A stretch of DNA of 64,000 bases from Sneathia vaginalis (GTDB taxonomy: Bacteria > Fusobacteriota > Fusobacteriia > Fusobacteriales > Leptotrichiaceae), in contig NZ_CP011280.1 of assembly GCF_000973085.1 (NCBI RefSeq), forward strand, positions 584,642 through 648,641, in the 5' to 3' direction. Below the pieces are notes generated by a model, which saw only the letters and a program-made list of their open reading frames with translations, had not been told where the DNA came from and did not search any database. Positions 1 through 64,000 of the stretch are shown in pieces. Positions within the stretch are counted from its first letter, which is position 1, and every line of letters begins with the position of its first letter. The translations under genes were made by a program, and so were the position numbers.

Positions 1-2
1 AA

Positions 3-1805
3 GAATTTTTACTTAAATATAAATCATTTGAGAAGGCAAAGAAAGAAATTTTAAAGTTAAAAGAAAGTAATTTGTATGAAAATTTAGAGGAATTTTATTC
101 TGATGCAGAGGAAAAAGCTTACTTTTTAGAATTTATAAATATAGATGAAGATAAAATAAAAAAACTTGTTAAAGAAAAAAATCTATATCTATTCCAAATA
201 TATAATAAAGATTTTTCTGCGTACAGTACAGGGAATAAAAATTTACATACTATGTATTTTGAAGAATTATTTACAGATGAAAATTTAAAAAAACCAGTTT
301 TTAAATTAAATGGAAATACGGAAGTCTTTTATAGAATAGCTTCATCTAAACCTAAAATAGTTCACAATAAAGGAGAAAAATTAGTAAATAAAACATATTT
401 AGATGATGGCATAATAAAAACTATACCAGATAGTGTATATGAAGAAATTTCTGAAAAAGTAAAAAATAATGAAGATTATTCAAAATTACTAGAAGAAAAT
501 AATATAAAAAATCTTGAAATAAAAGTAGCTACTCATGAAATAGTAAAGGATAAAAGATATTTTGAAAATAAATTTTTATTTTATCTACCAATAACTTTAA
601 ATAAAAAAGTATCAAATAAAAATACTAATAAAAATATTAATAAAAATGTTATAGATGAAATAAAGGATTGTAATGAATATAATGTGATAGGTATAGATAG
701 GGGTGAAAGAAATTTAATAAGTCTTTGTATAATAAATCAAAATGGAGAAATTATACTACAAAAAGAAATGAATATTATTCAGTCATCAGATAAATATAAT
801 GTCGATTATAATGAAAAATTAGAAATAAAATCTAAAGAAAGAGATAATGCTAAGAAAAATTGGAGTGAAATTGGAAAAATAAAGGATTTGAAATCAGGGT
901 ATTTATCAGCAGTAGTTCATGAAATAGTAAAGCTCGCTATTGAGTACAATGCCGTCATAATATTAGAAGATTTAAATAATGGCTTTAAAAATTCAAGAAA
1001 AAAAGTTGATAAACAAATATATCAAAAATTTGAAAGAGCTTTAATTGAAAAATTGCAATTCTTAATATTTAAAAATTATGATAAAAATGAAAAGGGAGGA
1101 CTTAGAAATGCATTTCAATTAACACCAGAATTGAAAAATATTACTAAAGTTGCATCTCAACAAGGTATAATAATTTATACTAATCCAGCATATACTTCTA
1201 AAATAGATCCTACTACAGGTTATGCGAATATTATAAAAAAATCAAATAATAACGAAGAATCTATAGTAAAAGCTATTGATAAAATATCTTATGATAAAGA
1301 AAAAGATATGTTCTATTTTGATATTAATTTATCAAATAGTAGTTTTAATTTGACAGTAAAAAATGTTTTAAAGAAAGAATGGAGAATATATACTAATGGT
1401 GAAAGAATAATATATAAAGATAGGAAATATATTACATTAAACATAACTCAAGAAATGAAAGATATTTTAAGTAAATGTGGTATTGATTATTTAAATATTG
1501 ATAATCTAAAACAAGATATATTAAAAAATAAACTACATAAAAAAGTTTATTATATATTTGAATTAGCAAATAAAATGAGAAATGAAAATAAAGATGTTGA
1601 TTATATTATATCTCCAGTATTAAATAAAGATGGAAAATTCTTTATGACACAAGAAATTAATGAGCTAACTCCGAAAGATGCCGATTTAAATGGTGCATAT
1701 AATATTGCACTAAAAGGTAAATTAATGATTGATAATTTAAACAAAAAAGAAAAATTTGTATTTTTAAGTAATGAAGATTGGTTAAACTTTATTCAAGGAA
1801 GATAA
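3..1805 (+). CDS. cas12a: Cas12a (Cpf1) effector nuclease, C-terminal half, cut by window edge
   Basis: Type V-A RNA-guided DNA nuclease that also processes its own crRNA. The frame is open to the left edge, so about 600 of the usual 1200-1300 residues are visible and the N-terminal REC part lies outside. RuvC-I is seen as GIDRGER (Asp codon 696), RuvC-II as LEDLNNGFK (Glu codon 966) and RuvC-III as DADLNGAYNIALKG (Asp codon 1683). TSKIDPTTGY is the usual motif before the Nuc domain. The crRNA-processing residues known from the Francisella enzyme appear kept: His at codon 363, Lys nine residues later, and Lys in VKDKRY (codon 546). A TTG at 72 is only an internal codon. cas4 follows after 4 bp. 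The visible half looks intact. Confidence 0.97.
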   Translation, partial: EFLLKYKSFEKAKKEILKLKESNLYENLEEFYSDAEEKAYFLEFINIDEDKIKKLVKEKNLYLFQIYNKDFSAYSTGNKNLHTMYFEELFTDENLKKPVFKLNGNTEVFYRIASSKPKIVHNKGEKLVNKTYLDDGIIKTIPDSVYEEISEKVKNNEDYSKLLEENNIKNLEIKVATHEIVKDKRYFENKFLFYLPITLNKKVSNKNTNKNINKNVIDEIKDCNEYNVIGIDRGERNLISLCIINQNGEIILQKEMNIIQSSDKYNVDYNEKLEIKSKERDNAKKNWSEIGKIKDLKSGYLSAVVHEIVKLAIEYNAVIILEDLNNGFKNSRKKVDKQIYQKFERALIEKLQFLIFKNYDKNEKGGLRNAFQLTPELKNITKVASQQGIIIYTNPAYTSKIDPTTGYANIIKKSNNNEESIVKAIDKISYDKEKDMFYFDINLSNSSFNLTVKNVLKKEWRIYTNGERIIYKDRKYITLNITQEMKDILSKCGIDYLNIDNLKQDILKNKLHKKVYYIFELANKMRNENKDVDYIISPVLNKDGKFFMTQEINELTPKDADLNGAYNIALKGKLMIDNLNKKEKFVFLSNEDWLNFIQGR

Positions 1806-1809
1806 AAAA

Positions 1810-2367
1810 ATGGAAAATACAATAAAAATATCCAATTTAAATGATTATATTTTTTGCCCTATCTCCATATATTTCCATAATTTATATGGAGATATGGACA
1901 CTATAATGTATCAAATGGATTATCAAATTAATGGTAAATTTGCTCATAAAACAATAGATACTAATACATATTCTACAAGAAAGGATGTAATAACATCATT
2001 AGATGTGTATTCAGAAAAGTATAACTTGACTGGGAAAATTGATATTTATGATAAAAGTAAAATGATATTGATTGAAAGAAAAAATAAAGTTTCAGAAATT
2101 TATGATGGATATATTTTTCAATTATATGCACAATATTTTTGCATGATTGAAATGGGTTACAAAGTTGAAAAACTTCAAATATATTCAATAAGTGATAATA
2201 AGAAATATGACATTAAACTACCTAAAGATGATGTTAAAATGTTTTCTAAATTTGAAGAGATTGTAAATAATATAAATTTATTTGAAATGGAAAAATATTC
2301 TCCGAATAATAAGAGTAAATGTGAAAAATGTATATATTCATTTTCGTGTGATAGGAGTCTTTTATGA
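1810..2367 (+). CDS. cas4: Cas4 CRISPR adaptation exonuclease
   Basis: RecB-family nuclease that trims prespacers and helps choose PAM-proximal ends during spacer acquisition. The 185-residue protein shows the Cas4 pattern: one Cys near the N-terminus (YIFCPIS) and three at the C-terminus (KCEKCIYSFSC) to hold an Fe-S cluster. Between them are the nuclease motifs GKFAH, GKIDIY and IERKNK (D...ExK), followed by a Q-rich helix (FQLYAQY). GGAAG, overlapping the cas12a stop, is the ribosome site. The end overlaps cas1 by 4 bp (ATGA), so the two are translationally coupled. Length is normal for the family. Confidence 0.93.
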   Translation: MENTIKISNLNDYIFCPISIYFHNLYGDMDTIMYQMDYQINGKFAHKTIDTNTYSTRKDVITSLDVYSEKYNLTGKIDIYDKSKMILIERKNKVSEIYDGYIFQLYAQYFCMIEMGYKVEKLQIYSISDNKKYDIKLPKDDVKMFSKFEEIVNNINLFEMEKYSPNNKSKCEKCIYSFSCDRSLL

Positions 2368-3356
2368 TAAGCTTTCCAATATTTAATTCAAAAAAAACTA
2401 TTTTTGTTTTTTCAACTGAAGGAGATAAAATAAGTATTTTAAATTCTAATATTGTTATAAAAGATAAAGACTTAAAAGTTAAAGTTCAATGTAGTTGCTA
2501 TAATATATTTTGTATATACATTATAGGGGATACAACATTAACCACACCATTAATTAAAGCAACTAAAAAGTTTGGATTTCATATAGTTTTAATGACAATT
2601 ACATTCAAAATATATTCAATTATTTCTTTCGGTATAGAAGTTAATACTCAATTAAAGAATAAGCAATATTTGTATGATAAGATAGATATAGGCAAGATGT
2701 TAATAATTAATAAAATTGAAAATCAAATTAGTATATTAAAAAGTTTTAGAAAAAAATCAGATGAAATGAAAAAAGATATAAAGAATATGGATAAAATACT
2801 TATGAAGTTATCTGAATTGTATATAAAAAATAATGAAATAGAATTAAGTAAAATAAATATTATTATGGGATATGAAGGAAGTGTTTCTAAAATATATTTT
2901 AAGTATTTATTTGAGGATTTAGATTTTTCAAAAAGAATGCCCAGAATTAAAGCTGATTATATTAATAGTATATTAGATATAGGATATACAGTACTATTTA
3001 ATTTTATAGATTCAATTGTATCGATTTATGGATTTGATACTTATTTTGGGTTTTTACATAGACAATTTTATATGCGAAAATCACTAATATGTGATTTAAT
3101 TGAGCCATTTAGACCGTTAATTGATTTACAAATAAAAAAATCTATACATTTAAAGCAGTTTAGTAAAAAAGATTTTAAAAAAATTGATAATAAATATATT
3201 TTAAAGTTTGAATGTAATAAAAAATATATTAAAGTATTTTATAAATTACTAGATCAAGAAAAAGAATATATATTCTATTTTATACAAAGTTTTTATAGAG
3301 CATTTATGAGAGAAAAAAGTATAGAAGAATATACCAAATATATAATTAGGAAATAA
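2364..3356 (+). CDS. cas1: Cas1 CRISPR integrase
   Basis: Metal-dependent integrase that, with Cas2, inserts new spacers at the leader end of the array. The 330-residue protein contains the three expected metal ligands: Glu171 in MGYEGSVSK, His232 in GFLHRQF and Asp244 in CDLIEPFRPLID. The N-terminal beta-rich domain (about 1-80) and C-terminal helical domain have ordinary proportions. The start overlaps the cas4 stop by 4 bp and cas2 begins 4 bp after its end, which is the standard V-A operon order. Nothing suggests inactivation, so the locus should be able to acquire spacers. Confidence 0.95.
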   Translation: MISFPIFNSKKTIFVFSTEGDKISILNSNIVIKDKDLKVKVQCSCYNIFCIYIIGDTTLTTPLIKATKKFGFHIVLMTITFKIYSIISFGIEVNTQLKNKQYLYDKIDIGKMLIINKIENQISILKSFRKKSDEMKKDIKNMDKILMKLSELYIKNNEIELSKINIIMGYEGSVSKIYFKYLFEDLDFSKRMPRIKADYINSILDIGYTVLFNFIDSIVSIYGFDTYFGFLHRQFYMRKSLICDLIEPFRPLIDLQIKKSIHLKQFSKKDFKKIDNKYILKFECNKKYIKVFYKLLDQEKEYIFYFIQSFYRAFMREKSIEEYTKYIIRK

Positions 3357-3360
3357 AAGT

Positions 3361-3633
3361 ATGGTTATAATAAGTTATGATATATCAAATGATAAAAAAA
3401 GAAGGGTATTTTCAAAATTTTTAGGTAAATTTGGACACAGAATTCAGTATTCTGTGTTTGAAATTGATAATGCACAGTCAGTTTTAAATAATATAATTTT
3501 AGAAATAAATAATAAATATAAGAAAATGTTTGACCAGTCAGATTCGGTTTACATATTTAATTTATCTAAAAATTGTAAAATTTTTAGATATGGATATGCA
3601 GAAAATGATGAAAAATCAATACTTTTTGTCTGA
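3361..3633 (+). CDS. cas2: Cas2 adaptation protein
   Basis: Small ferredoxin-fold protein that dimerises and bridges two Cas1 dimers in the integration complex. The 90-residue sequence starts with the family's first strand, MVIISYDIS, where the Asp is the conserved position. The FGHRIQYSVFEI strand-turn-strand follows, and the C-terminal segment is short. It is the last gene of the cas operon. An extended -10 promoter lies directly after its stop codon and starts the CRISPR leader. Length and motifs are typical. Confidence 0.93.
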   Translation: MVIISYDISNDKKRRVFSKFLGKFGHRIQYSVFEIDNAQSVLNNIILEINNKYKKMFDQSDSVYIFNLSKNCKIFRYGYAENDEKSILFV

Positions 3634-3787
3634 TATGTGCTATAATATATTAGTGCTTTCAAAATTGTAAATCAAGGTGTTAATATTTTTAAAATGCGAA
3701 AAAATCAAATCTCTCAAATGTAAAAAAAATAGGTTTGCAAATATGTGTCTTGTAAGCCAAGTAATTATTGATGGATCACATTAGAGG
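3634..3787 (+). promoter_or_regulatory. CRISPR leader with extended -10 promoter
   Basis: AT-rich 154-bp leader between cas2 and the first repeat. TGC-TATAAT at 3638-3646 is a clear extended -10 element and no good -35 box is needed, so pre-crRNA transcription probably starts near 3653. The leader also contains ATTGTAAATCAAGG (about 3665-3678), which resembles the last bases of the repeat plus the first bases of spacer 1. No open reading frame is present. Confidence 0.7.
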
Positions 3788-4637
3788 ATTTGAAAGCATC
3801 TTTTAATTTCTACTATTGTAGATCAAGGGTGGTACAACAGATTAAATAATATTTGAAAGCATCTTTTAATTTCTACTATTGTAGATCCTTTAATTCTTTT
3901 ACAAAAGTTAATTATTTGAAAGCATCTTTTAATTTCTACTATTGTAGATAGTTGTTTTCACATGTTGGTATATATATTTGAAAGCATCTTTTAATTTCTA
4001 CTATTGTAGATCGATATAATCTACATAGTTTGGATAATATTTGAAAGCATCTTTTAATTTCTACTATTGTAGATAAGAAATGTTGCTTGCTCACATTCAA
4101 ATTTGAAAGCATCTTTTAATTTCTACTATTGTAGATAGTTGTTTTCACATGTTGGTATATATATTTGAAAGCATCTTTTAATTTCTACTATTGTAGATTA
4201 TATCCGTTGTGTTATTGTCTGGTAGTTTGAAAGCATATTTTAATTTCTACTATTGTAGATGAAGAAGAATTAATCGTGCGTTAATCGATTTGAAAGCATA
4301 TTTTAATTTCTACTATTGTAGATTAGAACATATTAATCGTAGTTGCACAGATTTGAAAGCATATTTTAATTTCTACTATTGTAGATTGGAATAAATAATG
4401 CAACAATTGTAATATTTGGAAGCACATTTTAATTTCTACTATTGTAGATTAGTATCATATCTTTATACTTACCATCATTTGGAAGCATATTTTAATTTCT
4501 ACTATTGTAGATGGGAAACTAATGCTAGCAATGGTGAAATTTGGAAGCACATTTTAATTTCTACTATTGTAGATATATGTATTTTGAATATTAGGTATCT
4601 TGTTTGGAAGCATATTTTAATTTCTACTATTGTAGAT
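3788..4637 (+). CRISPR. Type V-A CRISPR array, 14 repeats of 36 bp, 13 spacers of 26-27 bp
   Basis: Repeats start at 3788, 3851, 3914, 3976, 4039, 4101, 4163, 4225, 4288, 4351, 4414, 4477, 4539 and 4602. Every repeat ends in the invariant 19-nt Cas12a handle AATTTCTACTATTGTAGAT, whose TCTAC/GTAGA stem is the known Cas12a crRNA hairpin. Repeats 1-7 are identical. Repeats 8-14 vary only in the 5' part (CATCTT becomes CATATT or CACATT, GAAAG becomes GGAAG, first base A becomes G), as expected for older leader-distal repeats. Spacers 3 (3950-3975) and 6 (4137-4162) are identical. Spacer origins cannot be told from this window. Confidence 0.98.
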
Positions 4638-4662
4638 AGAGTAGTGTAATTTATGAATAGGG

Positions 4663-4869
4663 GACATTATTATAAATAGTTATAATAAATATGATATAAA
4701 TGAATATTACATTGAAAATAATAAATATTTAAAGGGTAAAATCATTAAAATTACTAATGATAGATTTTAAAGTGTAGAGTTGTTAGAAAAAGCAAAAGAT
4801 AATATTTTTAATAGTTGGAGTAAATTTGCATTAGAATATCACACAGATTTTAGGATATATATAAAGTAA
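4663..4869 (+). pseudogene. Decayed unknown ORF after the CRISPR array
   Basis: One frame reads through about 68 codons with a single in-frame TAA at 4768. The peptide before it includes NKYLKGKIIKITNDRF and after it includes LLEKAKDNIFNSWSKFAL, which look protein-like in composition. No start codon or ribosome site is visible. I do not recognise the family. It is followed by a long hairpin at 4901-4945. Confidence 0.3.
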
Positions 4870-4900
4870 CTTTTTCTAAAATTATTGAAGTGTATAATAG

Positions 4901-4945
4901 AGTGTGTAAATTATAGAAAATAATTTACGTACTTTATTTTTATTT
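4901..4945 (+). terminator. Hairpin with T-rich tail
   Basis: AGTGTGTAAATTAT (4901-4914) pairs with ATAATTTACGTACT (4920-4933) over 14 bp, including two G-U pairs, with a 5-nt loop and a TTATTTTTATTT tail. A closely similar hairpin and flank occur at 48744-48779. It probably ends transcription from the CRISPR/pseudogene side. Confidence 0.5.
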
Positions 4946-5222
4946 AAAATAATATATATTTTTTAGTTTGACAGTTTTTAAGGATATAAATAACATATAT
5001 TCTAATATTTATTATAGTTATAGCTTTTTTTGTTTTAAAAAAATGTGGTCATTTTCCTCTAATTTTTAATTAAATGTATAATGAATAAGATTGTAAAAAA
5101 TTATACTGAAATTGATAGGAATATCAAAATATAATGTAAAAGAATAAATATGAAACAGAAGAAAATTATGTGGAAAAAACATATCATTTAGGTTTGTAAT
5201 TTAGTTAATGGAGATAAAGTTA
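4946..5222. other. AT-rich intergenic region without recognisable gene
   Basis: Every frame is broken by stops. The stretch around 4979-5020 (TAAGGATATA followed by TATTCTAATAT) resembles 49001-49041 after tcdA, so both may be remnants of the same lost element. The ribosome site for the next gene (GGAGA, 5210-5214) lies at its end. Confidence 0.35.
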
Positions 5223-6620
5223 ATGTGGAAAGATAGATTTGAGAAAAAGATTTTAGACAGAGGATATAGATACTATTTAATGAGGAAAGTTGAATTTCTT
5301 GAAGAAAAAGATGAAATATTGAAATTTATAGTGATTGGGACAAAAGAATATGAAGTTGTAATTGATACATATCATAGGAAAACTACTTGTAATTGCCCTT
5401 ACGCACTTGGTGGGAAAAATTGTAAACATATGGTTGCAAGTATTTATGAGTATAACTCAAAAGGTAAGATGATAAGTAAATATGATCTTGAAGAAAGCAA
5501 GTGGATAGTAGAAAATATATTGAAAATATGTGACTCTAATGAGTCTGAAGTTAAGCTTATGGAATTTTTAGATGATATTGAAGAATGCATTTATAATGAC
5601 TTTAATAATTTAGCAGAGAATATTTTAATATTTTCTTTTGTAGAACTTGCATCATATGTAAAAAAATATAATATAAATAGTTTGATGTTAATTACAGATA
5701 AAATAATGCGTTTACTTAAAATGAGTTTAAAATATAGAAAACATAATTTACAAGTAAAAATATTGAATAAGTTATATAATAAAATACAAAATATTTATTC
5801 TAAAAATCCAATAGTCTTTTTATTCTATATATATTTAGAAAAAACTTTTACTAATTGTAGAAAAGAAGTTATAGACATACTACTAAAAAATATCAATATA
5901 GAAGAAGATCTGTTTCTTGAAATGCTTTTTGAGATATATAGTAAGTACAAATATGATGAAAAGTTATCAGAGCTAGCAAATAGATATGATAATAAAGAAA
6001 TGAGCTATAAATATATAATAGAAATGGAAAAAAGAAAAGAAAATTATGTGAAAGTTATAGAATATTGTGAAAAAGCTATAAAAACATTTGAAGACAATTC
6101 GTATTTTATAGAATATATAATAAAAATAACTAGAAATATTGATAAATACTTTGATAAATATTACAATAATGTACTATTAAATTTTGATAATACAAGAAAA
6201 ATATTATACGAGGACTATGAAATAATTTGTCAAAAAATATCTAAAGATAAATTAAGTGTTTTTAAAAAAAATATACTAGAATATCATTTAAAAACAGAAG
6301 CATATGTAAGAATTCTATATCACGAAAAAATGTATGAAAAAATTTTGAAGCAAAAACTAAGTGATGTATTTGAATTTGAGTATATTTACAACTATATGAT
6401 AGAAAATTATGAAGACAAGTTATATTCTAAGATATGTGCTGAAATTATAGAGCTTGTAAAGAAGTCAAAATTTATGAGCGATTACGAAAATATAGCTAAC
6501 ACTATGGAGTATTTAAATAACTTTAAGGATGGTTATGAAAAAAGATCTCAATTAGAAAAAAGTTTATTTGAAAAATATCCTAAAAAAGCAAAATTAAAGA
6601 AAGTGTTAAGCTATATTTAA
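5223..6620 (+). CDS. SWIM zinc-finger protein with long helical C-terminal region
   Basis: The N-terminal part holds a SWIM motif, CNCPYALGGKNCKH (CxC...CxH), preceded by the usual basic segment KKILDRGYRYY. SWIM domains bind zinc and nucleic acid or protein and often accompany SNF2 helicases, but no helicase gene is next to it here. Residues from about 110 onward are helical, Lys/Glu/Tyr-rich and TPR-like, and I see no catalytic motif. I chose ATG 5223 over ATG 5208 because GGAGA at 5210-5214 sits 8 nt upstream and because the family usually begins just before this basic segment. The protein then has 465 residues. It stands alone between the CRISPR array and the decayed accessory zone. Its role is unknown. 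Confidence 0.75.
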   Translation: MWKDRFEKKILDRGYRYYLMRKVEFLEEKDEILKFIVIGTKEYEVVIDTYHRKTTCNCPYALGGKNCKHMVASIYEYNSKGKMISKYDLEESKWIVENILKICDSNESEVKLMEFLDDIEECIYNDFNNLAENILIFSFVELASYVKKYNINSLMLITDKIMRLLKMSLKYRKHNLQVKILNKLYNKIQNIYSKNPIVFLFYIYLEKTFTNCRKEVIDILLKNINIEEDLFLEMLFEIYSKYKYDEKLSELANRYDNKEMSYKYIIEMEKRKENYVKVIEYCEKAIKTFEDNSYFIEYIIKITRNIDKYFDKYYNNVLLNFDNTRKILYEDYEIICQKISKDKLSVFKKNILEYHLKTEAYVRILYHEKMYEKILKQKLSDVFEFEYIYNYMIENYEDKLYSKICAEIIELVKKSKFMSDYENIANTMEYLNNFKDGYEKRSQLEKSLFEKYPKKAKLKKVLSYI

Positions 6621-6622
6621 TA

Positions 6623-6796
6623 GGTATATATGCTGATAGAATAAATCCAATAAAGGTGTATGTAGGTATGACATTAAAAGAGGTTTATGAAGAAAAACCA
6701 CTTTATTTAGGATTAAAATTTGGGGAACAAAATAGTACAAATTTATTAAAAATGTTCCCCAAAGGAGTAAAAGAGAGTGTCTCAAAAAGTCTGTAA
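6623..6796 (+). pseudogene. Unrecognised gene remnant
   Basis: An open frame starts inside the end of the SWIM gene and reads IYADRINPIKVYVGMTLKEV and onward to a TAA at 6794. The peptide looks coding, but there is no ribosome site, and an ATG is available only at 6668 (42 residues). A GGGGAAC/GTTCCCC hairpin lies inside (6722-6760). The following 200 bp to 7005 contain short broken frames and an isolated AGGAGGT with no usable start. I cannot assign a function. Confidence 0.3.
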
Positions 6797-7005
6797 TTTA
6801 AAAAATAGTAAAAATGCTATCTTTTATGATAAAATATATAAATCATAGGAGGTGGCATTTTAGTTATTCCTGAAAAAGAAGTGCCAGAATTTATCTATAA
6901 TTTCTAATTTTATGAAAAATAAATGTTGGAAGAATTATTTATAAATTTATTTTGGAAAACATGAATGGAGTGCATCAGATAAATTAAATTTTTTTTAAGA
7001 ATATT

Positions 7006-7050
7006 AAAAATAGCATCTAACCCTTATAAATAAGAGCAGATGCTATTTTT
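7006..7050. terminator. Strong bidirectional hairpin terminator
   Basis: AAAAATAGCATCT (7006-7018) pairs perfectly with AGATGCTATTTTT (7038-7050). The run of T on the right and the run of A on the left make it usable from either strand. It closes the minus-strand remnant at 7043-7160. Confidence 0.75.
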
Positions 7051-7160
7051 TATTAAATGTAAATAAGTATTCCCCAATACTATCTATATTATCAACCCAC
7101 ATTGTTTTATATTCTTCTTTTTCTTTCGTGCGATTCTAAAATAGATTCTTTCTTATCCAT
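7043..7160 (-). pseudogene. Truncated copy of the small gene that follows the ABC exporter
   Basis: On the minus strand, ATG at 7160 begins MDKKESIL. A frame change leads to EEYKTMWVDNIDSIGEYLF and a TAG at 7043. This parallels the remnant at 9268-9511 (DTFGEHLFTFDKK), so both derive from one small gene that followed the exporter. Here it is frameshifted and cut short by the terminator. Confidence 0.5.
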
Positions 7161-7388
7161 TATATAAATTAGCATAAACATTATTCTTTGCAAGTAATTG
7201 TGAGTGTGTACCACGTTCTATTATTTCACCATTTTCAAGTACCATGATAACATCTGAATCTATTATTGTTGATAGTCTGTGTGCTATGACAAATACAGTT
7301 TTTCCATGCATCAATTTATCCATACCATCTTGTACAATTTTTTCAGTTCTTGTATCGATATTAGATGTTACTTAATCTAGTATTAGAA
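7153..7388 (-). repeat. Orphan copy of the 3' end of the ABC exporter gene (left direct repeat)
   Basis: These 236 bp match 9504-9739 with about seven mismatches, four of them in the last 25 bp at the inner junction. The segment encodes the last ~78 codons of the exporter subunit but has no upstream gene. It marks the left border of an insertion whose right border is the intact exporter gene. Confidence 0.9.
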
Positions 7389-7958
7389 TGTCAAGTAAAA
7401 GTGCCTAATTCATTTGATAAATTTGTAGATATGAAGTATAATAATGGTAAAGAATATGAAGTATTGAAAACTAGATATAAAGCAACAAAGTCTTACACAT
7501 TTTATAAAAAATATCTAAATAAAAGAATGCCTAAAACAATAGATGATTTGATGTCTATAATGAAAAATAGTAATCAGTATGACACATTTAAAAGGGAATA
7601 TGAAACTATAAAGACAATTAAACGGAAAGATTGGAGCAAAAAATATAAGAAAAAAGTTATAAAATGTTATGATGAATTTAAAAAAGAAGGAATAGAATTA
7701 ACTTGGCACGGAGCCTCAAGTGCTACAAATAGGATTGGTTTAAAAGAAATAACAAAGAAAGAAATTATAGAAACTTATAACAAACCTATTAATTATATTG
7801 AATATGATAAAAAGACTAATACTAATAAAAACGTTAGGTATTATGACTTAGTAAGGGTTATTACTAACGAAGAAAATACAGAAGTACTTACGGTAGTTAA
7901 AGATGATAAAGATAGAAGCCAAGGAATGATTAGAAGAGGAAGGTGGAAGAAAAAATGA
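7365..7958 (+). CDS. Orphan toxin C-terminal module, 5'-truncated, DUF4258/BECR-like nuclease candidate
   Basis: Residues from about 100 to the end resemble DUF4258-type RelE/BECR-fold toxin domains: ELTWHGASSATNRIG, a helix ITKKEIIETY, a strand pair ending in KNVRYYDLVRVITN, and a C-terminal GMIRRGRW. The first 90 residues (DMKYNNGKEYEVLKTRYK and YDTFKREYE) look like the short linker repeats found in phage minor-head or polymorphic-toxin proteins. The first ATG lies inside the duplicated exporter segment and has no ribosome site. The delivery part of the protein is therefore missing, and this is probably a displaced toxin tip. The next gene overlaps by 4 bp, as a cognate immunity gene would. 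Toxin function is an inference. Confidence 0.5.
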   Translation: MLLNLVLECQVKVPNSFDKFVDMKYNNGKEYEVLKTRYKATKSYTFYKKYLNKRMPKTIDDLMSIMKNSNQYDTFKREYETIKTIKRKDWSKKYKKKVIKCYDEFKKEGIELTWHGASSATNRIGLKEITKKEIIETYNKPINYIEYDKKTNTNKNVRYYDLVRVITNEENTEVLTVVKDDKDRSQGMIRRGRWKKK

Positions 7959-8206
7959 AATTTATAGATTATATAAATAAAATAAAAAAACATTTATCTA
8001 ATCCAAACAAAACATGCGATGAATATTTTAAGTTTTATATGGAGATAGATTCAAATTATCCATCAAAAAATTTAAGTTATGATGAAGAATATTTTGTAGA
8101 TGATATTAGAGAAGTAACGGAATATACAGAATATTGGAATAAAACTAAACATTTTAAAAAATTAGATGAAGAATTAAAAAAAGTATTAGCTAAATATGGT
8201 TATTAA
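7955..8206 (+). CDS. Probable immunity protein of the orphan toxin
   Basis: 83-residue acidic soluble protein (KFIDYINKIKKHLSNPNK, then DEEYFVDDIREVTEYTEYW). ATG 7955 overlaps the toxin stop by 4 bp and follows AGGTGGAAG. An upstream in-frame ATG at 7943 has no ribosome site. Small size, acidity and tight coupling after a toxin-like ORF are the basis for the immunity call. The family itself is not recognised. Confidence 0.5.
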   Translation: MKFIDYINKIKKHLSNPNKTCDEYFKFYMEIDSNYPSKNLSYDEEYFVDDIREVTEYTEYWNKTKHFKKLDEELKKVLAKYGY

Positions 8207-8224
8207 AATACATGAAGTAAAATC

Positions 8225-8258
8225 AATAGAAATATTAGATTAGAGCAACTGCAAAAGG
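8225..8258 (+). repeat. 34-bp direct repeat, copy A
   Basis: Matches 8444-8477 with one mismatch. The copy encodes SIEILD-stop at the end of a lost ORF, just as copy B encodes KIEILD-stop at the end of the intact small gene. It is the tail of a deleted paralogue. Confidence 0.8.
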
Positions 8259-8267
8259 AAAATTAAA

Positions 8268-8462
8268 ATGATTTCAAGAGAAGAAATGATTAAGGCAGAT
8301 GGAAAGTATGTTAATATAGACTATAAAAATGGTGAAAAATTAAAAAATGTTTATGTTATAGAGTATTTAGATGCCGAATCAGAAGAAGAAGAAAATAGTT
8401 TAGAATTAGATAAAATATTAGTATTACAATCAGAAATAGAAAAAATAGAAATATTAGATTAG
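8268..8462 (+). CDS. Small acidic immunity-like protein
   Basis: 64-residue protein, DGKYVNIDYKNGEKLKN then a Glu/Asp-rich strand and SEIEKIEILD. The fold pattern (short beta strands, acidic insert) resembles small immunity proteins found in toxin arrays, where several related copies often stand in a row. A remnant tail of a second copy lies just upstream (8225-8258). There is no clear ribosome site beyond AAAAGGAAAA at 8253-8262. Function is inferred from context. Confidence 0.45.
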   Translation: MISREEMIKADGKYVNIDYKNGEKLKNVYVIEYLDAESEEEENSLELDKILVLQSEIEKIEILD

Positions 8463-8477
8463 GGCAACTGCAAAAGG
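8444..8477 (+). repeat. 34-bp direct repeat, copy B
   Basis: Partner of 8225-8258. It spans the last codons of the small immunity-like gene and the first part of its terminator. Confidence 0.8.
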
Positions 8478-8488
8478 TTGCTTTTTTG
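8464..8488 (+). terminator. Short intrinsic terminator
   Basis: GCAAC (8464-8468) pairs with GTTGC (8477-8481) and is followed by TTTTTT. The stem is short, so strength is uncertain. Confidence 0.5.
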
Positions 8489-8507
8489 TTGTAGAAAGGA
8501 ATTAGAT

Positions 8508-8711
8508 ATGGAATTAAAGTTTGAAGATATTTATGAATTAGAAAAATTAAGAAATGGCTATATTAAAGATGAGTATCATACTATTAGCAAGTTATATTTT
8601 AATCGTATGATTTTATTTATGTATTTATGTAAAGCTTACAAAAATAAAGCTTGGAAGTCTAAATTTCATGATGATAATTCTATGTTTGTTGTTGGTATAA
8701 CTACACCATAA
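8508..8711 (+). CDS. Hypothetical small protein, probably truncated at its C-terminus
   Basis: 67 residues from ATG 8508, preceded by AAAGGA at 8495-8500. An upstream in-frame ATG at 8478 lies in the terminator and is unlikely. The middle reads YFNRMILFMYLCKAYKNKAW. The last residues FVVGITTP run straight into the hsdR remnant at 8713, so the true C-terminus was probably lost at that junction. The family is not recognised. Its position after the immunity genes suggests it belongs to the same accessory cassette. Confidence 0.4.
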   Translation: MELKFEDIYELEKLRNGYIKDEYHTISKLYFNRMILFMYLCKAYKNKAWKSKFHDDNSMFVVGITTP

Positions 8712-8712
8712 G

Positions 8713-9186
8713 GACTTCATCTCGTTATTTGGTGCGATTCTACGCATGAGAAATCTATTGTGTGCATTTGTTGAATTTGAAGGTAAAGAGATGGTTTCTG
8801 AACGTGATTTACAAGATTACAGTTGAACTTATTAAGCAGATAGAAATCAATATCGACTATATTCTTATGCTTGTTAAGAAGTATCATGACAGTCATTGCA
8901 AAGATAAAGAAGTGCTTGTTACAATCAAAAAGGCTATTGATGCCAGTCCAGAACTTTGTAGTAAGAAAGCATTTTTCTGGTATCAATGATGTTGAGGATG
9001 TTATGACTGAATGACATAATTATGTGTCTGAAAGAGGCTGAAACAAGGAAGTTTATTGAAAATGCCTTTTGTGATGGTGAAATTAAAACGACAGGTACGG
9101 ATATAGATAGGATTATGCCCCCTATATCTCGTTTCAGTGGTGGCAACAGAACTACTAAGAATCAGGGTGTCATTTTTGGTACTTGA
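8713..9186 (+). pseudogene. hsdR: 3' remnant of a type I restriction endonuclease gene (hsdR)
   Basis: Several frames together spell the C-terminal end of HsdR: DFISLFGAILRMRNLL and EGKEMVSERDLQDY, then after a deletion LIKQIEINIDYILMLV, then INDVEDVMTE followed by TGA where the family has Trp, then ETRKFIENAFCDGEIKTTGT and DIDRIMPPISRFSGGNR. At least one deletion, one stop and frame changes are present and no methylase or specificity gene is nearby. It is dead debris of a restriction system. The mosaic frames exclude a functional protein. Confidence 0.85.
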
Positions 9187-9207
9187 TATAATTAGGTATA
9201 AGAAAAA

Positions 9208-9248
9208 GACCACACAGGAGTATTTCTACTCTTGTATGGTCGTTTCTT
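9208..9248. terminator. Hairpin terminator after hsdR remnant
   Basis: GACCACACAGGAGTA (9208-9222) pairs with TACTCTTGTATGGTC (9227-9241), 15 bp with two G-U pairs and a 4-nt loop, then GTTTCTTC. Confidence 0.7.
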
Positions 9249-9267
9249 CATAAAAAAAATGCATAAT

Positions 9268-9511
9268 TCACTTGCCAAATCTAAAGAATTCACGCCAATA
9301 TGGATTTTCTTTACTAAAAATTTCAACTTCTTCCTTAGACATATTTTGTGGATAATCTGCAAATAAATTGTATATTTTCTTTTTATCAAATGTAAATAAG
9401 TGTTCCCCGAAAGTATCTACATTCTTCTTCAAAATATCCACAAAAAATTTCATCTTCATATTCTTCATTATTTAACATACTTTTTGTTACTTCTATTTCT
9501 CTATTATCCAT
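9268..9511 (-). pseudogene. Frameshifted small gene following the ABC exporter
   Basis: ATG at 9511 overlaps the exporter stop and gives MDNREIEVTKSMLNNEEYED. Near 9425 the frame changes and continues as DTFGEHLFTFDKKKIYNLF, ending ENPYWREFFRFGK at 9268. The tail alone can be read as a 66-residue ORF (9268-9468), but the better explanation is one ~80-residue gene with a frameshift, because the duplicated left copy (7043-7160) has the same two parts in order. The function is not recognised. Confidence 0.5.
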
Positions 9512-11243
9512 TATATAAATTAGCGTACACATTATTCTTTGCAAGTAATTGTGTGTGTGTACCACGTTCTATTATTTCACCATTTTCAAGTACCATGATA
9601 ACATCTGAATCTATTATTGTTGATAGTCTGTGTGCTATGACAAATACAGTTTTTCCATGCATCAATTTATCCATACCATCTTGTACAATTTTTTCAGTTC
9701 TTGTATCGATATTAGATGTTGCTTCATCAAGTATTAAAACAGGCGTATTACGTAATTTTGCACGTACAAGGCATAATAATTGTTTTTGTCCTTGAGAGAG
9801 TGTATCAGTATTACCAGATATGTATGTATCATAACCTTTTTCAAGTTGAGAGATAAAATGATGAGCACCTATTTGTTTTGCTACTTCTATGACCTCTTCT
9901 TTTGAAATAGTTTCATCTGAGTATCTAATATTATCTAAGATTGTTCCAGAAAAGAGTATACTATCCTGTAAAACAACAGTTATATTTTTTCTTAAATCAG
10001 ACTTATTAATCCTTCTAATATCAATACCATCAAAAGTAATAGTTCCACTATCAATTTCATAGAATCGGTTAATAAGGTTAGTTATTGTGGTTTTACCACT
10101 ACCTGTTGGACCAACGATAGCTATTTTTTGACCATATTTTGCATACATATTTATATTTTTCAATATTTTTTTATCTTTGTTATATGAAAAGTCAACGTTA
10201 ATAAACTCAATGTTTCCCACACATTTTACCTTTTCATTATTCTCTAATATCCAGTATCCATCTTTTAAGTATACCTTACCTTCATCAATTTCATTGTCTA
10301 GGTCCATAAGTTCAAAGACTCTTTTAGCTCCAGCAAGTGCTGAATTAACCATACCAACTTCAAAAGAAAAGATAAATAGGGGCATAGCAATTAGTCTACT
10401 TAATAGTAAAAAACTTCCTATTGTACCTATTGAAGTATGGAATACAGTTCCAACAATTGCTATACATGCATATTGTAAGAAGTTTATTGCCCCTATAACG
10501 GGGAAGATAGTATTTGAATATATGTTTGCACTTACTATACTTTTTAACCATGCATTATTTAAACGCTTAAATATTGAATTATTTCTTTTTTCATAGTTAA
10601 ATAGTTTTACAATATTTTGACCATTAACGCTTTCTTCAATGTAACCGTTTATAGATCCAATATTTTTTTGGTTTGTGTCATAAGATTTAATGCTGTATTT
10701 TGAGAATAAATATATTATTAAATACGATAGGGCACTAAAGAATATTACAACGATTGCAAGCTTATATGAAATATATATCATAATAGCTAATAGAGCAATC
10801 ATTTCGACTATACCACTAAAAATATTGAACATAGAAAATTCCAAGAAAGTGTTCATGGAGTCTATATCGTTTGTAAACTTACTCATAATATCTCCATGTT
10901 CATGTGTGTCAAAGAATACAATGGGTAAATTTTGTAGTTTTTCAAAAGCTTTTTTCCTAATACCGTACATAACATCTTGTGAAAGTGGTACTGCTAGTAT
11001 GATATTAAGTTCTTCAAAGCAAACAGATATTAGGTAAATCAAACCTAAAATTGCAATATATTTAGGTAAAAGATCTAATCTTTTAGGAATTAAAACTTTA
11101 TCGATAATAACTTGTATTAGTTTTGTTGAATAAGTACTACAAATTTTAAAAATTAGTATAGAGATAATTATTGTAAAAAATTTCAATGGGCTTTTTTTGA
11201 AGACCATATGTATCATTCGTTTAAGAGCTTTACTATTCTTCAT
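9504..11243 (-). CDS. Heterodimeric ABC exporter, consensus-site subunit (TM288-like)
   Basis: Six-helix exporter half (about residues 15-310) fused to an ATPase domain. The Walker A is GPTGSGKTT, the signature is the deviant LSQGQKQ, Walker B is VLILDEATSNID with catalytic Glu, and the H-loop is VIAHRLST. A deviant signature with an intact Walker B is the mark of the partner that completes the degenerate ATP site in TM287/288-type heterodimers. ATG 11243 follows AAAGGAGGTAATTTTG. The longer in-frame start at 11321 would lie far inside the upstream gene. It overlaps the partner gene by 11 bp. The substrate is unknown; the family exports drugs or lipids. Its 3' end is duplicated at 7153-7388. 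Confidence 0.9.
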   Translation of the reverse strand: MKNSKALKRMIHMVFKKSPLKFFTIIISILIFKICSTYSTKLIQVIIDKVLIPKRLDLLPKYIAILGLIYLISVCFEELNIILAVPLSQDVMYGIRKKAFEKLQNLPIVFFDTHEHGDIMSKFTNDIDSMNTFLEFSMFNIFSGIVEMIALLAIMIYISYKLAIVVIFFSALSYLIIYLFSKYSIKSYDTNQKNIGSINGYIEESVNGQNIVKLFNYEKRNNSIFKRLNNAWLKSIVSANIYSNTIFPVIGAINFLQYACIAIVGTVFHTSIGTIGSFLLLSRLIAMPLFIFSFEVGMVNSALAGAKRVFELMDLDNEIDEGKVYLKDGYWILENNEKVKCVGNIEFINVDFSYNKDKKILKNINMYAKYGQKIAIVGPTGSGKTTITNLINRFYEIDSGTITFDGIDIRRINKSDLRKNITVVLQDSILFSGTILDNIRYSDETISKEEVIEVAKQIGAHHFISQLEKGYDTYISGNTDTLSQGQKQLLCLVRAKLRNTPVLILDEATSNIDTRTEKIVQDGMDKLMHGKTVFVIAHRLSTIIDSDVIMVLENGEIIERGTHTQLLAKNNVYANLYNG

Positions 11244-12915
11244 CAAAATTACCTCCTTTTTGTATATTGTAAAATTCCTTATATATTTCATTATTATGCA
11301 GAAGATTTTCATTAGTATCAATATTTTGTATCATACCATTATCTAATACCATAACCTTATCACAAGTTAAAACAGAAGATATTTTTTGACTTATGATAAT
11401 TTTTGTACAGTTTTTACCTTTTAAGAAGTTCTTTATATCACGGTCTGTTTTCGTATCTATTGCACTAGTAGAATCATCTAGAATTAGTATAGGGCTATAT
11501 TTTAAAAGACTTCTAGCGATGTATAGTCTTTGTTTTTGACCACCTGAAAAGTTAGAACCGTATTGTTCGACCGTTTGGTCAAGTGAGCTTATAAAGTTTT
11601 GAGCTCTAACACCTTTTATTGCTTCTAGAATTTTTTCATCATCTAAATCACTATTTGCTAGTTTCATATTACTATATATATTACCTTTAAATAGAGTGTT
11701 ATTTTGCGATACTATACTTACTATATCACGTAAATAGTTAAGGTTTATATCCAAAATATTTTTATTTCCTATAGTTATACTACCACTAGTTGTATTGTAT
11801 AGACGAACTAGTAGGTTAACAAGACTAGTTTTACCACTTCCTGTAGCTCCTATTATTCCAAGACTTTCACCTTGTTTTAGTTTAAATGAAACATTTTTTA
11901 AAACATCATGGGTTGTAGGATAATCAAAATTAACATTTTTAAATTCTATGTCAAAATTGTCTAAGCTTGTTATATTACCACTGTCTACTTCATTTTCTTT
12001 TTCTAATATTTCAAATATTCTTACAATAGATATTTTAGACATTGCAAAGTCTGATATTATATATCCACATTCAAATAGGTTACCTAATATTTGTCCTGAA
12101 TATGTCAAGATACTTAGGAATAGTCCTATAGTTATTTCTTTATTTATTATCATTTTACTTGCTATTATTATCATTAAAATATTGCAACCATAACCTAGCA
12201 ATGTTAAAAGTGGATAAAATGAACTTAGTGTTGTATCCAAGAATTGCAAAGTTTTAGTAATTTTTTTACTTATCGTATTAAATTTCTTTATTTCTTTTTT
12301 CTCAGTATTGTACGTCTTTATTACTTTAATACCTTTTAAATTTTCATCAATATTTTGATTTAAATCATCTGATAATTTAAATAGTATGTATAGTTGATTT
12401 AGTAATAGCTTTATCGCTAAAAGTATTAAAACGATTAATAAAGGAACCATAATAAAGAAAATTATGGATATTTTTTTAGATATTTTAAAGATCATTATAA
12501 ATGACAAAAGTGCCATTATTGGACAACGTAAGGTGTATCTAATTAATGATTGATATGTGTTTTTTGCTTTTTGTATATCTTTTGTAAGTCTTGTAATAAT
12601 ACTATGTGTTCCAAGTTCATCTATTGTATATGACGGTAATTTTTGAATCTTTTGGAATAATTCAAATCGAAGATTAGATGCAAAACCACACGAAGCTTTA
12701 ATAGCAGAAATGCTTGATGAAATACCGAGTATAAGGGATAAAAGTGTACAAATTAAAAGTTTTATGATAATAGGTTTATTAAGTCCATTATCTACTAGCT
12801 TTGACATATACAAAGGTATTAGCATTTCAAGGAAGCTTTCTAGAGTTACGAAAATGGGAGCTAGAATAGCAAAAAATTTATACTGTTTTGTATATCTTGC
12901 AATTAATTTGAGCAT
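11233..12915 (-). CDS. Heterodimeric ABC exporter, degenerate-site subunit (TM287-like)
   Basis: First gene of the two-gene exporter operon. Six transmembrane helices precede an ATPase domain with Walker A GATGSGKTS, a good signature NFSGGQKQR, Walker B LILDDSTSAID with Asp in place of the catalytic Glu, and IISQKIS where the H-loop His is replaced by Gln. These substitutions are those of the catalytically weak half of heterodimeric exporters. ATG 12915 is chosen because AGAAAGGAGG lies just upstream; the first possible start at 12948 is within the promoter region. A sigma-70 promoter lies at 12937-12965. Confidence 0.9.
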   Translation of the reverse strand: MLKLIARYTKQYKFFAILAPIFVTLESFLEMLIPLYMSKLVDNGLNKPIIIKLLICTLLSLILGISSSISAIKASCGFASNLRFELFQKIQKLPSYTIDELGTHSIITRLTKDIQKAKNTYQSLIRYTLRCPIMALLSFIMIFKISKKISIIFFIMVPLLIVLILLAIKLLLNQLYILFKLSDDLNQNIDENLKGIKVIKTYNTEKKEIKKFNTISKKITKTLQFLDTTLSSFYPLLTLLGYGCNILMIIIASKMIINKEITIGLFLSILTYSGQILGNLFECGYIISDFAMSKISIVRIFEILEKENEVDSGNITSLDNFDIEFKNVNFDYPTTHDVLKNVSFKLKQGESLGIIGATGSGKTSLVNLLVRLYNTTSGSITIGNKNILDINLNYLRDIVSIVSQNNTLFKGNIYSNMKLANSDLDDEKILEAIKGVRAQNFISSLDQTVEQYGSNFSGGQKQRLYIARSLLKYSPILILDDSTSAIDTKTDRDIKNFLKGKNCTKIIISQKISSVLTCDKVMVLDNGMIQNIDTNENLLHNNEIYKEFYNIQKGGNFDEE

Positions 12916-12936
12916 AAATCCTCCTTTCTTTAGTGT

Positions 12937-12965
12937 AGTATAGAACATTTAACAGAAAAATACAA
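12937..12965 (-). promoter_or_regulatory. Sigma-70 promoter of the ABC exporter operon
   Basis: On the minus strand, TTGTAT (12960-12965), 17 bp, then TATACT (12937-12942). Confidence 0.75.
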
Positions 12966-12988
12966 TATGAAATATATGCAAGTAAATA

Positions 12989-13017
12989 TTGATATTTTTC
13001 AAGGTGTGATGTATAAT
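12989..13017 (+). promoter_or_regulatory. Sigma-70 promoter of the PspC-like gene
   Basis: TTGATA (12989-12994), 17 bp, then a perfect TATAAT (13012-13017). It is divergent from the exporter promoter. Confidence 0.85.
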
Positions 13018-13046
13018 ATTCTCAATAAATCTTAAGGAGAACCAGT

Positions 13047-13223
13047 ATGAGAAAAAGATTAACAAGAAGTAGAAAAAATAGAATGATATTTGGAGTCTGT
13101 GGAGGTATAGCAGAATACCTAGATATAGATCCAGTGATAGTAAGATTAATATTTTTATTTTTTGGTGTGACGTTATTTTTATATGTTGTTATGGCTGTTA
13201 TTATACCAGAAGAAGATTATTGA
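13047..13223 (+). CDS. Small PspC-domain membrane protein
   Basis: 58-residue protein consisting of almost nothing but a PspC domain. It has a basic N-terminus (MRKRLTRSRKNRM), then IFGVCGGIAEYLDIDPVIVR and a single hydrophobic segment (RLIFLFFGVTLFLYVVMAV), ending IIPEEDY. PspC proteins sit in the inner membrane and take part in envelope-stress responses, although stand-alone forms like this are common and poorly understood. AGGAGA precedes ATG 13047, and a strong promoter lies at 12989-13017. It is a single-gene unit closed by the hairpin at 13232-13256. Confidence 0.88.
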   Translation: MRKRLTRSRKNRMIFGVCGGIAEYLDIDPVIVRLIFLFFGVTLFLYVVMAVIIPEEDY

Positions 13224-13231
13224 GAGTTTAA

Positions 13232-13256
13232 AAGTCAAGGCATTTAGCCTTGACTT
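13232..13256. terminator. Bidirectional terminator between convergent genes
   Basis: AAGTCAAGGC (13232-13241) pairs perfectly with GCCTTGACTT (13247-13256), loop ATTTA. It serves the PspC gene and the convergent gene ending at 13255. Confidence 0.75.
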
Positions 13257-14217
13257 ATATTAAATATTCAATTAATGCAATATATTCCCAGATTAATAGT
13301 TCTACATCCTTATAGAATAAATAGATAACTTGCTTTTCTTCATTTGTTAATTTAGCATCTGATGCGTTGATTACAACGTCACACATTAGTAGTGAAAGAT
13401 CTGCAATATTATCAATTGTAGTCTTGTAATTAAGATGTAGATAGCTAAAATCAGTTTCCTTTATTTTAATATTTTTTAATGTATTGTATAGATTAGAATA
13501 TGTTGTTAGACTTAATTTTGTTTTTTGTGATAGGAAATTAAAGTCTTGAGATTCTTTACTTTCTTTATCGCCAGTGGTTCTATATATTAGTGCCTTATAT
13601 GGTAGATATACACACTTAAATATGAATAAGAATGGAATAGCATCTAAATCCATTAGTAGACCGAATAAGCAATTAATCTTGTGTGATATTTCATCAACTT
13701 GATTTTTAAATTCTATTATGTCTTTGTAATTTAGGTTAGTAACGATGTCATATATTTTGTTAATTTTTATGCTAACATCTGAATCTTCACCAAGTGAACG
13801 AATAATATTAGTTTTAAAGTCTTTAAATTCTTGTGTTTTTTCATTTCTGATAAATGACTTTATTTTTTTAGGATTAGTTAATTTTTCAGTACCAAAGTAT
13901 AAATCAAAGTATAGATAATTAAAAAATATCATTATGTATTCTGCAATAGATGGATGAGTTTTCATATCCTTTAATATATATTCATCAGTTGTTGCTAGAA
14001 TTTTTTCTATTAATTCACGCTTTTTTTCATCATTAGCTTCATTTATTACTGCAATAAAAGCATCTGAATAACTGTAAAAACCTAGGGAGACATCTTTGAT
14101 TTTTTGATTTAAATAAGCTTTTTTAACTTGAACATCAAAATTTTCAAAATTTTTACAGTGTCTTAACTTTTCAAATGTAGACACTAAAAGATATTGGTTT
14201 AATAAATTTAATTCCAT
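13255..14217 (-). CDS. Hypothetical helical protein
   Basis: 320-residue protein, largely alpha-helical by composition, without signal peptide. One hydrophobic stretch (CLFGLLMDLDAIPFLFIF, about residues 185-205) could be a buried helix or membrane contact. No catalytic motif or family is recognised. ATG 14217 is preferred to GTG 14229 because GTGAGGG sits 5-6 nt upstream of the ATG. It has its own promoter (14247-14274), divergent from the ribosomal/secE operon. Its terminator overlaps the stop codon. Confidence 0.6.
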   Translation of the reverse strand: MELNLLNQYLLVSTFEKLRHCKNFENFDVQVKKAYLNQKIKDVSLGFYSYSDAFIAVINEANDEKKRELIEKILATTDEYILKDMKTHPSIAEYIMIFFNYLYFDLYFGTEKLTNPKKIKSFIRNEKTQEFKDFKTNIIRSLGEDSDVSIKINKIYDIVTNLNYKDIIEFKNQVDEISHKINCLFGLLMDLDAIPFLFIFKCVYLPYKALIYRTTGDKESKESQDFNFLSQKTKLSLTTYSNLYNTLKNIKIKETDFSYLHLNYKTTIDNIADLSLLMCDVVINASDAKLTNEEKQVIYLFYKDVELLIWEYIALIEYLI

Positions 14218-14246
14218 AAAATCCCTCACTTCTTCCTATAATATAT

Positions 14247-14274
14247 AGTATAGCCTTAAAATAGACATAGTCAA
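14247..14274 (-). promoter_or_regulatory. Sigma-70 promoter of the hypothetical gene
   Basis: Minus-strand TTGACT (14269-14274), 16 bp, TATACT (14247-14252). Confidence 0.75.
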
Positions 14275-14277
14275 CGC

Positions 14278-14307
14278 TTGACAAACCTCATTATTATGTG
14301 TTATTAT
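14278..14307 (+). promoter_or_regulatory. Promoter of the rpmG-trnW-secE-nusG-rplKA operon
   Basis: TTGACA (14278-14283), 18 bp, TATTAT (14302-14307), with a TG just upstream of the -10. Only 3 bp separate its -35 box from that of the divergent promoter, so the two may compete. Confidence 0.75.
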
Positions 14308-14371
14308 AGTTTGTTGAATTTATACAACGTCTGTATTACCAATACAAATAATTTGATTGGGAGGAATAAAA

Positions 14372-14521
14372 ATGAGAGTACAAGTAATTTTGGAATGCAC
14401 AGAAACAAAGTTGAGACACTATGTGACAACTAAAAACAAAAAGACACATCCTGAAAGATTGGAATTAAGAAAGTATAATCCAGTTTTAAAGAAATACACT
14501 CTATACAGAGAAGTTAAGTAG
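14372..14521 (+). CDS. rpmG: Ribosomal protein L33, zinc-free type
   Basis: 49-residue large-subunit protein near the E site. [20 protein letters not shown] and [10 protein letters not shown] are the family landmarks. The Zn-binding form has two CxxC pairs; here they read CTET and NPVL, so only one Cys remains and the protein is the C-minus (zinc-independent) form. GGGAGGA precedes the ATG. The gene is first in the operon, followed directly by tRNA-Trp. Confidence 0.95.
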
Positions 14522-14526
14522 TAGTT

Positions 14527-14602
14527 AGGCCAGTAGTTCAATTGGTAGAGCATCGGTCTCCAAAACCGAGTGTTGTAGGTTCGAGTCCTATCTGGCCTGC
14601 CA
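14527..14602 (+). tRNA. tRNA-Trp (anticodon CCA)
   Basis: 76 nt with acceptor stem AGGCCAG/CTGGCCT, discriminator G and encoded CCA (14600-14602). The anticodon arm TCGGT-CTCCAAA-ACCGA places CCA in the loop, and the T arm contains GGTTCGAGTCC. It lies between rpmG and secE, a common arrangement. Confidence 0.97.
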
Positions 14603-14623
14603 TTTTATTTTATGGAGTATAAT

Positions 14624-14833
14624 ATGAAAGATGAAAAGAAAAAGAATCTTCTAACTAGAATAGTAGATGAGTATAAGAAGGTAACATGGGCAAGTGCTTC
14701 AGAAGTAGTTCAAGTTACTATAATCGTTCTATTAATTACTGCATTTATTGCTATTATGATAATAATGTTTGACTTTGCATTTAATTTGATTATAAAGAAT
14801 GCAACAACATTATTAAGAAGTTTAATTAAATAG
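14624..14833 (+). CDS. secE: Preprotein translocase subunit SecE
   Basis: Essential SecYEG membrane subunit in its short, one-helix form. The 69-residue protein has an amphipathic cytoplasmic helix (RIVDEYKKVTWASASEVVQV, with the conserved KVTWAS) and one transmembrane helix. ATG 14624 is chosen because GGAG at 14614-14617 is 6 nt upstream; ATG 14612 itself overlaps that ribosome site. nusG follows after 11 bp, the near-universal order. Confidence 0.95.
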   Translation: MKDEKKKNLLTRIVDEYKKVTWASASEVVQVTIIVLLITAFIAIMIIMFDFAFNLIIKNATTLLRSLIK

Positions 14834-14844
14834 AGGTGAGATGA

Positions 14845-15414
14845 ATGAAATGCGAAAATAAATGGTATTTAATTCATACATATTCTGGTTATGAAAAAAA
14901 AGTTAGAGACGATTTGAAAAATAGAGTGAAATCTCTGGATATGTTGGATAGAGTTTTTAGAATTTTTGTCCCAGAAGAAGAAGTCGAAGAAGAAAAAAGA
15001 GGTAAAAGAGTTATTACTTATAGAAAACTATTTCCAAGTTATGTAATGGTAGAAATGAAGACAACATTAGAAGAAACAGAAAACTCATTAAATTATCATG
15101 TTGATAGTGAAGCATGGTATGCAGTACGTAATACCAATGGTGTTACAGGGTTTGTTGGTGTTGGTTCAGATCCTATACCTATGTCTGATGAAGAAGTTGA
15201 AAGAATCATGAAAATGGTTAAAACTACAGTAGTTAAAGCTTCTGAAAAGTTAGAAAAATTAAAAGTTGGAGATGTTGTTGATATTATTGATGGTGATTAC
15301 TTAGGTAACACTGGAACAATATTAGAAATTTATAAGGATAAGGAAGAAGTTATGGTATCAACTCTTAATGAGAAAGCAAAGCCAATATTGAAAGTTGATC
15401 AAATTAAAAAGTAA
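14845..15414 (+). CDS. nusG: Transcription elongation/antitermination factor NusG
   Basis: Binds RNA polymerase and couples transcription to Rho and the ribosome. The N-terminal NGN domain begins KWYLIHTYSGYEKKVRDDL. FPSYVMVEM and RNTNGVTGFVG are conserved NGN strands. The C-terminal KOW domain contains VGDVVDIIDGDYLGNTGTI. The 189-residue length is normal for the family, with an extra acidic loop in NGN (EEEVEEEKRGKR). GAGGTGAG precedes the start. Confidence 0.97.
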   Translation: MKCENKWYLIHTYSGYEKKVRDDLKNRVKSLDMLDRVFRIFVPEEEVEEEKRGKRVITYRKLFPSYVMVEMKTTLEETENSLNYHVDSEAWYAVRNTNGVTGFVGVGSDPIPMSDEEVERIMKMVKTTVVKASEKLEKLKVGDVVDIIDGDYLGNTGTILEIYKDKEEVMVSTLNEKAKPILKVDQIKK

Positions 15415-15420
15415 TATTTA

Positions 15421-15446
15421 AGTGGGAGAATATTTCAATTACCACA
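15421..15446 (+). promoter_or_regulatory. RNA hairpin upstream of rplK
   Basis: GTGGGAG (15422-15428) and TTACCAC (15439-15445) flank a short loop just before the ribosome site. A similar element (15895-15922) precedes rplA. Ribosomal protein L1 is known to repress this operon through an mRNA element in other bacteria, so this is a candidate site. Pairing is short (GTGG/CCAC). Confidence 0.4.
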
Positions 15447-15462
15447 AAGGAGGATAATTTAA

Positions 15463-15888
15463 ATGGCTAAAGAAGTAGTAGACAAAGTTAAATTACAAAT
15501 AAGTGCAGGAAAAGCAAATCCAGCTCCACCAGTTGGATCAGCATTAGGACCTAAAGGAATAAATATTCCTGAATTTTGTAAAGCGTTCAATGCACAAACA
15601 CAAGATAAGATGGGATTCATTATACCAGTTGAAATTACTGTATATTCTGACAGAAGTTTCACATTTAAATTGAAGACACCACCTGCATCAGATTTATTAA
15701 AGAAAGCCGCTAAAGTTGAAAAAGGAGCTCATAACTCTAAAAAAGAAGTTGCAGGAACTGTAACTAAGGATCAAATTAAAGAAATAGCTGAATTAAAAAT
15801 GCCAGACTTAAATGCAAGTAGTGTTGAAACAGCTATGAATATAATTGCTGGAACAGCAAGAAGTATGGGAATCAAAGTACAAGATTAG
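15463..15888 (+). CDS. rplK: Ribosomal protein L11
   Basis: 141-residue protein of the GTPase-associated centre. The N-terminal domain has [16 protein letters not shown] and [20 protein letters not shown], and the C-terminal RNA-binding domain has [20 protein letters not shown] and GTARSMGI. An AAAGGAGG ribosome site precedes the ATG. The length is exact for the family. rplA follows after 50 bp. Confidence 0.98.
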
Positions 15889-15894
15889 TAAATA

Positions 15895-15922
15895 AGTGGA
15901 AGGTTTTATACCAATGACCACA
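15895..15922 (+). promoter_or_regulatory. RNA hairpin upstream of rplA
   Basis: GTGGAAGG (15896-15903) and GACCAC (15916-15921) could pair through GTGG/CCAC. The element repeats the arrangement seen before rplK, which supports a shared regulatory role, possibly L1 binding. Confidence 0.4.
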
Positions 15923-15938
15923 GAGGAGGATTAATTAG

Positions 15939-16646
15939 ATGGCAAAAAGAGGAAAAAGATATAACGAAATTTCTCAAAAAGTAGATAAATTAAAGATATA
16001 TACACCAGAAGAAGCACTAGAACTATTATTTGAAACTAGAAGTGCTAAATTTGTAGAAACTGTTGAATTAGCAGTTAAATTAGGAGTAGATCCTAGACAC
16101 GCTGATCAACAAGTAAGAGGTACTGTTGTATTACCAAATGGTACAGGTAAAAAGATAAGAATACTTGCAATAACTCAAGGAGAAAACATTGAAAAAGCAT
16201 TAAAAGCAGGAGCTACATATGCTGGAGACGATGAATATGTTGCAAAGATTCAACAAGGATGGTTTGATTTTGATTTAGTTATAGCTACACCTGATATGAT
16301 GCCAAAATTAGGTAGATTAGGTAAGATATTAGGAACTAAAGGTTTAATGCCTAACCCTAAATCAGGAACAGTTACAACTGATATTTCAAAGACTGTTGAA
16401 GAATTTATGAAAGGTAAAGTTGCATTTAAAGTAGACAAATTAGGATCTATACATTTACCTTTAGGAAAAGTTGATTTTGAAAAAGAAAAAGTTATTGAAA
16501 ACTTTAAAGTTGCTTTAGGACAAATAATTAAATTAAAACCAGCAACTTCAAAAGGTCAATATTTAAGAACTGTTGCTATTTCATTAACAATGGGACCTGG
16601 AATTAAAATTGATCCATTATTAGTAGTAAATTATGTAACTAAATAA
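15939..16646 (+). CDS. rplA: Ribosomal protein L1
   Basis: 235-residue protein of the L1 stalk and likely autoregulator of rplK-rplA. Landmarks are MAKRGKRYNE, the strand ETVELAVKLGVDPRHADQQV, RGTVVLPNGTGK, and MPKLGRLGKILGTKGLMPNP followed by KSGTVT. The ribosome site is GAGGAGG. A strong terminator at 16659-16694 ends the operon here, so rplJ and rplL are not in this transcript. Confidence 0.98.
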   Translation: MAKRGKRYNEISQKVDKLKIYTPEEALELLFETRSAKFVETVELAVKLGVDPRHADQQVRGTVVLPNGTGKKIRILAITQGENIEKALKAGATYAGDDEYVAKIQQGWFDFDLVIATPDMMPKLGRLGKILGTKGLMPNPKSGTVTTDISKTVEEFMKGKVAFKVDKLGSIHLPLGKVDFEKEKVIENFKVALGQIIKLKPATSKGQYLRTVAISLTMGPGIKIDPLLVVNYVTK

Positions 16647-16658
16647 TAAGTGATATAT

Positions 16659-16694
16659 AGGTTAAGTCTTGTCAAAAGATTTAACCTTTTTTTG
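16659..16694 (+). terminator. Intrinsic terminator of the rplKA operon
   Basis: AGGTTAAGTCTT (16659-16670) pairs with AAGATTTAACCT (16676-16687), 12 bp with one G-U pair, followed by a T run. Confidence 0.9.
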
Positions 16695-16698
16695 TACA

Positions 16699-16726
16699 TT
16701 GACATTTTTAATTCTCATGTTACACT
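16699..16726 (+). promoter_or_regulatory. Promoter of the following small gene
   Basis: TTGACA (16699-16704), 16 bp, TACACT (16721-16726), with TG at -15/-14 (TGT before TACACT). Confidence 0.7.
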
Positions 16727-16757
16727 TATACTAGATGACGATAAGGAGCTGATAGTT

Positions 16758-17138
16758 ATGAATTCATATTTTTTGGCCCTACAAGAGATGAAAGATAATT
16801 TTAATGATAAATATATAGTTATACTTGATAGAAAAAATGCAGATTTTTTGTATAAAGGTTTTGTTTCTGTAGAGAAATATGATTATGAGGAGGATGAAAT
16901 ATTTAAAAGAATATTTGTATTTCATTTAGAAAATGGTAATATGATAACATTTGATTTTGAAGATGCCATATATGTTAAGTTAAATAAGTTAGATGAGTAC
17001 GGACTTATATATGATAATTATTTAATAATGACAAATAACTTACATAAGGAGAATATACAAAACTATATTAATTTCCAAAATATAGATTTTACAAATAATG
17101 ATATAGAAAATATATTATATGAAAAAAATCAATTTTAA
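16758..17138 (+). CDS. Hypothetical acidic protein
   Basis: 126 residues, no signal peptide or membrane helix. It contains a strand-rich core (IVILDRKNADFLYKGFVSV, IFVFHLENGNMITFDFEDA) and an Asn-rich tail. I do not recognise the family. ATG 16758 follows AAGGAGCT. The longer frame from 16650 would begin inside the preceding terminator and is rejected. The gene has its own promoter and a terminator overlapping its last codons. Confidence 0.65.
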   Translation: MNSYFLALQEMKDNFNDKYIVILDRKNADFLYKGFVSVEKYDYEEDEIFKRIFVFHLENGNMITFDFEDAIYVKLNKLDEYGLIYDNYLIMTNNLHKENIQNYINFQNIDFTNNDIENILYEKNQF

Positions 17139-17153
17139 TATTGATTTTTTTTT
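17123..17153 (+). terminator. Terminator overlapping the 3' end of the hypothetical gene
   Basis: AAAAAATCAAT (17123-17133) pairs with ATTGATTTTTT (17140-17150), followed by TTT. The gap to the pilin gene (17154-17293) contains TTTACA-N17-TAGTAT as a weak promoter candidate. Confidence 0.65.
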
Positions 17154-17293
17154 GTAGTAAAATTGGCTATTGATTTTAAAGAAGCATATATATTTTTAAT
17201 TTTTAAACTAGGTAAGCATATATTCTTTTAAATTTACAGGGTAAAATTTTTGTGATAGTATAGGGATACAAAAATTTAAAAGGGGTGATTTGT

Positions 17294-17686
17294 ATGAAAA
17301 TACAAAAAAAACGTAATCACGGTTTTACTTTAATTGAAGTAATAGCTGTCATGGCAATCATGTCATTAATTGCAACAATCGCAATACCTAAGGTGACTAA
17401 GTACATCGATAGGGCGAATAAGACTAGGGTAATTGCAGCAGTATCAGAGCTTAATAATCATGTTTTAAGTACTGAAATAACTGAAAAGGAAGCATTGAAT
17501 AATATTGCTGCTGTATTAACAAGTTATGGTGATTTAAAATCATTAAAAATTGGTGCAACAGAACAAGGTGCATTTAAATCTGGTAGAGTTACTGGTACTT
17601 TAAAATTCGATAAGGGTGTAGTAACAGCTGAAATAACAACACCTGATGAATTAAAAGGTACAGTTGGACCTAATCAAATTCAATGA
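17294..17686 (+). CDS. Major pilin/pseudopilin (GspG/PilA-like)
   Basis: Prepilin with a short basic leader and the type III cleavage motif HG|FTLIEVIAVMAIMSLIATI, with Glu at +5, followed by a long hydrophobic helix ending IAIPKV. The globular part is short, giving 130 residues in all. It has the alpha-spine AARVI-type helix (TRVIAAVSELNNHVL) seen in GspG-like proteins, but no disulfide pair. ATG 17294 follows AGGGGTGAT; GTG 17285 overlaps that site. It is first in the pilus/secretion operon and overlaps the peptidase gene by 4 bp, so pilin and processing enzyme are co-expressed. Confidence 0.88.
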   Translation: MKIQKKRNHGFTLIEVIAVMAIMSLIATIAIPKVTKYIDRANKTRVIAAVSELNNHVLSTEITEKEALNNIAAVLTSYGDLKSLKIGATEQGAFKSGRVTGTLKFDKGVVTAEITTPDELKGTVGPNQIQ

Positions 17687-18114
17687 TACACATCGTAGAT
17701 ATCATATTCCATATCACATTTCTATATTCTTGCTATATGGATATAGTAAGAAGGATTATTCCAGAAAAATCATTTTTAATTCTCTTATTTTTATCAATTA
17801 TTAGAATATTACTTACAAACAAATTACTTAATATGTATTTAGCTATCAGTATTTTTATATTCCCTATATTCATTCAAATGTTAGTTGAAACATATTTAGA
17901 AAAAGAAATAATAGGCTTGGGAGATATAAAGCTATTTGTAACAGTTGGTCTATTTTTTTGTAGCACTGATATTATGTTTGTATTAAAATTCTATAATATC
18001 TTATACATATTCTCAGCAATATATATATTGATATTAAGAAGAATAAGGGGGTATATTGCATTTGCACCAATGATATATTTAGCATTTTGTATATTTAATT
18101 TAGGAGTTTTATGA
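17683..18114 (+). CDS. pilD: Prepilin peptidase (A24 family), short form
   Basis: Membrane aspartyl protease that cleaves the prepilin leaders encoded on both sides of it. The two catalytic Asp are Asp20 in YMDIVRRIIP and Asp81 in GLGDIKLF. Six or so hydrophobic helices make up the 143 residues. The N-terminal methyltransferase domain of classical PilD/GspO is absent, as in TadV/FlaK-size enzymes, so N-methylation is either missing or done elsewhere. It overlaps the upstream and downstream genes by 4 bp. Confidence 0.9.
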   Translation: MIHIVDIIFHITFLYSCYMDIVRRIIPEKSFLILLFLSIIRILLTNKLLNMYLAISIFIFPIFIQMLVETYLEKEIIGLGDIKLFVTVGLFFCSTDIMFVLKFYNILYIFSAIYILILRRIRGYIAFAPMIYLAFCIFNLGVL

Positions 18115-18428
18115 AAAACAAGGGAGAAATGTTAATAGAGAGCTTACTTTCTTTGGTTATTATTTCCTTAGCTTTAATACCTATTTCCAATACATTAGGT
18201 AAGACAAGTAAGACAAAAAATCGTATAAATATCGCTATAAACAAAAGAATAAAAGAGAAAAATAAGTTGGAGGAGATAAAAAGCCTTAATTATTCAGAGT
18301 TTTTGAGCTATGTACGAAGAGATAGGGATGTGACGTATAAGAAGACGAGTACAACATATTCTTTATTTACCGATGAGAGTATATATATTATTAAGGTGGG
18401 TGAATATGAAGACGTATACATACCGTAA
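18111..18428 (+). CDS. Minor pseudopilin (GspI/PilV-like)
   Basis: 105-residue protein with leader MKNKG, cleavage G|EMLIESLLSLVIISLALIP and Glu at +5. The soluble part is small and basic (KRIKEKNKLEEIKSL). It overlaps the peptidase gene by 4 bp and the next pseudopilin gene by 23 bp. It likely forms part of a tip complex with the next two proteins. The exact GspH/I/J identity cannot be fixed by eye. Confidence 0.78.
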   Translation: MKNKGEMLIESLLSLVIISLALIPISNTLGKTSKTKNRINIAINKRIKEKNKLEEIKSLNYSEFLSYVRRDRDVTYKKTSTTYSLFTDESIYIIKVGEYEDVYIP

Positions 18429-18819
18429 TAAAGGCGTTATCTTAATCGAGTATTTTATTGTAACACTAATATTTTTTACATTTTTAGTAATATGCTCAGT
18501 TTTTTTGAAAAGAAGCTATTTTACAAGAAATGATATAAATAAGGACATTAGTTCATATGAGATAAATAAGGTGTTAGATAAAATAGCATATATGGTTGTA
18601 ATAGATAACAACGTTGAAGTAACAAGTAATAGCATAGTATTAGATGATGTAGTTTTAAAATTAGAGAATAAGGTTTTAAAAGTATATAGTAATAAGTATA
18701 GGCAAGCAGATAAACTATTTTCTTTTGATAGAAGTAATATTTTTAAAACTGAGAATAAGGTAAGTATTGAATTTGAAATAAAGGGTAAGAAATACAATAG
18801 GGTGATGAGTCTAAAATGA
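18406..18819 (+). CDS. Minor pseudopilin (GspJ/PilW-like)
   Basis: 137 residues from ATG 18406, preceded by AAGGTGGG. The leader TYRNKG precedes VILIEYFIVTLIFFTFLVI with Glu at +5. The soluble domain has beta strands (NVEVTSNSIVLDDVVLKLEN) typical of minor pilins. A longer frame from 18373 has no ribosome site and would displace the leader. It is encoded between two other pseudopilins in the same operon. Confidence 0.75.
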   Translation: MKTYTYRNKGVILIEYFIVTLIFFTFLVICSVFLKRSYFTRNDINKDISSYEINKVLDKIAYMVVIDNNVEVTSNSIVLDDVVLKLENKVLKVYSNKYRQADKLFSFDRSNIFKTENKVSIEFEIKGKKYNRVMSLK

Positions 18820-19499
18820 AAAAGAAAAATATGGGATCATCTTTAATATATATTTTAATAATGCTATCAATTTTATCTATAGTATCTTATGGTTTCTTTG
18901 AGTATGTTCATGAGAAGAATAGGATTAGTAAAATTGATAAGTACAAGATTGATAAGAATATATTGAAGAAAAGATTAATAAAAAAAGAAAAGCGTCAGGT
19001 AAATATTTTGAATAATAGAGGATATTTATCATATGTACGTTTGAAAAATAGTGGAAGTTCATATACTGATTATGGGACAAATAGGGGTGCATACTTTAAT
19101 ATGTGCATTGGTACAAGAGAAATTACTGAAAAAATATTAGTTTCAGGTTCAGGTGAAAATGATGAAATTGAATTTGAGGGTAACTATATATTTTTTGAAG
19201 ATCCTAAATATGAGTATAAGACAAGAAGAGTAACAGATTTAGACTTTTTAATATATGATATCTACAAAAAAAGTATAGGAGGCTATACAGTACAAAAAGT
19301 AGAGACATCTAGTAGAAGATCATTGAGTTTACCTTTAAAAAGAGAGGTTGATTATGGGACTATTTACGCATATTATTCAAAAAGTGTTTTAGACATACCT
19401 ATAAAGATAAGAGAAAAGATTAGCTTTTCAAGAAGAAGTGGTAAATTAGTCCCAATTAGTCAAGAAATTGTATATTTAGATGAGGTAAAAAATGATTAA
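18816..19499 (+). CDS. Minor pseudopilin lacking Glu5 (GspK/PilX-like)
   Basis: 227 residues. The N-terminus KKKNMGSSLIYILIMLSILS has the Gly and the hydrophobic helix of a prepilin, but position +5 is Tyr rather than Glu, as is typical for GspK/PilX tip proteins. The soluble domain is larger than in the other pseudopilins and basic in its middle (KRLIKKEKRQ). It starts 4 bp inside the preceding gene and ends 8 bp inside the GspL-like gene. Tip function is inferred from position and the missing Glu. Confidence 0.7.
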   Translation: MKKKNMGSSLIYILIMLSILSIVSYGFFEYVHEKNRISKIDKYKIDKNILKKRLIKKEKRQVNILNNRGYLSYVRLKNSGSSYTDYGTNRGAYFNMCIGTREITEKILVSGSGENDEIEFEGNYIFFEDPKYEYKTRRVTDLDFLIYDIYKKSIGGYTVQKVETSSRRSLSLPLKREVDYGTIYAYYSKSVLDIPIKIREKISFSRRSGKLVPISQEIVYLDEVKND

Positions 19500-20394
19500 A
19501 ATATTCGCAAAGAAAGATGAGATTTTTCTAAAATGTAAAGAAAAGATATACTATTTTAAGTTAATAGAATTAGAAAAAGACTTGGAAGATATAATATTTC
19601 AGTGTAATTTAGACAAAAAAGAAAAGATTTATTTAATACTTGATTTTGAAGCAAATGAAAGCCAATACTATATCGACATATTCACTTTCTATAACTTCAA
19701 AATTAGAAAGTTAGTAGAATTTCAAGAGATATTGTCTATGTTGAATGAAGAAATAATATATTTAGGAGAAAAAAGTAGCTTACATATCAAGGATAAAAAA
19801 ATTGAAAAAATAGATGTATGTTTAAGTGATGAATTTGACTATAACGGTATAAGAAGTATTTATGTAAGAAAAGAGAATATAGAAGAAATTTTCGATATAA
19901 TCGAAAAGGTGAAAATAAGGAAAATATATGCCATAAATTTATTAAAAAAAGATCAGATATTAATATTAATTTCTGCTATGTTCCTTATCTCTAGCTACAT
20001 AACAACAACAATCTTGTATAGTACTGATAAATTAGAAAAGAGTATACAAGCAAATAGGGTAAAAAAAGGTAAAATAGACGCAGATATATTAAATACTAAA
20101 GAGTATATAAAAAAATTGGAAAAAGAGATAAGTGAAAATGAAGTTGTACAAGATTTAAGTTTAGAAATTAAAAATACTGAATACTATACTTTAATTAAGG
20201 ATATGATATCGTATACAAAAAAGGGCATAGACTTAAAAAGTATTGAATATATAAATAACACACTAATAGTTGAAGGACAAGCAGACGACTATAACAGTGT
20301 AATTAATAACTTTAAAGACTTCACTATTGATTACTTAGTAAGTGAAAATGATAGGATAGGTTTTAAGATACTAAAGGAGGGTTTAAATGACTAA
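19492..20394 (+). CDS. GspL / PilM-PilN-like inner-membrane assembly protein
   Basis: 300 residues. A cytoplasmic part (about 1-155, strand-helix pattern that could be a reduced actin-like GspL/PilM domain) is followed by one transmembrane helix (ILILISAMFLISSYITTTIL). Then comes a coiled coil and a periplasmic ferredoxin-like domain with IEYINNTLIVEGQADDYNSV, the pattern of PilN. It would link the platform and ATPase to the PilO-like partner encoded next (8-bp overlap). Divergent, so the call rests on topology and context. Confidence 0.7.
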   Translation: MIKIFAKKDEIFLKCKEKIYYFKLIELEKDLEDIIFQCNLDKKEKIYLILDFEANESQYYIDIFTFYNFKIRKLVEFQEILSMLNEEIIYLGEKSSLHIKDKKIEKIDVCLSDEFDYNGIRSIYVRKENIEEIFDIIEKVKIRKIYAINLLKKDQILILISAMFLISSYITTTILYSTDKLEKSIQANRVKKGKIDADILNTKEYIKKLEKEISENEVVQDLSLEIKNTEYYTLIKDMISYTKKGIDLKSIEYINNTLIVEGQADDYNSVINNFKDFTIDYLVSENDRIGFKILKEGLND

Positions 20395-20920
20395 GTACAT
20401 AGAAAAATATATTGGTATTTGCTTTATAACACTTTCTATATTCTCATCAGTATTAATCTTCAATACTAAAAAAACAAAGTATATGACAAAATTTTTATAC
20501 AACAAAAATATATTAAATAATATAAAAGCAGATGAGTTACAAATAAAAGATTTAGTAAATGAGAAAAATAGTCTTGAAACAAAAGTTATTGAGAATAATA
20601 ATAAAATTTCTGACATAAAAAATAAGTTGGAAGATTATGTGATAACAGAAGATGAATTTAAAAAAATAATGTACAGTTTAGCAAGTAAAAGTGGTTTAAA
20701 ATTAATTAAAATAACAAAAAAGCAACAATTTAGCAATTTTTTTGAGTATAGTTTATGCTATTCAAATGTGCAGTTAAAAGGGGATTTAAGTTCATTAGGA
20801 AGATTTTTATACTACATAAATAAGATACCTAAACATATAGATACATCTAAATTCAGTTTAAGTGTAAATCAAGACAATCAGATATTAAATTTAGGGTATA
20901 TAGAAAAAAAGGTGGTGTAA
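20387..20920 (+). CDS. PilO/GspM-like inner-membrane protein
   Basis: 177 residues: an N-terminal transmembrane helix (IGICFITLSIFSSVLIF), a coiled coil (about 45-85) and a periplasmic ferredoxin-like domain with NVQLKGDLSSLGRFLYYINK, a classic PilO pattern. AAAGGAGGG precedes the ATG inside the upstream gene. It is likely a heterodimer partner of the GspL/PilN-like protein, connecting to the secretin. Confidence 0.75.
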   Translation: MTKYIEKYIGICFITLSIFSSVLIFNTKKTKYMTKFLYNKNILNNIKADELQIKDLVNEKNSLETKVIENNNKISDIKNKLEDYVITEDEFKKIMYSLASKSGLKLIKITKKQQFSNFFEYSLCYSNVQLKGDLSSLGRFLYYINKIPKHIDTSKFSLSVNQDNQILNLGYIEKKVV

Positions 20921-21901
20921 ATGATTAAAAGAATATTTTTTGTAATGTTACTTTTTTCAAATATTTGCTTTTCTTACACTACTAAAAAAATGGAAAAAGA
21001 AGCAAATAACATATTTATCCCTATTACTAAAGTGACGGTAGAAAGTAAGTTAAATAATAGTATTACAAAAGAATTTGTCGATAAAAATGTAGTGTATAAA
21101 TTAAAAAATAAGGTTGCAAATGATGTAATACCAGTTTTAATGGGTATTAATAATGTAAAAGTTAAGGGTATTGATGACTTTTTAATATTATCAGGTAAGC
21201 AAAAAGACGTAGAAGATATTAAAGATTTAATAGAACAAATAGATATTATGAAAAAACAGGTATTAGTTAAATTGAATATAATAGATACAAGTAAAAATCT
21301 ATTTGATAGAATAGGATTCAATTGGAAATTTAATTCGAATTTCTCAATAATAGGTGCAGTTTCAGATTTCTTGGCAGGTAATTTGAGCTTTACTAACTTA
21401 TTAAGAAACAGTTCAAAAATATTTGATGTAAATATAGATGCACTAAAAGAAAAAGGTGAAATAGTATTAAAATCAAGTCCCAATATATTAGTAGTTGATG
21501 GTAATAAGGGAATGTTTAAGGTAACTGACGAAACTGTTCTAATAGTTAAGGGTGATAAAAAAGAAAATGCTATGTCAAGAGAAGCAGGTATAATATTAGA
21601 AGTTTTACCAAAAATAAAGCAAAATTTAGACACTAATTATGTCGAGGTAAAGATAAAAGCAGAGATTAGTAATTTTAAATCTCGTGAAACAAAAAAACAA
21701 AATGTAATAGAAACAGTTGTGAATGTTGAAGATAAGAAGAGTATATTTATAGGGGGTACCACTAACTTAGTCACAGATAAGACAATAAGTAAGACTCCTA
21801 TACTAGGCGATATACCAATAATAGGTAGTCTTTTTACATATAAGAGTAAGGCTAATGTTCAAAGAGAAGTATATATGGAATTAGAAGTAGGTATAGTATG
21901 A
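20921..21901 (+). CDS. Short secretin (PilQ/GspD-like)
   Basis: Outer-membrane channel subunit, 326 residues including a signal peptide (IKRIFFVMLLFSNICFS). One N-domain of the N1/N3 type (ANDVIPVLMGINNVKVKGID) precedes the secretin domain, which has VLVKLNIIDTSK, SPNILVVDGNKG and the diagnostic TPILGDIPIIGSLF near the end. Typical secretins have 450-800 residues and several N-domains, so this is a minimal form. A presumed outer membrane agrees with a Fusobacteriota host. It overlaps the platform gene by 4 bp. Confidence 0.88.
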   Translation: MIKRIFFVMLLFSNICFSYTTKKMEKEANNIFIPITKVTVESKLNNSITKEFVDKNVVYKLKNKVANDVIPVLMGINNVKVKGIDDFLILSGKQKDVEDIKDLIEQIDIMKKQVLVKLNIIDTSKNLFDRIGFNWKFNSNFSIIGAVSDFLAGNLSFTNLLRNSSKIFDVNIDALKEKGEIVLKSSPNILVVDGNKGMFKVTDETVLIVKGDKKENAMSREAGIILEVLPKIKQNLDTNYVEVKIKAEISNFKSRETKKQNVIETVVNVEDKKSIFIGGTTNLVTDKTISKTPILGDIPIIGSLFTYKSKANVQREVYMELEVGIV

Positions 21902-22902
21902 GTGATTTTGCATTTAGAAAAAAATTTTCTGAACAATTAAGTGATTTAATTGAAGGAGATATTAACTTATTAGAAGCAATAGGAATTCTTAAAAGATCAT
22001 TTAAAGGTAAAAAAAGAGAAAAAGTAATGAAGTTACAGTATCTATTAGAAAAAGGGAAAAATTTAGATGAAGCTTTTAGTTGTATTTCAACAGATAAAGA
22101 ATTCTTATCGTTTGTTAAAACGGGAGAAAAAACGGGTGATCTGAAGAAGTGCTTTAAGCTTTTAAAAGAAAAATATACTTTCATATCACAATTAAAATCA
22201 GAAGTAATTTCTATCCTTATTTATCCCATCATGGTAATATTAGCAGCCATCGTTATTTTCAATGTTCTTTTACTATTAGTAGTTCCAAAATTTATAGACA
22301 TATACCAAGAATTAGGGCAAAATTTACCTAAAATAACAATGGTGGTAATAAATATATCTAATTTTTTGATAAAGTATAGGTTAATGATAGCAATATTTTT
22401 TGTATTCTTATCAGGTGTAATATATTTTTGTATATTAAGACAAAAAAGTGTATTAGATAGACTGCTATACAAAGTGGGTATAGTAAGGCTGTATATACTT
22501 TTAAGTTTTACTCAAAATATGTATGCATCGTTTTCATCTGGTATAGAATTCTTAGAAGCATTAAAGTTATCAATGAATACTAATAATATAGTATTTAGAA
22601 ATGAATTAAATAGGATATATAAAAGAATAGAAAAAGGTGCTAGTATAAATTATGCTTTTAATAACTCAAGCTTTTTTGACGAAGAATACAAAAGCTATAT
22701 TATAATAGCCGACATGACGGCAGATTTATCTAAAACATTTAATACACTAACTGTAATATTAAATAACAGATTAAGGTATAAAGTTAAAATATATCTAAAG
22801 TTTCTAGAGCCTATATCCATACTAATAATAGCTATTTTTGTAGGACTAATTGTTTTAGCGATAATGTTACCGTTATTTAATTTGGGTGAAAATTTAATGT
22901 AA
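21898..22902 (+). CDS. pilC: Pilus/secretion platform protein (GspF/PilC family)
   Basis: Polytopic inner-membrane protein on which the pilin fibre is assembled. The 334 residues carry the duplicated T2SSF domain: LSDLIEGDINLLEAIGIL with FVKTGEKTGDL, three or four transmembrane helices (one VMVILAAIVIFNVLLLLVVP), the second copy YASFSSGIEFLEALKLSM, and a last helix FLEPISILIIAIFVGLIVLA. No assembly ATPase gene (GspE/PilB) is present beside it. The last 125 bp including the stop codon are duplicated at 23631-23755, on the far side of a KilA-N insertion. Confidence 0.9.
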   Translation: MSDFAFRKKFSEQLSDLIEGDINLLEAIGILKRSFKGKKREKVMKLQYLLEKGKNLDEAFSCISTDKEFLSFVKTGEKTGDLKKCFKLLKEKYTFISQLKSEVISILIYPIMVILAAIVIFNVLLLLVVPKFIDIYQELGQNLPKITMVVINISNFLIKYRLMIAIFFVFLSGVIYFCILRQKSVLDRLLYKVGIVRLYILLSFTQNMYASFSSGIEFLEALKLSMNTNNIVFRNELNRIYKRIEKGASINYAFNNSSFFDEEYKSYIIIADMTADLSKTFNTLTVILNNRLRYKVKIYLKFLEPISILIIAIFVGLIVLAIMLPLFNLGENLM

Positions 22903-22904
22903 AA
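22780..22904 (+). repeat. Direct repeat, copy 1: 3' end of the platform gene
   Basis: 125 bp that recur at 23631-23755 with two mismatches. This copy is part of the intact gene. Confidence 0.95.
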
Positions 22905-22930
22905 GATATAGCATAAAGGGGGGGATTTGC

Positions 22931-23638
22931 ATATCTAAGACAAAAAAAGATACAATCGAAGCAAAAGAGTTTGCTATTCAAATTTATACTAAAGACTTTA
23001 AAAATGACTATATAAGTCTAACGGATATTGCTAGATATAAAAGTGATGAGCCAAGTGATGTAATAAAAAATTGGATGAGAAGAAAAGATACAATTGAATT
23101 TCTTGGTTTATGGGAAAGCTTAAATAATATGAATTTCAATTCGGTCGAATTCGACCGAATTAAATCTGAAGCTGGATATAATACCTTTACATTATCTCCA
23201 AAGAAATGGGTAGAGAAAACAGAAGCAATCGGAATTATCTCAAAAGGTGGAAGATATGATGGTACATTTGCACATACAGATATTGCCTTTGAATTTGCTT
23301 CATGGATTTCTGCTGAGTTTAAGATGTATGTAATTCAAGATTACAAGAGACTTAAGTCAGATGAAAATTCTAAGCTATCGTTAGGTTGGAATTTGAATAG
23401 AGAAATTTCTAAGATTAATTATAAAATTCATACAGATTCAATTAGTGAAGCAGATATGCTAAATGTTGCCTTATTTAACAAGAGATCTAAACAGTGGCGT
23501 GAAGAAAATCCTAACTTAAAGGGTAATATGAGAGACTATGCAAGCCTGAATGAATTACTTGTGCTTGCTAGAACCCAGCATATGTCAATTGAAAAGTTGA
23601 ACAATACAGGGATTAAGAGCTTAGAAAATAAAAGTTAA
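22931..23638 (+). pseudogene. KilA-N / antirepressor-like phage gene, damaged
   Basis: The frame is open from about 22931 (ISKTKKDTIEAKEFAIQIYT) through KNDYISLTDIARYKSDEPSD, the KilA-N DNA-binding core, to SPKKWVEKTEAIGIISKGGR, YDGTFAHTDIAFEFASWISA and NREISKINYKIHTD. The segment that normally follows is missing (HTDSISEADML), and the end runs into the duplicated pilC tail at 23631. No good start codon is present: ATG 23075 is internal, and 22931 is ATA after GGGGGG. I therefore treat it as a 5'- and 3'-damaged prophage gene between two direct repeats. Confidence 0.8.
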
Positions 23639-23755
23639 AATATATCTAAAGTTTCTAGAGCCTATATCCATACTAATAATAGCTATCTTTGTAGGACTAA
23701 TTGTTTTAGCAATAATGTTACCGTTATTTAATTTGGGTGAAAATTTAATGTAAAA
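23631..23755 (+). repeat. Direct repeat, copy 2: orphan 3' end of the platform gene
   Basis: Matches 22780-22904 (two mismatches in 125 bp) and encodes the last helix of the platform protein with no upstream gene. It marks the right border of the KilA-N insertion and leads into the RNA/nuclease array. Confidence 0.95.
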
Positions 23756-23780
23756 AAATTCGTTATTTAGAAAATTAGTC

Positions 23781-23808
23781 TTGAATTTATTATACAAAAT
23801 GATATAAT
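23781..23808 (+). promoter_or_regulatory. Promoter of RNA module 1
   Basis: TTGAAT (23781-23786), 16 bp, TATAAT (23803-23808). Confidence 0.85.
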
Positions 23809-23814
23809 AAATAC

Positions 23815-23998
23815 AGAAATAAATAGGGTTTCAGAGATGTGTGTTCTCTTACCGAGAGTACGGGTTGGAAATATACTAGACGGACATACACGCACAGTTA
23901 TACTTAATCTGGGTCTACTGTGGTAAGTTGTTGAAAAAACGGAATACTAAAAGTAAATTAAAAGACTAAATTATAGAAATATAGTTTGGTCTTTTTTG
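23815..23998 (+). ncRNA. Structured RNA, module 1, ending in an intrinsic terminator
   Basis: About 184 nt between promoter and ORF. AGAGATGTGTGTTCTCT forms a hairpin whose loop TGTGTGT can pair with ACACGCA downstream (pseudoknot). CCGAGAGTA and TACTAGACGG form a second stem around GGGTTGGAAATA. The 3' end is a terminator: AAAGACTAAATTATA (23961-23975) pairs with TATAGTTTGGTCTTT (23980-23994), GAAA loop, T tail. Four copies occur in tandem. I do not recognise a known riboswitch. A type III antitoxin RNA or an attenuating leader are the main options. Confidence 0.65.
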
Positions 23999-24027
23999 TT
24001 GTAATTTTTTAGAAAGGTAAACAAACA

Positions 24028-24759
24028 ATGAATAAAATAAAAGAAATATATAATTGGTACAAAGAATTTAATAACAAGGAAATTGTAATACAAACAGAAA
24101 ATAAAAACTTAGAAATAAAAATTAATAATAAAGCTTTGCCACATTTATTAGGCATACATTATATAGGTGTTAAAAATAAAATACCTGTTAGAGAATTAAT
24201 ACATAAAATAAAAACATTACATGATGAAGATATTTTTAAAGAAATATTTATAAATAATCCTAATACTATATCAAGTGTAAAAAATAGAATAAATAATTTT
24301 GAAGAATTTATGAAAAATTTAGAAAATGCAATATTGGTAGAAAATACATATGATTCTACCTTAAAATCACAACATTTTTTCATACAAACAAAAGAAAATA
24401 AAATATTACATTTAGGTTTAATAGATGCTGGTTATTCAGATATACCTGTTGAATTTGATGTAATTGATAAAAAATATCTTGAAACATTTATACAAGAAAA
24501 AACTAATAAAAGATATAAAGATACTCAAATAGTTGAACACGTTAAAAATATTTACGAATATGTAAATGATGAACTAAAATATTTTTCATTTGACACTGGA
24601 AAGCAAGAAAAACTAGACGAAGTTGCAAAGATAGATAAAAACTATGATTATCACGAAGCGTTAAATAAGAGTATTGAAGAAATAAAAAAAGAAAAGCAAA
24701 CAATTGATATGTGGAGCAAATGGAAAAATAGAAGTTATGATGACGATTGGGAAAGATAA
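24028..24759 (+). CDS. PBECR4-like nuclease domain protein, module 1
   Basis: 243 residues. LPHLLG near residue 37, VKNRINNFEEF near 84 and KENKILHLGLIDAGYSDIPV near 130 follow the pattern of PBECR4 (phage-associated barnase/EndoU/colicin/RelE-like) proteins, which are presumed RNases of phage and toxin context. AGAAAGG precedes the ATG, and the terminator of the upstream RNA lies 30 nt before it, so expression needs read-through. Residues 1-42 and 85-243 are almost identical to module 2, while 43-84 differ. Nuclease activity is inferred from family resemblance; no catalytic residue is proven by the sequence. Confidence 0.65.
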   Translation: MNKIKEIYNWYKEFNNKEIVIQTENKNLEIKINNKALPHLLGIHYIGVKNKIPVRELIHKIKTLHDEDIFKEIFINNPNTISSVKNRINNFEEFMKNLENAILVENTYDSTLKSQHFFIQTKENKILHLGLIDAGYSDIPVEFDVIDKKYLETFIQEKTNKRYKDTQIVEHVKNIYEYVNDELKYFSFDTGKQEKLDEVAKIDKNYDYHEALNKSIEEIKKEKQTIDMWSKWKNRSYDDDWER

Positions 24760-24800
24760 TAATTAAAAGCACAATTGGAATTGAATAATTAAATTTAGTC

Positions 24801-24828
24801 TTGAATTTATTATACAAAATGATATAAT
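24801..24828 (+). promoter_or_regulatory. Promoter of RNA module 2
   Basis: TTGAAT (24801-24806), 16 bp, TATAAT (24823-24828), identical to module 1. Confidence 0.85.
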
Positions 24829-24834
24829 AAATAC

Positions 24835-25013
24835 AGAAATAAATAAGGTTTCAGAGATGTGTGTTCTCTTACTGTCAGAGCAGGTTGGAAATACTCTGAA
24901 CGGACATACACACACAGTTAATACTTATATCTGGGTTTGACCATAGCGGTAGTTGAATAGCTAAAAGTAAATTAAAAGACTAAATTATAGAAATATAGTT
25001 TGGTCTTTTTTTG
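24835..25013 (+). ncRNA. Structured RNA, module 2, ending in an intrinsic terminator
   Basis: Same architecture as module 1. The second stem reads GTCAGAG with CTCTGAAC instead of the module 1 sequence, so both sides changed together and pairing is kept. The loop TGTGTGT can pair with ACACACA. Terminator stem 24975-25008 has 15 bp with a GAAA loop. Confidence 0.65.
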
Positions 25014-25043
25014 TTTTAATTTTTTTAGAAAGGAAAACAAATT

Positions 25044-25781
25044 ATGAATAAAATAAAAGAAATATATAATTGGTACAAACAATTTAATAATAAAGAAATT
25101 GTAATACAAACAGAAAATAAAAACTTAGGAATAAAAATAACTAATACTGCATTGCCACATTTATTAGGCTTACAATATATTGAAGAAAAAGCCACTAAAT
25201 TGATTGGAACAGATTTAATTAAATTAATTAAAAATATTGATGATGACAATGTATTTTATAAAAAAATATTAAAAAATAATTTCAAAATGTTAGAAAGTGT
25301 AAAAAATAGAATAAATAATTTTGAAGAATTTATGAAAAATTTGGAAAATGCAATATTGGTAGAAAATACATATGATTCTACCTTAAAATCACAACATTTT
25401 TTCATACAAACAAAAGAAAATAAAATATTACATTTAGGTTTAATAGATGCTGGTTATTCAGATATACCTGTTGAATTTGATGTAATTGATAAAAAATATC
25501 TTGAAACATTTATACAAGAAAAAACTAATAAAAGATATAAAGATACTCAAATAGTTGAACACGTTAAAAATATTTACGAATATGTAAATGATGAACTAAA
25601 ATATTTTTCATTTGACATTGAAAAGCAAGAAAAACTAGAAGAAGTTGCAAAGATAGATAAAAACTATGATTATCACGAAGCGTTAAATAAGAGTATTGAA
25701 GAAATAAAAAAAGAAAAGCAAACAATTGATATGTGGAGCAATTGGAAAAATAGAAGTTATGATGACGATTGGGAAAGATAA
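25044..25781 (+). CDS. PBECR4-like nuclease domain protein, module 2
   Basis: 245 residues, paralogue of module 1. The first 42 residues (to LPHLLG) and everything from VKNRINNFEEF to the end are nearly identical to it. Between them, about 42 residues (LQYIEEKATKLIGTDLIKLI and onward) are clearly different. Such block divergence suggests replacement of a specificity segment or recombination between relatives. AGAAAGG lies before the ATG and after the RNA terminator. The gene is intact. Function is inferred as for module 1. Confidence 0.65.
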   Translation: MNKIKEIYNWYKQFNNKEIVIQTENKNLGIKITNTALPHLLGLQYIEEKATKLIGTDLIKLIKNIDDDNVFYKKILKNNFKMLESVKNRINNFEEFMKNLENAILVENTYDSTLKSQHFFIQTKENKILHLGLIDAGYSDIPVEFDVIDKKYLETFIQEKTNKRYKDTQIVEHVKNIYEYVNDELKYFSFDIEKQEKLEEVAKIDKNYDYHEALNKSIEEIKKEKQTIDMWSNWKNRSYDDDWER

Positions 25782-25822
25782 TAATTAAAAGCACAATTAG
25801 AATTGAATAATTAAAGTTAGTC

Positions 25823-25850
25823 TTGAATTTATTATACAAAATGATATAAT
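25823..25850 (+). promoter_or_regulatory. Promoter of RNA module 3
   Basis: TTGAAT (25823-25828), 16 bp, TATAAT (25845-25850). Confidence 0.85.
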
Positions 25851-25856
25851 AAATAC

Positions 25857-26036
25857 AGAAATAAATAAGGTTTCAGAGATGTGTGTTCTCTTACTGTCAG
25901 AGCAGGTTGGAAATACTCTGAACCGTCATACACACACAGTTAAACTTAATCTGGGCATACTATGGCAAGTATTTGAAAAAATGAAATGCTAAAAGTTAAT
26001 AAAGACTAAATTATAAAAATAGTTTGGTCTTTTTTT
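25857..26036 (+). ncRNA. Structured RNA, module 3, ending in an intrinsic terminator
   Basis: Module 2-type second stem (GTCAGAG/CTCTGAAC). The outer bases read CCGTCAT where the other copies have CGGACAT. The terminator stem (26001-26028) is one pair shorter with an A-rich loop, the loss of an A on one side matched by the loss of a T on the other. Confidence 0.65.
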
Positions 26037-26065
26037 GTTTTAAATTTTTTAGAAAGGAAAAAACT

Positions 26066-26179
26066 ATGAATAAAATAAAAGAAATATATAATTGGTACAA
26101 ACAATTTAATAATAAAGAAATTGTAATACAAACAGAAAATAAAAACTTAGAAATAAAAATAACTAATAGAATTGAATAA
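26066..26179 (+). pseudogene. Truncated nuclease ORF, module 3
   Basis: Encodes the first 34 residues of the module proteins (MNKIKEIYNWYKQFNNKEIV and onward to KITN), then joins the intergenic sequence and stops after RIE. About 650 bp of gene body have been deleted cleanly, between the codons KITN and the GAATTGAATAA spacer that normally follows the stop codon. The RNA part of this module and of the next remain intact. Confidence 0.8.
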
Positions 26180-26191
26180 TTAAATTTAGTC

Positions 26192-26219
26192 TTGAATTTA
26201 TTAGACAAAATGATATAAT
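26192..26219 (+). promoter_or_regulatory. Promoter of RNA module 4
   Basis: TTGAAT (26192-26197), 16 bp, TATAAT (26214-26219). Confidence 0.85.
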
Positions 26220-26225
26220 AAATAT

Positions 26226-26397
26226 AGAAATAAATAAGGTTTCAGAGATGTGTGTTCTCTTACCGAGAGTACGGGTTGGAAATATACTAGACGGACATAC
26301 ACACACAGTTATACTTAATCTGGGTCTTATCATAGCGATGTTAAAAGTTAAAAGTAAATTAAAAGACTAAATTATAAAAATAGTTTGGTCTTTTTTT
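26226..26397 (+). ncRNA. Structured RNA, module 4, ending in an intrinsic terminator
   Basis: Module 1-type second stem (CCGAGAGTA/TACTAGACGG), with ACACACA available for the TGTGTGT loop. Terminator AAAGACTAAATTAT pairs with ATAGTTTGGTCTTT at 26362-26393 and is followed by a T run. Confidence 0.65.
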
Positions 26398-26428
26398 GCT
26401 TTAAATTTTTTAGAAAGGAAAACAAACA

Positions 26429-26638
26429 ATGAATAAAATAAAAGAAATATATAATTGGTACAAACAATTTAATAATAAAGAAATTGTAATACAAACAGAA
26501 AATAAAAACTTAGAAATAAAAATAACTAATACTGCATTGCCACATTTTACAAAATCACGATATAAAAATTATGATAATTTACCTGATAATGCTGAATATT
26601 ATAGAGATAATAACAGAAAAAGAGTTAAAATCAAATAG
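26429..26638 (+). pseudogene. Truncated nuclease ORF, module 4
   Basis: 69 residues. The first 39, ending ALPH, equal the other modules. The remaining 30 (FTKSRYKNYDNLPDNAEYYR and onward) differ completely from modules 1 and 2 and may be the end of another relative joined by deletion. AGAAAGGAAAAC precedes the ATG. It is too short to hold the whole domain. Confidence 0.65.
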
Positions 26639-26678
26639 ACCAATATTTAAAACAAAAGAATAGAACTACAAAAGATAT

Positions 26679-26717
26679 AAATAACTAGTGATAAATTCTT
26701 ATCTCTAGTTATTTTTT
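26679..26717 (+). terminator. Terminator closing the module array
   Basis: AAATAACTAG-T-GATAA (26679-26694) pairs with TTATC-T-CTAGTTATTT (26699-26714) with one T-T mismatch, followed by T. Confidence 0.75.
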
Positions 26718-26764
26718 AATTCATTAAAGTTAAAAAATATGTTAGAATAAACATGGTGATTAAA

Positions 26765-27691
26765 ATGAATTTATATGAAAAAATAGAACCATATAACAAA
26801 GGATATTTAAAAGTTTCAGATATACATGAAATATACTTTGAGGAATGTGGTAATAAGGAAGGATTACCTATAGTATTTGTACACGGTGGTCCAGGATGTG
26901 GTAGTGGTGAAATTGCAAGACAATTTTTCAATAAAGATAAATATAGAATAATAATATTTGATCAAAGAGGATCAGGTAGATCTAAGCCTTTTGTTGAATT
27001 AAAAGAAAATACAACATTTGACTTAGTTGAAGATATGGAAAAATTAAGAAAACATTTAGGAATAGAAAAATGGATACTTTTTGGTGGAAGTTGGGGAACT
27101 ACACTAAGTTTAGTTTATGCAATTAATCATAGTGATAGGGTTTCTGGAATGATACTACGAGGTATATTTTTAGCACGTAGAGAAGATGTTGATTGGCTAT
27201 ACTGTGGAGGAGCAGGTCAATACTTCCCTTATGAATTTGAAAAATATATATCAGTATTAAGTGAAGAAGAAAGAAAAGATATAGTAGGAAGTTATATGAA
27301 ATATTTGGGTTCTAGTGATAAAGAAGTTGTTTCTAAATATGCGAAATATTGGAACGATTGGGAAAGTAGTTGCATCAGACTATATCCTATGGAACTTCCT
27401 AGTGAAGTAACAGATTATGATATAGCAGTTGCAAGGCTAGAATGCCACTATTTCTATAACAATTCATTTATTCCTGAAAACTACATACTAAACAATGTAG
27501 ATAAGATAAAAGATATTAAGACATTAATTTGTCATGGTAGATATGATATTGATTGTAGACCTAGTGGGGCTTATCAATTAGCTAAAAAAATGAATAATTG
27601 TAAATTAATATTTGTAGATGCTGCAGGACATTCATCATTTGAACCTAATATTGCAAAACAACTTATTGAATTTACAGATGGGTGGTGTTGA
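26765..27691 (+). CDS. pip: Proline iminopeptidase (S33 alpha/beta hydrolase)
   Basis: Cytoplasmic aminopeptidase removing N-terminal Pro. The 308-residue alpha/beta hydrolase has the oxyanion motif VFVHGGPGCG, FDQRGSGRSKP, the nucleophile Ser109 in GGSWG, and His289 in AGHSSFE with the acid in HGRYDIDCRP. ATG 26765 is chosen because GGTG is 6 nt upstream and overlaps the earlier in-frame ATG 26753. An extended -10 (TGTTAGAAT, about 26741-26749) precedes it. It is followed closely by the TPR gene. Confidence 0.92.
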   Translation: MNLYEKIEPYNKGYLKVSDIHEIYFEECGNKEGLPIVFVHGGPGCGSGEIARQFFNKDKYRIIIFDQRGSGRSKPFVELKENTTFDLVEDMEKLRKHLGIEKWILFGGSWGTTLSLVYAINHSDRVSGMILRGIFLARREDVDWLYCGGAGQYFPYEFEKYISVLSEEERKDIVGSYMKYLGSSDKEVVSKYAKYWNDWESSCIRLYPMELPSEVTDYDIAVARLECHYFYNNSFIPENYILNNVDKIKDIKTLICHGRYDIDCRPSGAYQLAKKMNNCKLIFVDAAGHSSFEPNIAKQLIEFTDGWC

Positions 27692-27693
27692 TT

Positions 27694-28536
27694 ATGACTA
27701 TTAGAGAAAAAATAGATAAAATACATGAAATGGAAAAAGAAAGAGAAGTTTTAATACGTGAAAGTAAGACAGTAGAAGAAGTTGCATTATTAAAAAAGAT
27801 GCTAGATTATACAATAGATGTGTATGGGCAAGATTCAAATAGCACAATAAAGATGTTAAATGAATTAGGTGGTACATCTAAGTATATAGGAGAGTATGAT
27901 ACAGGAATACACGCATTAACACAAGCAAGAGGTATAATAGAAAACAAGTTTGGTAAAGAATCTATTGCCTATGCAACTACAACTTTAAACTTAGCTGAAG
28001 TATTAAGATTTAAGGGAGATATTGATAAGTTAGAAGTATTGTATAAGGAAGTTTTAGCAATATATGATAAGTATGGTATAAAGGATAGATATGAATATGC
28101 AAGTGTTTGTAATAATTTAGGATTATACTATCAAGATACAAATCAAATGGATAAGGCTATTAAATTACATTTAATAAGTCTTGAAATATTAAAAAAATTA
28201 CCAGAATACAAAATTGCATTAGCAACTACGTATAATAATATGGCAATAGCATATAGAGGTTTAGGTGAAGATGAAAAGTCTGATGAATGTATTAAGACAT
28301 GCCTTAGCATATACGAAAAAGAGGTAGGTAAGGGACATGCAATGTACTCAGCAGCTATTAATAATCTAGCAGTTGCTTTCTATAACCAAGGTAAATTAGA
28401 AAAAGCATTGGAATTATTTAAAAAAGTTTTATTCATATGTGAAGCATCATTTGGAAGAGGCAGTGTAAACTATGAAAAAGTAAAACAAAATGTTGATATG
28501 GTTGAAGAAACAATAGAAATGAGAAAGAAGAAATGA
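27694..28536 (+). CDS. Tetratricopeptide repeat protein
   Basis: 280 residues made of about five TPR units, for example ATTTLNLAEVLRFKGDIDKL, VCNNLGLYYQDTNQMDKAIK, TYNNMAIAYRGLGEDEKSDE and AINNLAVAFYNQGKLEKALE. No signal peptide, so it is a cytoplasmic scaffold. ATG 27694 follows GGTGGTG near the stop of the peptidase gene. It overlaps the DUF4037 gene by 4 bp. TPR, DUF4037 and DUF4125 parts occur together, sometimes fused, in other bacteria, so the three probably act as a unit of unknown function. Confidence 0.88.
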   Translation: MTIREKIDKIHEMEKEREVLIRESKTVEEVALLKKMLDYTIDVYGQDSNSTIKMLNELGGTSKYIGEYDTGIHALTQARGIIENKFGKESIAYATTTLNLAEVLRFKGDIDKLEVLYKEVLAIYDKYGIKDRYEYASVCNNLGLYYQDTNQMDKAIKLHLISLEILKKLPEYKIALATTYNNMAIAYRGLGEDEKSDECIKTCLSIYEKEVGKGHAMYSAAINNLAVAFYNQGKLEKALELFKKVLFICEASFGRGSVNYEKVKQNVDMVEETIEMRKKK

Positions 28537-29423
28537 AGGGAATAGATTTAGCAGAAAATAATTTTTTTAATAATATTTTGCCAAAACTTAGAAAATATGA
28601 TATAAAAATATCTGCAGGCCTTATAGGCTACGGGTCAGAATGTTATGGATTTGATGATGAGTATTCACATGACCATGATTATTCAGATCAACCATGTATA
28701 TGGTTAAGTAGTGAAGATTATGAAAAATATGGGGATGAATTAAAAAAACTCATATATAATGAAAAGTACGAAAAGACTAAGACGGTTTGGTCTAATGATA
28801 GAAGAGGTATATTAAATGTTGATGATTACATATACAGTTTTCTTGGAAGTACAAGAGGTCCTAAAAAAGATACAGATTATTTAAATATACCAGAATATCT
28901 ATTATCATCTTTTACAAATGGTAAGATATTTATTGATGAATTAGGTATAATATCAAGTGTTAGAGAAAAGGTTAAATTTTATCCTAGAGATATTAGATAC
29001 AATAGAATAGCTACAAGATGTATGAATGCCTCACGTGAGGGGTTATATAACTATAACCGTTGCCTAAAGAGAAAAGAAATGGTTGCATGTAATCAAGCAT
29101 TATCTAAATTTATTGAAGAGACAATAGAGTTATACTTCTTAATCCATAAGAAATATTGCCCTTACTATAAGTGGTATCATAAAATGCTTGGAACTATAGA
29201 TAAGAAGGCATATGATTTCTATACAAAATTAGTAGATGTAAATACGACTAATGATGAAAAGATAAGTGTTATCGAAAGTATATGTAGTGATATAATAGAT
29301 AAATTAGAAGAAGAAGAAATCATAATACGTGTAAGTGATTATTTAGGATATTATGGACCTATTATTCAATCAAGAATAGATAATGATGAAATTAGAGATT
29401 TAGGTTTTTGGAGTGATAAATAA
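28533..29423 (+). CDS. DUF4037 protein (nucleotidyltransferase-like)
   Basis: 296 residues. The N-terminal motif GLIGYGSECYGFDDEYSHDH resembles the GS...D.D core of the nucleotidyltransferase superfamily and is the hallmark of DUF4037. FYPRDIRYNRIATRCMNASR and the helical C-terminal region also fit. The substrate is unknown. It overlaps the TPR gene by 4 bp and the DUF4125 gene by 1 bp, so the three are coupled. Confidence 0.85.
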   Translation: MKGIDLAENNFFNNILPKLRKYDIKISAGLIGYGSECYGFDDEYSHDHDYSDQPCIWLSSEDYEKYGDELKKLIYNEKYEKTKTVWSNDRRGILNVDDYIYSFLGSTRGPKKDTDYLNIPEYLLSSFTNGKIFIDELGIISSVREKVKFYPRDIRYNRIATRCMNASREGLYNYNRCLKRKEMVACNQALSKFIEETIELYFLIHKKYCPYYKWYHKMLGTIDKKAYDFYTKLVDVNTTNDEKISVIESICSDIIDKLEEEEIIIRVSDYLGYYGPIIQSRIDNDEIRDLGFWSDK

Positions 29424-30016
29424 TGGAAGAATTAGTAGATAAAATAGTAGAAATTGAATGGTCATATTTTACAAATCTTAAAAATACTGGAGGTAGAGCA
29501 AGTTGTCAAGATAACCGTGAAGAGTTTTTTTTAACAAGAAAAAGCCAATGGGAAAGCTTAAATGAAGATATATTAAAAAGTTATCTAGATGATTTGGAAG
29601 AATACAAGCGTAATAAAAGAAATCCTTTATTTGAAAAATATGCATATATGATGCAATATACGCATAAAGATGAATATGAAAAGATAAAAGAATATTTACC
29701 TAAAAAAAATATTGAAAATGAAGAAATAATCGATAAAATAGAAGCAATCATTATGAAATGGGAAGTAGAGTTTAGTGAGAAATATCCTAAAATCTCACGT
29801 GTTGCAAGAGCAATTGATACCAATGATGAAGGGAAGCTAGCATCAATTAGAACATACCTAAGAGGAGAACATAGTACTTATTCAGTAAAGACTAATACTC
29901 TTTACTACAATTACATAAGCTCATTAAAATATAATTTAGTTGAAGAAATTTATTCTAAAATAATATGTAAGAAAGGATTTAAAAGTTTAGATGAATTGGA
30001 AAATATTAATAATTAG
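29423..30016 (+). CDS. DUF4125 protein
   Basis: 197 residues with the family pattern IVEIEWSYFTNLKNTGGRAS, CQDNREEFFLTRKSQW, EKYAYMMQYTHKDEY and SRVARAIDTNDEGKLASIRT. DUF4125 genes usually accompany DUF4037, as here, but no activity is known. No membrane segment. The last 26 bp overlap the start of the next, secreted protein gene in another frame. Confidence 0.85.
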   Translation: MEELVDKIVEIEWSYFTNLKNTGGRASCQDNREEFFLTRKSQWESLNEDILKSYLDDLEEYKRNKRNPLFEKYAYMMQYTHKDEYEKIKEYLPKKNIENEEIIDKIEAIIMKWEVEFSEKYPKISRVARAIDTNDEGKLASIRTYLRGEHSTYSVKTNTLYYNYISSLKYNLVEEIYSKIICKKGFKSLDELENINN

Positions 30017-30875
30017 TATATTTTTATCTTTTAATGCACTTGCAAATATAGGTCCATACAAAAATGTAGAGGATGTAGAAGATACGTATGCTAGTTCATC
30101 AGTAAATGAAAATGCAGATAAGCTATACTTAAAATTACATGGTGTTAAGTTTAAAGATATAAGGTTAAAAGAATTAAATTTAGTAGAAAAAGATGGTAGT
30201 GTTTATGTACTAGGGACTTACTTATTAACAGTTATGTATAACTATAAGGAAGCAAAGCTTCTAAGAGGGAAAACTGTATACCTATTACACCCAGTCTTAG
30301 AAGAAGATGGTAAGTTTGCACTTCCAGATCCTAAAGAATATTTTAAATTAACAACTACATATTTTGAAAATGATATTAAAGATTTTAAGTGTATAAGAAA
30401 AATTGAAAATGCAAAAAAATTAGATGATGAAACAACTAAGGAATTTCATAAAATATTTGATGATAATGTAAAAGATAATAATGGTCCAAAAAAAGATGAT
30501 GATGAATCCTCAGATGTTATACTTAAAGTTTTACCATATATACAATTAGACAATGAAGGTTATGCATATATAAAGGGAACAGATAGAAAATTAACTTCTG
30601 AATTAAATCCGATAATTGAGTACTACCCTAAAGAAAAACAATCTGTAGTAGAATATGGAGACTTTATTGACGGTGTTTTTGTACCTATAGTATCAAAGAT
30701 AAAAAATGGTGAAGAACAAGAATTTGGAGACTTAGTAAGTGATAAAAATGGTACTGAATATATAAAGCACACTACAATATCATATGAAAATGGTTTAGAG
30801 TATAAAAACGAAGAAATAATAGCCGAACTTAAATTTGAAGATGGAAAATTGGTAGATTGCAAAATATTACCATAA
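29991..30875 (+). CDS. Secreted protein of unknown function
   Basis: 294 residues with a short signal peptide (MNWKILIISIFLSFNALA). The mature part is acidic and beta-rich, containing a linker NNGPKKDDDESSDV around 150 and a C-terminal region with repeated strands (EYGDFIDGVFVPIVSKIKNG). No family recognised. The start lies inside the DUF4125 gene, and the ribosome site is weak (AAAGGA 13 nt away). prfA begins 15 bp after the stop and may be co-transcribed. Confidence 0.7.
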   Translation: MNWKILIISIFLSFNALANIGPYKNVEDVEDTYASSSVNENADKLYLKLHGVKFKDIRLKELNLVEKDGSVYVLGTYLLTVMYNYKEAKLLRGKTVYLLHPVLEEDGKFALPDPKEYFKLTTTYFENDIKDFKCIRKIENAKKLDDETTKEFHKIFDDNVKDNNGPKKDDDESSDVILKVLPYIQLDNEGYAYIKGTDRKLTSELNPIIEYYPKEKQSVVEYGDFIDGVFVPIVSKIKNGEEQEFGDLVSDKNGTEYIKHTTISYENGLEYKNEEIIAELKFEDGKLVDCKILP

Positions 30876-30890
30876 ATAGAAAGGATAGAT

Positions 30891-31967
30891 ATGTTTCAAA
30901 AATTAGAAGAAGTAGTAAAAAAATACGATGAGCTAAATGCCCTATTAATGGATCCTAAGGTTATAGAAGATCCTAAAAAGTTAATGGAATACAATAAGGC
31001 ATTAAACGCAATAAGCGATATTGTTGAAAAGTATAAAGAGTATAAGGCGAAGAGCGAAGAATTAGAAAATTTAAAACAAGATATTAAAGATGAAAAAGAT
31101 CATGAAATGAAAGAAATAATGCAAGAAGAAATTAATTCTCTTGAAAATGAAATACCTCAAATAGAAGATTCACTAAAAATTCTTCTATTGCCTAAAGATC
31201 CTAATGATGAAAAAAATGTAATAGTAGAAATTAGAGCAGCAGCTGGTGGAGATGAAGCTGCATTATTTGCCTCAGATATCTTTAGAATGTTTACACGTTA
31301 TGCAGAACGTCATAGATGGAAGACAGAAGTTTTAGATAAAAATGAAACTGGTGTTGGAGGATTAAAAGAAATTACCTTTATGATTAAAGGACAAGGTGCT
31401 TATTCAAGACTTAAATTTGAAAGTGGTGTTCACAGAGTTCAAAGAGTTCCAGATACAGAATCTTCAGGTAGAATACATACATCTACAATAACTGTAGCAG
31501 TATTACCAGAAGTTGAAGATATTACAGAAGTAGAAATTAACCCAAGTGATTTAATAATCGATACCTACAGATCATCTGGTGCAGGTGGACAACACGTTAA
31601 TACAACAGATTCTGCAGTTCGTATTACTCATAAACCTACAGGTATAGTAGTAACATCACAAGATGGTAGATCTCAAATAAAGAATAAAGAAGCTGCTATG
31701 AAAGTATTAGCATCAAAATTATTTAATCTTGAAAGAGAAACACAAAGAAAAGAAATAGAAAGTCAAAGAAGATCACAAGTTGGTATGGGAGATAGATCAG
31801 AAAAAATTAGAACATACAACTTCCCACAAGGAAGAGTAACTGATCATAGAATTAAACTAACATTACATAGATTAGAAGACTTTTTAGATGGAGATTTAGA
31901 TGAAATGATAGATGCATTAATTGCATATAACCAAGCAGAACTACTACAAACAGTTGGAGATGAATAA
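30891..31967 (+). CDS. prfA: Peptide chain release factor 1
   Basis: Reads UAA/UAG and triggers peptide release. The 358-residue protein has the GGQ motif in [20 protein letters not shown], the preceding [14 protein letters not shown] and the anticodon-like PxT region of RF1 ([13 protein letters not shown]). GAAAGGATAG precedes the ATG. Its methyltransferase gene prmC starts at the last base of its stop codon, the classic prfA-prmC pairing. Confidence 0.97.
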
Positions 31968-33019
31968 TGGAAACATTGTTAGAGCTTCTAAAAAAAACTG
32001 AGACATATTATACAAAAAAAGGAATAAAAAATCCCAGATTAGAAGCTGAAAAACTTTTTGCAAAGGCACTTAATTTAGATAGAATTATGCTTTATGCAAA
32101 ATATGATGAAAAATTATCAAAAGAGCAAAAAGAAATAATAAAAAGATGTATGCAAGAAGATGTAAAAGAAGAAAATGAAATAAAACAATTGCTTGATAGC
32201 TCTATTGTTTACTTAAAAAAACATAATATTAATGAGGCAGCATTGATAGCAGAATTAATTTTCTCAAATGTAATGAAAATTGATAGACTGATGCTTTTTA
32301 TGAGTTATGATAAAAAATTAGATGATGATCAAAAAGAAAAAATTAGAAAAATGCTAAAAAAAATAGCAATTGATAAGTTACCCTATCAGTATATAATAAA
32401 TCAACAAAATTTTTATGGAAGAGATTTTTATGTAGATAAGGGTGTATTAATACCTAGGTATGATACTGAAAATTTGGTAGAAAAAGTAATAAAAATAGCA
32501 GATAAAAACTCTATAATCCTAGATATAGGTACAGGTTCTGGAGCAATAGGTATAACTTTAGCTCTTGAATTACCTGATAGTAAAGTTCTGGCAGTAGATA
32601 TATCAGAAAAAGCTATAGATGTTGCAAGAAAAAATAAGGAAGATTTAAGTGCTAAGAATGTAAAAATACTAAAATCAGATGTATTTTCAAATGTAAGTTT
32701 TCATGAATTTGATGTTATTGTTTCAAATCCACCATATATTTCAAATGAAGAAATTGAGAATATAGGGCTAGATACATATATACATGAACCACATGAAGCA
32801 TTGTTTGCTAAATCTGATGGCTTGTATTTTTATTATAAAATAGCAAATGAAGCAAGAGAATATTTAAAAAATAATGGTATACTTGCTTTTGAGATTGGAT
32901 ATAAGCAAAAAGAAGCGGTATGTAAGATTTTAGAAGAATTTTCATATTGTGATATTAATACATACAAAGATTTAGATAATCATGATAGAGTGATAATATG
33001 TAGATATAGAAGGGGTTAG
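31967..33019 (+). CDS. prmC: Release factor glutamine methyltransferase with duplicated N-terminal domain
   Basis: Methylates the Gln of the GGQ motif in release factors. The C-terminal SAM-dependent domain has ILDIGTGSGAIGITLALELP and the catalytic VSNPPYISNEEI. The usual N-terminal helical domain appears twice: LLELLKKTETYYTKKGIKNP (residues 3 onward) and IKQLLDSSIVYLKKHNINEA (from about 70), each continuing with a similar LDRIMLYAKYD / IDRLMLFMSYD segment. This explains the length of 350 instead of about 280. It is coupled to prfA. Confidence 0.95.
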   Translation: METLLELLKKTETYYTKKGIKNPRLEAEKLFAKALNLDRIMLYAKYDEKLSKEQKEIIKRCMQEDVKEENEIKQLLDSSIVYLKKHNINEAALIAELIFSNVMKIDRLMLFMSYDKKLDDDQKEKIRKMLKKIAIDKLPYQYIINQQNFYGRDFYVDKGVLIPRYDTENLVEKVIKIADKNSIILDIGTGSGAIGITLALELPDSKVLAVDISEKAIDVARKNKEDLSAKNVKILKSDVFSNVSFHEFDVIVSNPPYISNEEIENIGLDTYIHEPHEALFAKSDGLYFYYKIANEAREYLKNNGILAFEIGYKQKEAVCKILEEFSYCDINTYKDLDNHDRVIICRYRRG

Positions 33020-33022
33020 AAA

Positions 33023-34054
33023 ATGGATATTGAAAGTTTTGATTTTTATTTACCAAAGGAATTAATAGCTCAACATGGAGTTGAACCAAGAGATCACTCA
33101 AGATTGTTAGCGTTAAATAGAAAAACTGGTAAAATAGAACACAAACATTTCTATAATTTAATAGATTACTTAAAAAAAGGAGATGTAATGGTTATTAACC
33201 GTACCAAAGTTATACCAGCTAGACTTATCGGTCATAAAGAAAACGGTGTAGTAATAGAGTGCCTATTACTTAAAAGACTGGGTCTAAATAAGTGGGAAGT
33301 ACTGTTAAAACCTGCTAAAAGATTAAAAGTTGGGGATACATTAACTTTTTTAAAGGATAAGTTATCACTAACATTATTGGAAATTAAAGATGATGGTAAT
33401 AGGGTAGTAGAATTTCATTATGAAGGTGTATTTGAAGCCATATTAGATGAATTAGGAGAATTACCACTACCACCATATATTAAGGAAAAATTAGAAGATA
33501 AAAATAGATATCAAACTGTTTATGCAAAAGAAGGTGAATCTGTTGCTGCACCAACAGCAGGACTACATTTTACAAAAGAATTATTAGAAAAAATAAGGGA
33601 AAAGGGTGTAATAATAGCTGAAATATATTTAACAGTAGGTCTTGGTACATTTAGACCTGTACAATGTAAAAATATTGAAGATCATGTTATGCATACTGAA
33701 GAATATGAAGTGCCAAAAGAAACAGCTGAACAAGTAAATCTAGCTAAAAAAGAAGGTAGAAGAGTAGTTGCAATAGGTACAACATCTATTAGAACTTTAG
33801 AATCATCATTAAATGAAAAAGGAGAACTAATAGCACAAAAAAGCTCAACAGGTATCTTCATATACGGAGACTATAACTTTAAAATAGTAGATGCAATAGT
33901 AACAAATTTCCACTTGCCAAAATCAACATTAGTCATGTTAATTTCAGCTTTTACAGGTAAAGATAATTTATTCAATGCATATGATATAGCTGTAAAAGAA
34001 AAATATAGATTTTTCAGTTTAGGAGATGCAATGTATATAGGAGATAATGTATGA
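33023..34054 (+). CDS. queA: S-adenosylmethionine:tRNA ribosyltransferase-isomerase QueA
   Basis: Transfers the ribosyl part of SAM to preQ1-modified tRNA in queuosine synthesis. The 343 residues start DFYLPKELIAQHGVEPRDHS. The middle has GDVMVINRTKVIPARL, and the end has ESVAAPTAGLHFTKELL, GLGTFRPV and VTNFHLPKSTLVMLISAF, all typical. The gene sits in a run of translation/RNA-modification genes and overlaps rsmD by 4 bp. Confidence 0.97.
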   Translation: MDIESFDFYLPKELIAQHGVEPRDHSRLLALNRKTGKIEHKHFYNLIDYLKKGDVMVINRTKVIPARLIGHKENGVVIECLLLKRLGLNKWEVLLKPAKRLKVGDTLTFLKDKLSLTLLEIKDDGNRVVEFHYEGVFEAILDELGELPLPPYIKEKLEDKNRYQTVYAKEGESVAAPTAGLHFTKELLEKIREKGVIIAEIYLTVGLGTFRPVQCKNIEDHVMHTEEYEVPKETAEQVNLAKKEGRRVVAIGTTSIRTLESSLNEKGELIAQKSSTGIFIYGDYNFKIVDAIVTNFHLPKSTLVMLISAFTGKDNLFNAYDIAVKEKYRFFSLGDAMYIGDNV

Positions 34055-34605
34055 GAATAACATCAGGTAAATTAAAAAATCGTATTATACTTTCAAGAGA
34101 AGGTAGGGATACAAGACCTACATTAGAACGTGTTAAGGAGTCAATATTTAGCATCTTATTTGATAAAATTGAAAATGCTAACTTCTTAGACCTATATTCA
34201 GGCACAGGAAATATGAGTTTTGAAGCATTATCAAGAGGAGCTAGACGGGCAATAATGATAGAAAAAGATACAGATGCATTAAAAGTAATTATTGATAATG
34301 TACAAAGATTAGGACTTGAAGATCAATGTAGAGCGTATAAGAATAATGTATTAAGAGCAATAGAAATACTAGAGAATAAAAAGGAAAAATTTGATATCAT
34401 ATTTATGGATCCACCATATAGAGAAAATTTAACTAAAAAGACTGTAGAAAAAATATCTTTATGCAATATTCTTTCAGATGATGGAGTAATAATATGTGAA
34501 CATGGTAAGTATGAAAAAATGGAAGATACTATAGGTGAGTATGTAAAGTCAGACGAGAGAGAATACAATAGAAAAATAGTGACATTCTATAAAAAAAGAA
34601 AGTGA
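34051..34605 (+). CDS. rsmD: 16S rRNA (guanine966-N2)-methyltransferase RsmD
   Basis: 184-residue SAM-dependent methyltransferase. MRITSGKLKNRII and RDTRPTLERVKESIFSIL are the family's N-terminal signature. FLDLYSGTGNMSFEALSRGA is the SAM-binding loop and FMDPPYRE the catalytic motif. It overlaps queA by 4 bp. Confidence 0.96.
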   Translation: MRITSGKLKNRIILSREGRDTRPTLERVKESIFSILFDKIENANFLDLYSGTGNMSFEALSRGARRAIMIEKDTDALKVIIDNVQRLGLEDQCRAYKNNVLRAIEILENKKEKFDIIFMDPPYRENLTKKTVEKISLCNILSDDGVIICEHGKYEKMEDTIGEYVKSDEREYNRKIVTFYKKRK

Positions 34606-34609
34606 TAAT

Positions 34610-34834
34610 ATGGCAAAAAAAGTAACATTTGAAGAAAAATTAAAAAAACTAGAAGAAAATTTAAAAAAATTAGAAGATACAGAAATAGGTTTAGATGAAG
34701 CAATTAAAATCTATGAAGAAAGTAAAAAAATAATTAGTGATGCTAATAAGATATTAGATGATGCTAGTGGTAAAGTTAAAAAAATTATTGATAAAAATAA
34801 TGAGTATGAATTAGAAGATTTTGAGGATAAATAA
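34610..34834 (+). CDS. xseB: Exonuclease VII small subunit
   Basis: 74-residue coiled-coil protein: FEEKLKKLEENLKKLEDTEI then GLDEAIKIYEESKKI, the XseB pattern. It binds the catalytic XseA subunit, which is not encoded in this window. It shares a base with the ispA start, an arrangement (xseB-ispA) common in bacteria. Confidence 0.94.
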   Translation: MAKKVTFEEKLKKLEENLKKLEDTEIGLDEAIKIYEESKKIISDANKILDDASGKVKKIIDKNNEYELEDFEDK

Positions 34835-35619
34835 TGTTAGAATATTTTGAAAAAGAGTTAGAAAAAAGTTTACTATACTATCAAAAAGATGATGATTTGT
34901 TTAAAGCATTTAAGTATTCTTTAGAATCAGGTGGTAAGAGAATTAGACCCATTCTAGTCTTACTTGTTGCAAAGTCTTTAGGTAAAGATTATAAGGATAT
35001 AGTTGATTTAGCTATTGCTATAGAATACATACATAACTATTCTTTAGTTCATGATGATTTACCAGGTATGGATAATGATTCATATAGAAGGGGTAAACTT
35101 ACAACACATAAAAAATTTGGACATTTTGTAGGTATTTTAACAGGAGATGCACTTTTAACAGAAGCATTTAGTGTAATTGCAAGATCTAAAAAATTAGAAA
35201 ATAAGGATGGTATAATAATCTGTTTAACAGAATGTATAGGAATGAAAGGCATGATATATGGACAATATCTTGATATGCTATACGAAAACAAAAAAATAGA
35301 TATAAATACACTTAAATTAATACATAAGAATAAGACAGGTGCTTTAATTAGAGCTTGTTTTAATTGTGTGTTAATAAATTATGGTATTCAAGATGAAAAA
35401 TACTTACATATTGCTGATTTATTAGGTCTAATATATCAATTACAAGATGATGTGTTTGATAGTGATAATAAAGAAGATAAGTCAAATTTTGTAAATATTT
35501 TAGGATATGAAAAAACTATAGAGATTTTGAATAAATATATAGATGAATTAAAAAGTATATTACCTAAAGGAACAGAATTAGAAGAGTTCATATTAAAAAT
35601 ATTAGGAAGGCAAAAATAA
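34834..35619 (+). CDS. ispA: Short-chain polyprenyl diphosphate synthase (farnesyl diphosphate synthase type)
   Basis: Condenses isopentenyl diphosphate with allylic diphosphates. The first Asp-rich motif is HDDLPGMDND and the second QLQDDVFDSD. ESGGKRIRPILVLLVA and GYEKTIEILN are also typical. At 261 residues it is about 30 shorter than common IspA, mainly at the C-terminus. It overlaps xseB and pgeF by one base each. Confidence 0.93.
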   Translation: MLEYFEKELEKSLLYYQKDDDLFKAFKYSLESGGKRIRPILVLLVAKSLGKDYKDIVDLAIAIEYIHNYSLVHDDLPGMDNDSYRRGKLTTHKKFGHFVGILTGDALLTEAFSVIARSKKLENKDGIIICLTECIGMKGMIYGQYLDMLYENKKIDINTLKLIHKNKTGALIRACFNCVLINYGIQDEKYLHIADLLGLIYQLQDDVFDSDNKEDKSNFVNILGYEKTIEILNKYIDELKSILPKGTELEEFILKILGRQK

Positions 35620-36323
35620 TGGAATATATTACATTTAATGAATTTTTTAAATATGGATATGTTGCGATACAGACTACAAAAGAATCAAATGATATGAAAG
35701 ATCCTGAAAATTTAAAAAAAATTCTAGATAAAGTAGGTATAAATAAAAAAAATATATATGGTACACAAACACATAGTACAAATATTTTATGTATAGATAA
35801 AGACGATAAACATGAAAATTATGATACTTCTAATATAGATGGATATATTTCTAATGATAGTTCATATACTCTAGTAACTTTTTATGCAGATTGTTTACCA
35901 ATATTCTTGTTAGATCCAAAAAAAGAAGTATTTGGAGTCTTACATGGAGGTTGGAGAGGTAGTGCACATAAGATATTAGAATGTGGTGTTAAATTAATGA
36001 CAGAAAAATATTTATGTGATAAAAAAGATATATTAGTTTGTTTTGGTATAGGAATATCAAAAGAAAATTATGAAATACAAAATGATACTGTAGAAATATT
36101 AAAATCTTTACTTGATTTTAATAATATGATAATATATAGAGGATCTAAAATTTATTTAGATAATATGGAGATGAATAAACAAATTGCATTAAATTGTGGT
36201 ATAGATGCTAAGCACATATTTACAAATAATTATTGTACATATGATGGTAATTTCTTTTCATATAGAAGAGATAAGACAGCCAAAAGAATGGCAGCCATAA
36301 TTTCGAAGAAAGGTAGTAAATGA
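35619..36323 (+). CDS. pgeF: Peptidoglycan editing factor PgeF / YfiH laccase-domain protein
   Basis: 234 residues of the YfiH/YlmD family, Cu/Zn-dependent enzymes shown to act on purine nucleosides and proposed to edit peptidoglycan precursors. Motifs: GTQTHSTNILCID, TFYADCLPIFLLD, the metal-binding HGGWRGSAHKI, and NNYCTYDGNFFSYRRDKTAK at the end. The next gene overlaps by 4 bp. Confidence 0.93.
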   Translation: MEYITFNEFFKYGYVAIQTTKESNDMKDPENLKKILDKVGINKKNIYGTQTHSTNILCIDKDDKHENYDTSNIDGYISNDSSYTLVTFYADCLPIFLLDPKKEVFGVLHGGWRGSAHKILECGVKLMTEKYLCDKKDILVCFGIGISKENYEIQNDTVEILKSLLDFNNMIIYRGSKIYLDNMEMNKQIALNCGIDAKHIFTNNYCTYDGNFFSYRRDKTAKRMAAIISKKGSK

Positions 36324-36586
36324 CGAATAAGGTATTTGCATTTTTCTTTACTTTGTTAATAATAGGAAGTGTTAATAATAAGCAATTAACATATACTGAT
36401 ATTTATACTACCATACAAAAGATTTACTATATTAAACAAAAAAAAGTTGTAAATAAAATTAAGGTAAAGTTAGATAAGTTCTATAAAAAATTCTTATGTA
36501 AGATAAGGGAAATAGTATTTACTATTTACAATTACATAGATACTTTAAACTATAATTTTAAAAATGATTTGAGAAATCTTGAATAA
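36320..36586 (+). CDS. Hypothetical small protein with N-terminal hydrophobic segment
   Basis: 88 residues, overlapping pgeF by 4 bp (ATGA). One hydrophobic N-terminal segment (VFAFFFTLLIIGSV) could be a signal peptide or anchor. The rest is very basic and helical (KVVNKIKVKLDKFYKKFLCK). No family recognised. Translational coupling supports that it is real. Confidence 0.6.
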   Translation: MTNKVFAFFFTLLIIGSVNNKQLTYTDIYTTIQKIYYIKQKKVVNKIKVKLDKFYKKFLCKIREIVFTIYNYIDTLNYNFKNDLRNLE

Positions 36587-36629
36587 TATTTTTTCTTTAC
36601 TTTAAACAATATATAAAAGGAGAGATGAG

Positions 36630-39182
36630 ATGTTAGAGGGAGTATTTAATAAGATGTTCGGTTTAACCGACGAAAAAATTATTAAACAAATGAGAAAAAA
36701 AGTAGCAAAAATAAATGCTGTAGAAGATACATATATAAAGTTATCAAATGAAGAATTAAAAGCAAAAACAGATGAATTTAAGAAAAGATTAGAAAATGGT
36801 GAAACATTAGATGACATATTAGTTGATGCATTTGCAACAGTAAGAGAAACAGCTAAAAGAGTCCTAGGAATGAGAGCATATGATGTTCAATTAATAGGTG
36901 GTATGATACTACATGAAGGTAAGATAGCTGAAATGAAAACTGGTGAAGGTAAAACTTTAATGTCAGCTTTCCCAGTATACTTAAATGCTTTAACAGGTAG
37001 AGGGGTTCATGTTGTAACAGTTAATGACTATCTTGCAAAAAGAGATAGAGATACAATGGGAACTATTTATTCATTCTTAGGATTAAGTTCTGGTGTAATA
37101 ATTGCTAATATGGATAACAAAGATAGAAAAATAGCATATGACTGTGATATAACATATGGAACAAATAATGAATTTGGTTTTGACTATTTAAGAGACAACA
37201 TGGTTCATGAAATGAGCGAAAAAGTTCAAAGAGAATTTAATTATGCCATAGTCGATGAAGTAGACTCTATCTTAATTGATGAAGCAAGAACACCGTTAAT
37301 AATATCTGGTGCTGCTGAAGAAACAACAGAATGGTATGATACATTCGCAACAGTTTCAACTAAATTAAAAAGAAGCTATAAAACAGAAAAGATTAAAGAT
37401 AAGAAAAATACTGTAATACCAGATGAAGACTGGGAAGACTATGAAGTTGATGAAAAACAAAGAACAGTTACTATTACAGATAAGGGTATAAAAAATGTTG
37501 AACACATATTAGGTATAGAAAATCTTTATTCACCTGAATATGTAGAATTAACACATTTCTTATCTCAAGCATTAAAAGCAAAAGAACTATTCAAAAGAGA
37601 TAAAGACTATATCGTAAACCAAAAAGGTGAAGTAATAATAGTTGATGAACATACAGGAAGACTAATGGAAGGTCGTAGATATTCAGATGGATTACACCAA
37701 GCAATTGAAGCAAAAGAACACTTAAAAGTTGCAGGGGAAAACCAAACATTAGCAACTGTTACATTACAAAACTACTTTAGAATGTATGATAAATTATCAG
37801 GAATGACAGGTACAGCTAAGACAGAAGAAGAAGAATTTAGACAAATATATGATTTAAAAGTTGTTGTTGTTCCAACAAATAAGCCTGTTATAAGAAAAGA
37901 CTTACCAGATGTAATATATCAAACAAAAAAAGCAAAGTATAAAGCTGTTGTTAATAAGATAATAGAACTATTTGAAAAAGGACAACCAGTTTTAGTAGGT
38001 ACAGCTACAATAGCACACTCTGAAGAATTATCAAGATTACTAGATAAGGCAAAGATACCACATGAAGTATTAAATGCTAAGTATCATGAAAGAGAAGCAG
38101 AAATAGTTTCACAAGCTGGAAGATACAAGTCAGTAACTATTGCAACAAATATGGCAGGGCGTGGAACAGACATTAAATTAGGTGGAGATCCAGACTCATT
38201 AGCAGCTAAGGTATTTGAAAGAGGAACACCTGAGTATATAGAAGCTCTATCAATGTATGAAAAAGAATGTGAAGAAAATAAAAAGAAAGTATTAGAAGCA
38301 GGTGGGCTATTTATACTTGGAACAGAAAGACATGAAAGTAGAAGAATAGATAACCAATTAAGAGGACGTGCTGGACGTCAAGGAGACCCTGGTGCATCAG
38401 AATTTTATCTATCATTAGATGATGATTTAATGAGATTATTTGGTGGAGATAAATTAAAGAAAGTCATGTCTATGTTAAAACTAGATGAGGATGAAGAAAT
38501 TAGATCAAAACAAGTATCAAAATCAGTTGAAAATGCTCAAAAACGTGTAGAAAGTAGAAACTTTGCAACAAGAAAGAGCTTAATTGAATTTGATGATGTA
38601 AATAATAAGCAAAGAGAAATTATTTATTCTCAAAGAGATAAGATATTAAACAACGAAAATCTAAGAGACTTAATTCTAGATATGCTATATGACAACATAG
38701 GTGATATAATTGAAGATTCACAAGGAGATACTGAAGAATTAGTTGATAAACTACATAATATCTATGCTTACGATCCAAGTTTTGATGTTAATGGTAAGAA
38801 TGCAGATGAATTATTAGTTTCAATATATAATGATTTAGAAAAAGTATATAATAGTAAAATAGCATTATTTGGCGATGAATACTTTAAGAGAATAGAAAAA
38901 TATATAATGCTTGAAGTGTTAGATAGTAAATGGAGAGATAACTTAAAAAATCTTGCTGAATTAAGAGAAGGTATTAATCTTCAATCATATGGTCAAAAAA
39001 ATCCAGTAAATGAGTATAAGATTGTAAGTGCTGACGTATACAATGAAATGATACAATCAATTAAAAGGGATACAACATCATTCTTGTTACGTATAAAGCC
39101 ACAAGAACCTAAGGAAGAAACACAACCCGAAGAAGAACAAGAGTTTGTTTCAAGAAGAGAAAAAAAATCAATGAGAAATTAG
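36630..39182 (+). CDS. secA: Preprotein translocase ATPase SecA
   Basis: Motor of the Sec pathway. The 850 residues hold Walker [42 protein letters not shown]-type motifs ([15 protein letters not shown]) and [20 protein letters not shown]. The C-terminal zinc-binding CxCxSG.. motif found in many SecA proteins is absent: the protein ends in an acidic [10 protein letters not shown]-like stretch and [18 protein letters not shown] precedes the ATG, and a terminator follows. Confidence 0.97.
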
Positions 39183-39192
39183 ATTTAAAAAT

Positions 39193-39217
39193 AGGAGATT
39201 TATTCTCCTGTTTTTTT
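39193..39217 (+). terminator. Terminator of secA
   Basis: AGGAGA (39193-39198) and TCTCCT (39204-39209) with a 5-nt loop, then GTTTTTTT. Confidence 0.8.
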
Positions 39218-39223
39218 ATATGA

Positions 39224-39252
39224 TTGATATTTTTCTGCTACTATGTTAAAAT
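39224..39252 (+). promoter_or_regulatory. Promoter of the HAD phosphatase gene
   Basis: TTGATA (39224-39229), 17 bp, TAAAAT (39247-39252), with TG one base upstream of the -10. Confidence 0.7.
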
Positions 39253-39274
39253 TATTAAAACAAGGAGGTGCATT

Positions 39275-40003
39275 ATGAAAAATATAGCAGCATTTTTTGA
39301 TGTTGATGGTACTATATTTAGAAATTCATTATTAATAGAACACTTTAAATTATTAATAAAAAATGGGTATCTTAGTAAAGATGCTTGGACTTCATCAGTA
39401 GAAAAGAATTTTGAAAATTGGTCTAATCGTGAGGGTGATTATGATACATATTTAGAAGATTTAGTTAATAAATATGTTGAGGGTATAAAGAATATAAGTG
39501 AAGAAGTGGTTAATAAAATTGCAGAAGAAGTAATTGAGAAAAAGTCTGATAAACTTTATAGATACGCAAAAGAATGTATAGAAGTTCACAGACAAAAAGG
39601 TCATAAACTTATACTTATATCAGGAAGTCCAGATTTCCTTGTGGAAAAAATGGCAAAAAAATTAGGCTTTGATGATTATAAAGCAACTATTTATGTCATA
39701 AACAATGGTTCATATACAGGTGAACAAATCCCTATGTGGGATAGTTATAGCAAAAATAAGGCTATAAACGAATATGTTACAAAATATGGCTTAAATTTAA
39801 ATGATTGCTATTCATATGGTGATACAACAGGAGATGTATCAATGTTAAGATTAGTAGGGCATCCATATGCAATTAATCCTGCTAAAAGATTATTGGATAC
39901 AATATGTGAAGATGAAGATTTAAGTAATAAAGTAACATTAATAATAGAAAGAAAGGATGTAATTTACAAATTAAATCCTAAAACTATTGAGTACAATAGA
40001 TAA
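39275..40003 (+). CDS. HAD-IB family phosphatase (SerB-like)
   Basis: 242 residues. Motif I is FFDVDGTIF, motif II LILISGSPDFL, motif III/IV SYGDTTGDVSMLRLVGHPYA. These identify a HAD hydrolase of subclass IB, related to phosphoserine phosphatases and to haloacid-dehalogenase-like lipid phosphatases. The substrate cannot be read from the sequence. ATG 39275 follows AAGGAGGTG. A longer frame from 39224 overlaps the promoter and is rejected. Confidence 0.9.
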   Translation: MKNIAAFFDVDGTIFRNSLLIEHFKLLIKNGYLSKDAWTSSVEKNFENWSNREGDYDTYLEDLVNKYVEGIKNISEEVVNKIAEEVIEKKSDKLYRYAKECIEVHRQKGHKLILISGSPDFLVEKMAKKLGFDDYKATIYVINNGSYTGEQIPMWDSYSKNKAINEYVTKYGLNLNDCYSYGDTTGDVSMLRLVGHPYAINPAKRLLDTICEDEDLSNKVTLIIERKDVIYKLNPKTIEYNR

Positions 40004-40031
40004 AAAAAATTAGAAATGAGGTATACTAATA

Positions 40032-40397
40032 ATGAAAGTAATGAAACTTGAAAATCATAAACCCATTGTGCCGTTATTTGCATTAAAAGTACCAGATTTT
40101 GTATATGATTTATATCAAATTTGTATAAGTAATGAAGCTTTTGAAAAGAAATTTAAGGAATATTTGAATATGAATCCTAAACGATTAATAAAGATTGTAG
40201 AAGCAGTTCAGTCAGATACAAAATCTGTATTATTAGTCGTTATATATGACAATATAGCAACAGATGGGAAAAGTTTACTAAAAAGTAAGTTAAGAACAAA
40301 AGTAAAAGATTTTAATTTCCCAGTTTTTATAGTAAATATGGACGAAAATACAAATATTGAAGATGAAATTCAAGCATTTAAAAGAGGAGGAATGTAG
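40032..40397 (+). CDS. Hypothetical protein
   Basis: 121-residue soluble protein. VPLFALKVPDFVYDLYQICI and KSVLLVVIYDNIATDGKSLL are its most ordered parts, and the pattern suggests a small alpha/beta fold. No family recognised. GAGG lies 10 nt before the ATG. It is followed after 3 bp by the cyclophilin lipoprotein gene and is probably co-transcribed with it. Confidence 0.65.
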   Translation: MKVMKLENHKPIVPLFALKVPDFVYDLYQICISNEAFEKKFKEYLNMNPKRLIKIVEAVQSDTKSVLLVVIYDNIATDGKSLLKSKLRTKVKDFNFPVFIVNMDENTNIEDEIQAFKRGGM

Positions 40398-40400
40398 ATT

Positions 40401-41063
40401 ATGAAAAAAATAATGCTAGCATTTATAGCCTTAGGATTATTCACAACATCATGTACAAGTGAAAAATTTGCAGCTGTAACAGAATCATTCTTGGGTGAAA
40501 GATTATTTAATGCAACTGAAGAACAAAAGTTCGAATCTAAAATGAAGTCATATAAGTTAGAAGCAACAATAGTTACAAACAAGGGGGATATTAACCTATT
40601 TTTAAGCCCTGAATATGCACCAGAAACAGTTGCAAACTTTGTATATTTATCTAAGAGAAACTTCTATGATGATATGAAATTTCATAATGTAGTATTAAAT
40701 GACCTTATACAATCTGGAGATAGTAAAGGAGATACTACAGGTACAGCAGGATATTTTATTAAAGATGAAATAACTAATGATTTAAACTTTGATATTGAAG
40801 GTGTAATTGCTATGGCAAAATCAAGAGATAATGGTCCAGCAAGCTCACAATTCTTTATTACTCTAAAAAGAAAAGAAGAATTTGATGGTAAATACACTGT
40901 ATTTGGTAGATTAAAAACTAAAAATGATATTAAAGTAGCAAAGAGTATAAGAGAAGGAGACGTTATACAAGATGTACAAATAACAGGTAGAAATGTTAAT
41001 GATTTCTTGAATAACTTTAAAGAACAAACAGCAATTTGGGATACAAAATATATAGGGAGATAG
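40401..41063 (+). CDS. Cyclophilin-type peptidyl-prolyl isomerase, lipoprotein
   Basis: 220 residues with a lipoprotein signal (AFIALGLFTTSC, lipid on Cys18), so it is anchored in the envelope. The cyclophilin domain follows: VTNKGDINLFLSPEYAPETV, ANFVYLSKRNFYDDMKFHNV, GVIAMAKSRDNGPASSQFFI and FDGKYTVFGRL. The catalytic Arg of FHRVI is replaced by Asn (FHNVV), which may weaken isomerase activity and favour a chaperone role. GGAGGAAT precedes the ATG. It is followed by a second small lipoprotein gene. Confidence 0.88.
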   Translation: MKKIMLAFIALGLFTTSCTSEKFAAVTESFLGERLFNATEEQKFESKMKSYKLEATIVTNKGDINLFLSPEYAPETVANFVYLSKRNFYDDMKFHNVVLNDLIQSGDSKGDTTGTAGYFIKDEITNDLNFDIEGVIAMAKSRDNGPASSQFFITLKRKEEFDGKYTVFGRLKTKNDIKVAKSIREGDVIQDVQITGRNVNDFLNNFKEQTAIWDTKYIGR

Positions 41064-41072
41064 GTGACAATT

Positions 41073-41306
41073 ATGAAAAAAATTTTAATGATTGGTCTAT
41101 TAATACTAACATGCACATCATGTGCAACAGTAGCATTATTAGGTGTAGGAGCTGGTGCAGGTGTAGCAACAGTACTTGCAGTGCAAAATAAGGATAAAAT
41201 AGCTAAAGCTTTTTCAAAGAAAGATGAAAAGAAAGAAAATGAAGAAAAGAAAAAAAGAGCAGTAGATTCAAAATATAGTGAAGAAGTAAACGAAGCATTC
41301 AAATAG
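41073..41306 (+). CDS. Small lipoprotein with glycine-rich and charged regions
   Basis: 77 residues from ATG 41073 (AGGTGAC upstream). The signal ILMIGLLILTCTSC gives a lipidated Cys at 17. A Gly/Ala-rich hydrophobic stretch (LLGVGAGAGVATVLAV) and a highly charged tail (KKDEKKENEEKKKR) follow. No known family. It ends in front of a terminator, as the last gene of this group. Confidence 0.75.
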   Translation: MKKILMIGLLILTCTSCATVALLGVGAGAGVATVLAVQNKDKIAKAFSKKDEKKENEEKKKRAVDSKYSEEVNEAFK

Positions 41307-41312
41307 TAGAGA

Positions 41313-41331
41313 GGCCACAGTGGCCTTTTTA
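41313..41331 (+). terminator. Intrinsic terminator
   Basis: AGGCCA (41313-41318), loop CAG, TGGCCT (41322-41327), then TTTTT. Confidence 0.85.
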
Positions 41332-41350
41332 CTTTCAAAAAGGAGGACAT

Positions 41351-42940
41351 ATGATACAGACTAGCAATCTTTCTATGCAATATGGAGGAAGAAAGCTATT
41401 TGATGAAGTAAACGTTAGGTTTATACCAGGTAATTGTTATGGGATTATAGGGGCAAATGGTGCAGGAAAATCAACATTTTTAAAGATATTAAGTGGCGAA
41501 ATTGAGTCAACTACAGGTGAAGTTGTAATACCAGCTGATAAGAGATTATCATTTTTAAAACAAGATCACTTTGCATATGAAGGTGAAACAGTTTTAAATG
41601 TAGTATTAATGGGTCACAAAAAGTTATATGATATAATAACAAAGAGAAACGAATTGTATTCTAAGCTTGAATTTACAGAAGAAGATGGAATATTAGCATC
41701 TGAACTTGAAGGTGAATTTGCAGAATTAGATGGTTGGGATGCTGAAACAAATGCAGAAAAGATTTTAATAGGTTTAGGAATAGATGAGAGTCTGTTAAAC
41801 AAAAAAATGGAATCATTAATTGAAGCAGATAAAGTAAAAGTATTGTTAGCCCAAGCTTTATTTGGAGAACCTGATATACTCCTTTTAGATGAACCGACAA
41901 ATGGGTTGGATATAAAGGCATGTAATTGGTTAGAAGATTTCATAATTAATTTAGAAAATACAACAGTATTAGTAGTTTCACACGATAGACACTTTTTAAA
42001 TAAAGTTTGTACACATATAGCAGATATAGACTATGGTAAAGTAAAAATATATGTTGGAAACTATAATTTCTGGTATGAATCTAGTCAACTTTTACAAGAA
42101 CTATTAAGAAATCAAAATAAGAGAATAGAACAAAAAAGAAAAGAGTTACAGGACTTTATATCTCGTTTCTCAGCTAATGCTTCAAAATCAAAGCAAGCAA
42201 CTAGTAGAAAAAAAGAATTAGAAAAATTACAATTAGAAGATATACAAGTTTCAAACAGAAAATATCCATTTATAGATTTTAAACCAGAACGTGAAGCTGG
42301 TAATAATATGCTAAAAGTTAAGAATATTTCTAAAACTATTAATGGAGAAAAAATATTAGATGATATTAGCTTTGACATTAATACAGGTGAAAAGGTAGTC
42401 TTTTTATCTGATAATGACTTAGCAATAACAACCTTATTTAAAATATTAAGTGGCGAATTAGAAGCAGATTCTGGAACTTATGAATGGGGTATTACAACAA
42501 GTAGATCATATTTCCCTAAAGACAATAATCAATATTTTGAAAATGTAGAATTGAATTTAATTGATTGGTTGAGACAATATTCGACAGATGAACATGAAGA
42601 GTATATACGTGGTTATCTAGGTAGAATGCTTTTTTCAGGTGAAGAGGCTAAAAAAGAAGCTAAAGTCTTATCAGGTGGAGAAAAAGTTAGATGTATGTTA
42701 GCACGTATGATGTTATCTACTGCAAATGTACTATTGCTAGATAATCCAACAGATCACCTAGACCTAGAGTCTATAACATCATTAAATAAAGGATTAATTA
42801 AGTTCAATGGAACAATCTTATTCACAACAAAAGACCATGAATTTAATCAAACTGTTGCTAATAAGATAATTGATATTAAAGAAGATAAAGTGGTAGTTTC
42901 ATTATCAACATATGATGAGTATATAGGATTGGAGAGTTAA
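41351..42940 (+). CDS. ABC-F family ATPase (YbiT-like) with degenerate second ATPase site
   Basis: Soluble protein with two ATPase domains and no membrane part; ABC-F proteins act on the ribosome. Domain 1: YGIIGANGAGKSTFLKILSG, Walker B ILLLDEPTNGLD, HDRHFLN. The linker RFSANASKSKQATSRKKELE is the YbiT type. Domain 2: the P-loop reads LSDNDLAITTLFKILSG, so the Walker Lys is lost. The signature LSGGEKVRC is good, Walker B reads LLLDNPTDHLD with Asn instead of the catalytic Glu, and the switch is TTKDHEF. The second site therefore probably cannot hydrolyse ATP. GGAGGAC precedes the ATG. Confidence 0.93.
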   Translation: MIQTSNLSMQYGGRKLFDEVNVRFIPGNCYGIIGANGAGKSTFLKILSGEIESTTGEVVIPADKRLSFLKQDHFAYEGETVLNVVLMGHKKLYDIITKRNELYSKLEFTEEDGILASELEGEFAELDGWDAETNAEKILIGLGIDESLLNKKMESLIEADKVKVLLAQALFGEPDILLLDEPTNGLDIKACNWLEDFIINLENTTVLVVSHDRHFLNKVCTHIADIDYGKVKIYVGNYNFWYESSQLLQELLRNQNKRIEQKRKELQDFISRFSANASKSKQATSRKKELEKLQLEDIQVSNRKYPFIDFKPEREAGNNMLKVKNISKTINGEKILDDISFDINTGEKVVFLSDNDLAITTLFKILSGELEADSGTYEWGITTSRSYFPKDNNQYFENVELNLIDWLRQYSTDEHEEYIRGYLGRMLFSGEEAKKEAKVLSGGEKVRCMLARMMLSTANVLLLDNPTDHLDLESITSLNKGLIKFNGTILFTTKDHEFNQTVANKIIDIKEDKVVVSLSTYDEYIGLES

Positions 42941-42941
42941 A

Positions 42942-43940
42942 TTGAAAAAACATGTAGGAAGTCTTGAAGTAATAACTGGTAGTATGTTTTCAGGAAAAAG
43001 TGAAGAATTAATACGTAGATTAAGAAGGGCAAAATACGCAAAACAAAAAATGCTTGTTTTTAGTCCGACAATAGATGATAGATACGGAGTAAATGGTATT
43101 TATTCACATAATAAAAATAATGTTAGTGCATATTCTGTAAAAGATGTTAATGAAATGACTAAGATATTATATGAAAATCCTGATACTGAAGTAATAGGAA
43201 TAGACGAAATACAATTTTTTGAAAAGAATGTAGTAGATTTTTGTAAAAAATGTATAGAATTAGGTAAAAGGGTGATAGTAGCAGGCTTAGATTTAGATTT
43301 TAAGGGAGTTCCCTTCCAACCATTACCAGAATTAATGGCAATAGCAGATGAAGTTGAAAAATTATCGGCCATATGTACAGTTTGTGGTAATAAGGCATAT
43401 GCAAGTCAAAGATTAATTGACGGTAAGCCGGCATATGATGATGATCCTTTAGTTGCAGTTGGAAGTGATGAAAAATATGAAGCAAGATGTAGAATGCATC
43501 ATATTGTTAGAAAAAGAACAGTAAATCCAAATTTAATTGAGTTTATAGTACAATTAGATAGTGATAGTAAGAAAATAGAGGATATTAAAAGTTTATCAGG
43601 ATATAATATAGTAAAGTTAGATATAAGTAAAAAAGTAAAAGAAATAAGAGAAAATATACTAAAATTACATGGTGAAGATAGAAAGATTGCTATTTTAATA
43701 CCACATAGTATTTCTAGTAGAATAGAAGGTAAATATGAGGTATTAGACTTAATGGCAGAGTTTGTTAAGTGCTCTAATATTAATATATTATCAGATGATA
43801 AATTTGAAAATTTAATAACAACTTGCTCACTAATAAGAAAGTGCGAATTGAATATAAAAAATATATATTTAACATGTGATAATAAGACAGATGTTGAAAA
43901 GATTAAAAAGAATATAGGAATTATACCAATATTCATCTAG
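42942..43940 (+). CDS. tdk: Thymidine kinase with extra C-terminal domain
   Basis: Residues 1-190 are a type II thymidine kinase: P-loop GSMFSGKS (13-20), IGIDEIQFFEKNVVDFCKKC, VAGLDLDFKGVPFQPLPELM, and zinc Cys in AICTVCGNKA and EARCRMHH. Residues about 195-332 are an additional alpha/beta domain (GEDRKIAILIPHSISSRIEG, KNIYLTCDNKTDVEKIKKNI) not found in usual 190-200-residue enzymes. I do not recognise it. The start is TTG 42942 after GGAGAG. Confidence 0.9.
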   Translation: MKKHVGSLEVITGSMFSGKSEELIRRLRRAKYAKQKMLVFSPTIDDRYGVNGIYSHNKNNVSAYSVKDVNEMTKILYENPDTEVIGIDEIQFFEKNVVDFCKKCIELGKRVIVAGLDLDFKGVPFQPLPELMAIADEVEKLSAICTVCGNKAYASQRLIDGKPAYDDDPLVAVGSDEKYEARCRMHHIVRKRTVNPNLIEFIVQLDSDSKKIEDIKSLSGYNIVKLDISKKVKEIRENILKLHGEDRKIAILIPHSISSRIEGKYEVLDLMAEFVKCSNINILSDDKFENLITTCSLIRKCELNIKNIYLTCDNKTDVEKIKKNIGIIPIFI

Positions 43941-43951
43941 GAGGAATATTT

Positions 43952-44470
43952 ATGAAAAAATATTTATTATTTAGTTTACTAGTATTATCAGTTAATTTGC
44001 AAGCTTCAAAAGTAGTTTCAAGTGATAAAGGTTTTTTTGACAAGATTTTAATAAAAAAAGAAGTATCTGAAAAAATACAAGGTAGATTTGATAGTCAAAA
44101 CGATATAGCAGTAGTTTCAGATGAAAGTGTTGATGACATAAGAAGTAAAGAAGATGCATTAAATGGATTGAAAAAGCAAATTTCATCATATGCAAAATCT
44201 GTATTAGTTGGATACTTAAAGAAGGCTAATTTAGTTGGTGAAGGATTTAATGAATATAAAATGGCTGAATTTAGTGATGAATTAGCAACTCGTATGATAC
44301 AAGAAAATAGATATGATATTGAAGGTGTTTGGGAAGATAGAAATACTGGTAAATACTATACACTAGTAAAAGTAAATAAAAAAAATATAGATGAAAAATG
44401 TAGAAAGATATTTAAAAATAGACTAGAAAAAGTAATACAAGTATTAAATGATTTGAAAGAAGGACTATAA
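43952..44470 (+). CDS. Secreted protein, possibly LPP20-like
   Basis: 172 residues with a signal peptide (KKYLLFSLLVLSVNLQAS). The mature part is helical, with a strand pair GVWEDRNTGKYYTLVKVNKK that matches the pattern in LPP20/FlgP-like envelope proteins. There is no lipobox Cys. AGGAGGAATATTT precedes the ATG. It lies directly before an ABC transporter pair, but I see no evidence of a shared task. Confidence 0.65.
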   Translation: MKKYLLFSLLVLSVNLQASKVVSSDKGFFDKILIKKEVSEKIQGRFDSQNDIAVVSDESVDDIRSKEDALNGLKKQISSYAKSVLVGYLKKANLVGEGFNEYKMAEFSDELATRMIQENRYDIEGVWEDRNTGKYYTLVKVNKKNIDEKCRKIFKNRLEKVIQVLNDLKEGL

Positions 44471-45154
44471 TTGATAAAAGTAAGTAAGTTATACAAGTAT
44501 TACGGCAAGGTATTGGCGAATAATAATATTAACTTTACTATTAATGATGGAGAATTTGTTGTAATTTTAGGACCTTCAGGAGCAGGTAAGTCTACATTAC
44601 TAAATATATTGGGTGGTATTGATGTTGCAAGTGAAGGGAAAGTTATAATAAATTCAAAAGAAATTTCTAGTATGAATGAAAAGCAATTAACTGAGTATAG
44701 AAGAGAATATGTAGGCTTTGTATTCCAGTTCTATAACCTAATGCCAAATTTAACAGCATTAGAAAATGTAGAGCTTGCTTCAGAACTAGTAAAAGATAGT
44801 ATAGATGCAAAACACGCATTAGAACTAGTCGGTCTAACTCATAGGCTACATAATTTCCCGCAAGAATTATCTGGAGGTGAACAACAACGTGTTGCAATAG
44901 CAAGAGCGATTGCTAAAAAACCTAAGATACTTTTGTGTGATGAGCCTACAGGAGCACTAGACTATAATACAGGTAAGCAAGTATTGAAATTACTTTATGA
45001 TATATGTAAAAAAACTAATACTATTGTTGTAGTAATAACACATAATAAAGCAATATCAAAGATGGCTGATAGGGTTATAGAAATAAGCGATGCTAAGGTA
45101 AAAGATGAATATATTAATGAAGTTATTACGCCTATAGAAAAGATAGAGTGGTAA
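44471..45154 (+). CDS. ABC transporter ATP-binding protein (LolD/MacB type)
   Basis: 227 residues with Walker [19 protein letters not shown]-loop [20 protein letters not shown], signature [20 protein letters not shown], Walker [12 protein letters not shown] and H-loop VVITHN. The start is TTG 44471, right after the previous stop. The FtsX-type permease encoded next completes a type VII mechanotransmission transporter. Confidence 0.93.
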
Positions 45155-45156
45155 GT

Positions 45157-48054
45157 ATGAAAGCAATAAATAAAGATATATTGAGGGAAATTGTAAAGTC
45201 TAAAAGTAGATTTTTAACCCTAATCTTGATTGTTTTTTTAGGCTCTTTAACTTATGTAGGTTTAAATTCAACAGTATATGACATAAAAAAATCTGTAGAT
45301 ACGACAATTAAAAAGAATAATATGTATGATATTAGACTTGATGCACCAGCTGGTTTTACAGATTATGATATAAATTTACTTAAAAATTTTAAGGATGTAG
45401 ATAAGATTGTATTCTATAACGAAACTATAGACTATGATAAAAAGATTCTATACATAGAATCAGAAAATACAAAATACGATATGTCATATTTACAAAATAA
45501 GATAATAAAATCAGGTATAAACATTAAAAAAGTCAGTTTTGTTGCACCAAAAAAGGATAGTTTAAAAAATGTTGCTGTAATATATTTGAAAAATAGTAAA
45601 AAGTATAATACTTTTAGTAAGAAATATCTAGATTATGTGAAAAATGTTAAGGAAAATTTAAATGTATTACTTGCTAAAAGACCACTTGAGCGAAAAGAAG
45701 AGATAAATAAGGAATTAGATGAAGGTTTAAATAAGTTAAATCAAGGGTTAGACAAATTAAATAGTAAAAGAGAAGACTTAATTAAAAATAGGAATAAAAT
45801 TCTAATTAGTGAAGGCAAATTAAAAAAAGAAAAAATAAAGTTTTTAAATGCAAAGCAAGAAATTTTAAATGGTAAAGCAGTAATAAAAGAAAATGAAGAA
45901 AAAATAAATGAAAAAACTGCTACTTTAAATGGAAAATATGCTGAAGTACTAGATGGTTTAAATAAAATAAATCAAAATTTAAATAAGATGCAAGAAGGTC
46001 TTGCAAAAATCAGTGTAGAAGAAAAAAAGATAGATGAAAATGAAAAGAAGTTAAATGATAATTTAGGCTATTTAAGTAAGGAAAAGATACAGGAATATAG
46101 AAAAAAGATAAGCGATGGTAGAGCTAAATTAAACTTAGAAAAAGAAAAGATAAATAATACTTTGGAACAAAAAAAATCTCTAGAAGGAATAAAAGCACAA
46201 CTAGAAAAAGGATTAGCTGAGTTAAAAAATGCTTCTAATACACTAGAGGATAAAGAAAGAAATTTATCAAATCAAGAAAAAGAATATAATGAAAAATATA
46301 GTGAAAATTTAAATAAATTTAATGTTTCATATGAAAAATTAAAAGAGGCTAAAATAAAGCTAGTTAAAGGTCATAAAGATATAAGCAAAGTTAAGATGGA
46401 ATTGCAAAATAAAAAGAATGATCTTGATAAGAAAAAGAAATATTTATTAAAGCCAGCTTATGTAGTAGGTACAAGATATGATAATAACGCTTTTTTAACA
46501 TTATATAATAATATAAGATCAACTAAGATTATGTGTTATCTATTCCCTGCTTGCTTTTTTGTAATAGGACTTTTTGTTACAGTAACTACTATGATTAGAT
46601 TTTCAACAGAACAAAGAGTTACTATAGGAGTATATAAGTTTTTAGGATATAAAAATAAGTATATTATAAAAAAATTCTTAATATATGGTTTAGTTCCAAC
46701 AATAATAGGACTATTTTTAGGAAGTTTAGGTGGAACAATAGTACTTCCAAAAATAATAGCACCAACATTAGTTGTTGACTTTATCCCTATATTCAAAAAT
46801 ATTAAAATATATTTTGTTCCTACATATTCTATTGTAATAGCCATTGCATTTATACTCTCAATAACAATAGCAATACTTGCTGTTGTAATTAAACAATTGA
46901 ATGAAAAGGTTGTAGACCTTTTAACAGGTAGAGAAAATGAAAAAGGTAAGAGAATATTACTAGAAAAAAGTATATTATGGAAGAGAATGAATTTTTCTAA
47001 AAAAATACTATTTAGAAACCTACTTAAGTATAAGGGAAGAATGTTTATGACCATACTTGGAATAGGAGCTTGTACAGCATTAATATATCTAGGTATATCA
47101 TTACATTATTCAATATCAGATATTACAAGATATCAATATAATAAAGTTAAAAAATATGATGCTGTTGTATATTTCCAATACGATGCACCTATTGAAAAGA
47201 AAGAAGAATATTTTAAGAATATATCTAAGTTTTCAAAGATATTTAAACTATACACTGTGCCTGTAAAGTACAGTAAAGATGGTCTTGATTATCAATTATC
47301 ACATGAGTATTTGATAAGTAATAATGATGAAGACTTTTTCAATTTTAAATTAAATCAAAATGAGTCTGTTATATCAATCAAAACATCTAAGATATTACAT
47401 AAGAAAAAAGGTAGTAATATTACAGTATATGATATATATAATAGACCTAATAAAATTAATGTAGATGGTGTATTTAAAAACTATATCTACCAATATATTT
47501 ATACAAAAGATACAACAAAAGAACCAAATGCAGTATTAGTTAAGTTTAATAATAAGACAAAAGATATAGAAAAATTATTAGATAATGAGATAGTATATAG
47601 CATTAACACTAAGGAAGATACAAAAGAATTTTTTGAAAAACAAATTAAGAGTTTATCTAATGTAGTAGTATTAATGATAATACTTGGTGCAAGCCTATCC
47701 TTTATTGTTACATATAATCTTGGGAATATTAATATAATAGAAAGAAAAAGAGAATTAAGTACATTAAAAGTTTTAGGTTATAGAAAAAGTGAAATGTATT
47801 TGTACATCTTTAGGGAAATATTTATACTTGCCATAATCTCAACATTATTTGGCTTGTATATAGGGCGTAAGTTACATTTGTTCTTAGCACTAATGTTTAA
47901 GACATCACCTATACAACCAGTAGTTGCATTAAACTATAAGCCATTTTTATTCTCATTTGTATTATCAATGTTTTTTGTAGTCTTAGTCTGCAGCTTATTA
48001 ATCCAAAAAATAAATAAAATAAATATGATAGAAGCATTGAAAGCGAGTGAATGA
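45157..48054 (+). CDS. FtsX-family ABC permease with long extracytoplasmic coiled coil
   Basis: 965 residues. Transmembrane helix 1 (FLTLILIVFLGSLTYVGLNS) is followed by an extracytoplasmic region containing a long heptad-rich coiled coil (about 180-420, for example NKELDEGLNKLNQGLDKLNS). Then come three helices of the first FtsX domain (about 445-590), a second extracytoplasmic domain, and the second FtsX helix set ending LLIQKINKINMIEALKASE. Such permeases drive envelope processes (lipoprotein release, peptide resistance, amidase activation) rather than substrate import. ATG 45157 follows GAGTGG; GTG 45148 overlaps the upstream gene. Confidence 0.9.
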   Translation: MKAINKDILREIVKSKSRFLTLILIVFLGSLTYVGLNSTVYDIKKSVDTTIKKNNMYDIRLDAPAGFTDYDINLLKNFKDVDKIVFYNETIDYDKKILYIESENTKYDMSYLQNKIIKSGINIKKVSFVAPKKDSLKNVAVIYLKNSKKYNTFSKKYLDYVKNVKENLNVLLAKRPLERKEEINKELDEGLNKLNQGLDKLNSKREDLIKNRNKILISEGKLKKEKIKFLNAKQEILNGKAVIKENEEKINEKTATLNGKYAEVLDGLNKINQNLNKMQEGLAKISVEEKKIDENEKKLNDNLGYLSKEKIQEYRKKISDGRAKLNLEKEKINNTLEQKKSLEGIKAQLEKGLAELKNASNTLEDKERNLSNQEKEYNEKYSENLNKFNVSYEKLKEAKIKLVKGHKDISKVKMELQNKKNDLDKKKKYLLKPAYVVGTRYDNNAFLTLYNNIRSTKIMCYLFPACFFVIGLFVTVTTMIRFSTEQRVTIGVYKFLGYKNKYIIKKFLIYGLVPTIIGLFLGSLGGTIVLPKIIAPTLVVDFIPIFKNIKIYFVPTYSIVIAIAFILSITIAILAVVIKQLNEKVVDLLTGRENEKGKRILLEKSILWKRMNFSKKILFRNLLKYKGRMFMTILGIGACTALIYLGISLHYSISDITRYQYNKVKKYDAVVYFQYDAPIEKKEEYFKNISKFSKIFKLYTVPVKYSKDGLDYQLSHEYLISNNDEDFFNFKLNQNESVISIKTSKILHKKKGSNITVYDIYNRPNKINVDGVFKNYIYQYIYTKDTTKEPNAVLVKFNNKTKDIEKLLDNEIVYSINTKEDTKEFFEKQIKSLSNVVVLMIILGASLSFIVTYNLGNINIIERKRELSTLKVLGYRKSEMYLYIFREIFILAIISTLFGLYIGRKLHLFLALMFKTSPIQPVVALNYKPFLFSFVLSMFFVVLVCSLLIQKINKINMIEALKASE

Positions 48055-48728
48055 TGGCAACTAGTTATGAACGATTAGAAATATTAGTAAAAAAAGAAGG
48101 CATAGAAAAATTAAATAAATCAAGTTGTATAATATTTGGTGTTGGAGGAGTAGGTTCTTTTGCTGCTGAAGCAATAGCAAGAAGCTTTGTAGGGAATATA
48201 TCCTTAGTAGACTTTGACACTGTTGATATTACTAATATAAATAGACAAATACATGCTAATATAAATACCGTAGGTAGACTAAAAGTAGAGCTTATGAAAG
48301 AAAGAATATTAAGCATTAATCCCAATTGTAATATAAATATATATACTGAAAAGCTTAGTAAAGAAAATATAGAAAAGTTTTTTGATAAAAAATACGATTA
48401 TGTAATTGATGCAATTGATGATATGGATGCCAAAATAGCTTTAATTAGTTATTGTTTGTATAAAAAAATAAATATAATATCATCAATGGGGTTAGCTAAT
48501 AGATTAGATCCAACAAAAGTCTACATAGGTAAATTAAAAAATACCATAGGTTGTGGACTTGCAAGAAGATTAAGAAAAGAATTTAAGGATAAGAATATCA
48601 ATGTAGTTGCATCAACAGAACACGCAATAAAACACGATAAACCCCATCCAGGAAGCGTTAGCTTTGTACCATCTGTTGGGGGATTGATGTTAGCAAGTTA
48701 TGTTGTGAGAAAAATATTAGAAGAATAG
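48051..48728 (+). CDS. tcdA: tRNA threonylcarbamoyladenosine dehydratase TcdA
   Basis: E1-like enzyme that cyclises t6A to ct6A in tRNA. The 225 residues have the nucleotide-binding IIFGVGGVGSFAAEAIARSF, VDFDTVDITNINRQIHA, YVIDAIDDMDAKIALISYC, and the C-terminal GSVSFVPSVGGLMLASYVVR. The catalytic Cys of related E1 enzymes is not required in TcdA. The start overlaps the permease stop by 4 bp; ATG 48054 is an alternative one codon later. A terminator follows at 48744. Confidence 0.95.
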   Translation: MMATSYERLEILVKKEGIEKLNKSSCIIFGVGGVGSFAAEAIARSFVGNISLVDFDTVDITNINRQIHANINTVGRLKVELMKERILSINPNCNINIYTEKLSKENIEKFFDKKYDYVIDAIDDMDAKIALISYCLYKKINIISSMGLANRLDPTKVYIGKLKNTIGCGLARRLRKEFKDKNINVVASTEHAIKHDKPHPGSVSFVPSVGGLMLASYVVRKILEE

Positions 48729-48743
48729 TAAGTATATAATGGA

Positions 48744-48779
48744 GTGTATAAATTATAAAAATATTTATACACTTTATTT
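48744..48779 (+). terminator. Terminator after tcdA
   Basis: AGTGTATAAAT (48744-48754) pairs perfectly with ATTTATACACT (48764-48774), then TTATTTT. Hairpin and flank resemble 4901-4945. Confidence 0.75.
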
Positions 48780-49475
48780 TAAAATAATATATTTTACTAT
48801 TAATGGAAATGAAAAGAAATCATGAATTGTTATAAAAATAAGAAAGAAATAAATATAGTGAAGCAAGTAATGCAATAGCAGATGTATTCTTTAATAATAT
48901 TAATCTGAAAATACCCAAGAAATGCAAGATATTCTTAAAGATATATTTTGTAAAATGTTTCAAGCTAAAGTTATGCTGTTAATAAAATAATTATTTCTTA
49001 AGGATATAGAGATAATCATATGAATATTTATTCTAATATATAGAGTAAATATTTGATGAAATAGGTGTAAAGTAACAAAATCAATATTTAATAATTGCAT
49101 ATTATAAGAAATTTACAATATAATTCAGGAGTATTTTTGAGCAAGAATATAGTGATTAAGGTACTTTATTTACGATAACCGAACTATACAAAAGTTAGAA
49201 TAGTAATAATTAGTTATATTATATATAAAATTTATATAAATTAAAAAATATATATGAATTACTTGAAAAAACTTTTACAAATAATTTAAAAAATATATTT
49301 TTTATTTATGGTTAAAAAATAGATTATTTTTTTTTAGATAAAGTATTGATTTTTTTTTATAATAAAAATACTAAAAGTAATTTGTAGAACAAAGTATTTT
49401 TTTTATACTGGTTAATAAACTATAATATATATTTAAATAAAATAAATTGAAAAAAATAAAAAAAATGATATAATT
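48780..49475. other. Gene-free AT-rich region with weak coding remnants
   Basis: About 700 bp without an intact gene. A short frame near 48910-48990 reads NTQEMQDILKDIFCKMFQAK, which vaguely recalls the start of IS256-type transposases but is too short to assign. The part at 49001-49041 resembles 4979-5020 behind the CRISPR array. The rest is homopolymer-rich and leads into the RiPP cluster promoter. Confidence 0.45.
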
Positions 49476-49484
49476 TATAATAAA
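49476..49484 (+). promoter_or_regulatory. Extended -10 promoter of the peptide cluster
   Basis: TGATATAAT (49476-49484) is an extended -10 element with no clear -35 at the right distance. AAGGAGAG (49491-49498) follows as the ribosome site of the peptide gene, so the leader would be very short. Confidence 0.6.
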
Positions 49485-49505
49485 AATATAAAGGAGAGAT
49501 TTTTT

Positions 49506-49673
49506 ATGAAACAATTGAACAAATCAACAATTGATTTTTTTCAAAATGATGAAGATGATTGGTGTATAACATGTGACGCACGCGATAGATGTGATTCTTG
49601 CGACGCTACTGATTGGGGAGATAGCGATTGTGGAAATTGTGATTTTGGAAGAGAATGCAAACACATCGGTTAG
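49506..49673 (+). CDS. Cys/Asp-rich RiPP precursor peptide (ranthipeptide-like, C-x3-D motifs)
   Basis: 55 residues. The leader-like part MKQLNKSTIDFFQNDEDDW is followed by a core with seven Cys (20, 23, 29, 32, 42, 45, 51). Five of them have Asp exactly four residues later (C20-D24, C23-D27, C29-D33, C32-D36, C42-D46). The core shows three copies of an eight-residue unit: CITCDARD, CDSCDATD, CGNCDFGR. C-x3-D is the acceptor pattern for radical-SAM thioether crosslinks in freyrasin-type ranthipeptides, and a radical SAM/SPASM gene and exporters follow. A strong ribosome site supports translation. A small zinc-binding protein is the alternative. Confidence 0.75.
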   Translation: MKQLNKSTIDFFQNDEDDWCITCDARDRCDSCDATDWGDSDCGNCDFGRECKHIG

Positions 49674-49687
49674 TATGAGAAGTGGTG

Positions 49688-51397
49688 ATGTTTTTGGGTA
49701 CTTTTTATAAGTTAATTGAGTTTTGTTTAAAAATAAATTTTAAAAATTTTTCAAAATTATTAATATTAGTTATAATAAAAATTTTATTATTTTTTGCAAC
49801 TGTATTTTTGCTGAAACAAATGATAAATTTACTTGTTGAAAAACAAGTGAATATAGTTTTTTATTATCTGTTTTACTATATTATTACATTTTTATTTTCT
49901 AAATGTATCGTTGTTTATTATGATTATATCCAACAAATATTTAAATTAGAATTGGAATATAAGATAAATAGTATATTTATAGATAAGTGTAAAAATATGT
50001 CGATGATTGACTTTGAGAATACAGAAACTTATAATAGTATCCAAAAAACACTACGTGATATTAATGTTCCATATGCAATGATTTTAAACATTTTAGATGT
50101 TATTACCAATATATCAATGTTAATTGGGAGTATAATTATTTTAGCAAAATGGAAGTTATATACAGTAATTTATTTAGTTATTGTTCCGATATGTTGTGTT
50201 TATCTAGTTTTTATCATTGGTAAAAAAGAATATGAAATGTCAAAAATTAGGATTATAAATGTTCGCAAATCTAATTATTATAGGTTTTTATTGACAGATA
50301 TAAATTCATATAAAGAAAATAAAATATTTAGATTAGGAGTTTTTTTTACTAAGAATTTTATTGCAAATATAGATAAAATTAATATTAAAGATAAATTGAT
50401 ATTTAAATATCTATTTATTAATGGAATAATTTTTCAGATTTTAGAAACAATAATGTTATTTTTTACTGTTTACATAGTTTTGAAAGATATTATTAATTCT
50501 TTTATAACAATTGGTACAGGATATCTATATTTAAATTGTATTTTAAATGTTGTTAATTCTAGTGAAAAAATATCAAAAAACATTTCAAATTTATTAAATA
50601 AAAAACTATATTTAGATGAACTTTTTGAATTTATATATAAAAAAGACCCGAATATTAATAATAAAAAATATATTAAGATAAAGAAAATTGAAACTATTGA
50701 ATTTAAAAATGTATGGTTTAAATATAGAGAGAATTTAGAATATGCAATAAAAAATATAAATTTAAAGATAAATGCAAATGATAAAATAATAATAATTGGT
50801 GAAAACGGATCAGGTAAAAGTACATTTATAAAATTATTGTGTGGATTTTATGATAATTATGAAGGTGAAATATTAATAAATGGAATTTCTATGAAAGAAA
50901 TTGAAAAAGAGTCTTTGTATAATAATTTAAGTGTTTTATTTCAAGATTATATGAGGTATGAATTTAATGTTGAAGATAATATATGTATAAGTGATTTGAA
51001 TGAAAAAGATAAAATTATTAATTTTATAAAAAAACTCAATCAACAAAATATTCTTAAATTTTTAGATTATAAAGGTAATATTAAATTAGGTCATAAATTT
51101 GATGATGGTTATGAAATTTCTAATGGTGAATGGCAACAGATTGCATTTTCTAGAGCAATATTTAAGCGTCATAGTTGCTTAATATTAGATGAGCCTACAA
51201 CTTCAACAGATATTGATATTGAAAATAATATATTTAATATAATTAATGATATCCAAAATAATATTGTTATTTTAATTACACATAAATTATATCTTTTAAA
51301 TAATAGTTATAAATGGATTGTATTTTCTAATGGAAAAATACTTAAAAAAAATGAAATAAAAAAAATGTTAAAATATAAAGAATATTATGGTAAATAG
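49688..51397 (+). CDS. ABC exporter (transmembrane and ATPase domains) of the peptide cluster
   Basis: 569 residues. An exporter-type membrane domain of about six helices (about 15-300) is followed by an ATPase domain with Walker A IGENGSGKSTFIKLLCG, Q-loop SVLFQDYMRYE, signature ISNGEWQQIAFSRAIFKRHS and Walker B LILDEPTTSTD. There is no N-terminal C39 peptidase, so it would export the peptide without cleaving a leader. ATG 49688 is 14 bp after the precursor stop; GTG 49682 is less likely. Transport of the modified peptide is an inference from position. Confidence 0.85.
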   Translation: MFLGTFYKLIEFCLKINFKNFSKLLILVIIKILLFFATVFLLKQMINLLVEKQVNIVFYYLFYYIITFLFSKCIVVYYDYIQQIFKLELEYKINSIFIDKCKNMSMIDFENTETYNSIQKTLRDINVPYAMILNILDVITNISMLIGSIIILAKWKLYTVIYLVIVPICCVYLVFIIGKKEYEMSKIRIINVRKSNYYRFLLTDINSYKENKIFRLGVFFTKNFIANIDKINIKDKLIFKYLFINGIIFQILETIMLFFTVYIVLKDIINSFITIGTGYLYLNCILNVVNSSEKISKNISNLLNKKLYLDELFEFIYKKDPNINNKKYIKIKKIETIEFKNVWFKYRENLEYAIKNINLKINANDKIIIIGENGSGKSTFIKLLCGFYDNYEGEILINGISMKEIEKESLYNNLSVLFQDYMRYEFNVEDNICISDLNEKDKIINFIKKLNQQNILKFLDYKGNIKLGHKFDDGYEISNGEWQQIAFSRAIFKRHSCLILDEPTTSTDIDIENNIFNIINDIQNNIVILITHKLYLLNNSYKWIVFSNGKILKKNEIKKMLKYKEYYGK

Positions 51398-51421
51398 ATA
51401 GAAAATTAAGGAATGATATGT

Positions 51422-52288
51422 ATGATTATAAAAATAGAGAAATTATCAAAAAAATATAAATTAAATAAAAATTTTTCTATAAAAGATATAAATACACAAA
51501 TTTGTAATGGGGTATATGGACTTATAGGTGAAAATGGTTCTGGTAAAAGTACGTTTCTAAAGACGATTGCCACAATTTTACCCATACAAAGTGGAAATAT
51601 AAGTGTTGATGGTGAAGATGTATCTAAAAATATATTAGAATTTCGAAAGAAAATAGGATATTTACCACAAGATTTTGAATTTTTTGAGAGCCTGACATGT
51701 TATGAAATGCTTGAGTATATATCAACATTAAAACAAAATAAGGTTATAGAGGAAGAAATTGATAATTTATTAAGAGAATTTAATCTTTTAGATAAAAAAT
51801 ATTGCAAAATAAAAACCTTATCTGGTGGTATGAAACAAAGATTAGCTATATTACAAACAATTTTAGGGGGTTCTAAAATAATAATATTAGATGAGCCTAC
51901 AAATGGACTTGATCCCATAGAAAGATTAAGATTTAGAAATATTATAACTTCCTTGTCAAAAGATAGAATAATTATTATATCTTCTCATATAATTTCTGAT
52001 ATAGCTATACTATGTGAGAATATAGGTATAATGAAAAAAGGGGAACTTGTATATACAGGATCTGTTGATAATTTAATAGAAAAAATGCAGAATAAGATAT
52101 ATATTAAAGAAATAAAACAATATGAAAAAATAGAAGAATATAAGAATTTAATCTCGATATTAAGAAAAAAGAATTCTTATGAAATAAGAGTGTATTCTAA
52201 GAATGAAAATACAGGTTTTATTAAAGCCGAACCAACTCTTGAAGATGCCTATTTTTATATTATGAATTTAGGTGGTCAGCTTGAATAA
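51422..52288 (+). CDS. ABC transporter ATP-binding protein of the peptide cluster
   Basis: 288-residue ATPase with Walker A YGLIGENGSGKSTFLKTIAT, Q-loop IGYLPQDFEFFESLTCYEML, signature LSGGMKQRLAILQTILGGSK, Walker B IIILDEPTNGLDP and H-loop ISSHIIS. The C-terminal 80 residues are the accessory domain common in ABC-2 ATPases for self-immunity. ATG 51422 is chosen because AAGGA lies 9 nt upstream; ATG 51413 directly abuts it. The membrane partners are probably the next two genes. Immunity or export is likely. Confidence 0.88.
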   Translation: MIIKIEKLSKKYKLNKNFSIKDINTQICNGVYGLIGENGSGKSTFLKTIATILPIQSGNISVDGEDVSKNILEFRKKIGYLPQDFEFFESLTCYEMLEYISTLKQNKVIEEEIDNLLREFNLLDKKYCKIKTLSGGMKQRLAILQTILGGSKIIILDEPTNGLDPIERLRFRNIITSLSKDRIIIISSHIISDIAILCENIGIMKKGELVYTGSVDNLIEKMQNKIYIKEIKQYEKIEEYKNLISILRKKNSYEIRVYSKNENTGFIKAEPTLEDAYFYIMNLGGQLE

Positions 52289-53669
52289 TACGTATTTTAA
52301 GCTAGTAAAGATATTTGTTAATGAGGGATATAAAAATATAAAAAATTATGTAATATTCCATACAATACTAATTTTATTTCTACTATTTTTACAATTTTTT
52401 GATATTCATGATGTTAAAACTCAAATGTTTGCTAATTTATTTGCAGTTATTTTTATAATGATTAATTCATATTATTCATGTAAGATATTTTTTAGTGATA
52501 AGAGAAGTTGGTTAGTTTTATTTTCAAAATCAAAAGAAGTTATAATATTGTGTTTTTTAATAAATATACCTTATTTTTTATTTATAAATTTACAATTAGT
52601 TATGTTAGGTGCTAAAGCCTATATTGCTATAATGTATGGCTTGTTTCAATATTTATTTTCGATTTCATTTGGAATATTTTTAGGGGTGTATTTTAATATA
52701 ATTCCTATATTTATACTGGCGATCATTAATTTTATATTTTTTAATGTATATAATGCAACATCGTATAATAATGTATTATCTGTAAATACATTTTTGTATA
52801 ATCTTGATGTTCTGAATTATTCAAGTATTTTATCAATTTTATGTATTAGCATATTTAGTTTTTTATGTATAACATTCTATTTTTTTAAGGAGAAAAAATT
52901 TCTATATTTATTACTTATTCCTGTTTTTATCAATGTATTTTCCATAGGCTATGAATACTTAAGTTATATGAAAGTAAAAAAGGAAAGTTATAAAAGCTTT
53001 AATATAGATGGATATATGTGCTATTATAAAGGATTAAAAGAGAAAGATGCTAAGCTATTGGGTGAAATATTAGTATATTCTTTAGAAGAATATGACAAAA
53101 TACTAGATGTTAGTGAAAAAAGAAAAATATATATAGAAAAAGCATATTTAAACGATGTATTATGGATAAGTAAGAGTAAACCAAAATCTTTTTTATCAGA
53201 TAAAGATAAAGTTACTATAAATGTTTTATCTGATGCAATGATTAATTTTAATAATATAGATATTTTTTCAAAAAATTATGTAGAGGATGTTATAGATGTA
53301 GATAATTATATAAATGTACCTAAAAATAGATATCAAAGACATTTATTACAAGGTATATCAAGTGCAATTGGTAGAAATGTTGGTACTAGATTGAAATATA
53401 ATAAACTAAAAAACTATTATGATTATTATTTGAATTTTTTCTATAATACAAAATATAGACCTAATAGGTTTAATTATGTATATAATGTTGCTGGATATAT
53501 TTATATAAAAAATCCTGATGAATTTAAGAGACTATATTTAGAGAGTTATAAAATAAATAATGATAAAGAATTTATAGAATTATTGAAAAATAAATTTAAT
53601 AATTTATACTACGATAAAGATGTTAATTATATTATAACTGAAGCATTTAGAGGTAAAAAACATGAATAG
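52281..53669 (+). CDS. Polytopic membrane protein with large C-terminal domain (ABC-2 permease-like)
   Basis: 462 residues. About six or seven hydrophobic helices occupy the first 225 residues (VIFHTILILFLLFLQFF, FLINIPYFLFINLQLVML, IPIFILAIINFIFFNVY, FLYLLLIPVFINVFSIGY). A soluble, Tyr/Asn/Lys-rich domain follows (about 230-462) with no HExxH or other protease motif that I can see. TTG 52281 is preferred since AGGTGG is 6 nt upstream; GTG 52272 is inside that site. It overlaps the ATPase gene and the next gene by 8 bp each. Likely the permease partner of the ATPase. Confidence 0.7.
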   Translation: MNNTYFKLVKIFVNEGYKNIKNYVIFHTILILFLLFLQFFDIHDVKTQMFANLFAVIFIMINSYYSCKIFFSDKRSWLVLFSKSKEVIILCFLINIPYFLFINLQLVMLGAKAYIAIMYGLFQYLFSISFGIFLGVYFNIIPIFILAIINFIFFNVYNATSYNNVLSVNTFLYNLDVLNYSSILSILCISIFSFLCITFYFFKEKKFLYLLLIPVFINVFSIGYEYLSYMKVKKESYKSFNIDGYMCYYKGLKEKDAKLLGEILVYSLEEYDKILDVSEKRKIYIEKAYLNDVLWISKSKPKSFLSDKDKVTINVLSDAMINFNNIDIFSKNYVEDVIDVDNYINVPKNRYQRHLLQGISSAIGRNVGTRLKYNKLKNYYDYYLNFFYNTKYRPNRFNYVYNVAGYIYIKNPDEFKRLYLESYKINNDKEFIELLKNKFNNLYYDKDVNYIITEAFRGKKHE

Positions 53670-54285
53670 AGTAAAAAATATATTATACTATATATTGGTT
53701 TATATTGTGTTTGGTATAATAGATACAAAGTTTCATTTTATTTTGACAACAGAGTATATGTTTTCATATAGATTTATTACACATCAAATAATAATATTAT
53801 TTACTATACCATATATTGTTAATAAGTATATAAATGAAAAAAATATTAGAATTATTAGCAATTATTTAAAGTTGTATATAAAAGATTTAGAAAAATATAT
53901 AGGCAGAATATTGTTTGATGTAGTTTTTACAAATATATTTTTTTTCTTGATAGGACAAGTGGTATTTTTTATAATAAATAGAAATATTAATATACATTAT
54001 GCGTTATTTATGATTATTGAAATATTGGTATCTATAATAATAATTTTTTCTATGTCTTTATATTTTAATAAAAATATTATAGTTTATGGAATTTATTACA
54101 TTTTGTTAATATCAGGTTTAGTTGTTAATAAATGTTGGGTATCATTAGTATTGACCATAAAATTATTAGATGATAATATACTTTATTTATATTTAAGTAG
54201 AATTATAATTCTAGTATTATTTAGTTCAATGTATATTTTAATAAAGAATAGATTTATAAGAGATATAGAAGGAGATGAATTATGA
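53662..54285 (+). CDS. Polytopic membrane protein of the peptide cluster
   Basis: 207 residues, almost entirely hydrophobic, with about six helices (ILYYILVYIVFGIID, THQIIILFTIPYIV, FFFLIGQVVFFII, FMIIEILVSIIIIFSMSLYF, YGIYYILLISGLVV, IIILVLFSSMYILI). No enzyme motif. It overlaps its neighbours by 8 and 4 bp. It could be a second permease subunit or an immunity protein of the peptide system. Confidence 0.7.
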   Translation: MNRVKNILYYILVYIVFGIIDTKFHFILTTEYMFSYRFITHQIIILFTIPYIVNKYINEKNIRIISNYLKLYIKDLEKYIGRILFDVVFTNIFFFLIGQVVFFIINRNINIHYALFMIIEILVSIIIIFSMSLYFNKNIIVYGIYYILLISGLVVNKCWVSLVLTIKLLDDNILYLYLSRIIILVLFSSMYILIKNRFIRDIEGDEL

Positions 54286-55643
54286 AATTAATGGACATTT
54301 ATCCTAAAAATGAGAAATATTATCCAAATGTTATAAAACAAATAAATGGAGAATTTTATTTATATAATTTAATAACAAATGGGATTTTTAAAATCAATAA
54401 AGAAGTTTCGAATATTATACATTATAATAAAAATATAAATATTGAAAAAGATAAAGATATAAAAACTTTTTTAGAAAATAATTATATATTAAGAAATAAA
54501 AAAAATGACGATAAATTAAATAGCATATATGATAAAAAGTTAAATAGTAAATTTAAATTTGAACCATCAGGTCTAACATTAATGGTTTCACAAGAATGTA
54601 ATTTAAGATGTAAGTATTGTTATGGAGAAGGAGGTGAATATAATAATAAAGGTAAAATGACCTTTGAAATAGCAAAAAAAGCAATAGATTATTTTGTGAA
54701 AGTTTCAAAAGTAGATAAAGTTGGAATATGTTTTTTTGGTGGAGAACCATTAACTAATTTTGTGTTGATTAAAGAAATTATTGATTATACAAAAAGTATA
54801 GAGAATTATATAAATAAAAAATTCCATTTTTCTATAACAACTAATGGGACACTATTAACAAATAAAATCAAAAAATTTTTATTAGATAATAATATATTTA
54901 TAACCATAAGTTTAGATGGTACAAAAGAAGTTACAGATAGTAATAGATATTATATATCAAAAAAAGGTGTTTATGATGTAATAAAATCAAATATTAATAA
55001 ATTAGATAAAAAAGTAGTGGTAAGAGCGACAATAGCACCTCCAAATTATGATATGAAAAAAAGTATAAATCATTTAGTTAAAGATTTGAAATTGAATTCA
55101 GTAGCATGGGCAGTTGCAGATAATTTATTAACAGAAGAGGATTTTTATAAAATATCAGAAAGTTATAATAAATTATTAGATGAGTTATGGAATACAATAA
55201 AATTAAAAAAATATAATGAAGTAAAGAAATACAGTATGTTTATGAATAATTTGAGGAAATTCTCTAAAGATGGTATACGTATAAAAGGTTGTGGAGCTGC
55301 TAATAATATGATAGCTATAGATATTAATGGTGATGTGTATCCTTGTCATAGGTTTGTAGGATTAAAAAGATATGTTTTAACTAATGTAGATTCAAATACA
55401 AAGTTTAATGAGAAAATATTTAGTAAAATGGATTTAAAAAATTTTGATAAATGTAAATATTGTATAGCTAGGAACATATGTGGTGGTGCATGCATAAATG
55501 AAAATGTATATGCTAATTTGAGTATAAATAAACCATCTGAAAAACATTGTAATTTTACTAAGAAAATGGTAGAGAAATTATTTGAGATTTACATATCTTT
55601 AACTGAAGAAGATAAACTAAATTTATTTGGTGATTTAAAATAG
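54282..55643 (+). CDS. Radical SAM/SPASM peptide-modifying enzyme
   Basis: 453 residues. The radical SAM cluster motif is C106-NLR-C110-KY-C113 in LTLMVSQECNLRCKYCYGEG, followed by ICFFGGEPL (GGEP SAM site), SITTNGTLLT and ITISLDGTKEVTD. The SPASM region near the end supplies more Cys for auxiliary Fe-S clusters: IKGCGAANNMIAIDINGDVY, PCHRFVG, DKCKYCIARNICGGACINEN and EKHCNF. The first 95 residues could hold a peptide-recognition domain. Such enzymes make thioether crosslinks between Cys and other residues. Here the C-x3-D precursor at 49506 is the likely substrate. It overlaps the membrane protein gene by 4 bp. Confidence 0.92.
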   Translation: MKLMDIYPKNEKYYPNVIKQINGEFYLYNLITNGIFKINKEVSNIIHYNKNINIEKDKDIKTFLENNYILRNKKNDDKLNSIYDKKLNSKFKFEPSGLTLMVSQECNLRCKYCYGEGGEYNNKGKMTFEIAKKAIDYFVKVSKVDKVGICFFGGEPLTNFVLIKEIIDYTKSIENYINKKFHFSITTNGTLLTNKIKKFLLDNNIFITISLDGTKEVTDSNRYYISKKGVYDVIKSNINKLDKKVVVRATIAPPNYDMKKSINHLVKDLKLNSVAWAVADNLLTEEDFYKISESYNKLLDELWNTIKLKKYNEVKKYSMFMNNLRKFSKDGIRIKGCGAANNMIAIDINGDVYPCHRFVGLKRYVLTNVDSNTKFNEKIFSKMDLKNFDKCKYCIARNICGGACINENVYANLSINKPSEKHCNFTKKMVEKLFEIYISLTEEDKLNLFGDLK

Positions 55644-55694
55644 GGTATTAATATATACTAAATGAAAAATTAATTAGAAAAATAATAAAAAATA

Positions 55695-55703
55695 TGCTAA
55701 AAT
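55695..55703 (+). promoter_or_regulatory. Extended -10 promoter
   Basis: TGCTAAAAT (55695-55703), in front of the secreted protein gene. It suggests that gene is separate from the peptide cluster. Confidence 0.55.
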
Positions 55704-55720
55704 ATGTTGAGGTGATAGAT

Positions 55721-56089
55721 ATGAAAAAGTTAATTGTGCTATTATCAACTTTAATTACAATTCTATCTTTTTCGTTTGTTAATGGGACTTATTCTGCTAA
55801 GAAAAGTAACGGTTCATCAACTTCAGAAATGACAATCATATGTAGAAATGGTAAGATAATGTCTGTATCATTTGATGAAAAGATGGCAAATGGAAATAGT
55901 TTAAAATTAAGTGACAACTTCTTTGCCAGTCAAACATTGAACTTATCACAAAGTATAAGAGAACGTAACACTATTGATGGTGTTAAAATTGATTTAGGTA
56001 ATAATAATTATTCATCAGATTTTAAAGAATTATTTAGATTTTTAGAAGATAAAGCAAAAAAAGGTGAAGTAGGTTCATTTAGATTGTAG
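55721..56089 (+). CDS. Small secreted protein, FMN-binding / membrane-immunogen-like
   Basis: 122 residues with a signal peptide (KKLIVLLSTLITILSFSFVN). The mature part starts GTYSAKK and includes EMTIICRNGKIMSVSFDEKM, resembling the repeat of the FMN-binding / major membrane immunogen group. The conserved Thr that carries covalent FMN in that family is not obvious, so cofactor binding is doubtful. ATG 55721 follows GAGGTGATAG; the longer frame from 55694 starts in the promoter. A terminator follows. Confidence 0.7.
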   Translation: MKKLIVLLSTLITILSFSFVNGTYSAKKSNGSSTSEMTIICRNGKIMSVSFDEKMANGNSLKLSDNFFASQTLNLSQSIRERNTIDGVKIDLGNNNYSSDFKELFRFLEDKAKKGEVGSFRL

Positions 56090-56097
56090 TTAAATAT

Positions 56098-56129
56098 GGC
56101 TTTTAGTTTTTGACTAAAAGCCTTTTTTT
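56098..56129 (+). terminator. Strong intrinsic terminator
   Basis: GGCTTTTAGT (56098-56107) pairs perfectly with ACTAAAAGCC (56113-56122), then eight T. Its right arm contains the -35 box of the next promoter. Confidence 0.9.
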
Positions 56130-56138
56130 TGCTATAAT
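56110..56138 (+). promoter_or_regulatory. Promoter of the pseudouridine synthase operon
   Basis: TTGACT (56110-56115) within the terminator hairpin, 17 bp, perfect TATAAT (56133-56138). The transcript would start only about 10 nt before the ATG at 56156, leaving AAGAGG as ribosome site. Confidence 0.8.
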
Positions 56139-56155
56139 TTTCTAAGAGGAACGGT

Positions 56156-56854
56156 ATGAGAATAGATAAATTTTTAGCAAATTCTGGTGTTGGTTCAAGA
56201 TCAGAAGTAAGAAAAATTATAAAACAGAAAAAAATATATGTTAATGATGTATTAGTTAAAGATACATCATTTAATGTAGATGAAAAAAATGATATAGTTC
56301 TTTTTGAAAATAGGGAGGTTACATATAAACCATACGTGTATATTATGTTAAATAAACCAAATGGTGTAGTAAGTGCAACATTTGATAAAAAATTAAAAAC
56401 AGTAATAGATATATTAAATGGTGATTACAAGACATATGAACTATTTCCTATTGGAAGATTAGATATAGATACTGTAGGGCTATTAATCTTAACAAATGAT
56501 GGCAAGTTAGCTCATAATTTATTAAGTCCTAAGAAACATATAAAAAAGACATATTATGTTGAATATATGAATGAACTTAGTGATGAAGATAAGCTTAATT
56601 TGCAAAAGGGTGTAGATATTGGTGGATATATTACTAAAAGTGATGCAAAAATAGAGGTATTATCTAGTAATTCATGTTATCTTACAATATCTGAAGGTAA
56701 ATTTCATCAAATAAAGAAAATGTTTAATGCAGTTGGTAATAAGGTAACCTATTTAAAAAGGGTTAAAATGAATAATTTAGTTCTAGATGCAAATCTTAAT
56801 GAAGGTGAGTATAGAGAATTAAGTGACAGTGAATTAAAATTATTAAAGGAATAA
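56156..56854 (+). CDS. rsuA: 16S rRNA pseudouridine synthase, RsuA family
   Basis: 232 residues. The N-terminal S4 domain (MRIDKFLANSGVGSRSEVRK) binds RNA. The catalytic domain has YIMLNKPNGVVSATFDKK, the catalytic Asp motif PIGRLDIDTVGLLILTNDG, LAHNLLSPKKHIKKTYYVEY and EGKFHQIKKMFNAVG. The family makes one pseudouridine in 16S or 23S rRNA; the length and the SATFDKK segment suit RsuA better than RluB, but this is not certain. It starts an operon that seems to run towards dnaX. Confidence 0.88.
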   Translation: MRIDKFLANSGVGSRSEVRKIIKQKKIYVNDVLVKDTSFNVDEKNDIVLFENREVTYKPYVYIMLNKPNGVVSATFDKKLKTVIDILNGDYKTYELFPIGRLDIDTVGLLILTNDGKLAHNLLSPKKHIKKTYYVEYMNELSDEDKLNLQKGVDIGGYITKSDAKIEVLSSNSCYLTISEGKFHQIKKMFNAVGNKVTYLKRVKMNNLVLDANLNEGEYRELSDSELKLLKE

Positions 56855-56856
56855 TT

Positions 56857-57624
56857 ATGGTATATATTGTTAATAAGAATGATGAGCATGAATTAATTTC
56901 TATGATACTAGACTATTTAAATATTGAATATACATATTGTGAAAAGACAACTGAAGAAGTATTAGATTTAATTGAATCCAAACAATATGAGGGTATTTTT
57001 TTAGATAATAATTACAAAGATTATTTAAAAAGTAATTTTAAAAAGACGTATTATAGACTGTATAAGTATATAAACTATATTTCTTTAGAAAATGGTGATG
57101 AAATTAATCCAAGAAATACAATATATGAAGGATTTAAAGAGTTTTTATTAGATGAAAAATTTGATATTTCACAAAAAACAATATTAATTCTTGGAAGTAC
57201 AAAACAAGCAATTTCAATATACAATGCTCTAAAGGATATATCAGATCCTGTTGTATATATTGCAACTATTACTGATGAATTAGATATAAAGTTAAGACCT
57301 GGGGATAGAAAAATACGTAAGATTGAAATTGTCAATCTATTAAAAGCAGACTACATTATTAATGCAACAGAGATGGGTAATGTAAAGGCAATTAATACGT
57401 GTATGTTAGAGGGTGTGAACTTAATACCAACTAATTATGCTTTTGATTTAATTACTTATCCTTTTAAAACAAGCTTATTAAGAAAATATGAATTAAAAGG
57501 TGCAAAAGTTTATTCAGGCCTTATACTCCTAATTTATAGGGTGTTAAAGAGTATAAATTGTGATGATTATTCACAAGTAAGTAAGATATATGACTATATA
57601 TTAGAAAAGGAGAAATGTAGATGA
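56857..57624 (+). CDS. Divergent shikimate dehydrogenase-like protein
   Basis: 255 residues. The C-terminal half looks like the NAD(P)-binding half of AroE: KTILILGSTKQAISIYNALK, ADYIINATEMGN, and the final GAKVYSGLILLIYRVLKS. The N-terminal half does not show the family's shikimate-binding SxS and NVTxPxK motifs. The nucleotide loop GSTKQA departs from GAGGAA. So it is either a strongly altered dehydrogenase or a relative with another substrate. It is 2 bp from rsuA and overlaps the next gene by 4 bp. Confidence 0.6.
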   Translation: MVYIVNKNDEHELISMILDYLNIEYTYCEKTTEEVLDLIESKQYEGIFLDNNYKDYLKSNFKKTYYRLYKYINYISLENGDEINPRNTIYEGFKEFLLDEKFDISQKTILILGSTKQAISIYNALKDISDPVVYIATITDELDIKLRPGDRKIRKIEIVNLLKADYIINATEMGNVKAINTCMLEGVNLIPTNYAFDLITYPFKTSLLRKYELKGAKVYSGLILLIYRVLKSINCDDYSQVSKIYDYILEKEKCR

Positions 57625-58304
57625 ATCAATATGAAAATTTAGATAAAGCAGCTAAACTTTTGGGTGCAGATATGGATAAATATTACAGTGCAAAAGAAGC
57701 GTTTTTTAAAGATAAATATATGTGCATAGCAGATTATTTAGGATATGAAGATGATGGTGAAATACAAGAATTTGCACAATTCTGGTACTATTATCTAGCC
57801 GATAATACAAATTGTTTCTTTCACAATGTAGGAGCAAAAGGTTATGTTAAGGTTATTAAAAAATATTTAAATAATAATGAGGTAAAAATGAATTATGTAG
57901 ACTTTGATGATTATGGTGAAAAAGAAAGCTACTATTCAGAAACTTTATTCGATATTTTAGTAAGTGATGTAAGATACAATATGGTGGATAAGACTATGGA
58001 TATTTTTGGACTTAATGTTGGTTATGAATCAATGATATATTATGTCTTACCTAAAGAAACTTTAAAACAATTAAAAGCTATGGATGACTTTATTGTTTTT
58101 GATTGTCAAAAGTTAGAAGAAATTTATGGAGAAATATATAAATTAAAAACTGAAATAAAAGATGCACCAGATGTAAAAATAGGGGACTTTGTAGAAAAGA
58201 TACCAAATGAAGAAGATTCGTACAGTACCTTATTTGATAATAAGACAAGACAAAATTATACTATTGAAAGCATACCAACTGATAAAATGGAGCTTTATCT
58301 ATAA
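57621..58304 (+). CDS. Hypothetical acidic protein
   Basis: 227 residues, acidic, no signal or membrane helix. It contains YMCIADYLGYEDDGEIQEFA, QFWYYYLADNTNCFFHNVGA and DDFIVFDCQKLEEIYGEIYK. The Tyr/Asp pattern recalls small cytoplasmic DUF proteins but I cannot place it. It overlaps the AroE-like gene by 4 bp and the lipase gene by 1 bp, so it is clearly translated within this operon. Confidence 0.65.
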   Translation: MNQYENLDKAAKLLGADMDKYYSAKEAFFKDKYMCIADYLGYEDDGEIQEFAQFWYYYLADNTNCFFHNVGAKGYVKVIKKYLNNNEVKMNYVDFDDYGEKESYYSETLFDILVSDVRYNMVDKTMDIFGLNVGYESMIYYVLPKETLKQLKAMDDFIVFDCQKLEEIYGEIYKLKTEIKDAPDVKIGDFVEKIPNEEDSYSTLFDNKTRQNYTIESIPTDKMELYL

Positions 58305-59212
58305 TGTTTAGAATACTTTGTCTTGATGGTGGTGGATCGAGAGGATATTTTACAGCAAGTATAATAGAAAATATTGAAAAAAGATATAATATAAAGGTTA
58401 ATGAGTATTTTGATTTAATTGTAGGTACAAGTACGGGAGCGATAATAGCAGGTGCAATAGCAGTGGATGTTGATGCAAAAGATATTACTAGAATGTACCT
58501 AGAAGAGTATAAAAATGTTTTTAAATCATCAATACTAAAAGGTATTTTTTCAAGTAAATATGAGAGCGATAAGCTAAGAGTTTTGCTTGAGAATAACTAT
58601 AAGAATAAAGATTTTAAAGATACAAAAACAAATCTTTTAATTACAGCAACAGATATATTAAGTTCAGAACCTCAAATATTTAAGTCATGGGATCCTAAAG
58701 GAGTTAGATTAATTGATGCTGTTATGGCATCAGCATCAGCACCTATATATTTTGAACCTCATAAAATTAAAGGTAAAAAATATATAGATGGTTGTATATG
58801 GTCTAATAACCCAAGCCTTGTAGCACTAGTAGAGGCTATATCTAAAAAAGGTTTTGCTAAAAAGATGAGTGATATAAAGATATTATCTATAGGCACAGGT
58901 AAGAATAGTGAAGAATTAAAAAATGAAAAAAGTGGTTTAATTTCATGGTCTAAAGATATTGTACCACTTAGTCTAAAAACTAATGTAGAGGCAGTAAATA
59001 TACTAACTGAAAACTTATTAGAAAAAAATTTTTTACGTATAGACTTTTATTGCAACGATAAAATTTCAATAGATAATATACCAGAATATATATTAACAAA
59101 CAGTGATAAGATTTTTGATGAATTTACAGGTAATTTAGATATATTCTTTAAAAATCAAAGTATATTTACAAGATTTATTAGCAAAATATTTAATTATGGG
59201 AGAAAGAAATGA
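58304..59212 (+). CDS. Patatin-like phospholipase
   Basis: 302-residue cytosolic-type patatin. The oxyanion motif is DGGGSRGYF (Gly9-11), the nucleophile Ser43 sits in GTSTGA, and the dyad Asp in KKYIDGCIWSNNP. PQIFKSWDPKG and MASASAPIYFEP are also typical. No signal peptide. Related single-domain patatins occur both in lipid turnover and as effectors of CBASS-type defence, but no cyclase or sensor gene is adjacent, so lipid metabolism is more likely. It overlaps dnaX by 4 bp. Confidence 0.9.
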   Translation: MFRILCLDGGGSRGYFTASIIENIEKRYNIKVNEYFDLIVGTSTGAIIAGAIAVDVDAKDITRMYLEEYKNVFKSSILKGIFSSKYESDKLRVLLENNYKNKDFKDTKTNLLITATDILSSEPQIFKSWDPKGVRLIDAVMASASAPIYFEPHKIKGKKYIDGCIWSNNPSLVALVEAISKKGFAKKMSDIKILSIGTGKNSEELKNEKSGLISWSKDIVPLSLKTNVEAVNILTENLLEKNFLRIDFYCNDKISIDNIPEYILTNSDKIFDEFTGNLDIFFKNQSIFTRFISKIFNYGRKK

Positions 59213-60564
59213 GTGAAACTTTATACAGAAAGTATAGACCCAATAATTTTGATACTGTATTTGGGCAAGAATACATTAAAAAATCCATACAAAATGCATT
59301 AGATCAAAATAAATTAGCACACGCATATTTATTTAGTGGTCCAAGAGGTGTAGGTAAAACTACAATTGCAAGAATAATTGCAAAATCTGTTAATTGCATG
59401 AAAAATGGAATAAGTTCAAAACCTTGCCTTAGTTGTGAAAATTGTGTAAGTATAGCAGAGGGTAATAATTTAGATATAATAGAAATAGATGCTGCTTCTA
59501 ATAGAGGTATTGATGAAATACGTTCATTAAAAGAAAGTATTAATTACCAACCAGTTAGATGCAGAATGAAAGTGTATATTATAGATGAAATACATATGTT
59601 AACTAATGAAGCATTTAATGCACTACTTAAGACATTAGAAGAACCACCTAAACATGCAATCTTTATACTTGCAACCACTGAAATTAATAAACTCCCAGAT
59701 ACTATTATTTCTCGTTGTATATGCTATAACTTCAAAACATTAAGTGAAAATGAAGCAATAGATATGATGAGAAATTGTGTAGAAAAAGAAAATATTAAAA
59801 TAGATGACGACAGTCTAAAGTTAATATTTAAAAAATCAGGTGGTAGTGCAAGGGATGCCTTTTCTATACTTGAACAAATATCATCAACTAATTTTGGAGA
59901 AGATATTACAGAAGAATTAGTTAAAAAGACTTTAGGTATGGTGCCTCGTGAATATTTTGTTAAATTTAATGAATACTTGAAAAATGAACAAAAAGAAGAA
60001 TTAGTTAAATTTGTTGATGAAATGTATGAAGATGGAATACAGATTGAACAATTTTTAAAAGATTTTTGTGATTTTCTAAAAGCAAATGAAAAAGATATAG
60101 ACTACATTAGTTTGGTAATAACAAACATCTATTCTTCTTTAAATATATTTAAGAATGAAGACGATATACGTATTATAGTCTATATCATAATATACAATAT
60201 ACTTAAGGTTAAAAAGACTGTAAGTACAGTTAGTGTATCTACTAATGTTAAAAATATTGAATTTGACTACAAGAAATTCTTAAATCAATTAAAAGAACAA
60301 GGAATGTTAATACCATATTCAGTTTTATCAGAATTTAAGTTTGTTGAGATAAAAAATGCAAGTATATATATCAAACAAACAACTAATAGGGAATATACTA
60401 AAGCGATAATAAGTGACTATGAGTATAGACGCCAAATAGAAGAGCAAATATATGATATGCTAGGTGTTAGATACACACTAGAGATTATAGATAAAAAATA
60501 TATGAAAAATTTTGACGGTTTCTATGACAAGGTTAGAAGTCTATTTGAAGCTGAAAAGATTTAG
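59209..60564 (+). CDS. dnaX: DNA polymerase III subunit gamma/tau
   Basis: Clamp-loader ATPase, 451 residues. SETLYRKYRPNNFDTVFGQE, Walker A FSGPRGVGKTTIARIIAKSV, four zinc Cys (NCMKNG...CLSCENC), Walker B VYIIDEIHMLTNEAFNALLK and the SGGSARDAFSILEQ sensor region are all present. The C-terminal tau extension is short, and I see no slippery A-run with a stem that would indicate programmed frameshifting. It overlaps the lipase gene by 4 bp. Confidence 0.95.
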   Translation: MSETLYRKYRPNNFDTVFGQEYIKKSIQNALDQNKLAHAYLFSGPRGVGKTTIARIIAKSVNCMKNGISSKPCLSCENCVSIAEGNNLDIIEIDAASNRGIDEIRSLKESINYQPVRCRMKVYIIDEIHMLTNEAFNALLKTLEEPPKHAIFILATTEINKLPDTIISRCICYNFKTLSENEAIDMMRNCVEKENIKIDDDSLKLIFKKSGGSARDAFSILEQISSTNFGEDITEELVKKTLGMVPREYFVKFNEYLKNEQKEELVKFVDEMYEDGIQIEQFLKDFCDFLKANEKDIDYISLVITNIYSSLNIFKNEDDIRIIVYIIIYNILKVKKTVSTVSVSTNVKNIEFDYKKFLNQLKEQGMLIPYSVLSEFKFVEIKNASIYIKQTTNREYTKAIISDYEYRRQIEEQIYDMLGVRYTLEIIDKKYMKNFDGFYDKVRSLFEAEKI

Positions 60565-60576
60565 AAAGGATACGCA

Positions 60577-61029
60577 ATGAAAATTAAGGTAATATTACTA
60601 GATACAATTAAGGGAATTGGTAAAAAAGATGAAATTGTTGAAGTTAAAGACGGATATGCAAATAATTTCCTTTTCCCATCAAAAAAAGGTGTACCTGCTA
60701 CACCAGAAAACTTAAATAAGTTAAGACAAAAAGGTGAAAAGAAACTTAAAGATGAAGAAAAAGAAGTGAAAAAAGCCCTAGAACTTAAAGAAAAATTAGA
60801 TGGTAAGTCAATAACATTGAGTGTAAAATCAGGAGAAAATGGTAAAGTGTTTGGTTCTATAGGTTCTAAGGAAATTATTGAAAAGATAAAACAAGACTTA
60901 AATTACAGTGTAGATAAAAAACAAATGCCAACAGATGTACGTATAAAAGAAATTGGTATACATAAAATAGTATTGAAGTTACATAATAAGATAAGTGCTG
61001 AAATAAAAGTTACTGTAGTAGGTGTTTAA
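60577..61029 (+). CDS. rplI: Ribosomal protein L9
   Basis: 150-residue large-subunit protein. The N-terminal domain has MKIKVILLDTIKGIGKKDEI and VEVKDGYANNFLFPSKKGVP, then the long connecting helix (about 45-75) and the C-terminal domain with GKVFGSIGSKEIIEKIKQ and KEIGIHKIVLKLHNKI. GAAAGGATACGC precedes the ATG. dnaB starts right after it, the usual rplI-dnaB order. Confidence 0.97.
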   Translation: MKIKVILLDTIKGIGKKDEIVEVKDGYANNFLFPSKKGVPATPENLNKLRQKGEKKLKDEEKEVKKALELKEKLDGKSITLSVKSGENGKVFGSIGSKEIIEKIKQDLNYSVDKKQMPTDVRIKEIGIHKIVLKLHNKISAEIKVTVVGV

Positions 61030-61030
61030 A

Positions 61031-62383
61031 ATGTCAGAAGATTTAAACATTGAATATATTGAAGAAGCAATACTAGGTATGATGATATCAAATTCAGATA
61101 GTATAATGCCGATAATTGAAAGACTAATGCCTGAAGATTTTACAAAAAAAATTAATGGTGATGTATTCCAAGTTATGGTAAATTTGTATAATGAATATAC
61201 ATCATTTGATGCCTTAGTATTAGAAAAAGAGTTAGCAAAAAATGGTAAATTAAATATATTTGGTGGGCGTAGTAAAATAGCAGAATTGCTAGAAAATGCA
61301 CCAGTTGCGACTAATTTAGAAGCTTATGTTGATATATTGAAGGATAAATCCATAAAGTTAAGATTAAAAGAAGCTTGTGATAACATTGTTAGCGAGATAA
61401 ATAGAGACTATAAGCAAGCAAAGGAATTACTTGATTTATCACAAGCAAAAATATTTTCGATTGAAGCTGAAAAAACCAAAGATCCTATAGTTAGCATAAA
61501 GTCATTAGGTGAAGAAAGAAGAAGAAAGATAATAGAGCTTAGTGAAACTGGTAATAAAGACATACTAGGTATACAAACTTCATTTAGTGAATATGATAAA
61601 ATAACTGGAGGATTGCATGGGTCTGACTTATTAATATTAGCTGCAAGACCTGCTGTGGGTAAGACAGCATTTGCAATAAATCTTGCAATAAATGTTGCAA
61701 AGCAAAAAAAGACTGTCCTATTTTTCTCACTTGAAATGGGTAATGAACAGTTATATAATAGAATACTTTCAATTTGTTCAGGTTTATCTGCTAAGAAAAT
61801 AAAGGAAAATAACTTAAATCAAGAAGAACTTTTTAAAAGTACAAAAACTGAAGAAGTAATAAAGGATTATCCTATATATATTGCAGGTGATGCTACTGTA
61901 ACAGTTCTAGATATTAAAAATTATGCAAGAAAGTTTAAAATGAATAATAATCTTGACTTTATAGTAATAGACTATCTGCAATTAATAAGTAGTACATCAC
62001 AAAATAAGCAAAGAGAACAACAAGTATCAGAAATTTCTAGATCATTAAAGCTATTAGCAAAAGAGCTAAATGTTCCTATACTTGCATTATCACAATTATC
62101 AAGAGGAGTAGAAAATAGATCTGATAAAAGACCAATGTTATCAGATTTAAGAGAATCTGGTGCCATAGAACAAGATGCCGATCAAGTCATTTTTTTACAT
62201 AGAAATGATTATTACGAAAGAGAAGAAGATAAAGGGGAAAAAAAGGGTAATGACAATGTACAAAAGGTTGAAGTTATAATAGGAAAGCACAGAAATGGTT
62301 CAACAGGCACACTATTTTTAAGCTTTGACTTAAGTTGTCAAAAATTTAAAGACAATATTTATACACAAGGAGGGAATAATTGA
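61031..62383 (+). CDS. dnaB: Replicative DNA helicase DnaB
   Basis: 450 residues. The N-terminal helical domain begins EEAILGMMISNSDSIMPIIE. The RecA-type motor has Walker A LAARPAVGKTAFAINLAINV, FFSLEMGNEQLYNRI, Walker B FIVIDYLQLI, QLSRGVENRSDKRPMLSDLR and HRNGSTGTLFLSFD. ATG 61031 follows GGTG by 6 nt; the frame from 61022 would start inside rplI. No intein. It overlaps the U32 gene by 4 bp. Confidence 0.97.
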   Translation: MSEDLNIEYIEEAILGMMISNSDSIMPIIERLMPEDFTKKINGDVFQVMVNLYNEYTSFDALVLEKELAKNGKLNIFGGRSKIAELLENAPVATNLEAYVDILKDKSIKLRLKEACDNIVSEINRDYKQAKELLDLSQAKIFSIEAEKTKDPIVSIKSLGEERRRKIIELSETGNKDILGIQTSFSEYDKITGGLHGSDLLILAARPAVGKTAFAINLAINVAKQKKTVLFFSLEMGNEQLYNRILSICSGLSAKKIKENNLNQEELFKSTKTEEVIKDYPIYIAGDATVTVLDIKNYARKFKMNNNLDFIVIDYLQLISSTSQNKQREQQVSEISRSLKLLAKELNVPILALSQLSRGVENRSDKRPMLSDLRESGAIEQDADQVIFLHRNDYYEREEDKGEKKGNDNVQKVEVIIGKHRNGSTGTLFLSFDLSCQKFKDNIYTQGGNN

Positions 62384-63642
62384 ATAAAGTAGAATTACTA
62401 TCACCAGCAGGAAACATGGAAAAATTAAAAGAAGCATTTCACTTCGGGGCAGATGCCTGCTATATAGGTGGAGGTGCATTTAATTTAAGAGGAATGTCAG
62501 CTAATTTCAGAAATAAGGAGTTAGAGGAAGCTATAGAATATGCACATAAATTAGGTAAGAAAATCTACGTAACACTAAATATATTTGCACATAATAAAGA
62601 TATAGACTATATGCCACGGTTTATAAAATTTCTGGATAGTGTAAAAGCAGATGGTGTAATAGTAAGCGATTTAGGAGTATTTAGCCAAGTTAAACAATAT
62701 GGTCCTAACCTTGATATACATATTAGTACGCAGGCAAATAGTATAAATTGGGCGACCGTTAAAGCATGGCGTGATATGGGAGCAACTAGAGTAATACTAG
62801 CACGTGAAATGACTTTAAAAGAAATTAAAGAAATTAAGGATAAAGTTCCAGGAATACAAATTGAAGTATTTATACATGGTGCAATGTGTATGGCATATTC
62901 TGGTAGATGTCTATTAAGTAACTATTTTACAAATAGAGATGCAAACAGAGGAGTATGTGCTCAAGATTGTAGATGGAAGTATAAGGTAGTTGCAGAAGAT
63001 CATGAGGCACATGGTGCACATGATATTATTGAAGATAAAGAAGGTACATACATATTTAATGCTAAAGACTTGTGTACAATAGAATTTATTGATAAAATAA
63101 TAGAAGCAGGAGTTGACTCATTAAAAATTGAAGGTCGTATGAAGAGTATTTACTATAACTCTACTGTAACAAAGCAATACAGAAAGGCAATAGATAAATA
63201 TTATTCAGGTAATTACGAATATGACCCTAATTGGAAGTATGAACTTCAAACAATAAGTCATAGATTGTATTCTAAAGGATTCTTCTTTGGAAAAACTAAT
63301 GAAAATGACCAAAATTATGATACAAATATATCATATAGTCAAACTTATCAATTAGTTGCTAATGTTATGGAAGTCTTGGGAGATAATAAGTACAAGATAT
63401 ATATTAGAAATAAGTTGGATGCAACTAAAGAAGAATTAGAGTTAATAAGACCAAATGTTGATCCTATTAAATTCAGAATTGATGGCTTTATTAATACAAA
63501 AAATGATGAATTTACTACAGTTGTTAATCCAAACACAATTGCTATCATATCAACAGATGTAGAAATGGGAGAACTTGATTTATTAAGGATAAAATTGCCT
63601 ATAGGGCAAGCTGAATCAGATATAGATACTGAAAATATTTAG
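62380..63642 (+). CDS. U32 peptidase-family protein (RNA hydroxylation type, TrhP-like)
   Basis: 420 residues. [40 protein letters not shown] and the family signature [20 protein letters not shown] are clear. Cys in [11 protein letters not shown] probably help to bind an Fe-S cluster. Relatives named TrhP/RlhA hydroxylate tRNA or rRNA in a prephenate-dependent way rather than acting as peptidases. The length fits that subgroup (no DUF3656 extension). The start is TTG 62380 with a strong AAGGAGGG site, overlapping dnaB by 4 bp. Confidence 0.9.
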
Positions 63643-63650
63643 AGGTAGTT

Positions 63651-64000
63651 ATGAAAGAAACAATATTAATCATCGAAGATGAAGAAAAAATCGCAAGATT
63701 GATTGAAATGGAATTAAAATTTGAAGGATATGATGTTGAAAAAGCCTTTGATGGACGAACAGGATTAGAAAAAGCTTCTACAGGTAAATATGCCTTAGTT
63801 TTACTAGATCTTATGTTACCTAAAATGAATGGTATGGAAGTATGTAAGAGGTTAAGAGAAAAATCAACTGTTCCTATCATAATACTAACTGCAAAAGATG
63901 ATATTACTGATAAAGTAATAGGATTAGATTATGGTGCAGATGACTATATGACTAAGCCTTTTTCTAATGAAGAACTTATTGCTAGAATAAAGGCATTGTT
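63651..64000 (+). CDS. OmpR-family response regulator, N-terminal part, cut by window edge
   Basis: The receiver domain is complete: [20 protein letters not shown] with acidic Asp10, phosphorylation site Asp53 in [12 protein letters not shown], Thr in IIILTAKDD, and Lys102 in [18 protein letters not shown]. The spacing and the RIKAL end indicate an OmpR/PhoB-type regulator whose winged-helix domain lies beyond the window. The ATG follows AGAGGTAGTT. A sensor kinase gene is expected downstream. Confidence 0.92.

Follow-up and report, generated by a model that had tools for sequence, protein, structure and literature searches.

The window, a 64,000-nt stretch of the Sneathia vaginalis genome, carries at positions 23781-26638 four back-to-back modules, each consisting of a promoter, an RNA of about 180 nt, an intrinsic terminator, and an ORF. 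We consider it likely that these modules are type III-like toxin-antitoxin units with a PBECR4 protein as the toxin and a non-repeat, pseudoknotted RNA as the antitoxin; the toxicity and RNase activity of the protein, its binding and neutralization by the RNA, and the trigger of its release are the predicted parts of this reading. Type III loci are laid out as promoter, antitoxin RNA, Rho-independent terminator, and toxin (PMC5086642). The original prediction had assigned this architecture to the array, and the same order was found both in the window and at stand-alone PBECR4 genes elsewhere.

All modules lie on the forward (+) strand, and the common promoter, RNA, terminator, and ORF claimed for the four units were each located. 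Module 1 comprises the promoter TTGAAT-N16-TATAAT (23781..23808), an RNA with predicted transcript limits of 23813..23999 that ends in a terminator (23962-23997), and an ORF of 243 aa (24028..24759) encoding a PBECR4 nuclease-like putative toxin with a C-terminal ...DDDWER tail. Module 2 has the same promoter (24801..24828), an RNA (24833..25013; terminator 24976-25012), and a PBECR4 putative toxin ORF of 245 aa (25044..25781) with a C-terminal tail as in module 1. In module 3, the promoter (25823..25850) and RNA (25855..26036; terminator 26002-26036; homology from alignment to the other copies) are followed by a truncated ORF of 37 aa (26066..26179; ORF list and translation). Module 4 has a promoter with one spacer change (26192..26219), an RNA (26224..26398; terminator 26363-26397), and a truncated ORF of 69 aa (26429..26638), the first approximately 40 aa of which are PBECR4-like and are followed by an unrelated tail. 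The RNAs of modules 3 and 4 were thus kept, with promoters and terminators preserved, beside truncated ORFs, as had been noted originally. The direct-repeat families in the window measure 191-199 nt with four copies each, far above chance. The idea that RNA type tracks ORF type within the array was only partly true, as module 4 combines a module-1-type hairpin 2 with a module-2-like ORF start, a mixture indicating that recombination blurs the RNA-ORF match. A fifth copy elsewhere in the host genome is decayed.

ORFs 1 and 2 matched Pfam PBECR4 (PF18813) with 99 and 100.5 bits (E 5.8e-28 and 2e-28; gathering cut-off 27), in agreement with the resemblance noted originally. A Pfam scan of the module proteins returned PBECR4 alone plus one sub-threshold match, with no Abi_2 domain. 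PMC5512222 describes PBECR as a domain of polyvalent and of solo phage and plasmid proteins, with RNase activity as its predicted function. In an alignment of 37 PBECR4 proteins, His39 was invariant and Gly42 conserved, which agrees with the histidine reported there for a helix of PBECR nucleases. Endoribonuclease activity is predicted for the PBECR clade (PMC5512222). A fold search (VIA) with an AF2 model of PBECR4 (pLDDT 88) gave CcdB as the best hit (Z 4.4, 72 residues at 4.0 A), a weak similarity, and several MazF structures at Z about 3.5, level with unrelated barrels and likewise too weak to be claimed as a match. ToxN toxins have a MazF/CcdB-like fold. Foldseek gave nothing significant, and a sequence-profile search of the PDB with PBECR4 gave no match. 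PADLOC identified none of the window proteins and matched PDC-M04B weakly in 2/37 PBECR4 homologues; a phage collection searched by DNA and by protein yielded no match.

No Rfam family fitted the module RNAs: the scan of the whole window at gathering level returned one tRNA and nothing at the modules, and relaxed thresholds added chance-level matches alone (E 3-4). The statement that the RNA resembles no known riboswitch therefore held, as did the statement that it lacks short tandem repeats of the ToxI, CptI, or TenpI kind. In the module 1 RNA, the first pseudoknot is possible by inspection, and the UGUGUG loop of a hairpin (GAGA-loop-UCUC) is able to pair with a downstream ACGCACA. A joint MAFFT alignment of all RNA subclasses misregistered several helices, and the covariance model R1 was therefore built from nine better-aligned homologous RNAs of other species, none from the window. 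Their fold has six helices, comprising hairpin 1, hairpin 2 with a conserved GGGUYNGAAAU loop, hairpins 3 and 4, and two pseudoknots. Across its 30 pairs, 91% of cells were paired and 16 pairs showed two-sided changes; none of 500 shuffles equalled this signal, and slid controls reached 29-42%. In a 26-row alignment, which was fitted to the model, 19/20 pairs covaried. Free-energy folding of the window RNAs was no better than that of shuffled sequence (z -0.44 to +1.08); the evidence for the predicted structure of the module RNA is covariation among homologues, not folding energy.

Although free of window sequences, R1 recovered the RNAs of modules 1 (E 6e-8), 2 (E 7e-6), and 4 (E 2.2e-8, the best in the window); that of module 3 was not reported. 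In 96 Fusobacteriales genomes, R1 matched six sites before an intact PBECR4 ORF, two before a truncated one, and two without a PBECR4 ORF, one of these followed by a transposase and the other accompanied by an opposite-strand gene alone. The suggested search for what follows such RNAs, like the other suggested checks that were run, favoured the original prediction. None of the matches in these genomes leads a metabolic gene, which would have spoken against the original prediction. RNA was kept after toxin loss at six other places besides the window, and RNAs without an intact ORF occur in modules 3 and 4, at loci L124, L125, L126, and L128, and at L026 4461-4616. RNAs lacking an intact toxin are commoner than toxins lacking an RNA. 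The presence of RNA without toxin in copies 3 and 4 is what is expected of a neutralizing RNA. The homologous loci were reached through the protein, which partly builds the RNA association into the sample; its unbiased part, the genome searches with R1 and with drum, is small.

The RNA-terminator-ORF order recurred at stand-alone PBECR4 genes in Fusobacteria and lactic acid bacteria, also outside the order of the window. An intrinsic terminator was found just 5' of 44/52 such genes, 17-101 nt before the start codon, compared with 19/123 neighbouring ORFs (Fisher p 2.6e-18); of the PBECR4 domains that are part of giant polyvalent proteins, 0/10 had one. PBECR4 in Lactobacillales and Fusobacterium often follows either tandem repeats of 52-55 nt, a form typical of type III antitoxins, or the Rfam RNA drum (RF02958), which reportedly goes back to Weinberg 2017. 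The repeats were found at 14 loci in 1.9-4.3 copies, and their loop-arm pairing is swapped between adjacent units (12/14 strict matches versus 1 within a unit). The drum RNA lies directly 5' of PBECR4 in four genomes; like the window RNA it sits immediately before this gene, but the window RNA does not match drum. These observations suggest that one toxin family is paired with several RNA architectures, some built of tandem repeats and others consisting of one large pseudoknotted RNA.

Compared with known systems, the modules share with ToxIN/AbiQ (PF13958) the promoter, RNA, intrinsic terminator, and toxin ORF as well as a pseudoknotted RNA (two covarying pseudoknots in nine homologues), but their antitoxin candidate is one structure of approximately 150 nt instead of the 34-36-nt repeats of ToxIN. 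Inhibition of the toxin by direct RNA binding, a trait of type III systems, is predicted for the modules. One ToxN protein (L106) and one PBECR4 protein (L035) have a common C-terminal domain (BLASTP E 4e-12). Kinship between PBECR4 and ToxN was rejected on profile comparison, with an hhalign probability of 0.1-0.6% and no PF13958 match, and the CptN and TenpN models (NF047359 and NF047358) matched 0/37 PBECR4 members at E 0.1; the suggested profile check against these three toxins thus linked PBECR4 to none of them. CptIN and TenpIN have the same layout, and the approximately two repeats of 52-55 nt at sister PBECR4 loci resemble the 2.1 repeats of 45-50 nt in their antitoxins (PMC12373285). 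RNA antitoxins off the ToxI pattern, like the antitoxin candidate of the window, are also found in AvcID, whose AvcI RNA has a minimum of approximately 171 nt with no repeats mentioned (PMC10511110), and in AbiF, whose RNA antitoxin RCd22 has two abiF motifs (PMC12373285). AvcID differs in its deaminase toxin, and its RNA and toxin are not separated by a predicted terminator, whereas the window modules have one; the AbiF toxin is an Abi_2 protein, the putative toxin of the window PBECR4. Polyvalent PBECR domains belong to the same domain family (PF18813) and have the conserved helix histidine, but the passages of PMC5512222 consulted mention no RNA partner for them, and they lack the upstream terminator. 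As far as openly accessible papers show, the PBECR4 modules apparently form an unnamed branch of RNA-neutralized (type III) systems.

The leader position of the RNA, with its terminator approximately 30 nt before the ORF, and its complex pseudoknotted fold, like that of sensing RNAs, would also suit a leader acting in cis, either an attenuator or a riboswitch-like element, that responds to a signal and tunes read-through without ever contacting the protein. We regard this as unlikely: no Rfam riboswitch matched, the RNA survives where there is no intact ORF to control (the toxin-less loci named above), and the terminator hairpin stands apart, 3' of the structured region, where no alternative pairing is obvious for it. 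Furthermore, unrelated RNA classes (tandem repeats and drum) fill the same slot before the PBECR4 family, which fits protein binding better than a single ligand. A guide or cofactor RNA that activates PBECR4 or steers it against foreign RNA, as in RNA-guided defence, seems highly improbable. It would account for the presence of a single RNA with each protein, for paired segments that vary strongly, and for arrays of alternative copies, and RNA-inhibited AbiF has been reported as the ancestor of Cas13 (PMC12373285); yet the variable segments pair within the RNA and covary, so that little sequence is left free to act as a guide. No spacer-like stretch was recognized, and remnants consisting of RNA alone are harder to explain for a cofactor.

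The array could instead be a decaying mobile-element relic, functionless in its host, with units kept by recent duplication alone. The truncation of two of the four ORFs, the decayed fifth copy, the lack of a VirB4-family conjugation ATPase match in the host genome, and the absence of the island from a congener (G001) point that way, but intact ORFs 1 and 2 with Pfam scores near 100 bits and promoters and terminators preserved in 4/4 copies make it rather improbable, and the identity of the module in other hosts would be unaffected even so. Against the preferred toxin-antitoxin reading stand the lack of tandem repeats in the window RNA, its folding energy at shuffle level, a predicted PBECR4 structure without a clear PDB match, one PBECR4 ORF (L009) preceded by a 133-aa ORF instead of a module-type RNA, and one strong drum RNA with no PBECR4 behind it.

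Under the toxin-antitoxin reading, the promoter of each module would yield an abundant pseudoknotted RNA of about 180 nt ending at the intrinsic terminator, and rare read-through would supply little mRNA for the PBECR4 protein, the predicted endoribonuclease. The folded RNA would bind this protein and hold the nuclease inactive; once the locus was lost, or a phage, for instance, had shut off host transcription, the RNA would disappear sooner than the protein and the nuclease would be freed.

The modules and a KilA-N gene (PF04383) form an island (approximately 22905..26670, from comparison with the congener) flanked by a gspF-like gene and an alpha/beta hydrolase gene, which are adjacent to each other in G001. 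On the best reading, PBECR4 loci spread by conjugative elements and plasmids. In Fusobacteriota, PBECR4 has a C-terminal ...ER tail that recurs in many further proteins encoded by its conjugative element, and this tail is a possible signal for type IV secretion. Tentatively, and with a probability well short of even, PBECR4 might be an RNA-restrained conjugation effector delivered with DNA into the recipient, with the RNA of the element shielding the donor and then, once expressed, the new host. If so, a type III toxin-antitoxin pair would have a second use, as a translocated weapon of anti-defence or competition.

If the toxin-antitoxin reading is correct, RNA-neutralized toxin-antitoxin systems would gain a new toxin family, and PBECR4, so far a predicted phage and plasmid nuclease domain, would acquire a concrete regulatory partner. 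It would also offer a possible role for drum, an Rfam RNA of unknown function. With several RNA architectures on one toxin family, the evolution of RNA antitoxins would become directly comparable within PBECR4.

Four tandem units occupy positions 23781–26638 of the window, in a 1.33-Mb, single-contig genome. Each unit, as originally noted, has the same promoter (TTGAAT-N16-TATAAT) in front of a ~180-nt RNA; an intrinsic terminator (AAGACTAAATTATA...ATAGTTTGGTCTTTTTT) comes next, and an ORF starts approximately 30 nt beyond it. Resemblance of the ORFs to PBECR4 (Pfam PF18813, a predicted nuclease/RNase domain) was confirmed for ORF 1 (24028–24759, 243 aa) and ORF 2 (25044–25781, 245 aa), while ORF 3 (37 aa) and ORF 4 (69 aa) are cut short, as had been claimed. 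Over the final ~480 nt of the ORF, modules 1 and 2 are nearly identical; most of their differences lie within the RNA (middle and 3′ portions) and within ORF codons ~35–85. Together with a KilA-N gene, the array makes up an island; the genes on either side, one gspF-like and the other for an alpha/beta hydrolase, are directly adjacent in the congener G001. A 105-bp direct repeat (98%; 22800–22904 and 23651–23755), equivalent to the 3′ end of the gspF-like gene, flanks the KilA-N gene, as if the latter had perhaps arrived together with that duplicated end. A fifth, decayed module copy lies at another place in the genome.

The fold of the RNA was read from alignment A4, which contains no window sequence; its nine homologues originate in Streptobacillus-type genomes, Fusobacterium plasmids, an Erysipelotrichaceae bin and Streptococcus suis. 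It consists of four hairpins and two pseudoknots: the loop of hairpin 1 pairs with a segment 3′ of hairpin 2, and the GGGU of the conserved hairpin 2 loop (GGGUYNGAAAU) pairs beyond hairpin 3. Standard pairs filled 91% of 269 cells, and two-sided changes occurred at 16 of 30 pairs, values reached by none of 500 shuffles. Pairing fell to 29–42% when partners were slid, a control that flatters the fold because the fold was read from the same nine sequences; the two-sided changes depend less on this. R1, a covariance model restricted to the nested pairs, recovered window RNA 4 (E 2e-8), RNA 1 (E 6e-8) and RNA 2 (E 7e-6), so that the proposed covariance-model check succeeded with non-window homologues for these three, with no match reported for RNA 3. 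A wider alignment showed two-sided changes at 19 of 20 pairs, although it is fitted to R1 and the matches in its four final rows are at chance level. No signal came from folding the window RNAs by energy. The window-type RNA is a genuine structured RNA.

Searching 96 Fusobacteriales genomes with R1 yielded ten matches at E 0.01, the window RNAs falling below the stricter filters of this search. Six lay directly upstream of intact PBECR4 genes and two (L126, L128) upstream of shortened PBECR4 starts; the expectation that the RNA always precedes a PBECR4-like ORF therefore held for eight, the exceptions being L124, where a transposase follows, and L125, a solitary RNA with intact pairings and only an opposite-strand gene beyond. 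A further RNA without a toxin of its own was found at L026 (4461–4616), and at L056 the RNA precedes a 51-aa remnant. Eight RNAs thus lack an intact toxin, window modules 3 and 4 and six others, in agreement with the prediction that the RNA outlives its ORF, against one intact toxin without a window-type RNA (L009, within the class-1 set). Such an excess is predicted if the RNA neutralises the toxin, because prior loss of the RNA would be lethal; it is not predicted if the RNA is a plain leader.

Of 98 Fusobacteriota genomes, 14 carried PBECR4; within the order of an S. suis genome it was present in 42 of 345, and it was rare in evenly drawn Bacillota (4/398). One PBECR4 gene (L012/L027) is common to G022, whose family is also that of the window's genome, and Streptobacillus notomytis (Leptotrichiaceae, Fusobacteriota). 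Reading of upstream regions revealed the promoter-RNA-terminator-ORF order nearly everywhere before stand-alone PBECR4 genes. In an automatic test, with starts and terminators called by simple rules and near-identical loci counted separately, a terminator hairpin and U tract preceded the start by 17–101 nt in 44 of 52 such genes, compared with 19 of 123 control ORFs from the same loci (Fisher p 2.6e-18) and none of ten genes encoding giant polyvalent proteins that include PBECR4 among their domains. Among the eight misses, several have a terminator that can be seen but was rejected by the rule. Stand-alone PBECR4 genes in general have this layout. At L093 (5131–5532, minus strand; genome G006), a 133-aa ORF, a possible protein partner, takes the RNA's place just upstream of PBECR4, and two matches to RatA, a type I antitoxin in Rfam, lie either side of the L079 PBECR4 locus (1114–1204 and 2195–2280).

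Other RNA classes occupy the same slot. At 14 Lactobacillales and Fusobacterium loci it holds tandem repeats of 52–55 nt in 1.9–4.3 copies, like the type III antitoxins described in PMC5086642. The hairpin that closes each unit has a 4-nt loop matching a unit's 5′ arm; in RNAs with two unlike units the match is crossed, loop 1 to arm 2 and loop 2 to arm 1. With arms picked by eye, 12 of 14 strict matches were between units and one within, which suggests that units are interlocked or processed at an offset. Crossed complementarity was seen upstream of the PBECR4 start at L040, L065, L069, L072, L078 and L079. In four genomes, a drum RNA (Rfam RF02958) scoring at or above the gathering score stands directly upstream of PBECR4 (L050:1352–1447 and, on the minus strand, L081:2128–2233, L098:2041–2150 and L100:2065–2169). 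Among 398 Bacillota genomes, two of three drum matches past the gathering score directly preceded PBECR4; the third, a strong match at L133, did not.

PBECR4 is a member of the PBECR group, for which Iyer et al. (PMC5512222) predicted RNase activity on the basis of a helix histidine and a C-terminal Thr/Ser. Across 37 aligned PBECR4 members His39 and Gly42 do not vary, nor does Thr153 among the ten closest. In the proposed profile comparison, PBECR4 matched neither ToxN nor the CptIN and TenpIN NCBIfam models. The AF2 model, of good quality (pLDDT 88), showed only weak fold similarity to CcdB (Z 4.4) and MazF (Z about 3.5). Domain architecture does link PBECR4 to ToxN: a ToxN (L106:1486–2364) and a PBECR4 protein (L035:1465–2370) have a common C-terminal domain of ~110 residues (BLASTP E 4e-12), in which a Pfam scan found no named domain, as if toxin heads had been exchanged on one body. 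DUF4116 repeats are fused to a PBECR4-like N-terminus at L013 (1483–2736), and free-standing DUF4116 proteins occur in PBECR4-bearing elements (L090, L087).

Several homologues adjoin VirB4, TrbL/VirB6, type II/IV secretion ATPase, ArdC and toprim genes, and others are plasmid-borne; the VirB4 family model had no match in the window's own genome. In conjugative elements that carry PBECR4, a common C-terminal ...ER tail recurs on many unrelated proteins (8/15 ORFs at L088, 7/19 at L090), either ..W.KK....E(I/M)ER (Streptobacillus type) or ..IPKK.......ER (Fusobacterium plasmid type). The tail was seen at L088, L089, L090, L087 and L093 and in window ORFs 1 and 2, the two intact toxins; no other window ORF of 100 aa or more ends in this way. 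At a guess, it may be a conjugative type IV secretion signal.

The word PBECR4 was absent from the open-access papers searched; subscription papers and preprints were outside that search, and priority is not certain. The modules are not members of the ToxIN, CptIN or TenpIN families. The window RNAs lack the tandem repeats that serve as a criterion of type III systems, as originally noted, whereas the PBECR4 sister loci have them. The architecture, the fold, the association with PBECR4 and the retention of the RNA are shown by computation. The RNA antitoxins AvcI (PMC10511110) and RCd22 (PMC12373285) are precedents that depart from the ToxI pattern, as the window RNA does. We infer toxicity, RNase activity and RNA binding for PBECR4, and a trigger. 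The modules are best read as a type III-like toxin-antitoxin system with PBECR4 as its putative toxin.

Follow-up and report, generated by a model that had tools for sequence, protein, structure and literature searches.

Freyrasin, a Paenibacillus peptide of the family considered here, carries six Cys-Asp S-Cbeta thioethers (PMC8172795), and its maturase PapB favours CX3D over CX0D and CX6D in 'nested' peptides (PMC9413430). We compared with this system a six-gene operon in a 64,000-nucleotide stretch of the Sneathia vaginalis genome, the whole of which is called the window below. The results give us good confidence that it is a biosynthetic operon for ranthipeptides of the freyrasin (PapA/PapB) family and that it was acquired horizontally. 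The chemistry is already known from Paenibacillus freyrasin; what is new is the insertion site and the single occurrence among 98 genomes of the phylum, which extends a known peptide-stapling chemistry to a phylum with no other case in that survey. Sneathia is a urogenital bacterium, and the product could matter there in competition or signalling; no paper was found that connects Sneathia to either radical SAM enzymes or biosynthetic gene clusters.

The operon begins with a precursor gene of 55 codons (49506..49673, ATG start, plus strand as for all features below), preceded by the ribosome-binding site AAAGGAGAG at 49490..49498, read directly from the sequence. Further upstream, a consensus scan showed a promoter-like TTGAAA-16-TATAAT (49447..49474, 11/12) with TG ahead of the second hexamer, an element which was equally frequent in shuffles and which its position alone recommends. 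Eight bases past the precursor starts an ABC exporter of 571 aa with its permease fused to its ATPase (49682..51397), recognised by family search and by an orthologue (371 bits) in L037, a Lachnospiraceae contig from a goat caecum metagenome; a C39 peptidase domain gave no match in it. It is followed by the ATPase of an ABC-2-type transporter (291 aa, 51413..52288, Pfam ABC_tran), which has orthologues in L037 and in freyrasin-type Paenibacillus clusters and may serve self-protection or export. Two membrane proteins come next, one of 465 aa (52272..53669) with a soluble C-terminal domain containing a conserved Y(K/R)G motif, and a second permease of 207 aa (53662..54285; L037 orthologue, 51 bits). 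The larger one, 29% identical to the L037 protein and with positional equivalents in Paenibacillus, is common to Lachnospiraceae and Paenibacillus clusters; neither protein matched a Pfam or NCBIfam family. A degenerate peptidase domain was considered for the larger one, whose AlphaFold model was poor (pLDDT 52.5). The radical SAM/SPASM maturase gene (54282..55643) is the last. All six genes are intact and on one strand, the later ones overlapping by a few bases, and no Rfam RNA or terminator was found at the locus. The tight operon described in the first-pass annotation, with its ribosome site, C39-less exporter, ATPase, two membrane proteins and radical SAM gene, was thus confirmed in every element.

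The genomic surroundings of the operon were examined in relatives. A ThiF-family gene (48051-48728) and the gene at 55694-56089, which flank the operon, lie next to each other in a congener (G092) and in a family member of another genus (G065), where the empty site is clean. In the window, synteny and junction sequences place an inserted segment at 48729..55692, with an approximate right edge, made up of the operon and an AT-rich stretch of 777 bp. This stretch (48729-49505, 15.7% GC), running from the ThiF-family gene to the precursor, is absent in relatives; it showed neither a likely gene nor an Rfam match nor edge repeats, and is possibly a residue of the insertion. No target-site repeats were seen at the insertion edges. 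In the phylum survey, which covered one genome per species, the operon was present in 1/98 genomes, and the 97 others contained neither an enzyme over the family cut-off nor a precursor. Since the operon is inserted exactly between neighbours that are adjacent in relatives and occurs in only one of these genomes, it was probably gained horizontally, as far as sequence comparison can tell, and this is the simplest reading of its presence in a fusobacterium. The clean insertion site points to a recent gain. The named relatives of the cluster are Bacillota. Some related clusters are plasmid-borne, in Paraclostridium and Anaerococcus, and plasmids of this type are a possible transfer route. The operon genes have 17-24% GC and the precursor 37%, against 25.6% for the window, and base composition was left out as evidence for transfer. 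As a side observation, the mechanical ORF start of the gene at 55694-56089 is probably 27 bases early, a conserved start MKKLIV lying at ~55721 behind GAGGTGAT.

Homologous operons, which the first-pass annotation had proposed to look for, were found. Each of the six proteins has a counterpart in L037, which also encodes an S8 subtilase, and the same gene set, in different order, is present there and in the freyrasin-type Paenibacillus loci L038/L151-L154/L159. Other PapB-family loci (L143-L150, L155-L158, L181-L186 of Peptoniphilaceae, and the plasmid loci L033 and L034) have different transporters. In L034, on the Anaerococcus prevotii plasmid pAPRE01, which was typed as conjugative, the PapB-family cluster adjoins a class III lanthipeptide cluster (4995-10758), so that two RiPP systems lie on one mobile element. 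Scans of genome contigs and viral contigs with a single radical SAM sequence gave no matches, and homologues were recovered when an alignment was used instead; the precursor alone gave no matches against plasmids.

The operon encodes no leader protease, neither of the S8 type nor any other, and elsewhere in the host genome there is just one partial S8 match. The cluster might therefore be silent or decaying, acquired but no longer making the finished product now that the protease of its nearest relative is missing, and a decayed cluster does exist elsewhere: in one Paenibacillaceae genome (G598; L191, C210 ~19982-20125) a deletion left the precursor intact and fused a piece of the radical SAM start in frame to the C-terminal half of the exporter. 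We regard this as unlikely for the window, where six intact genes stand close together or overlap, the catalytic Cys are conserved and a ribosome site is present; moreover, no relative of the L037 S8 protease was seen in the freyrasin-type loci of Paenibacillus either. The subtilase of L037 (11726-12949), placed straight after the ranthipeptide genes, is a candidate leader peptidase for the branch formed by the window and L037.

The maturase is one basis for assigning the operon to the freyrasin family. It scored 370.6 bits against NCBIfam NF047865 (rSAM_PapB, PapB family ranthipeptide maturase; cut-off 340), whereas in five other genomes the top-scoring enzymes, of SCIFF type, reached 269-308 bits, under that cut-off. 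The score of the window enzyme against the SCIFF model TIGR03974 was 227.9 bits (cut-off 425), and the nif11 and QhpD models were likewise far beneath their cut-offs. In a maximum-likelihood tree the window enzyme fell in the PapB group (23 rows), split from the SCIFF-type enzymes with support of 100/100, and paired with the L037 enzyme, also at 100/100; it is 36% identical to the PapB adjoining PapA. The full CxxxCxxC and SPASM Cys noted at first pass were borne out, as C106-C110-C113 (CX3CX2C) and Cys 337, 355, 391, 394, 400, 404 and 423 were invariant in 12 homologues. The predicted model (pLDDT 84) had CteB (5wgg) as its best PDB match, and its N-terminus appeared as three strands followed by three helices, an arrangement typical of a RiPP recognition element (RRE); the segment is called RRE-like on this basis. 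An Acetoanaerobium hit (H3) proved to be an ordinary SCIFF locus and was set aside.

The fold shared with CteB is common to other SPASM maturases, and the Cys-Asp bond is assigned by homology only, so an enzyme making S-Calpha sactionines or SCIFF-like Cys-Thr rings rather than Cys-Asp S-Cbeta links might be considered. We hold this to be very unlikely, given that the enzyme exceeds the PapB cut-off but stays far under those of the SCIFF, nif11 and QhpD models, and that the acceptor Asp is conserved at +4. On sequence grounds, the 55-aa precursor and its radical SAM/SPASM enzyme belong to the freyrasin/PapB family, and the family call of the first-pass annotation was right: family model, phylogeny, homologous operons, conserved Asp +4 and predicted fold all agree with it.

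The precursor was then compared with its relatives. Residues 1-19 (49506..49562) form a leader region with the KQ(L/I)N start common to PapA. As first reported, the peptide has seven Cys, and Asp stands exactly at +4 of five of them (C20, C23, C29, C32 and C42) and not of C45 or C51; these Cys-X3-Asp motifs are encoded in one operon with a PapB-family enzyme, the radical SAM gene being last. The claim of three copies of an eight-residue unit held for two, CITCDARD (20-27) and CDSCDATD (29-36), both C-x2-C-D-x2-D, while the third repeat is CGNCDFGRE (42-50), a CxxCDxxxE with Glu at +5 of the second Cys. C51 has no acceptor, with no acidic residue downstream. When the precursor was shuffled, five CX3D were no more than moderately unexpected, given how much Asp the peptide contains (p about 0.0015-0.008, varying with what is shuffled), and more than two CX3D were found in no other reading frame among all frames of the window. 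For this sequence pattern it is homologue conservation, not shuffling, that settles the matter. Among 16 distinct family precursors, Asp was found at +4 of 59/84 Cys, at +3 of 0/84 and at +5 of 6/82. The first pick of precursors demanded CX3D or CX3E and was hence biased; when the choice was repeated with Asp ignored, using just the Cys content and the distance from the enzyme gene, the same peptides came back in 25/28 loci and no rival Cys-rich family emerged. Homologous precursors thus keep the Asp at +4 together with the Cys, contrary to what the first-pass annotation had named as grounds against its reading.

Against the family model of precursors (NF037957, freyrasin_like) the peptide scored 22.7 bits (E=7e-5), under the cut-off of 30, and so did its L037 orthologue fall short; in Paenibacillaceae, most precursors beside PapB-family enzymes are also under 30. 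It is therefore the enzyme, the core motif and the operon that support family membership, and of the RiPP model searches suggested earlier the enzyme part succeeded while the precursor part did not. In 400 Paenibacillaceae genomes the better freyrasin_like hits were in genomes with PapB; the sole good hit without a radical SAM neighbour, a second circumstance that would have spoken against the first-pass reading, is the visibly deleted cluster of G598, and a weaker hit in G701 has an internal stop. That the peptide stays un-cross-linked in the cell, where its three CxxC pairs would hold a metal and organise the fold, or that it forms disulfides once exported, is scarcely credible: zinc or iron could be bound by seven Cys with three CxxC pairs among them, and any pairing leaves one Cys over, yet a metal site needs no Asp exactly at +4, where homologues conserve it, the better hits of the Paenibacillaceae model keep company with PapB bar that one deleted cluster, and the homologue PapA is fully cross-linked (PMC8172795).

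The predicted cross-links of the freyrasin-type peptide were examined next. C20-D24 with C23-D27 (49563..49586) and C29-D33 with C32-D36 (49590..49613) are predicted as two crossed units, and C42-D46 is predicted in a third (49629..49655). The crossed topology had been put forward as unusual, which did not hold. The precursor of locus L130 scored 65.6 bits to NF037957, and the 3+ ion of one stretch of it, m/z 844.1197, equals the published msPapA value, which identifies this precursor as PapA or something very near it. It holds CYFCDTRD and CKACDASD, the same interleaved C-x2-C-D-x2-D unit twice, and since six bonds are reported for this peptide and a preference for nested CX3D is published, the crossed topology of the window peptide would be the known freyrasin arrangement.

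The third CxxCD unit was found only in the window and L037 among the collected precursors. L037 has the same spacing as the window, and L126, L128 and L034 have CX4D. In vitro, PapB took CXnD with n=1-5 to completion (PMC9413430), whereas a review gives CX4D as not cross-linked in PapA variants (PMC8172795). C45-E50 (CX4E) is a possible sixth ring. Taken further, the lineage of the window and L037 might make a peptide with three crossed bicycles in a row, the last of them closed by a Cys-X4-Glu link (S-Cgamma) of natural origin, and with a lone C-terminal Cys that could serve dimerisation or attachment; the recipient of the cluster would be a fusobacterium that is probably associated with humans. 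We offer this combination as a tentative and rather doubtful proposal. Whether enzymes of the PapB type take Cys-X4-Glu, a spacing on which the published results disagree, is a question for which this third unit is a test case provided by nature.

From the computed enzyme family, conserved Asp +4, shared operon and insertion site, we infer the following course for the window peptide. The PapB-like enzyme would use its N-terminal RRE-like segment to bind the KQ(L/I)N leader and form a 5'-deoxyadenosyl radical at its CX3CX2C cluster. It would then remove the Asp beta-hydrogen and join the Asp carbon to the sulfur of the Cys that precedes this Asp by four residues, giving C20-D24, C23-D27, C29-D33, C32-D36 and C42-D46, five predicted rings with two crossed pairs. 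Export of the product would fall to the fused ABC protein, and the separate ABC ATPase with the two permeases probably provides self-protection or a second export route. As the operon has no leader protease, another protease would act or the peptide would keep its leader. The product is very probably, judging by its sequence, a small peptide with several sulfur bridges as staples.

Compared with known systems, the window enzyme shares with the SCIFF/thermocellin system (CteA/CteB) the RRE and SPASM maturase fold; that system differs in its Cys-Thr link and precursor type, and the window enzyme lies outside the SCIFF clade. The nearest relative is L037, whose radical SAM enzyme is 52% (tblastn) and whose precursor is 64% identical, the latter with all seven Cys, all five Asp +4, the third CxxCDxxxE unit with its Glu and the lone last Cys; unlike in the window, its radical SAM gene is first and the subtilase follows. 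The Paenibacillus ottowii type (L038, L134-L137) has the same fused ABC exporter, ABC ATPase, two permeases and radical SAM gene, with a core of CVLCDTHDRCVNCDATDW against CITCDARDRCDSCDATDW in the window, and differs in gene order and in the last third of the core. The freyrasin cluster of Paenibacillus polymyxa (papA/papB; L130/L147) likewise has a PapB-family maturase, a KQ(I/L)N leader start and two consecutive crossed C-x2-C-D-x2-D units with Asp at +4 of Cys. PapA, of 49 aa, has six Cys, all in CX3D, whereas the window precursor counts five CX3D among its seven Cys and adds a third CxxCD unit that ends with Glu at +5.
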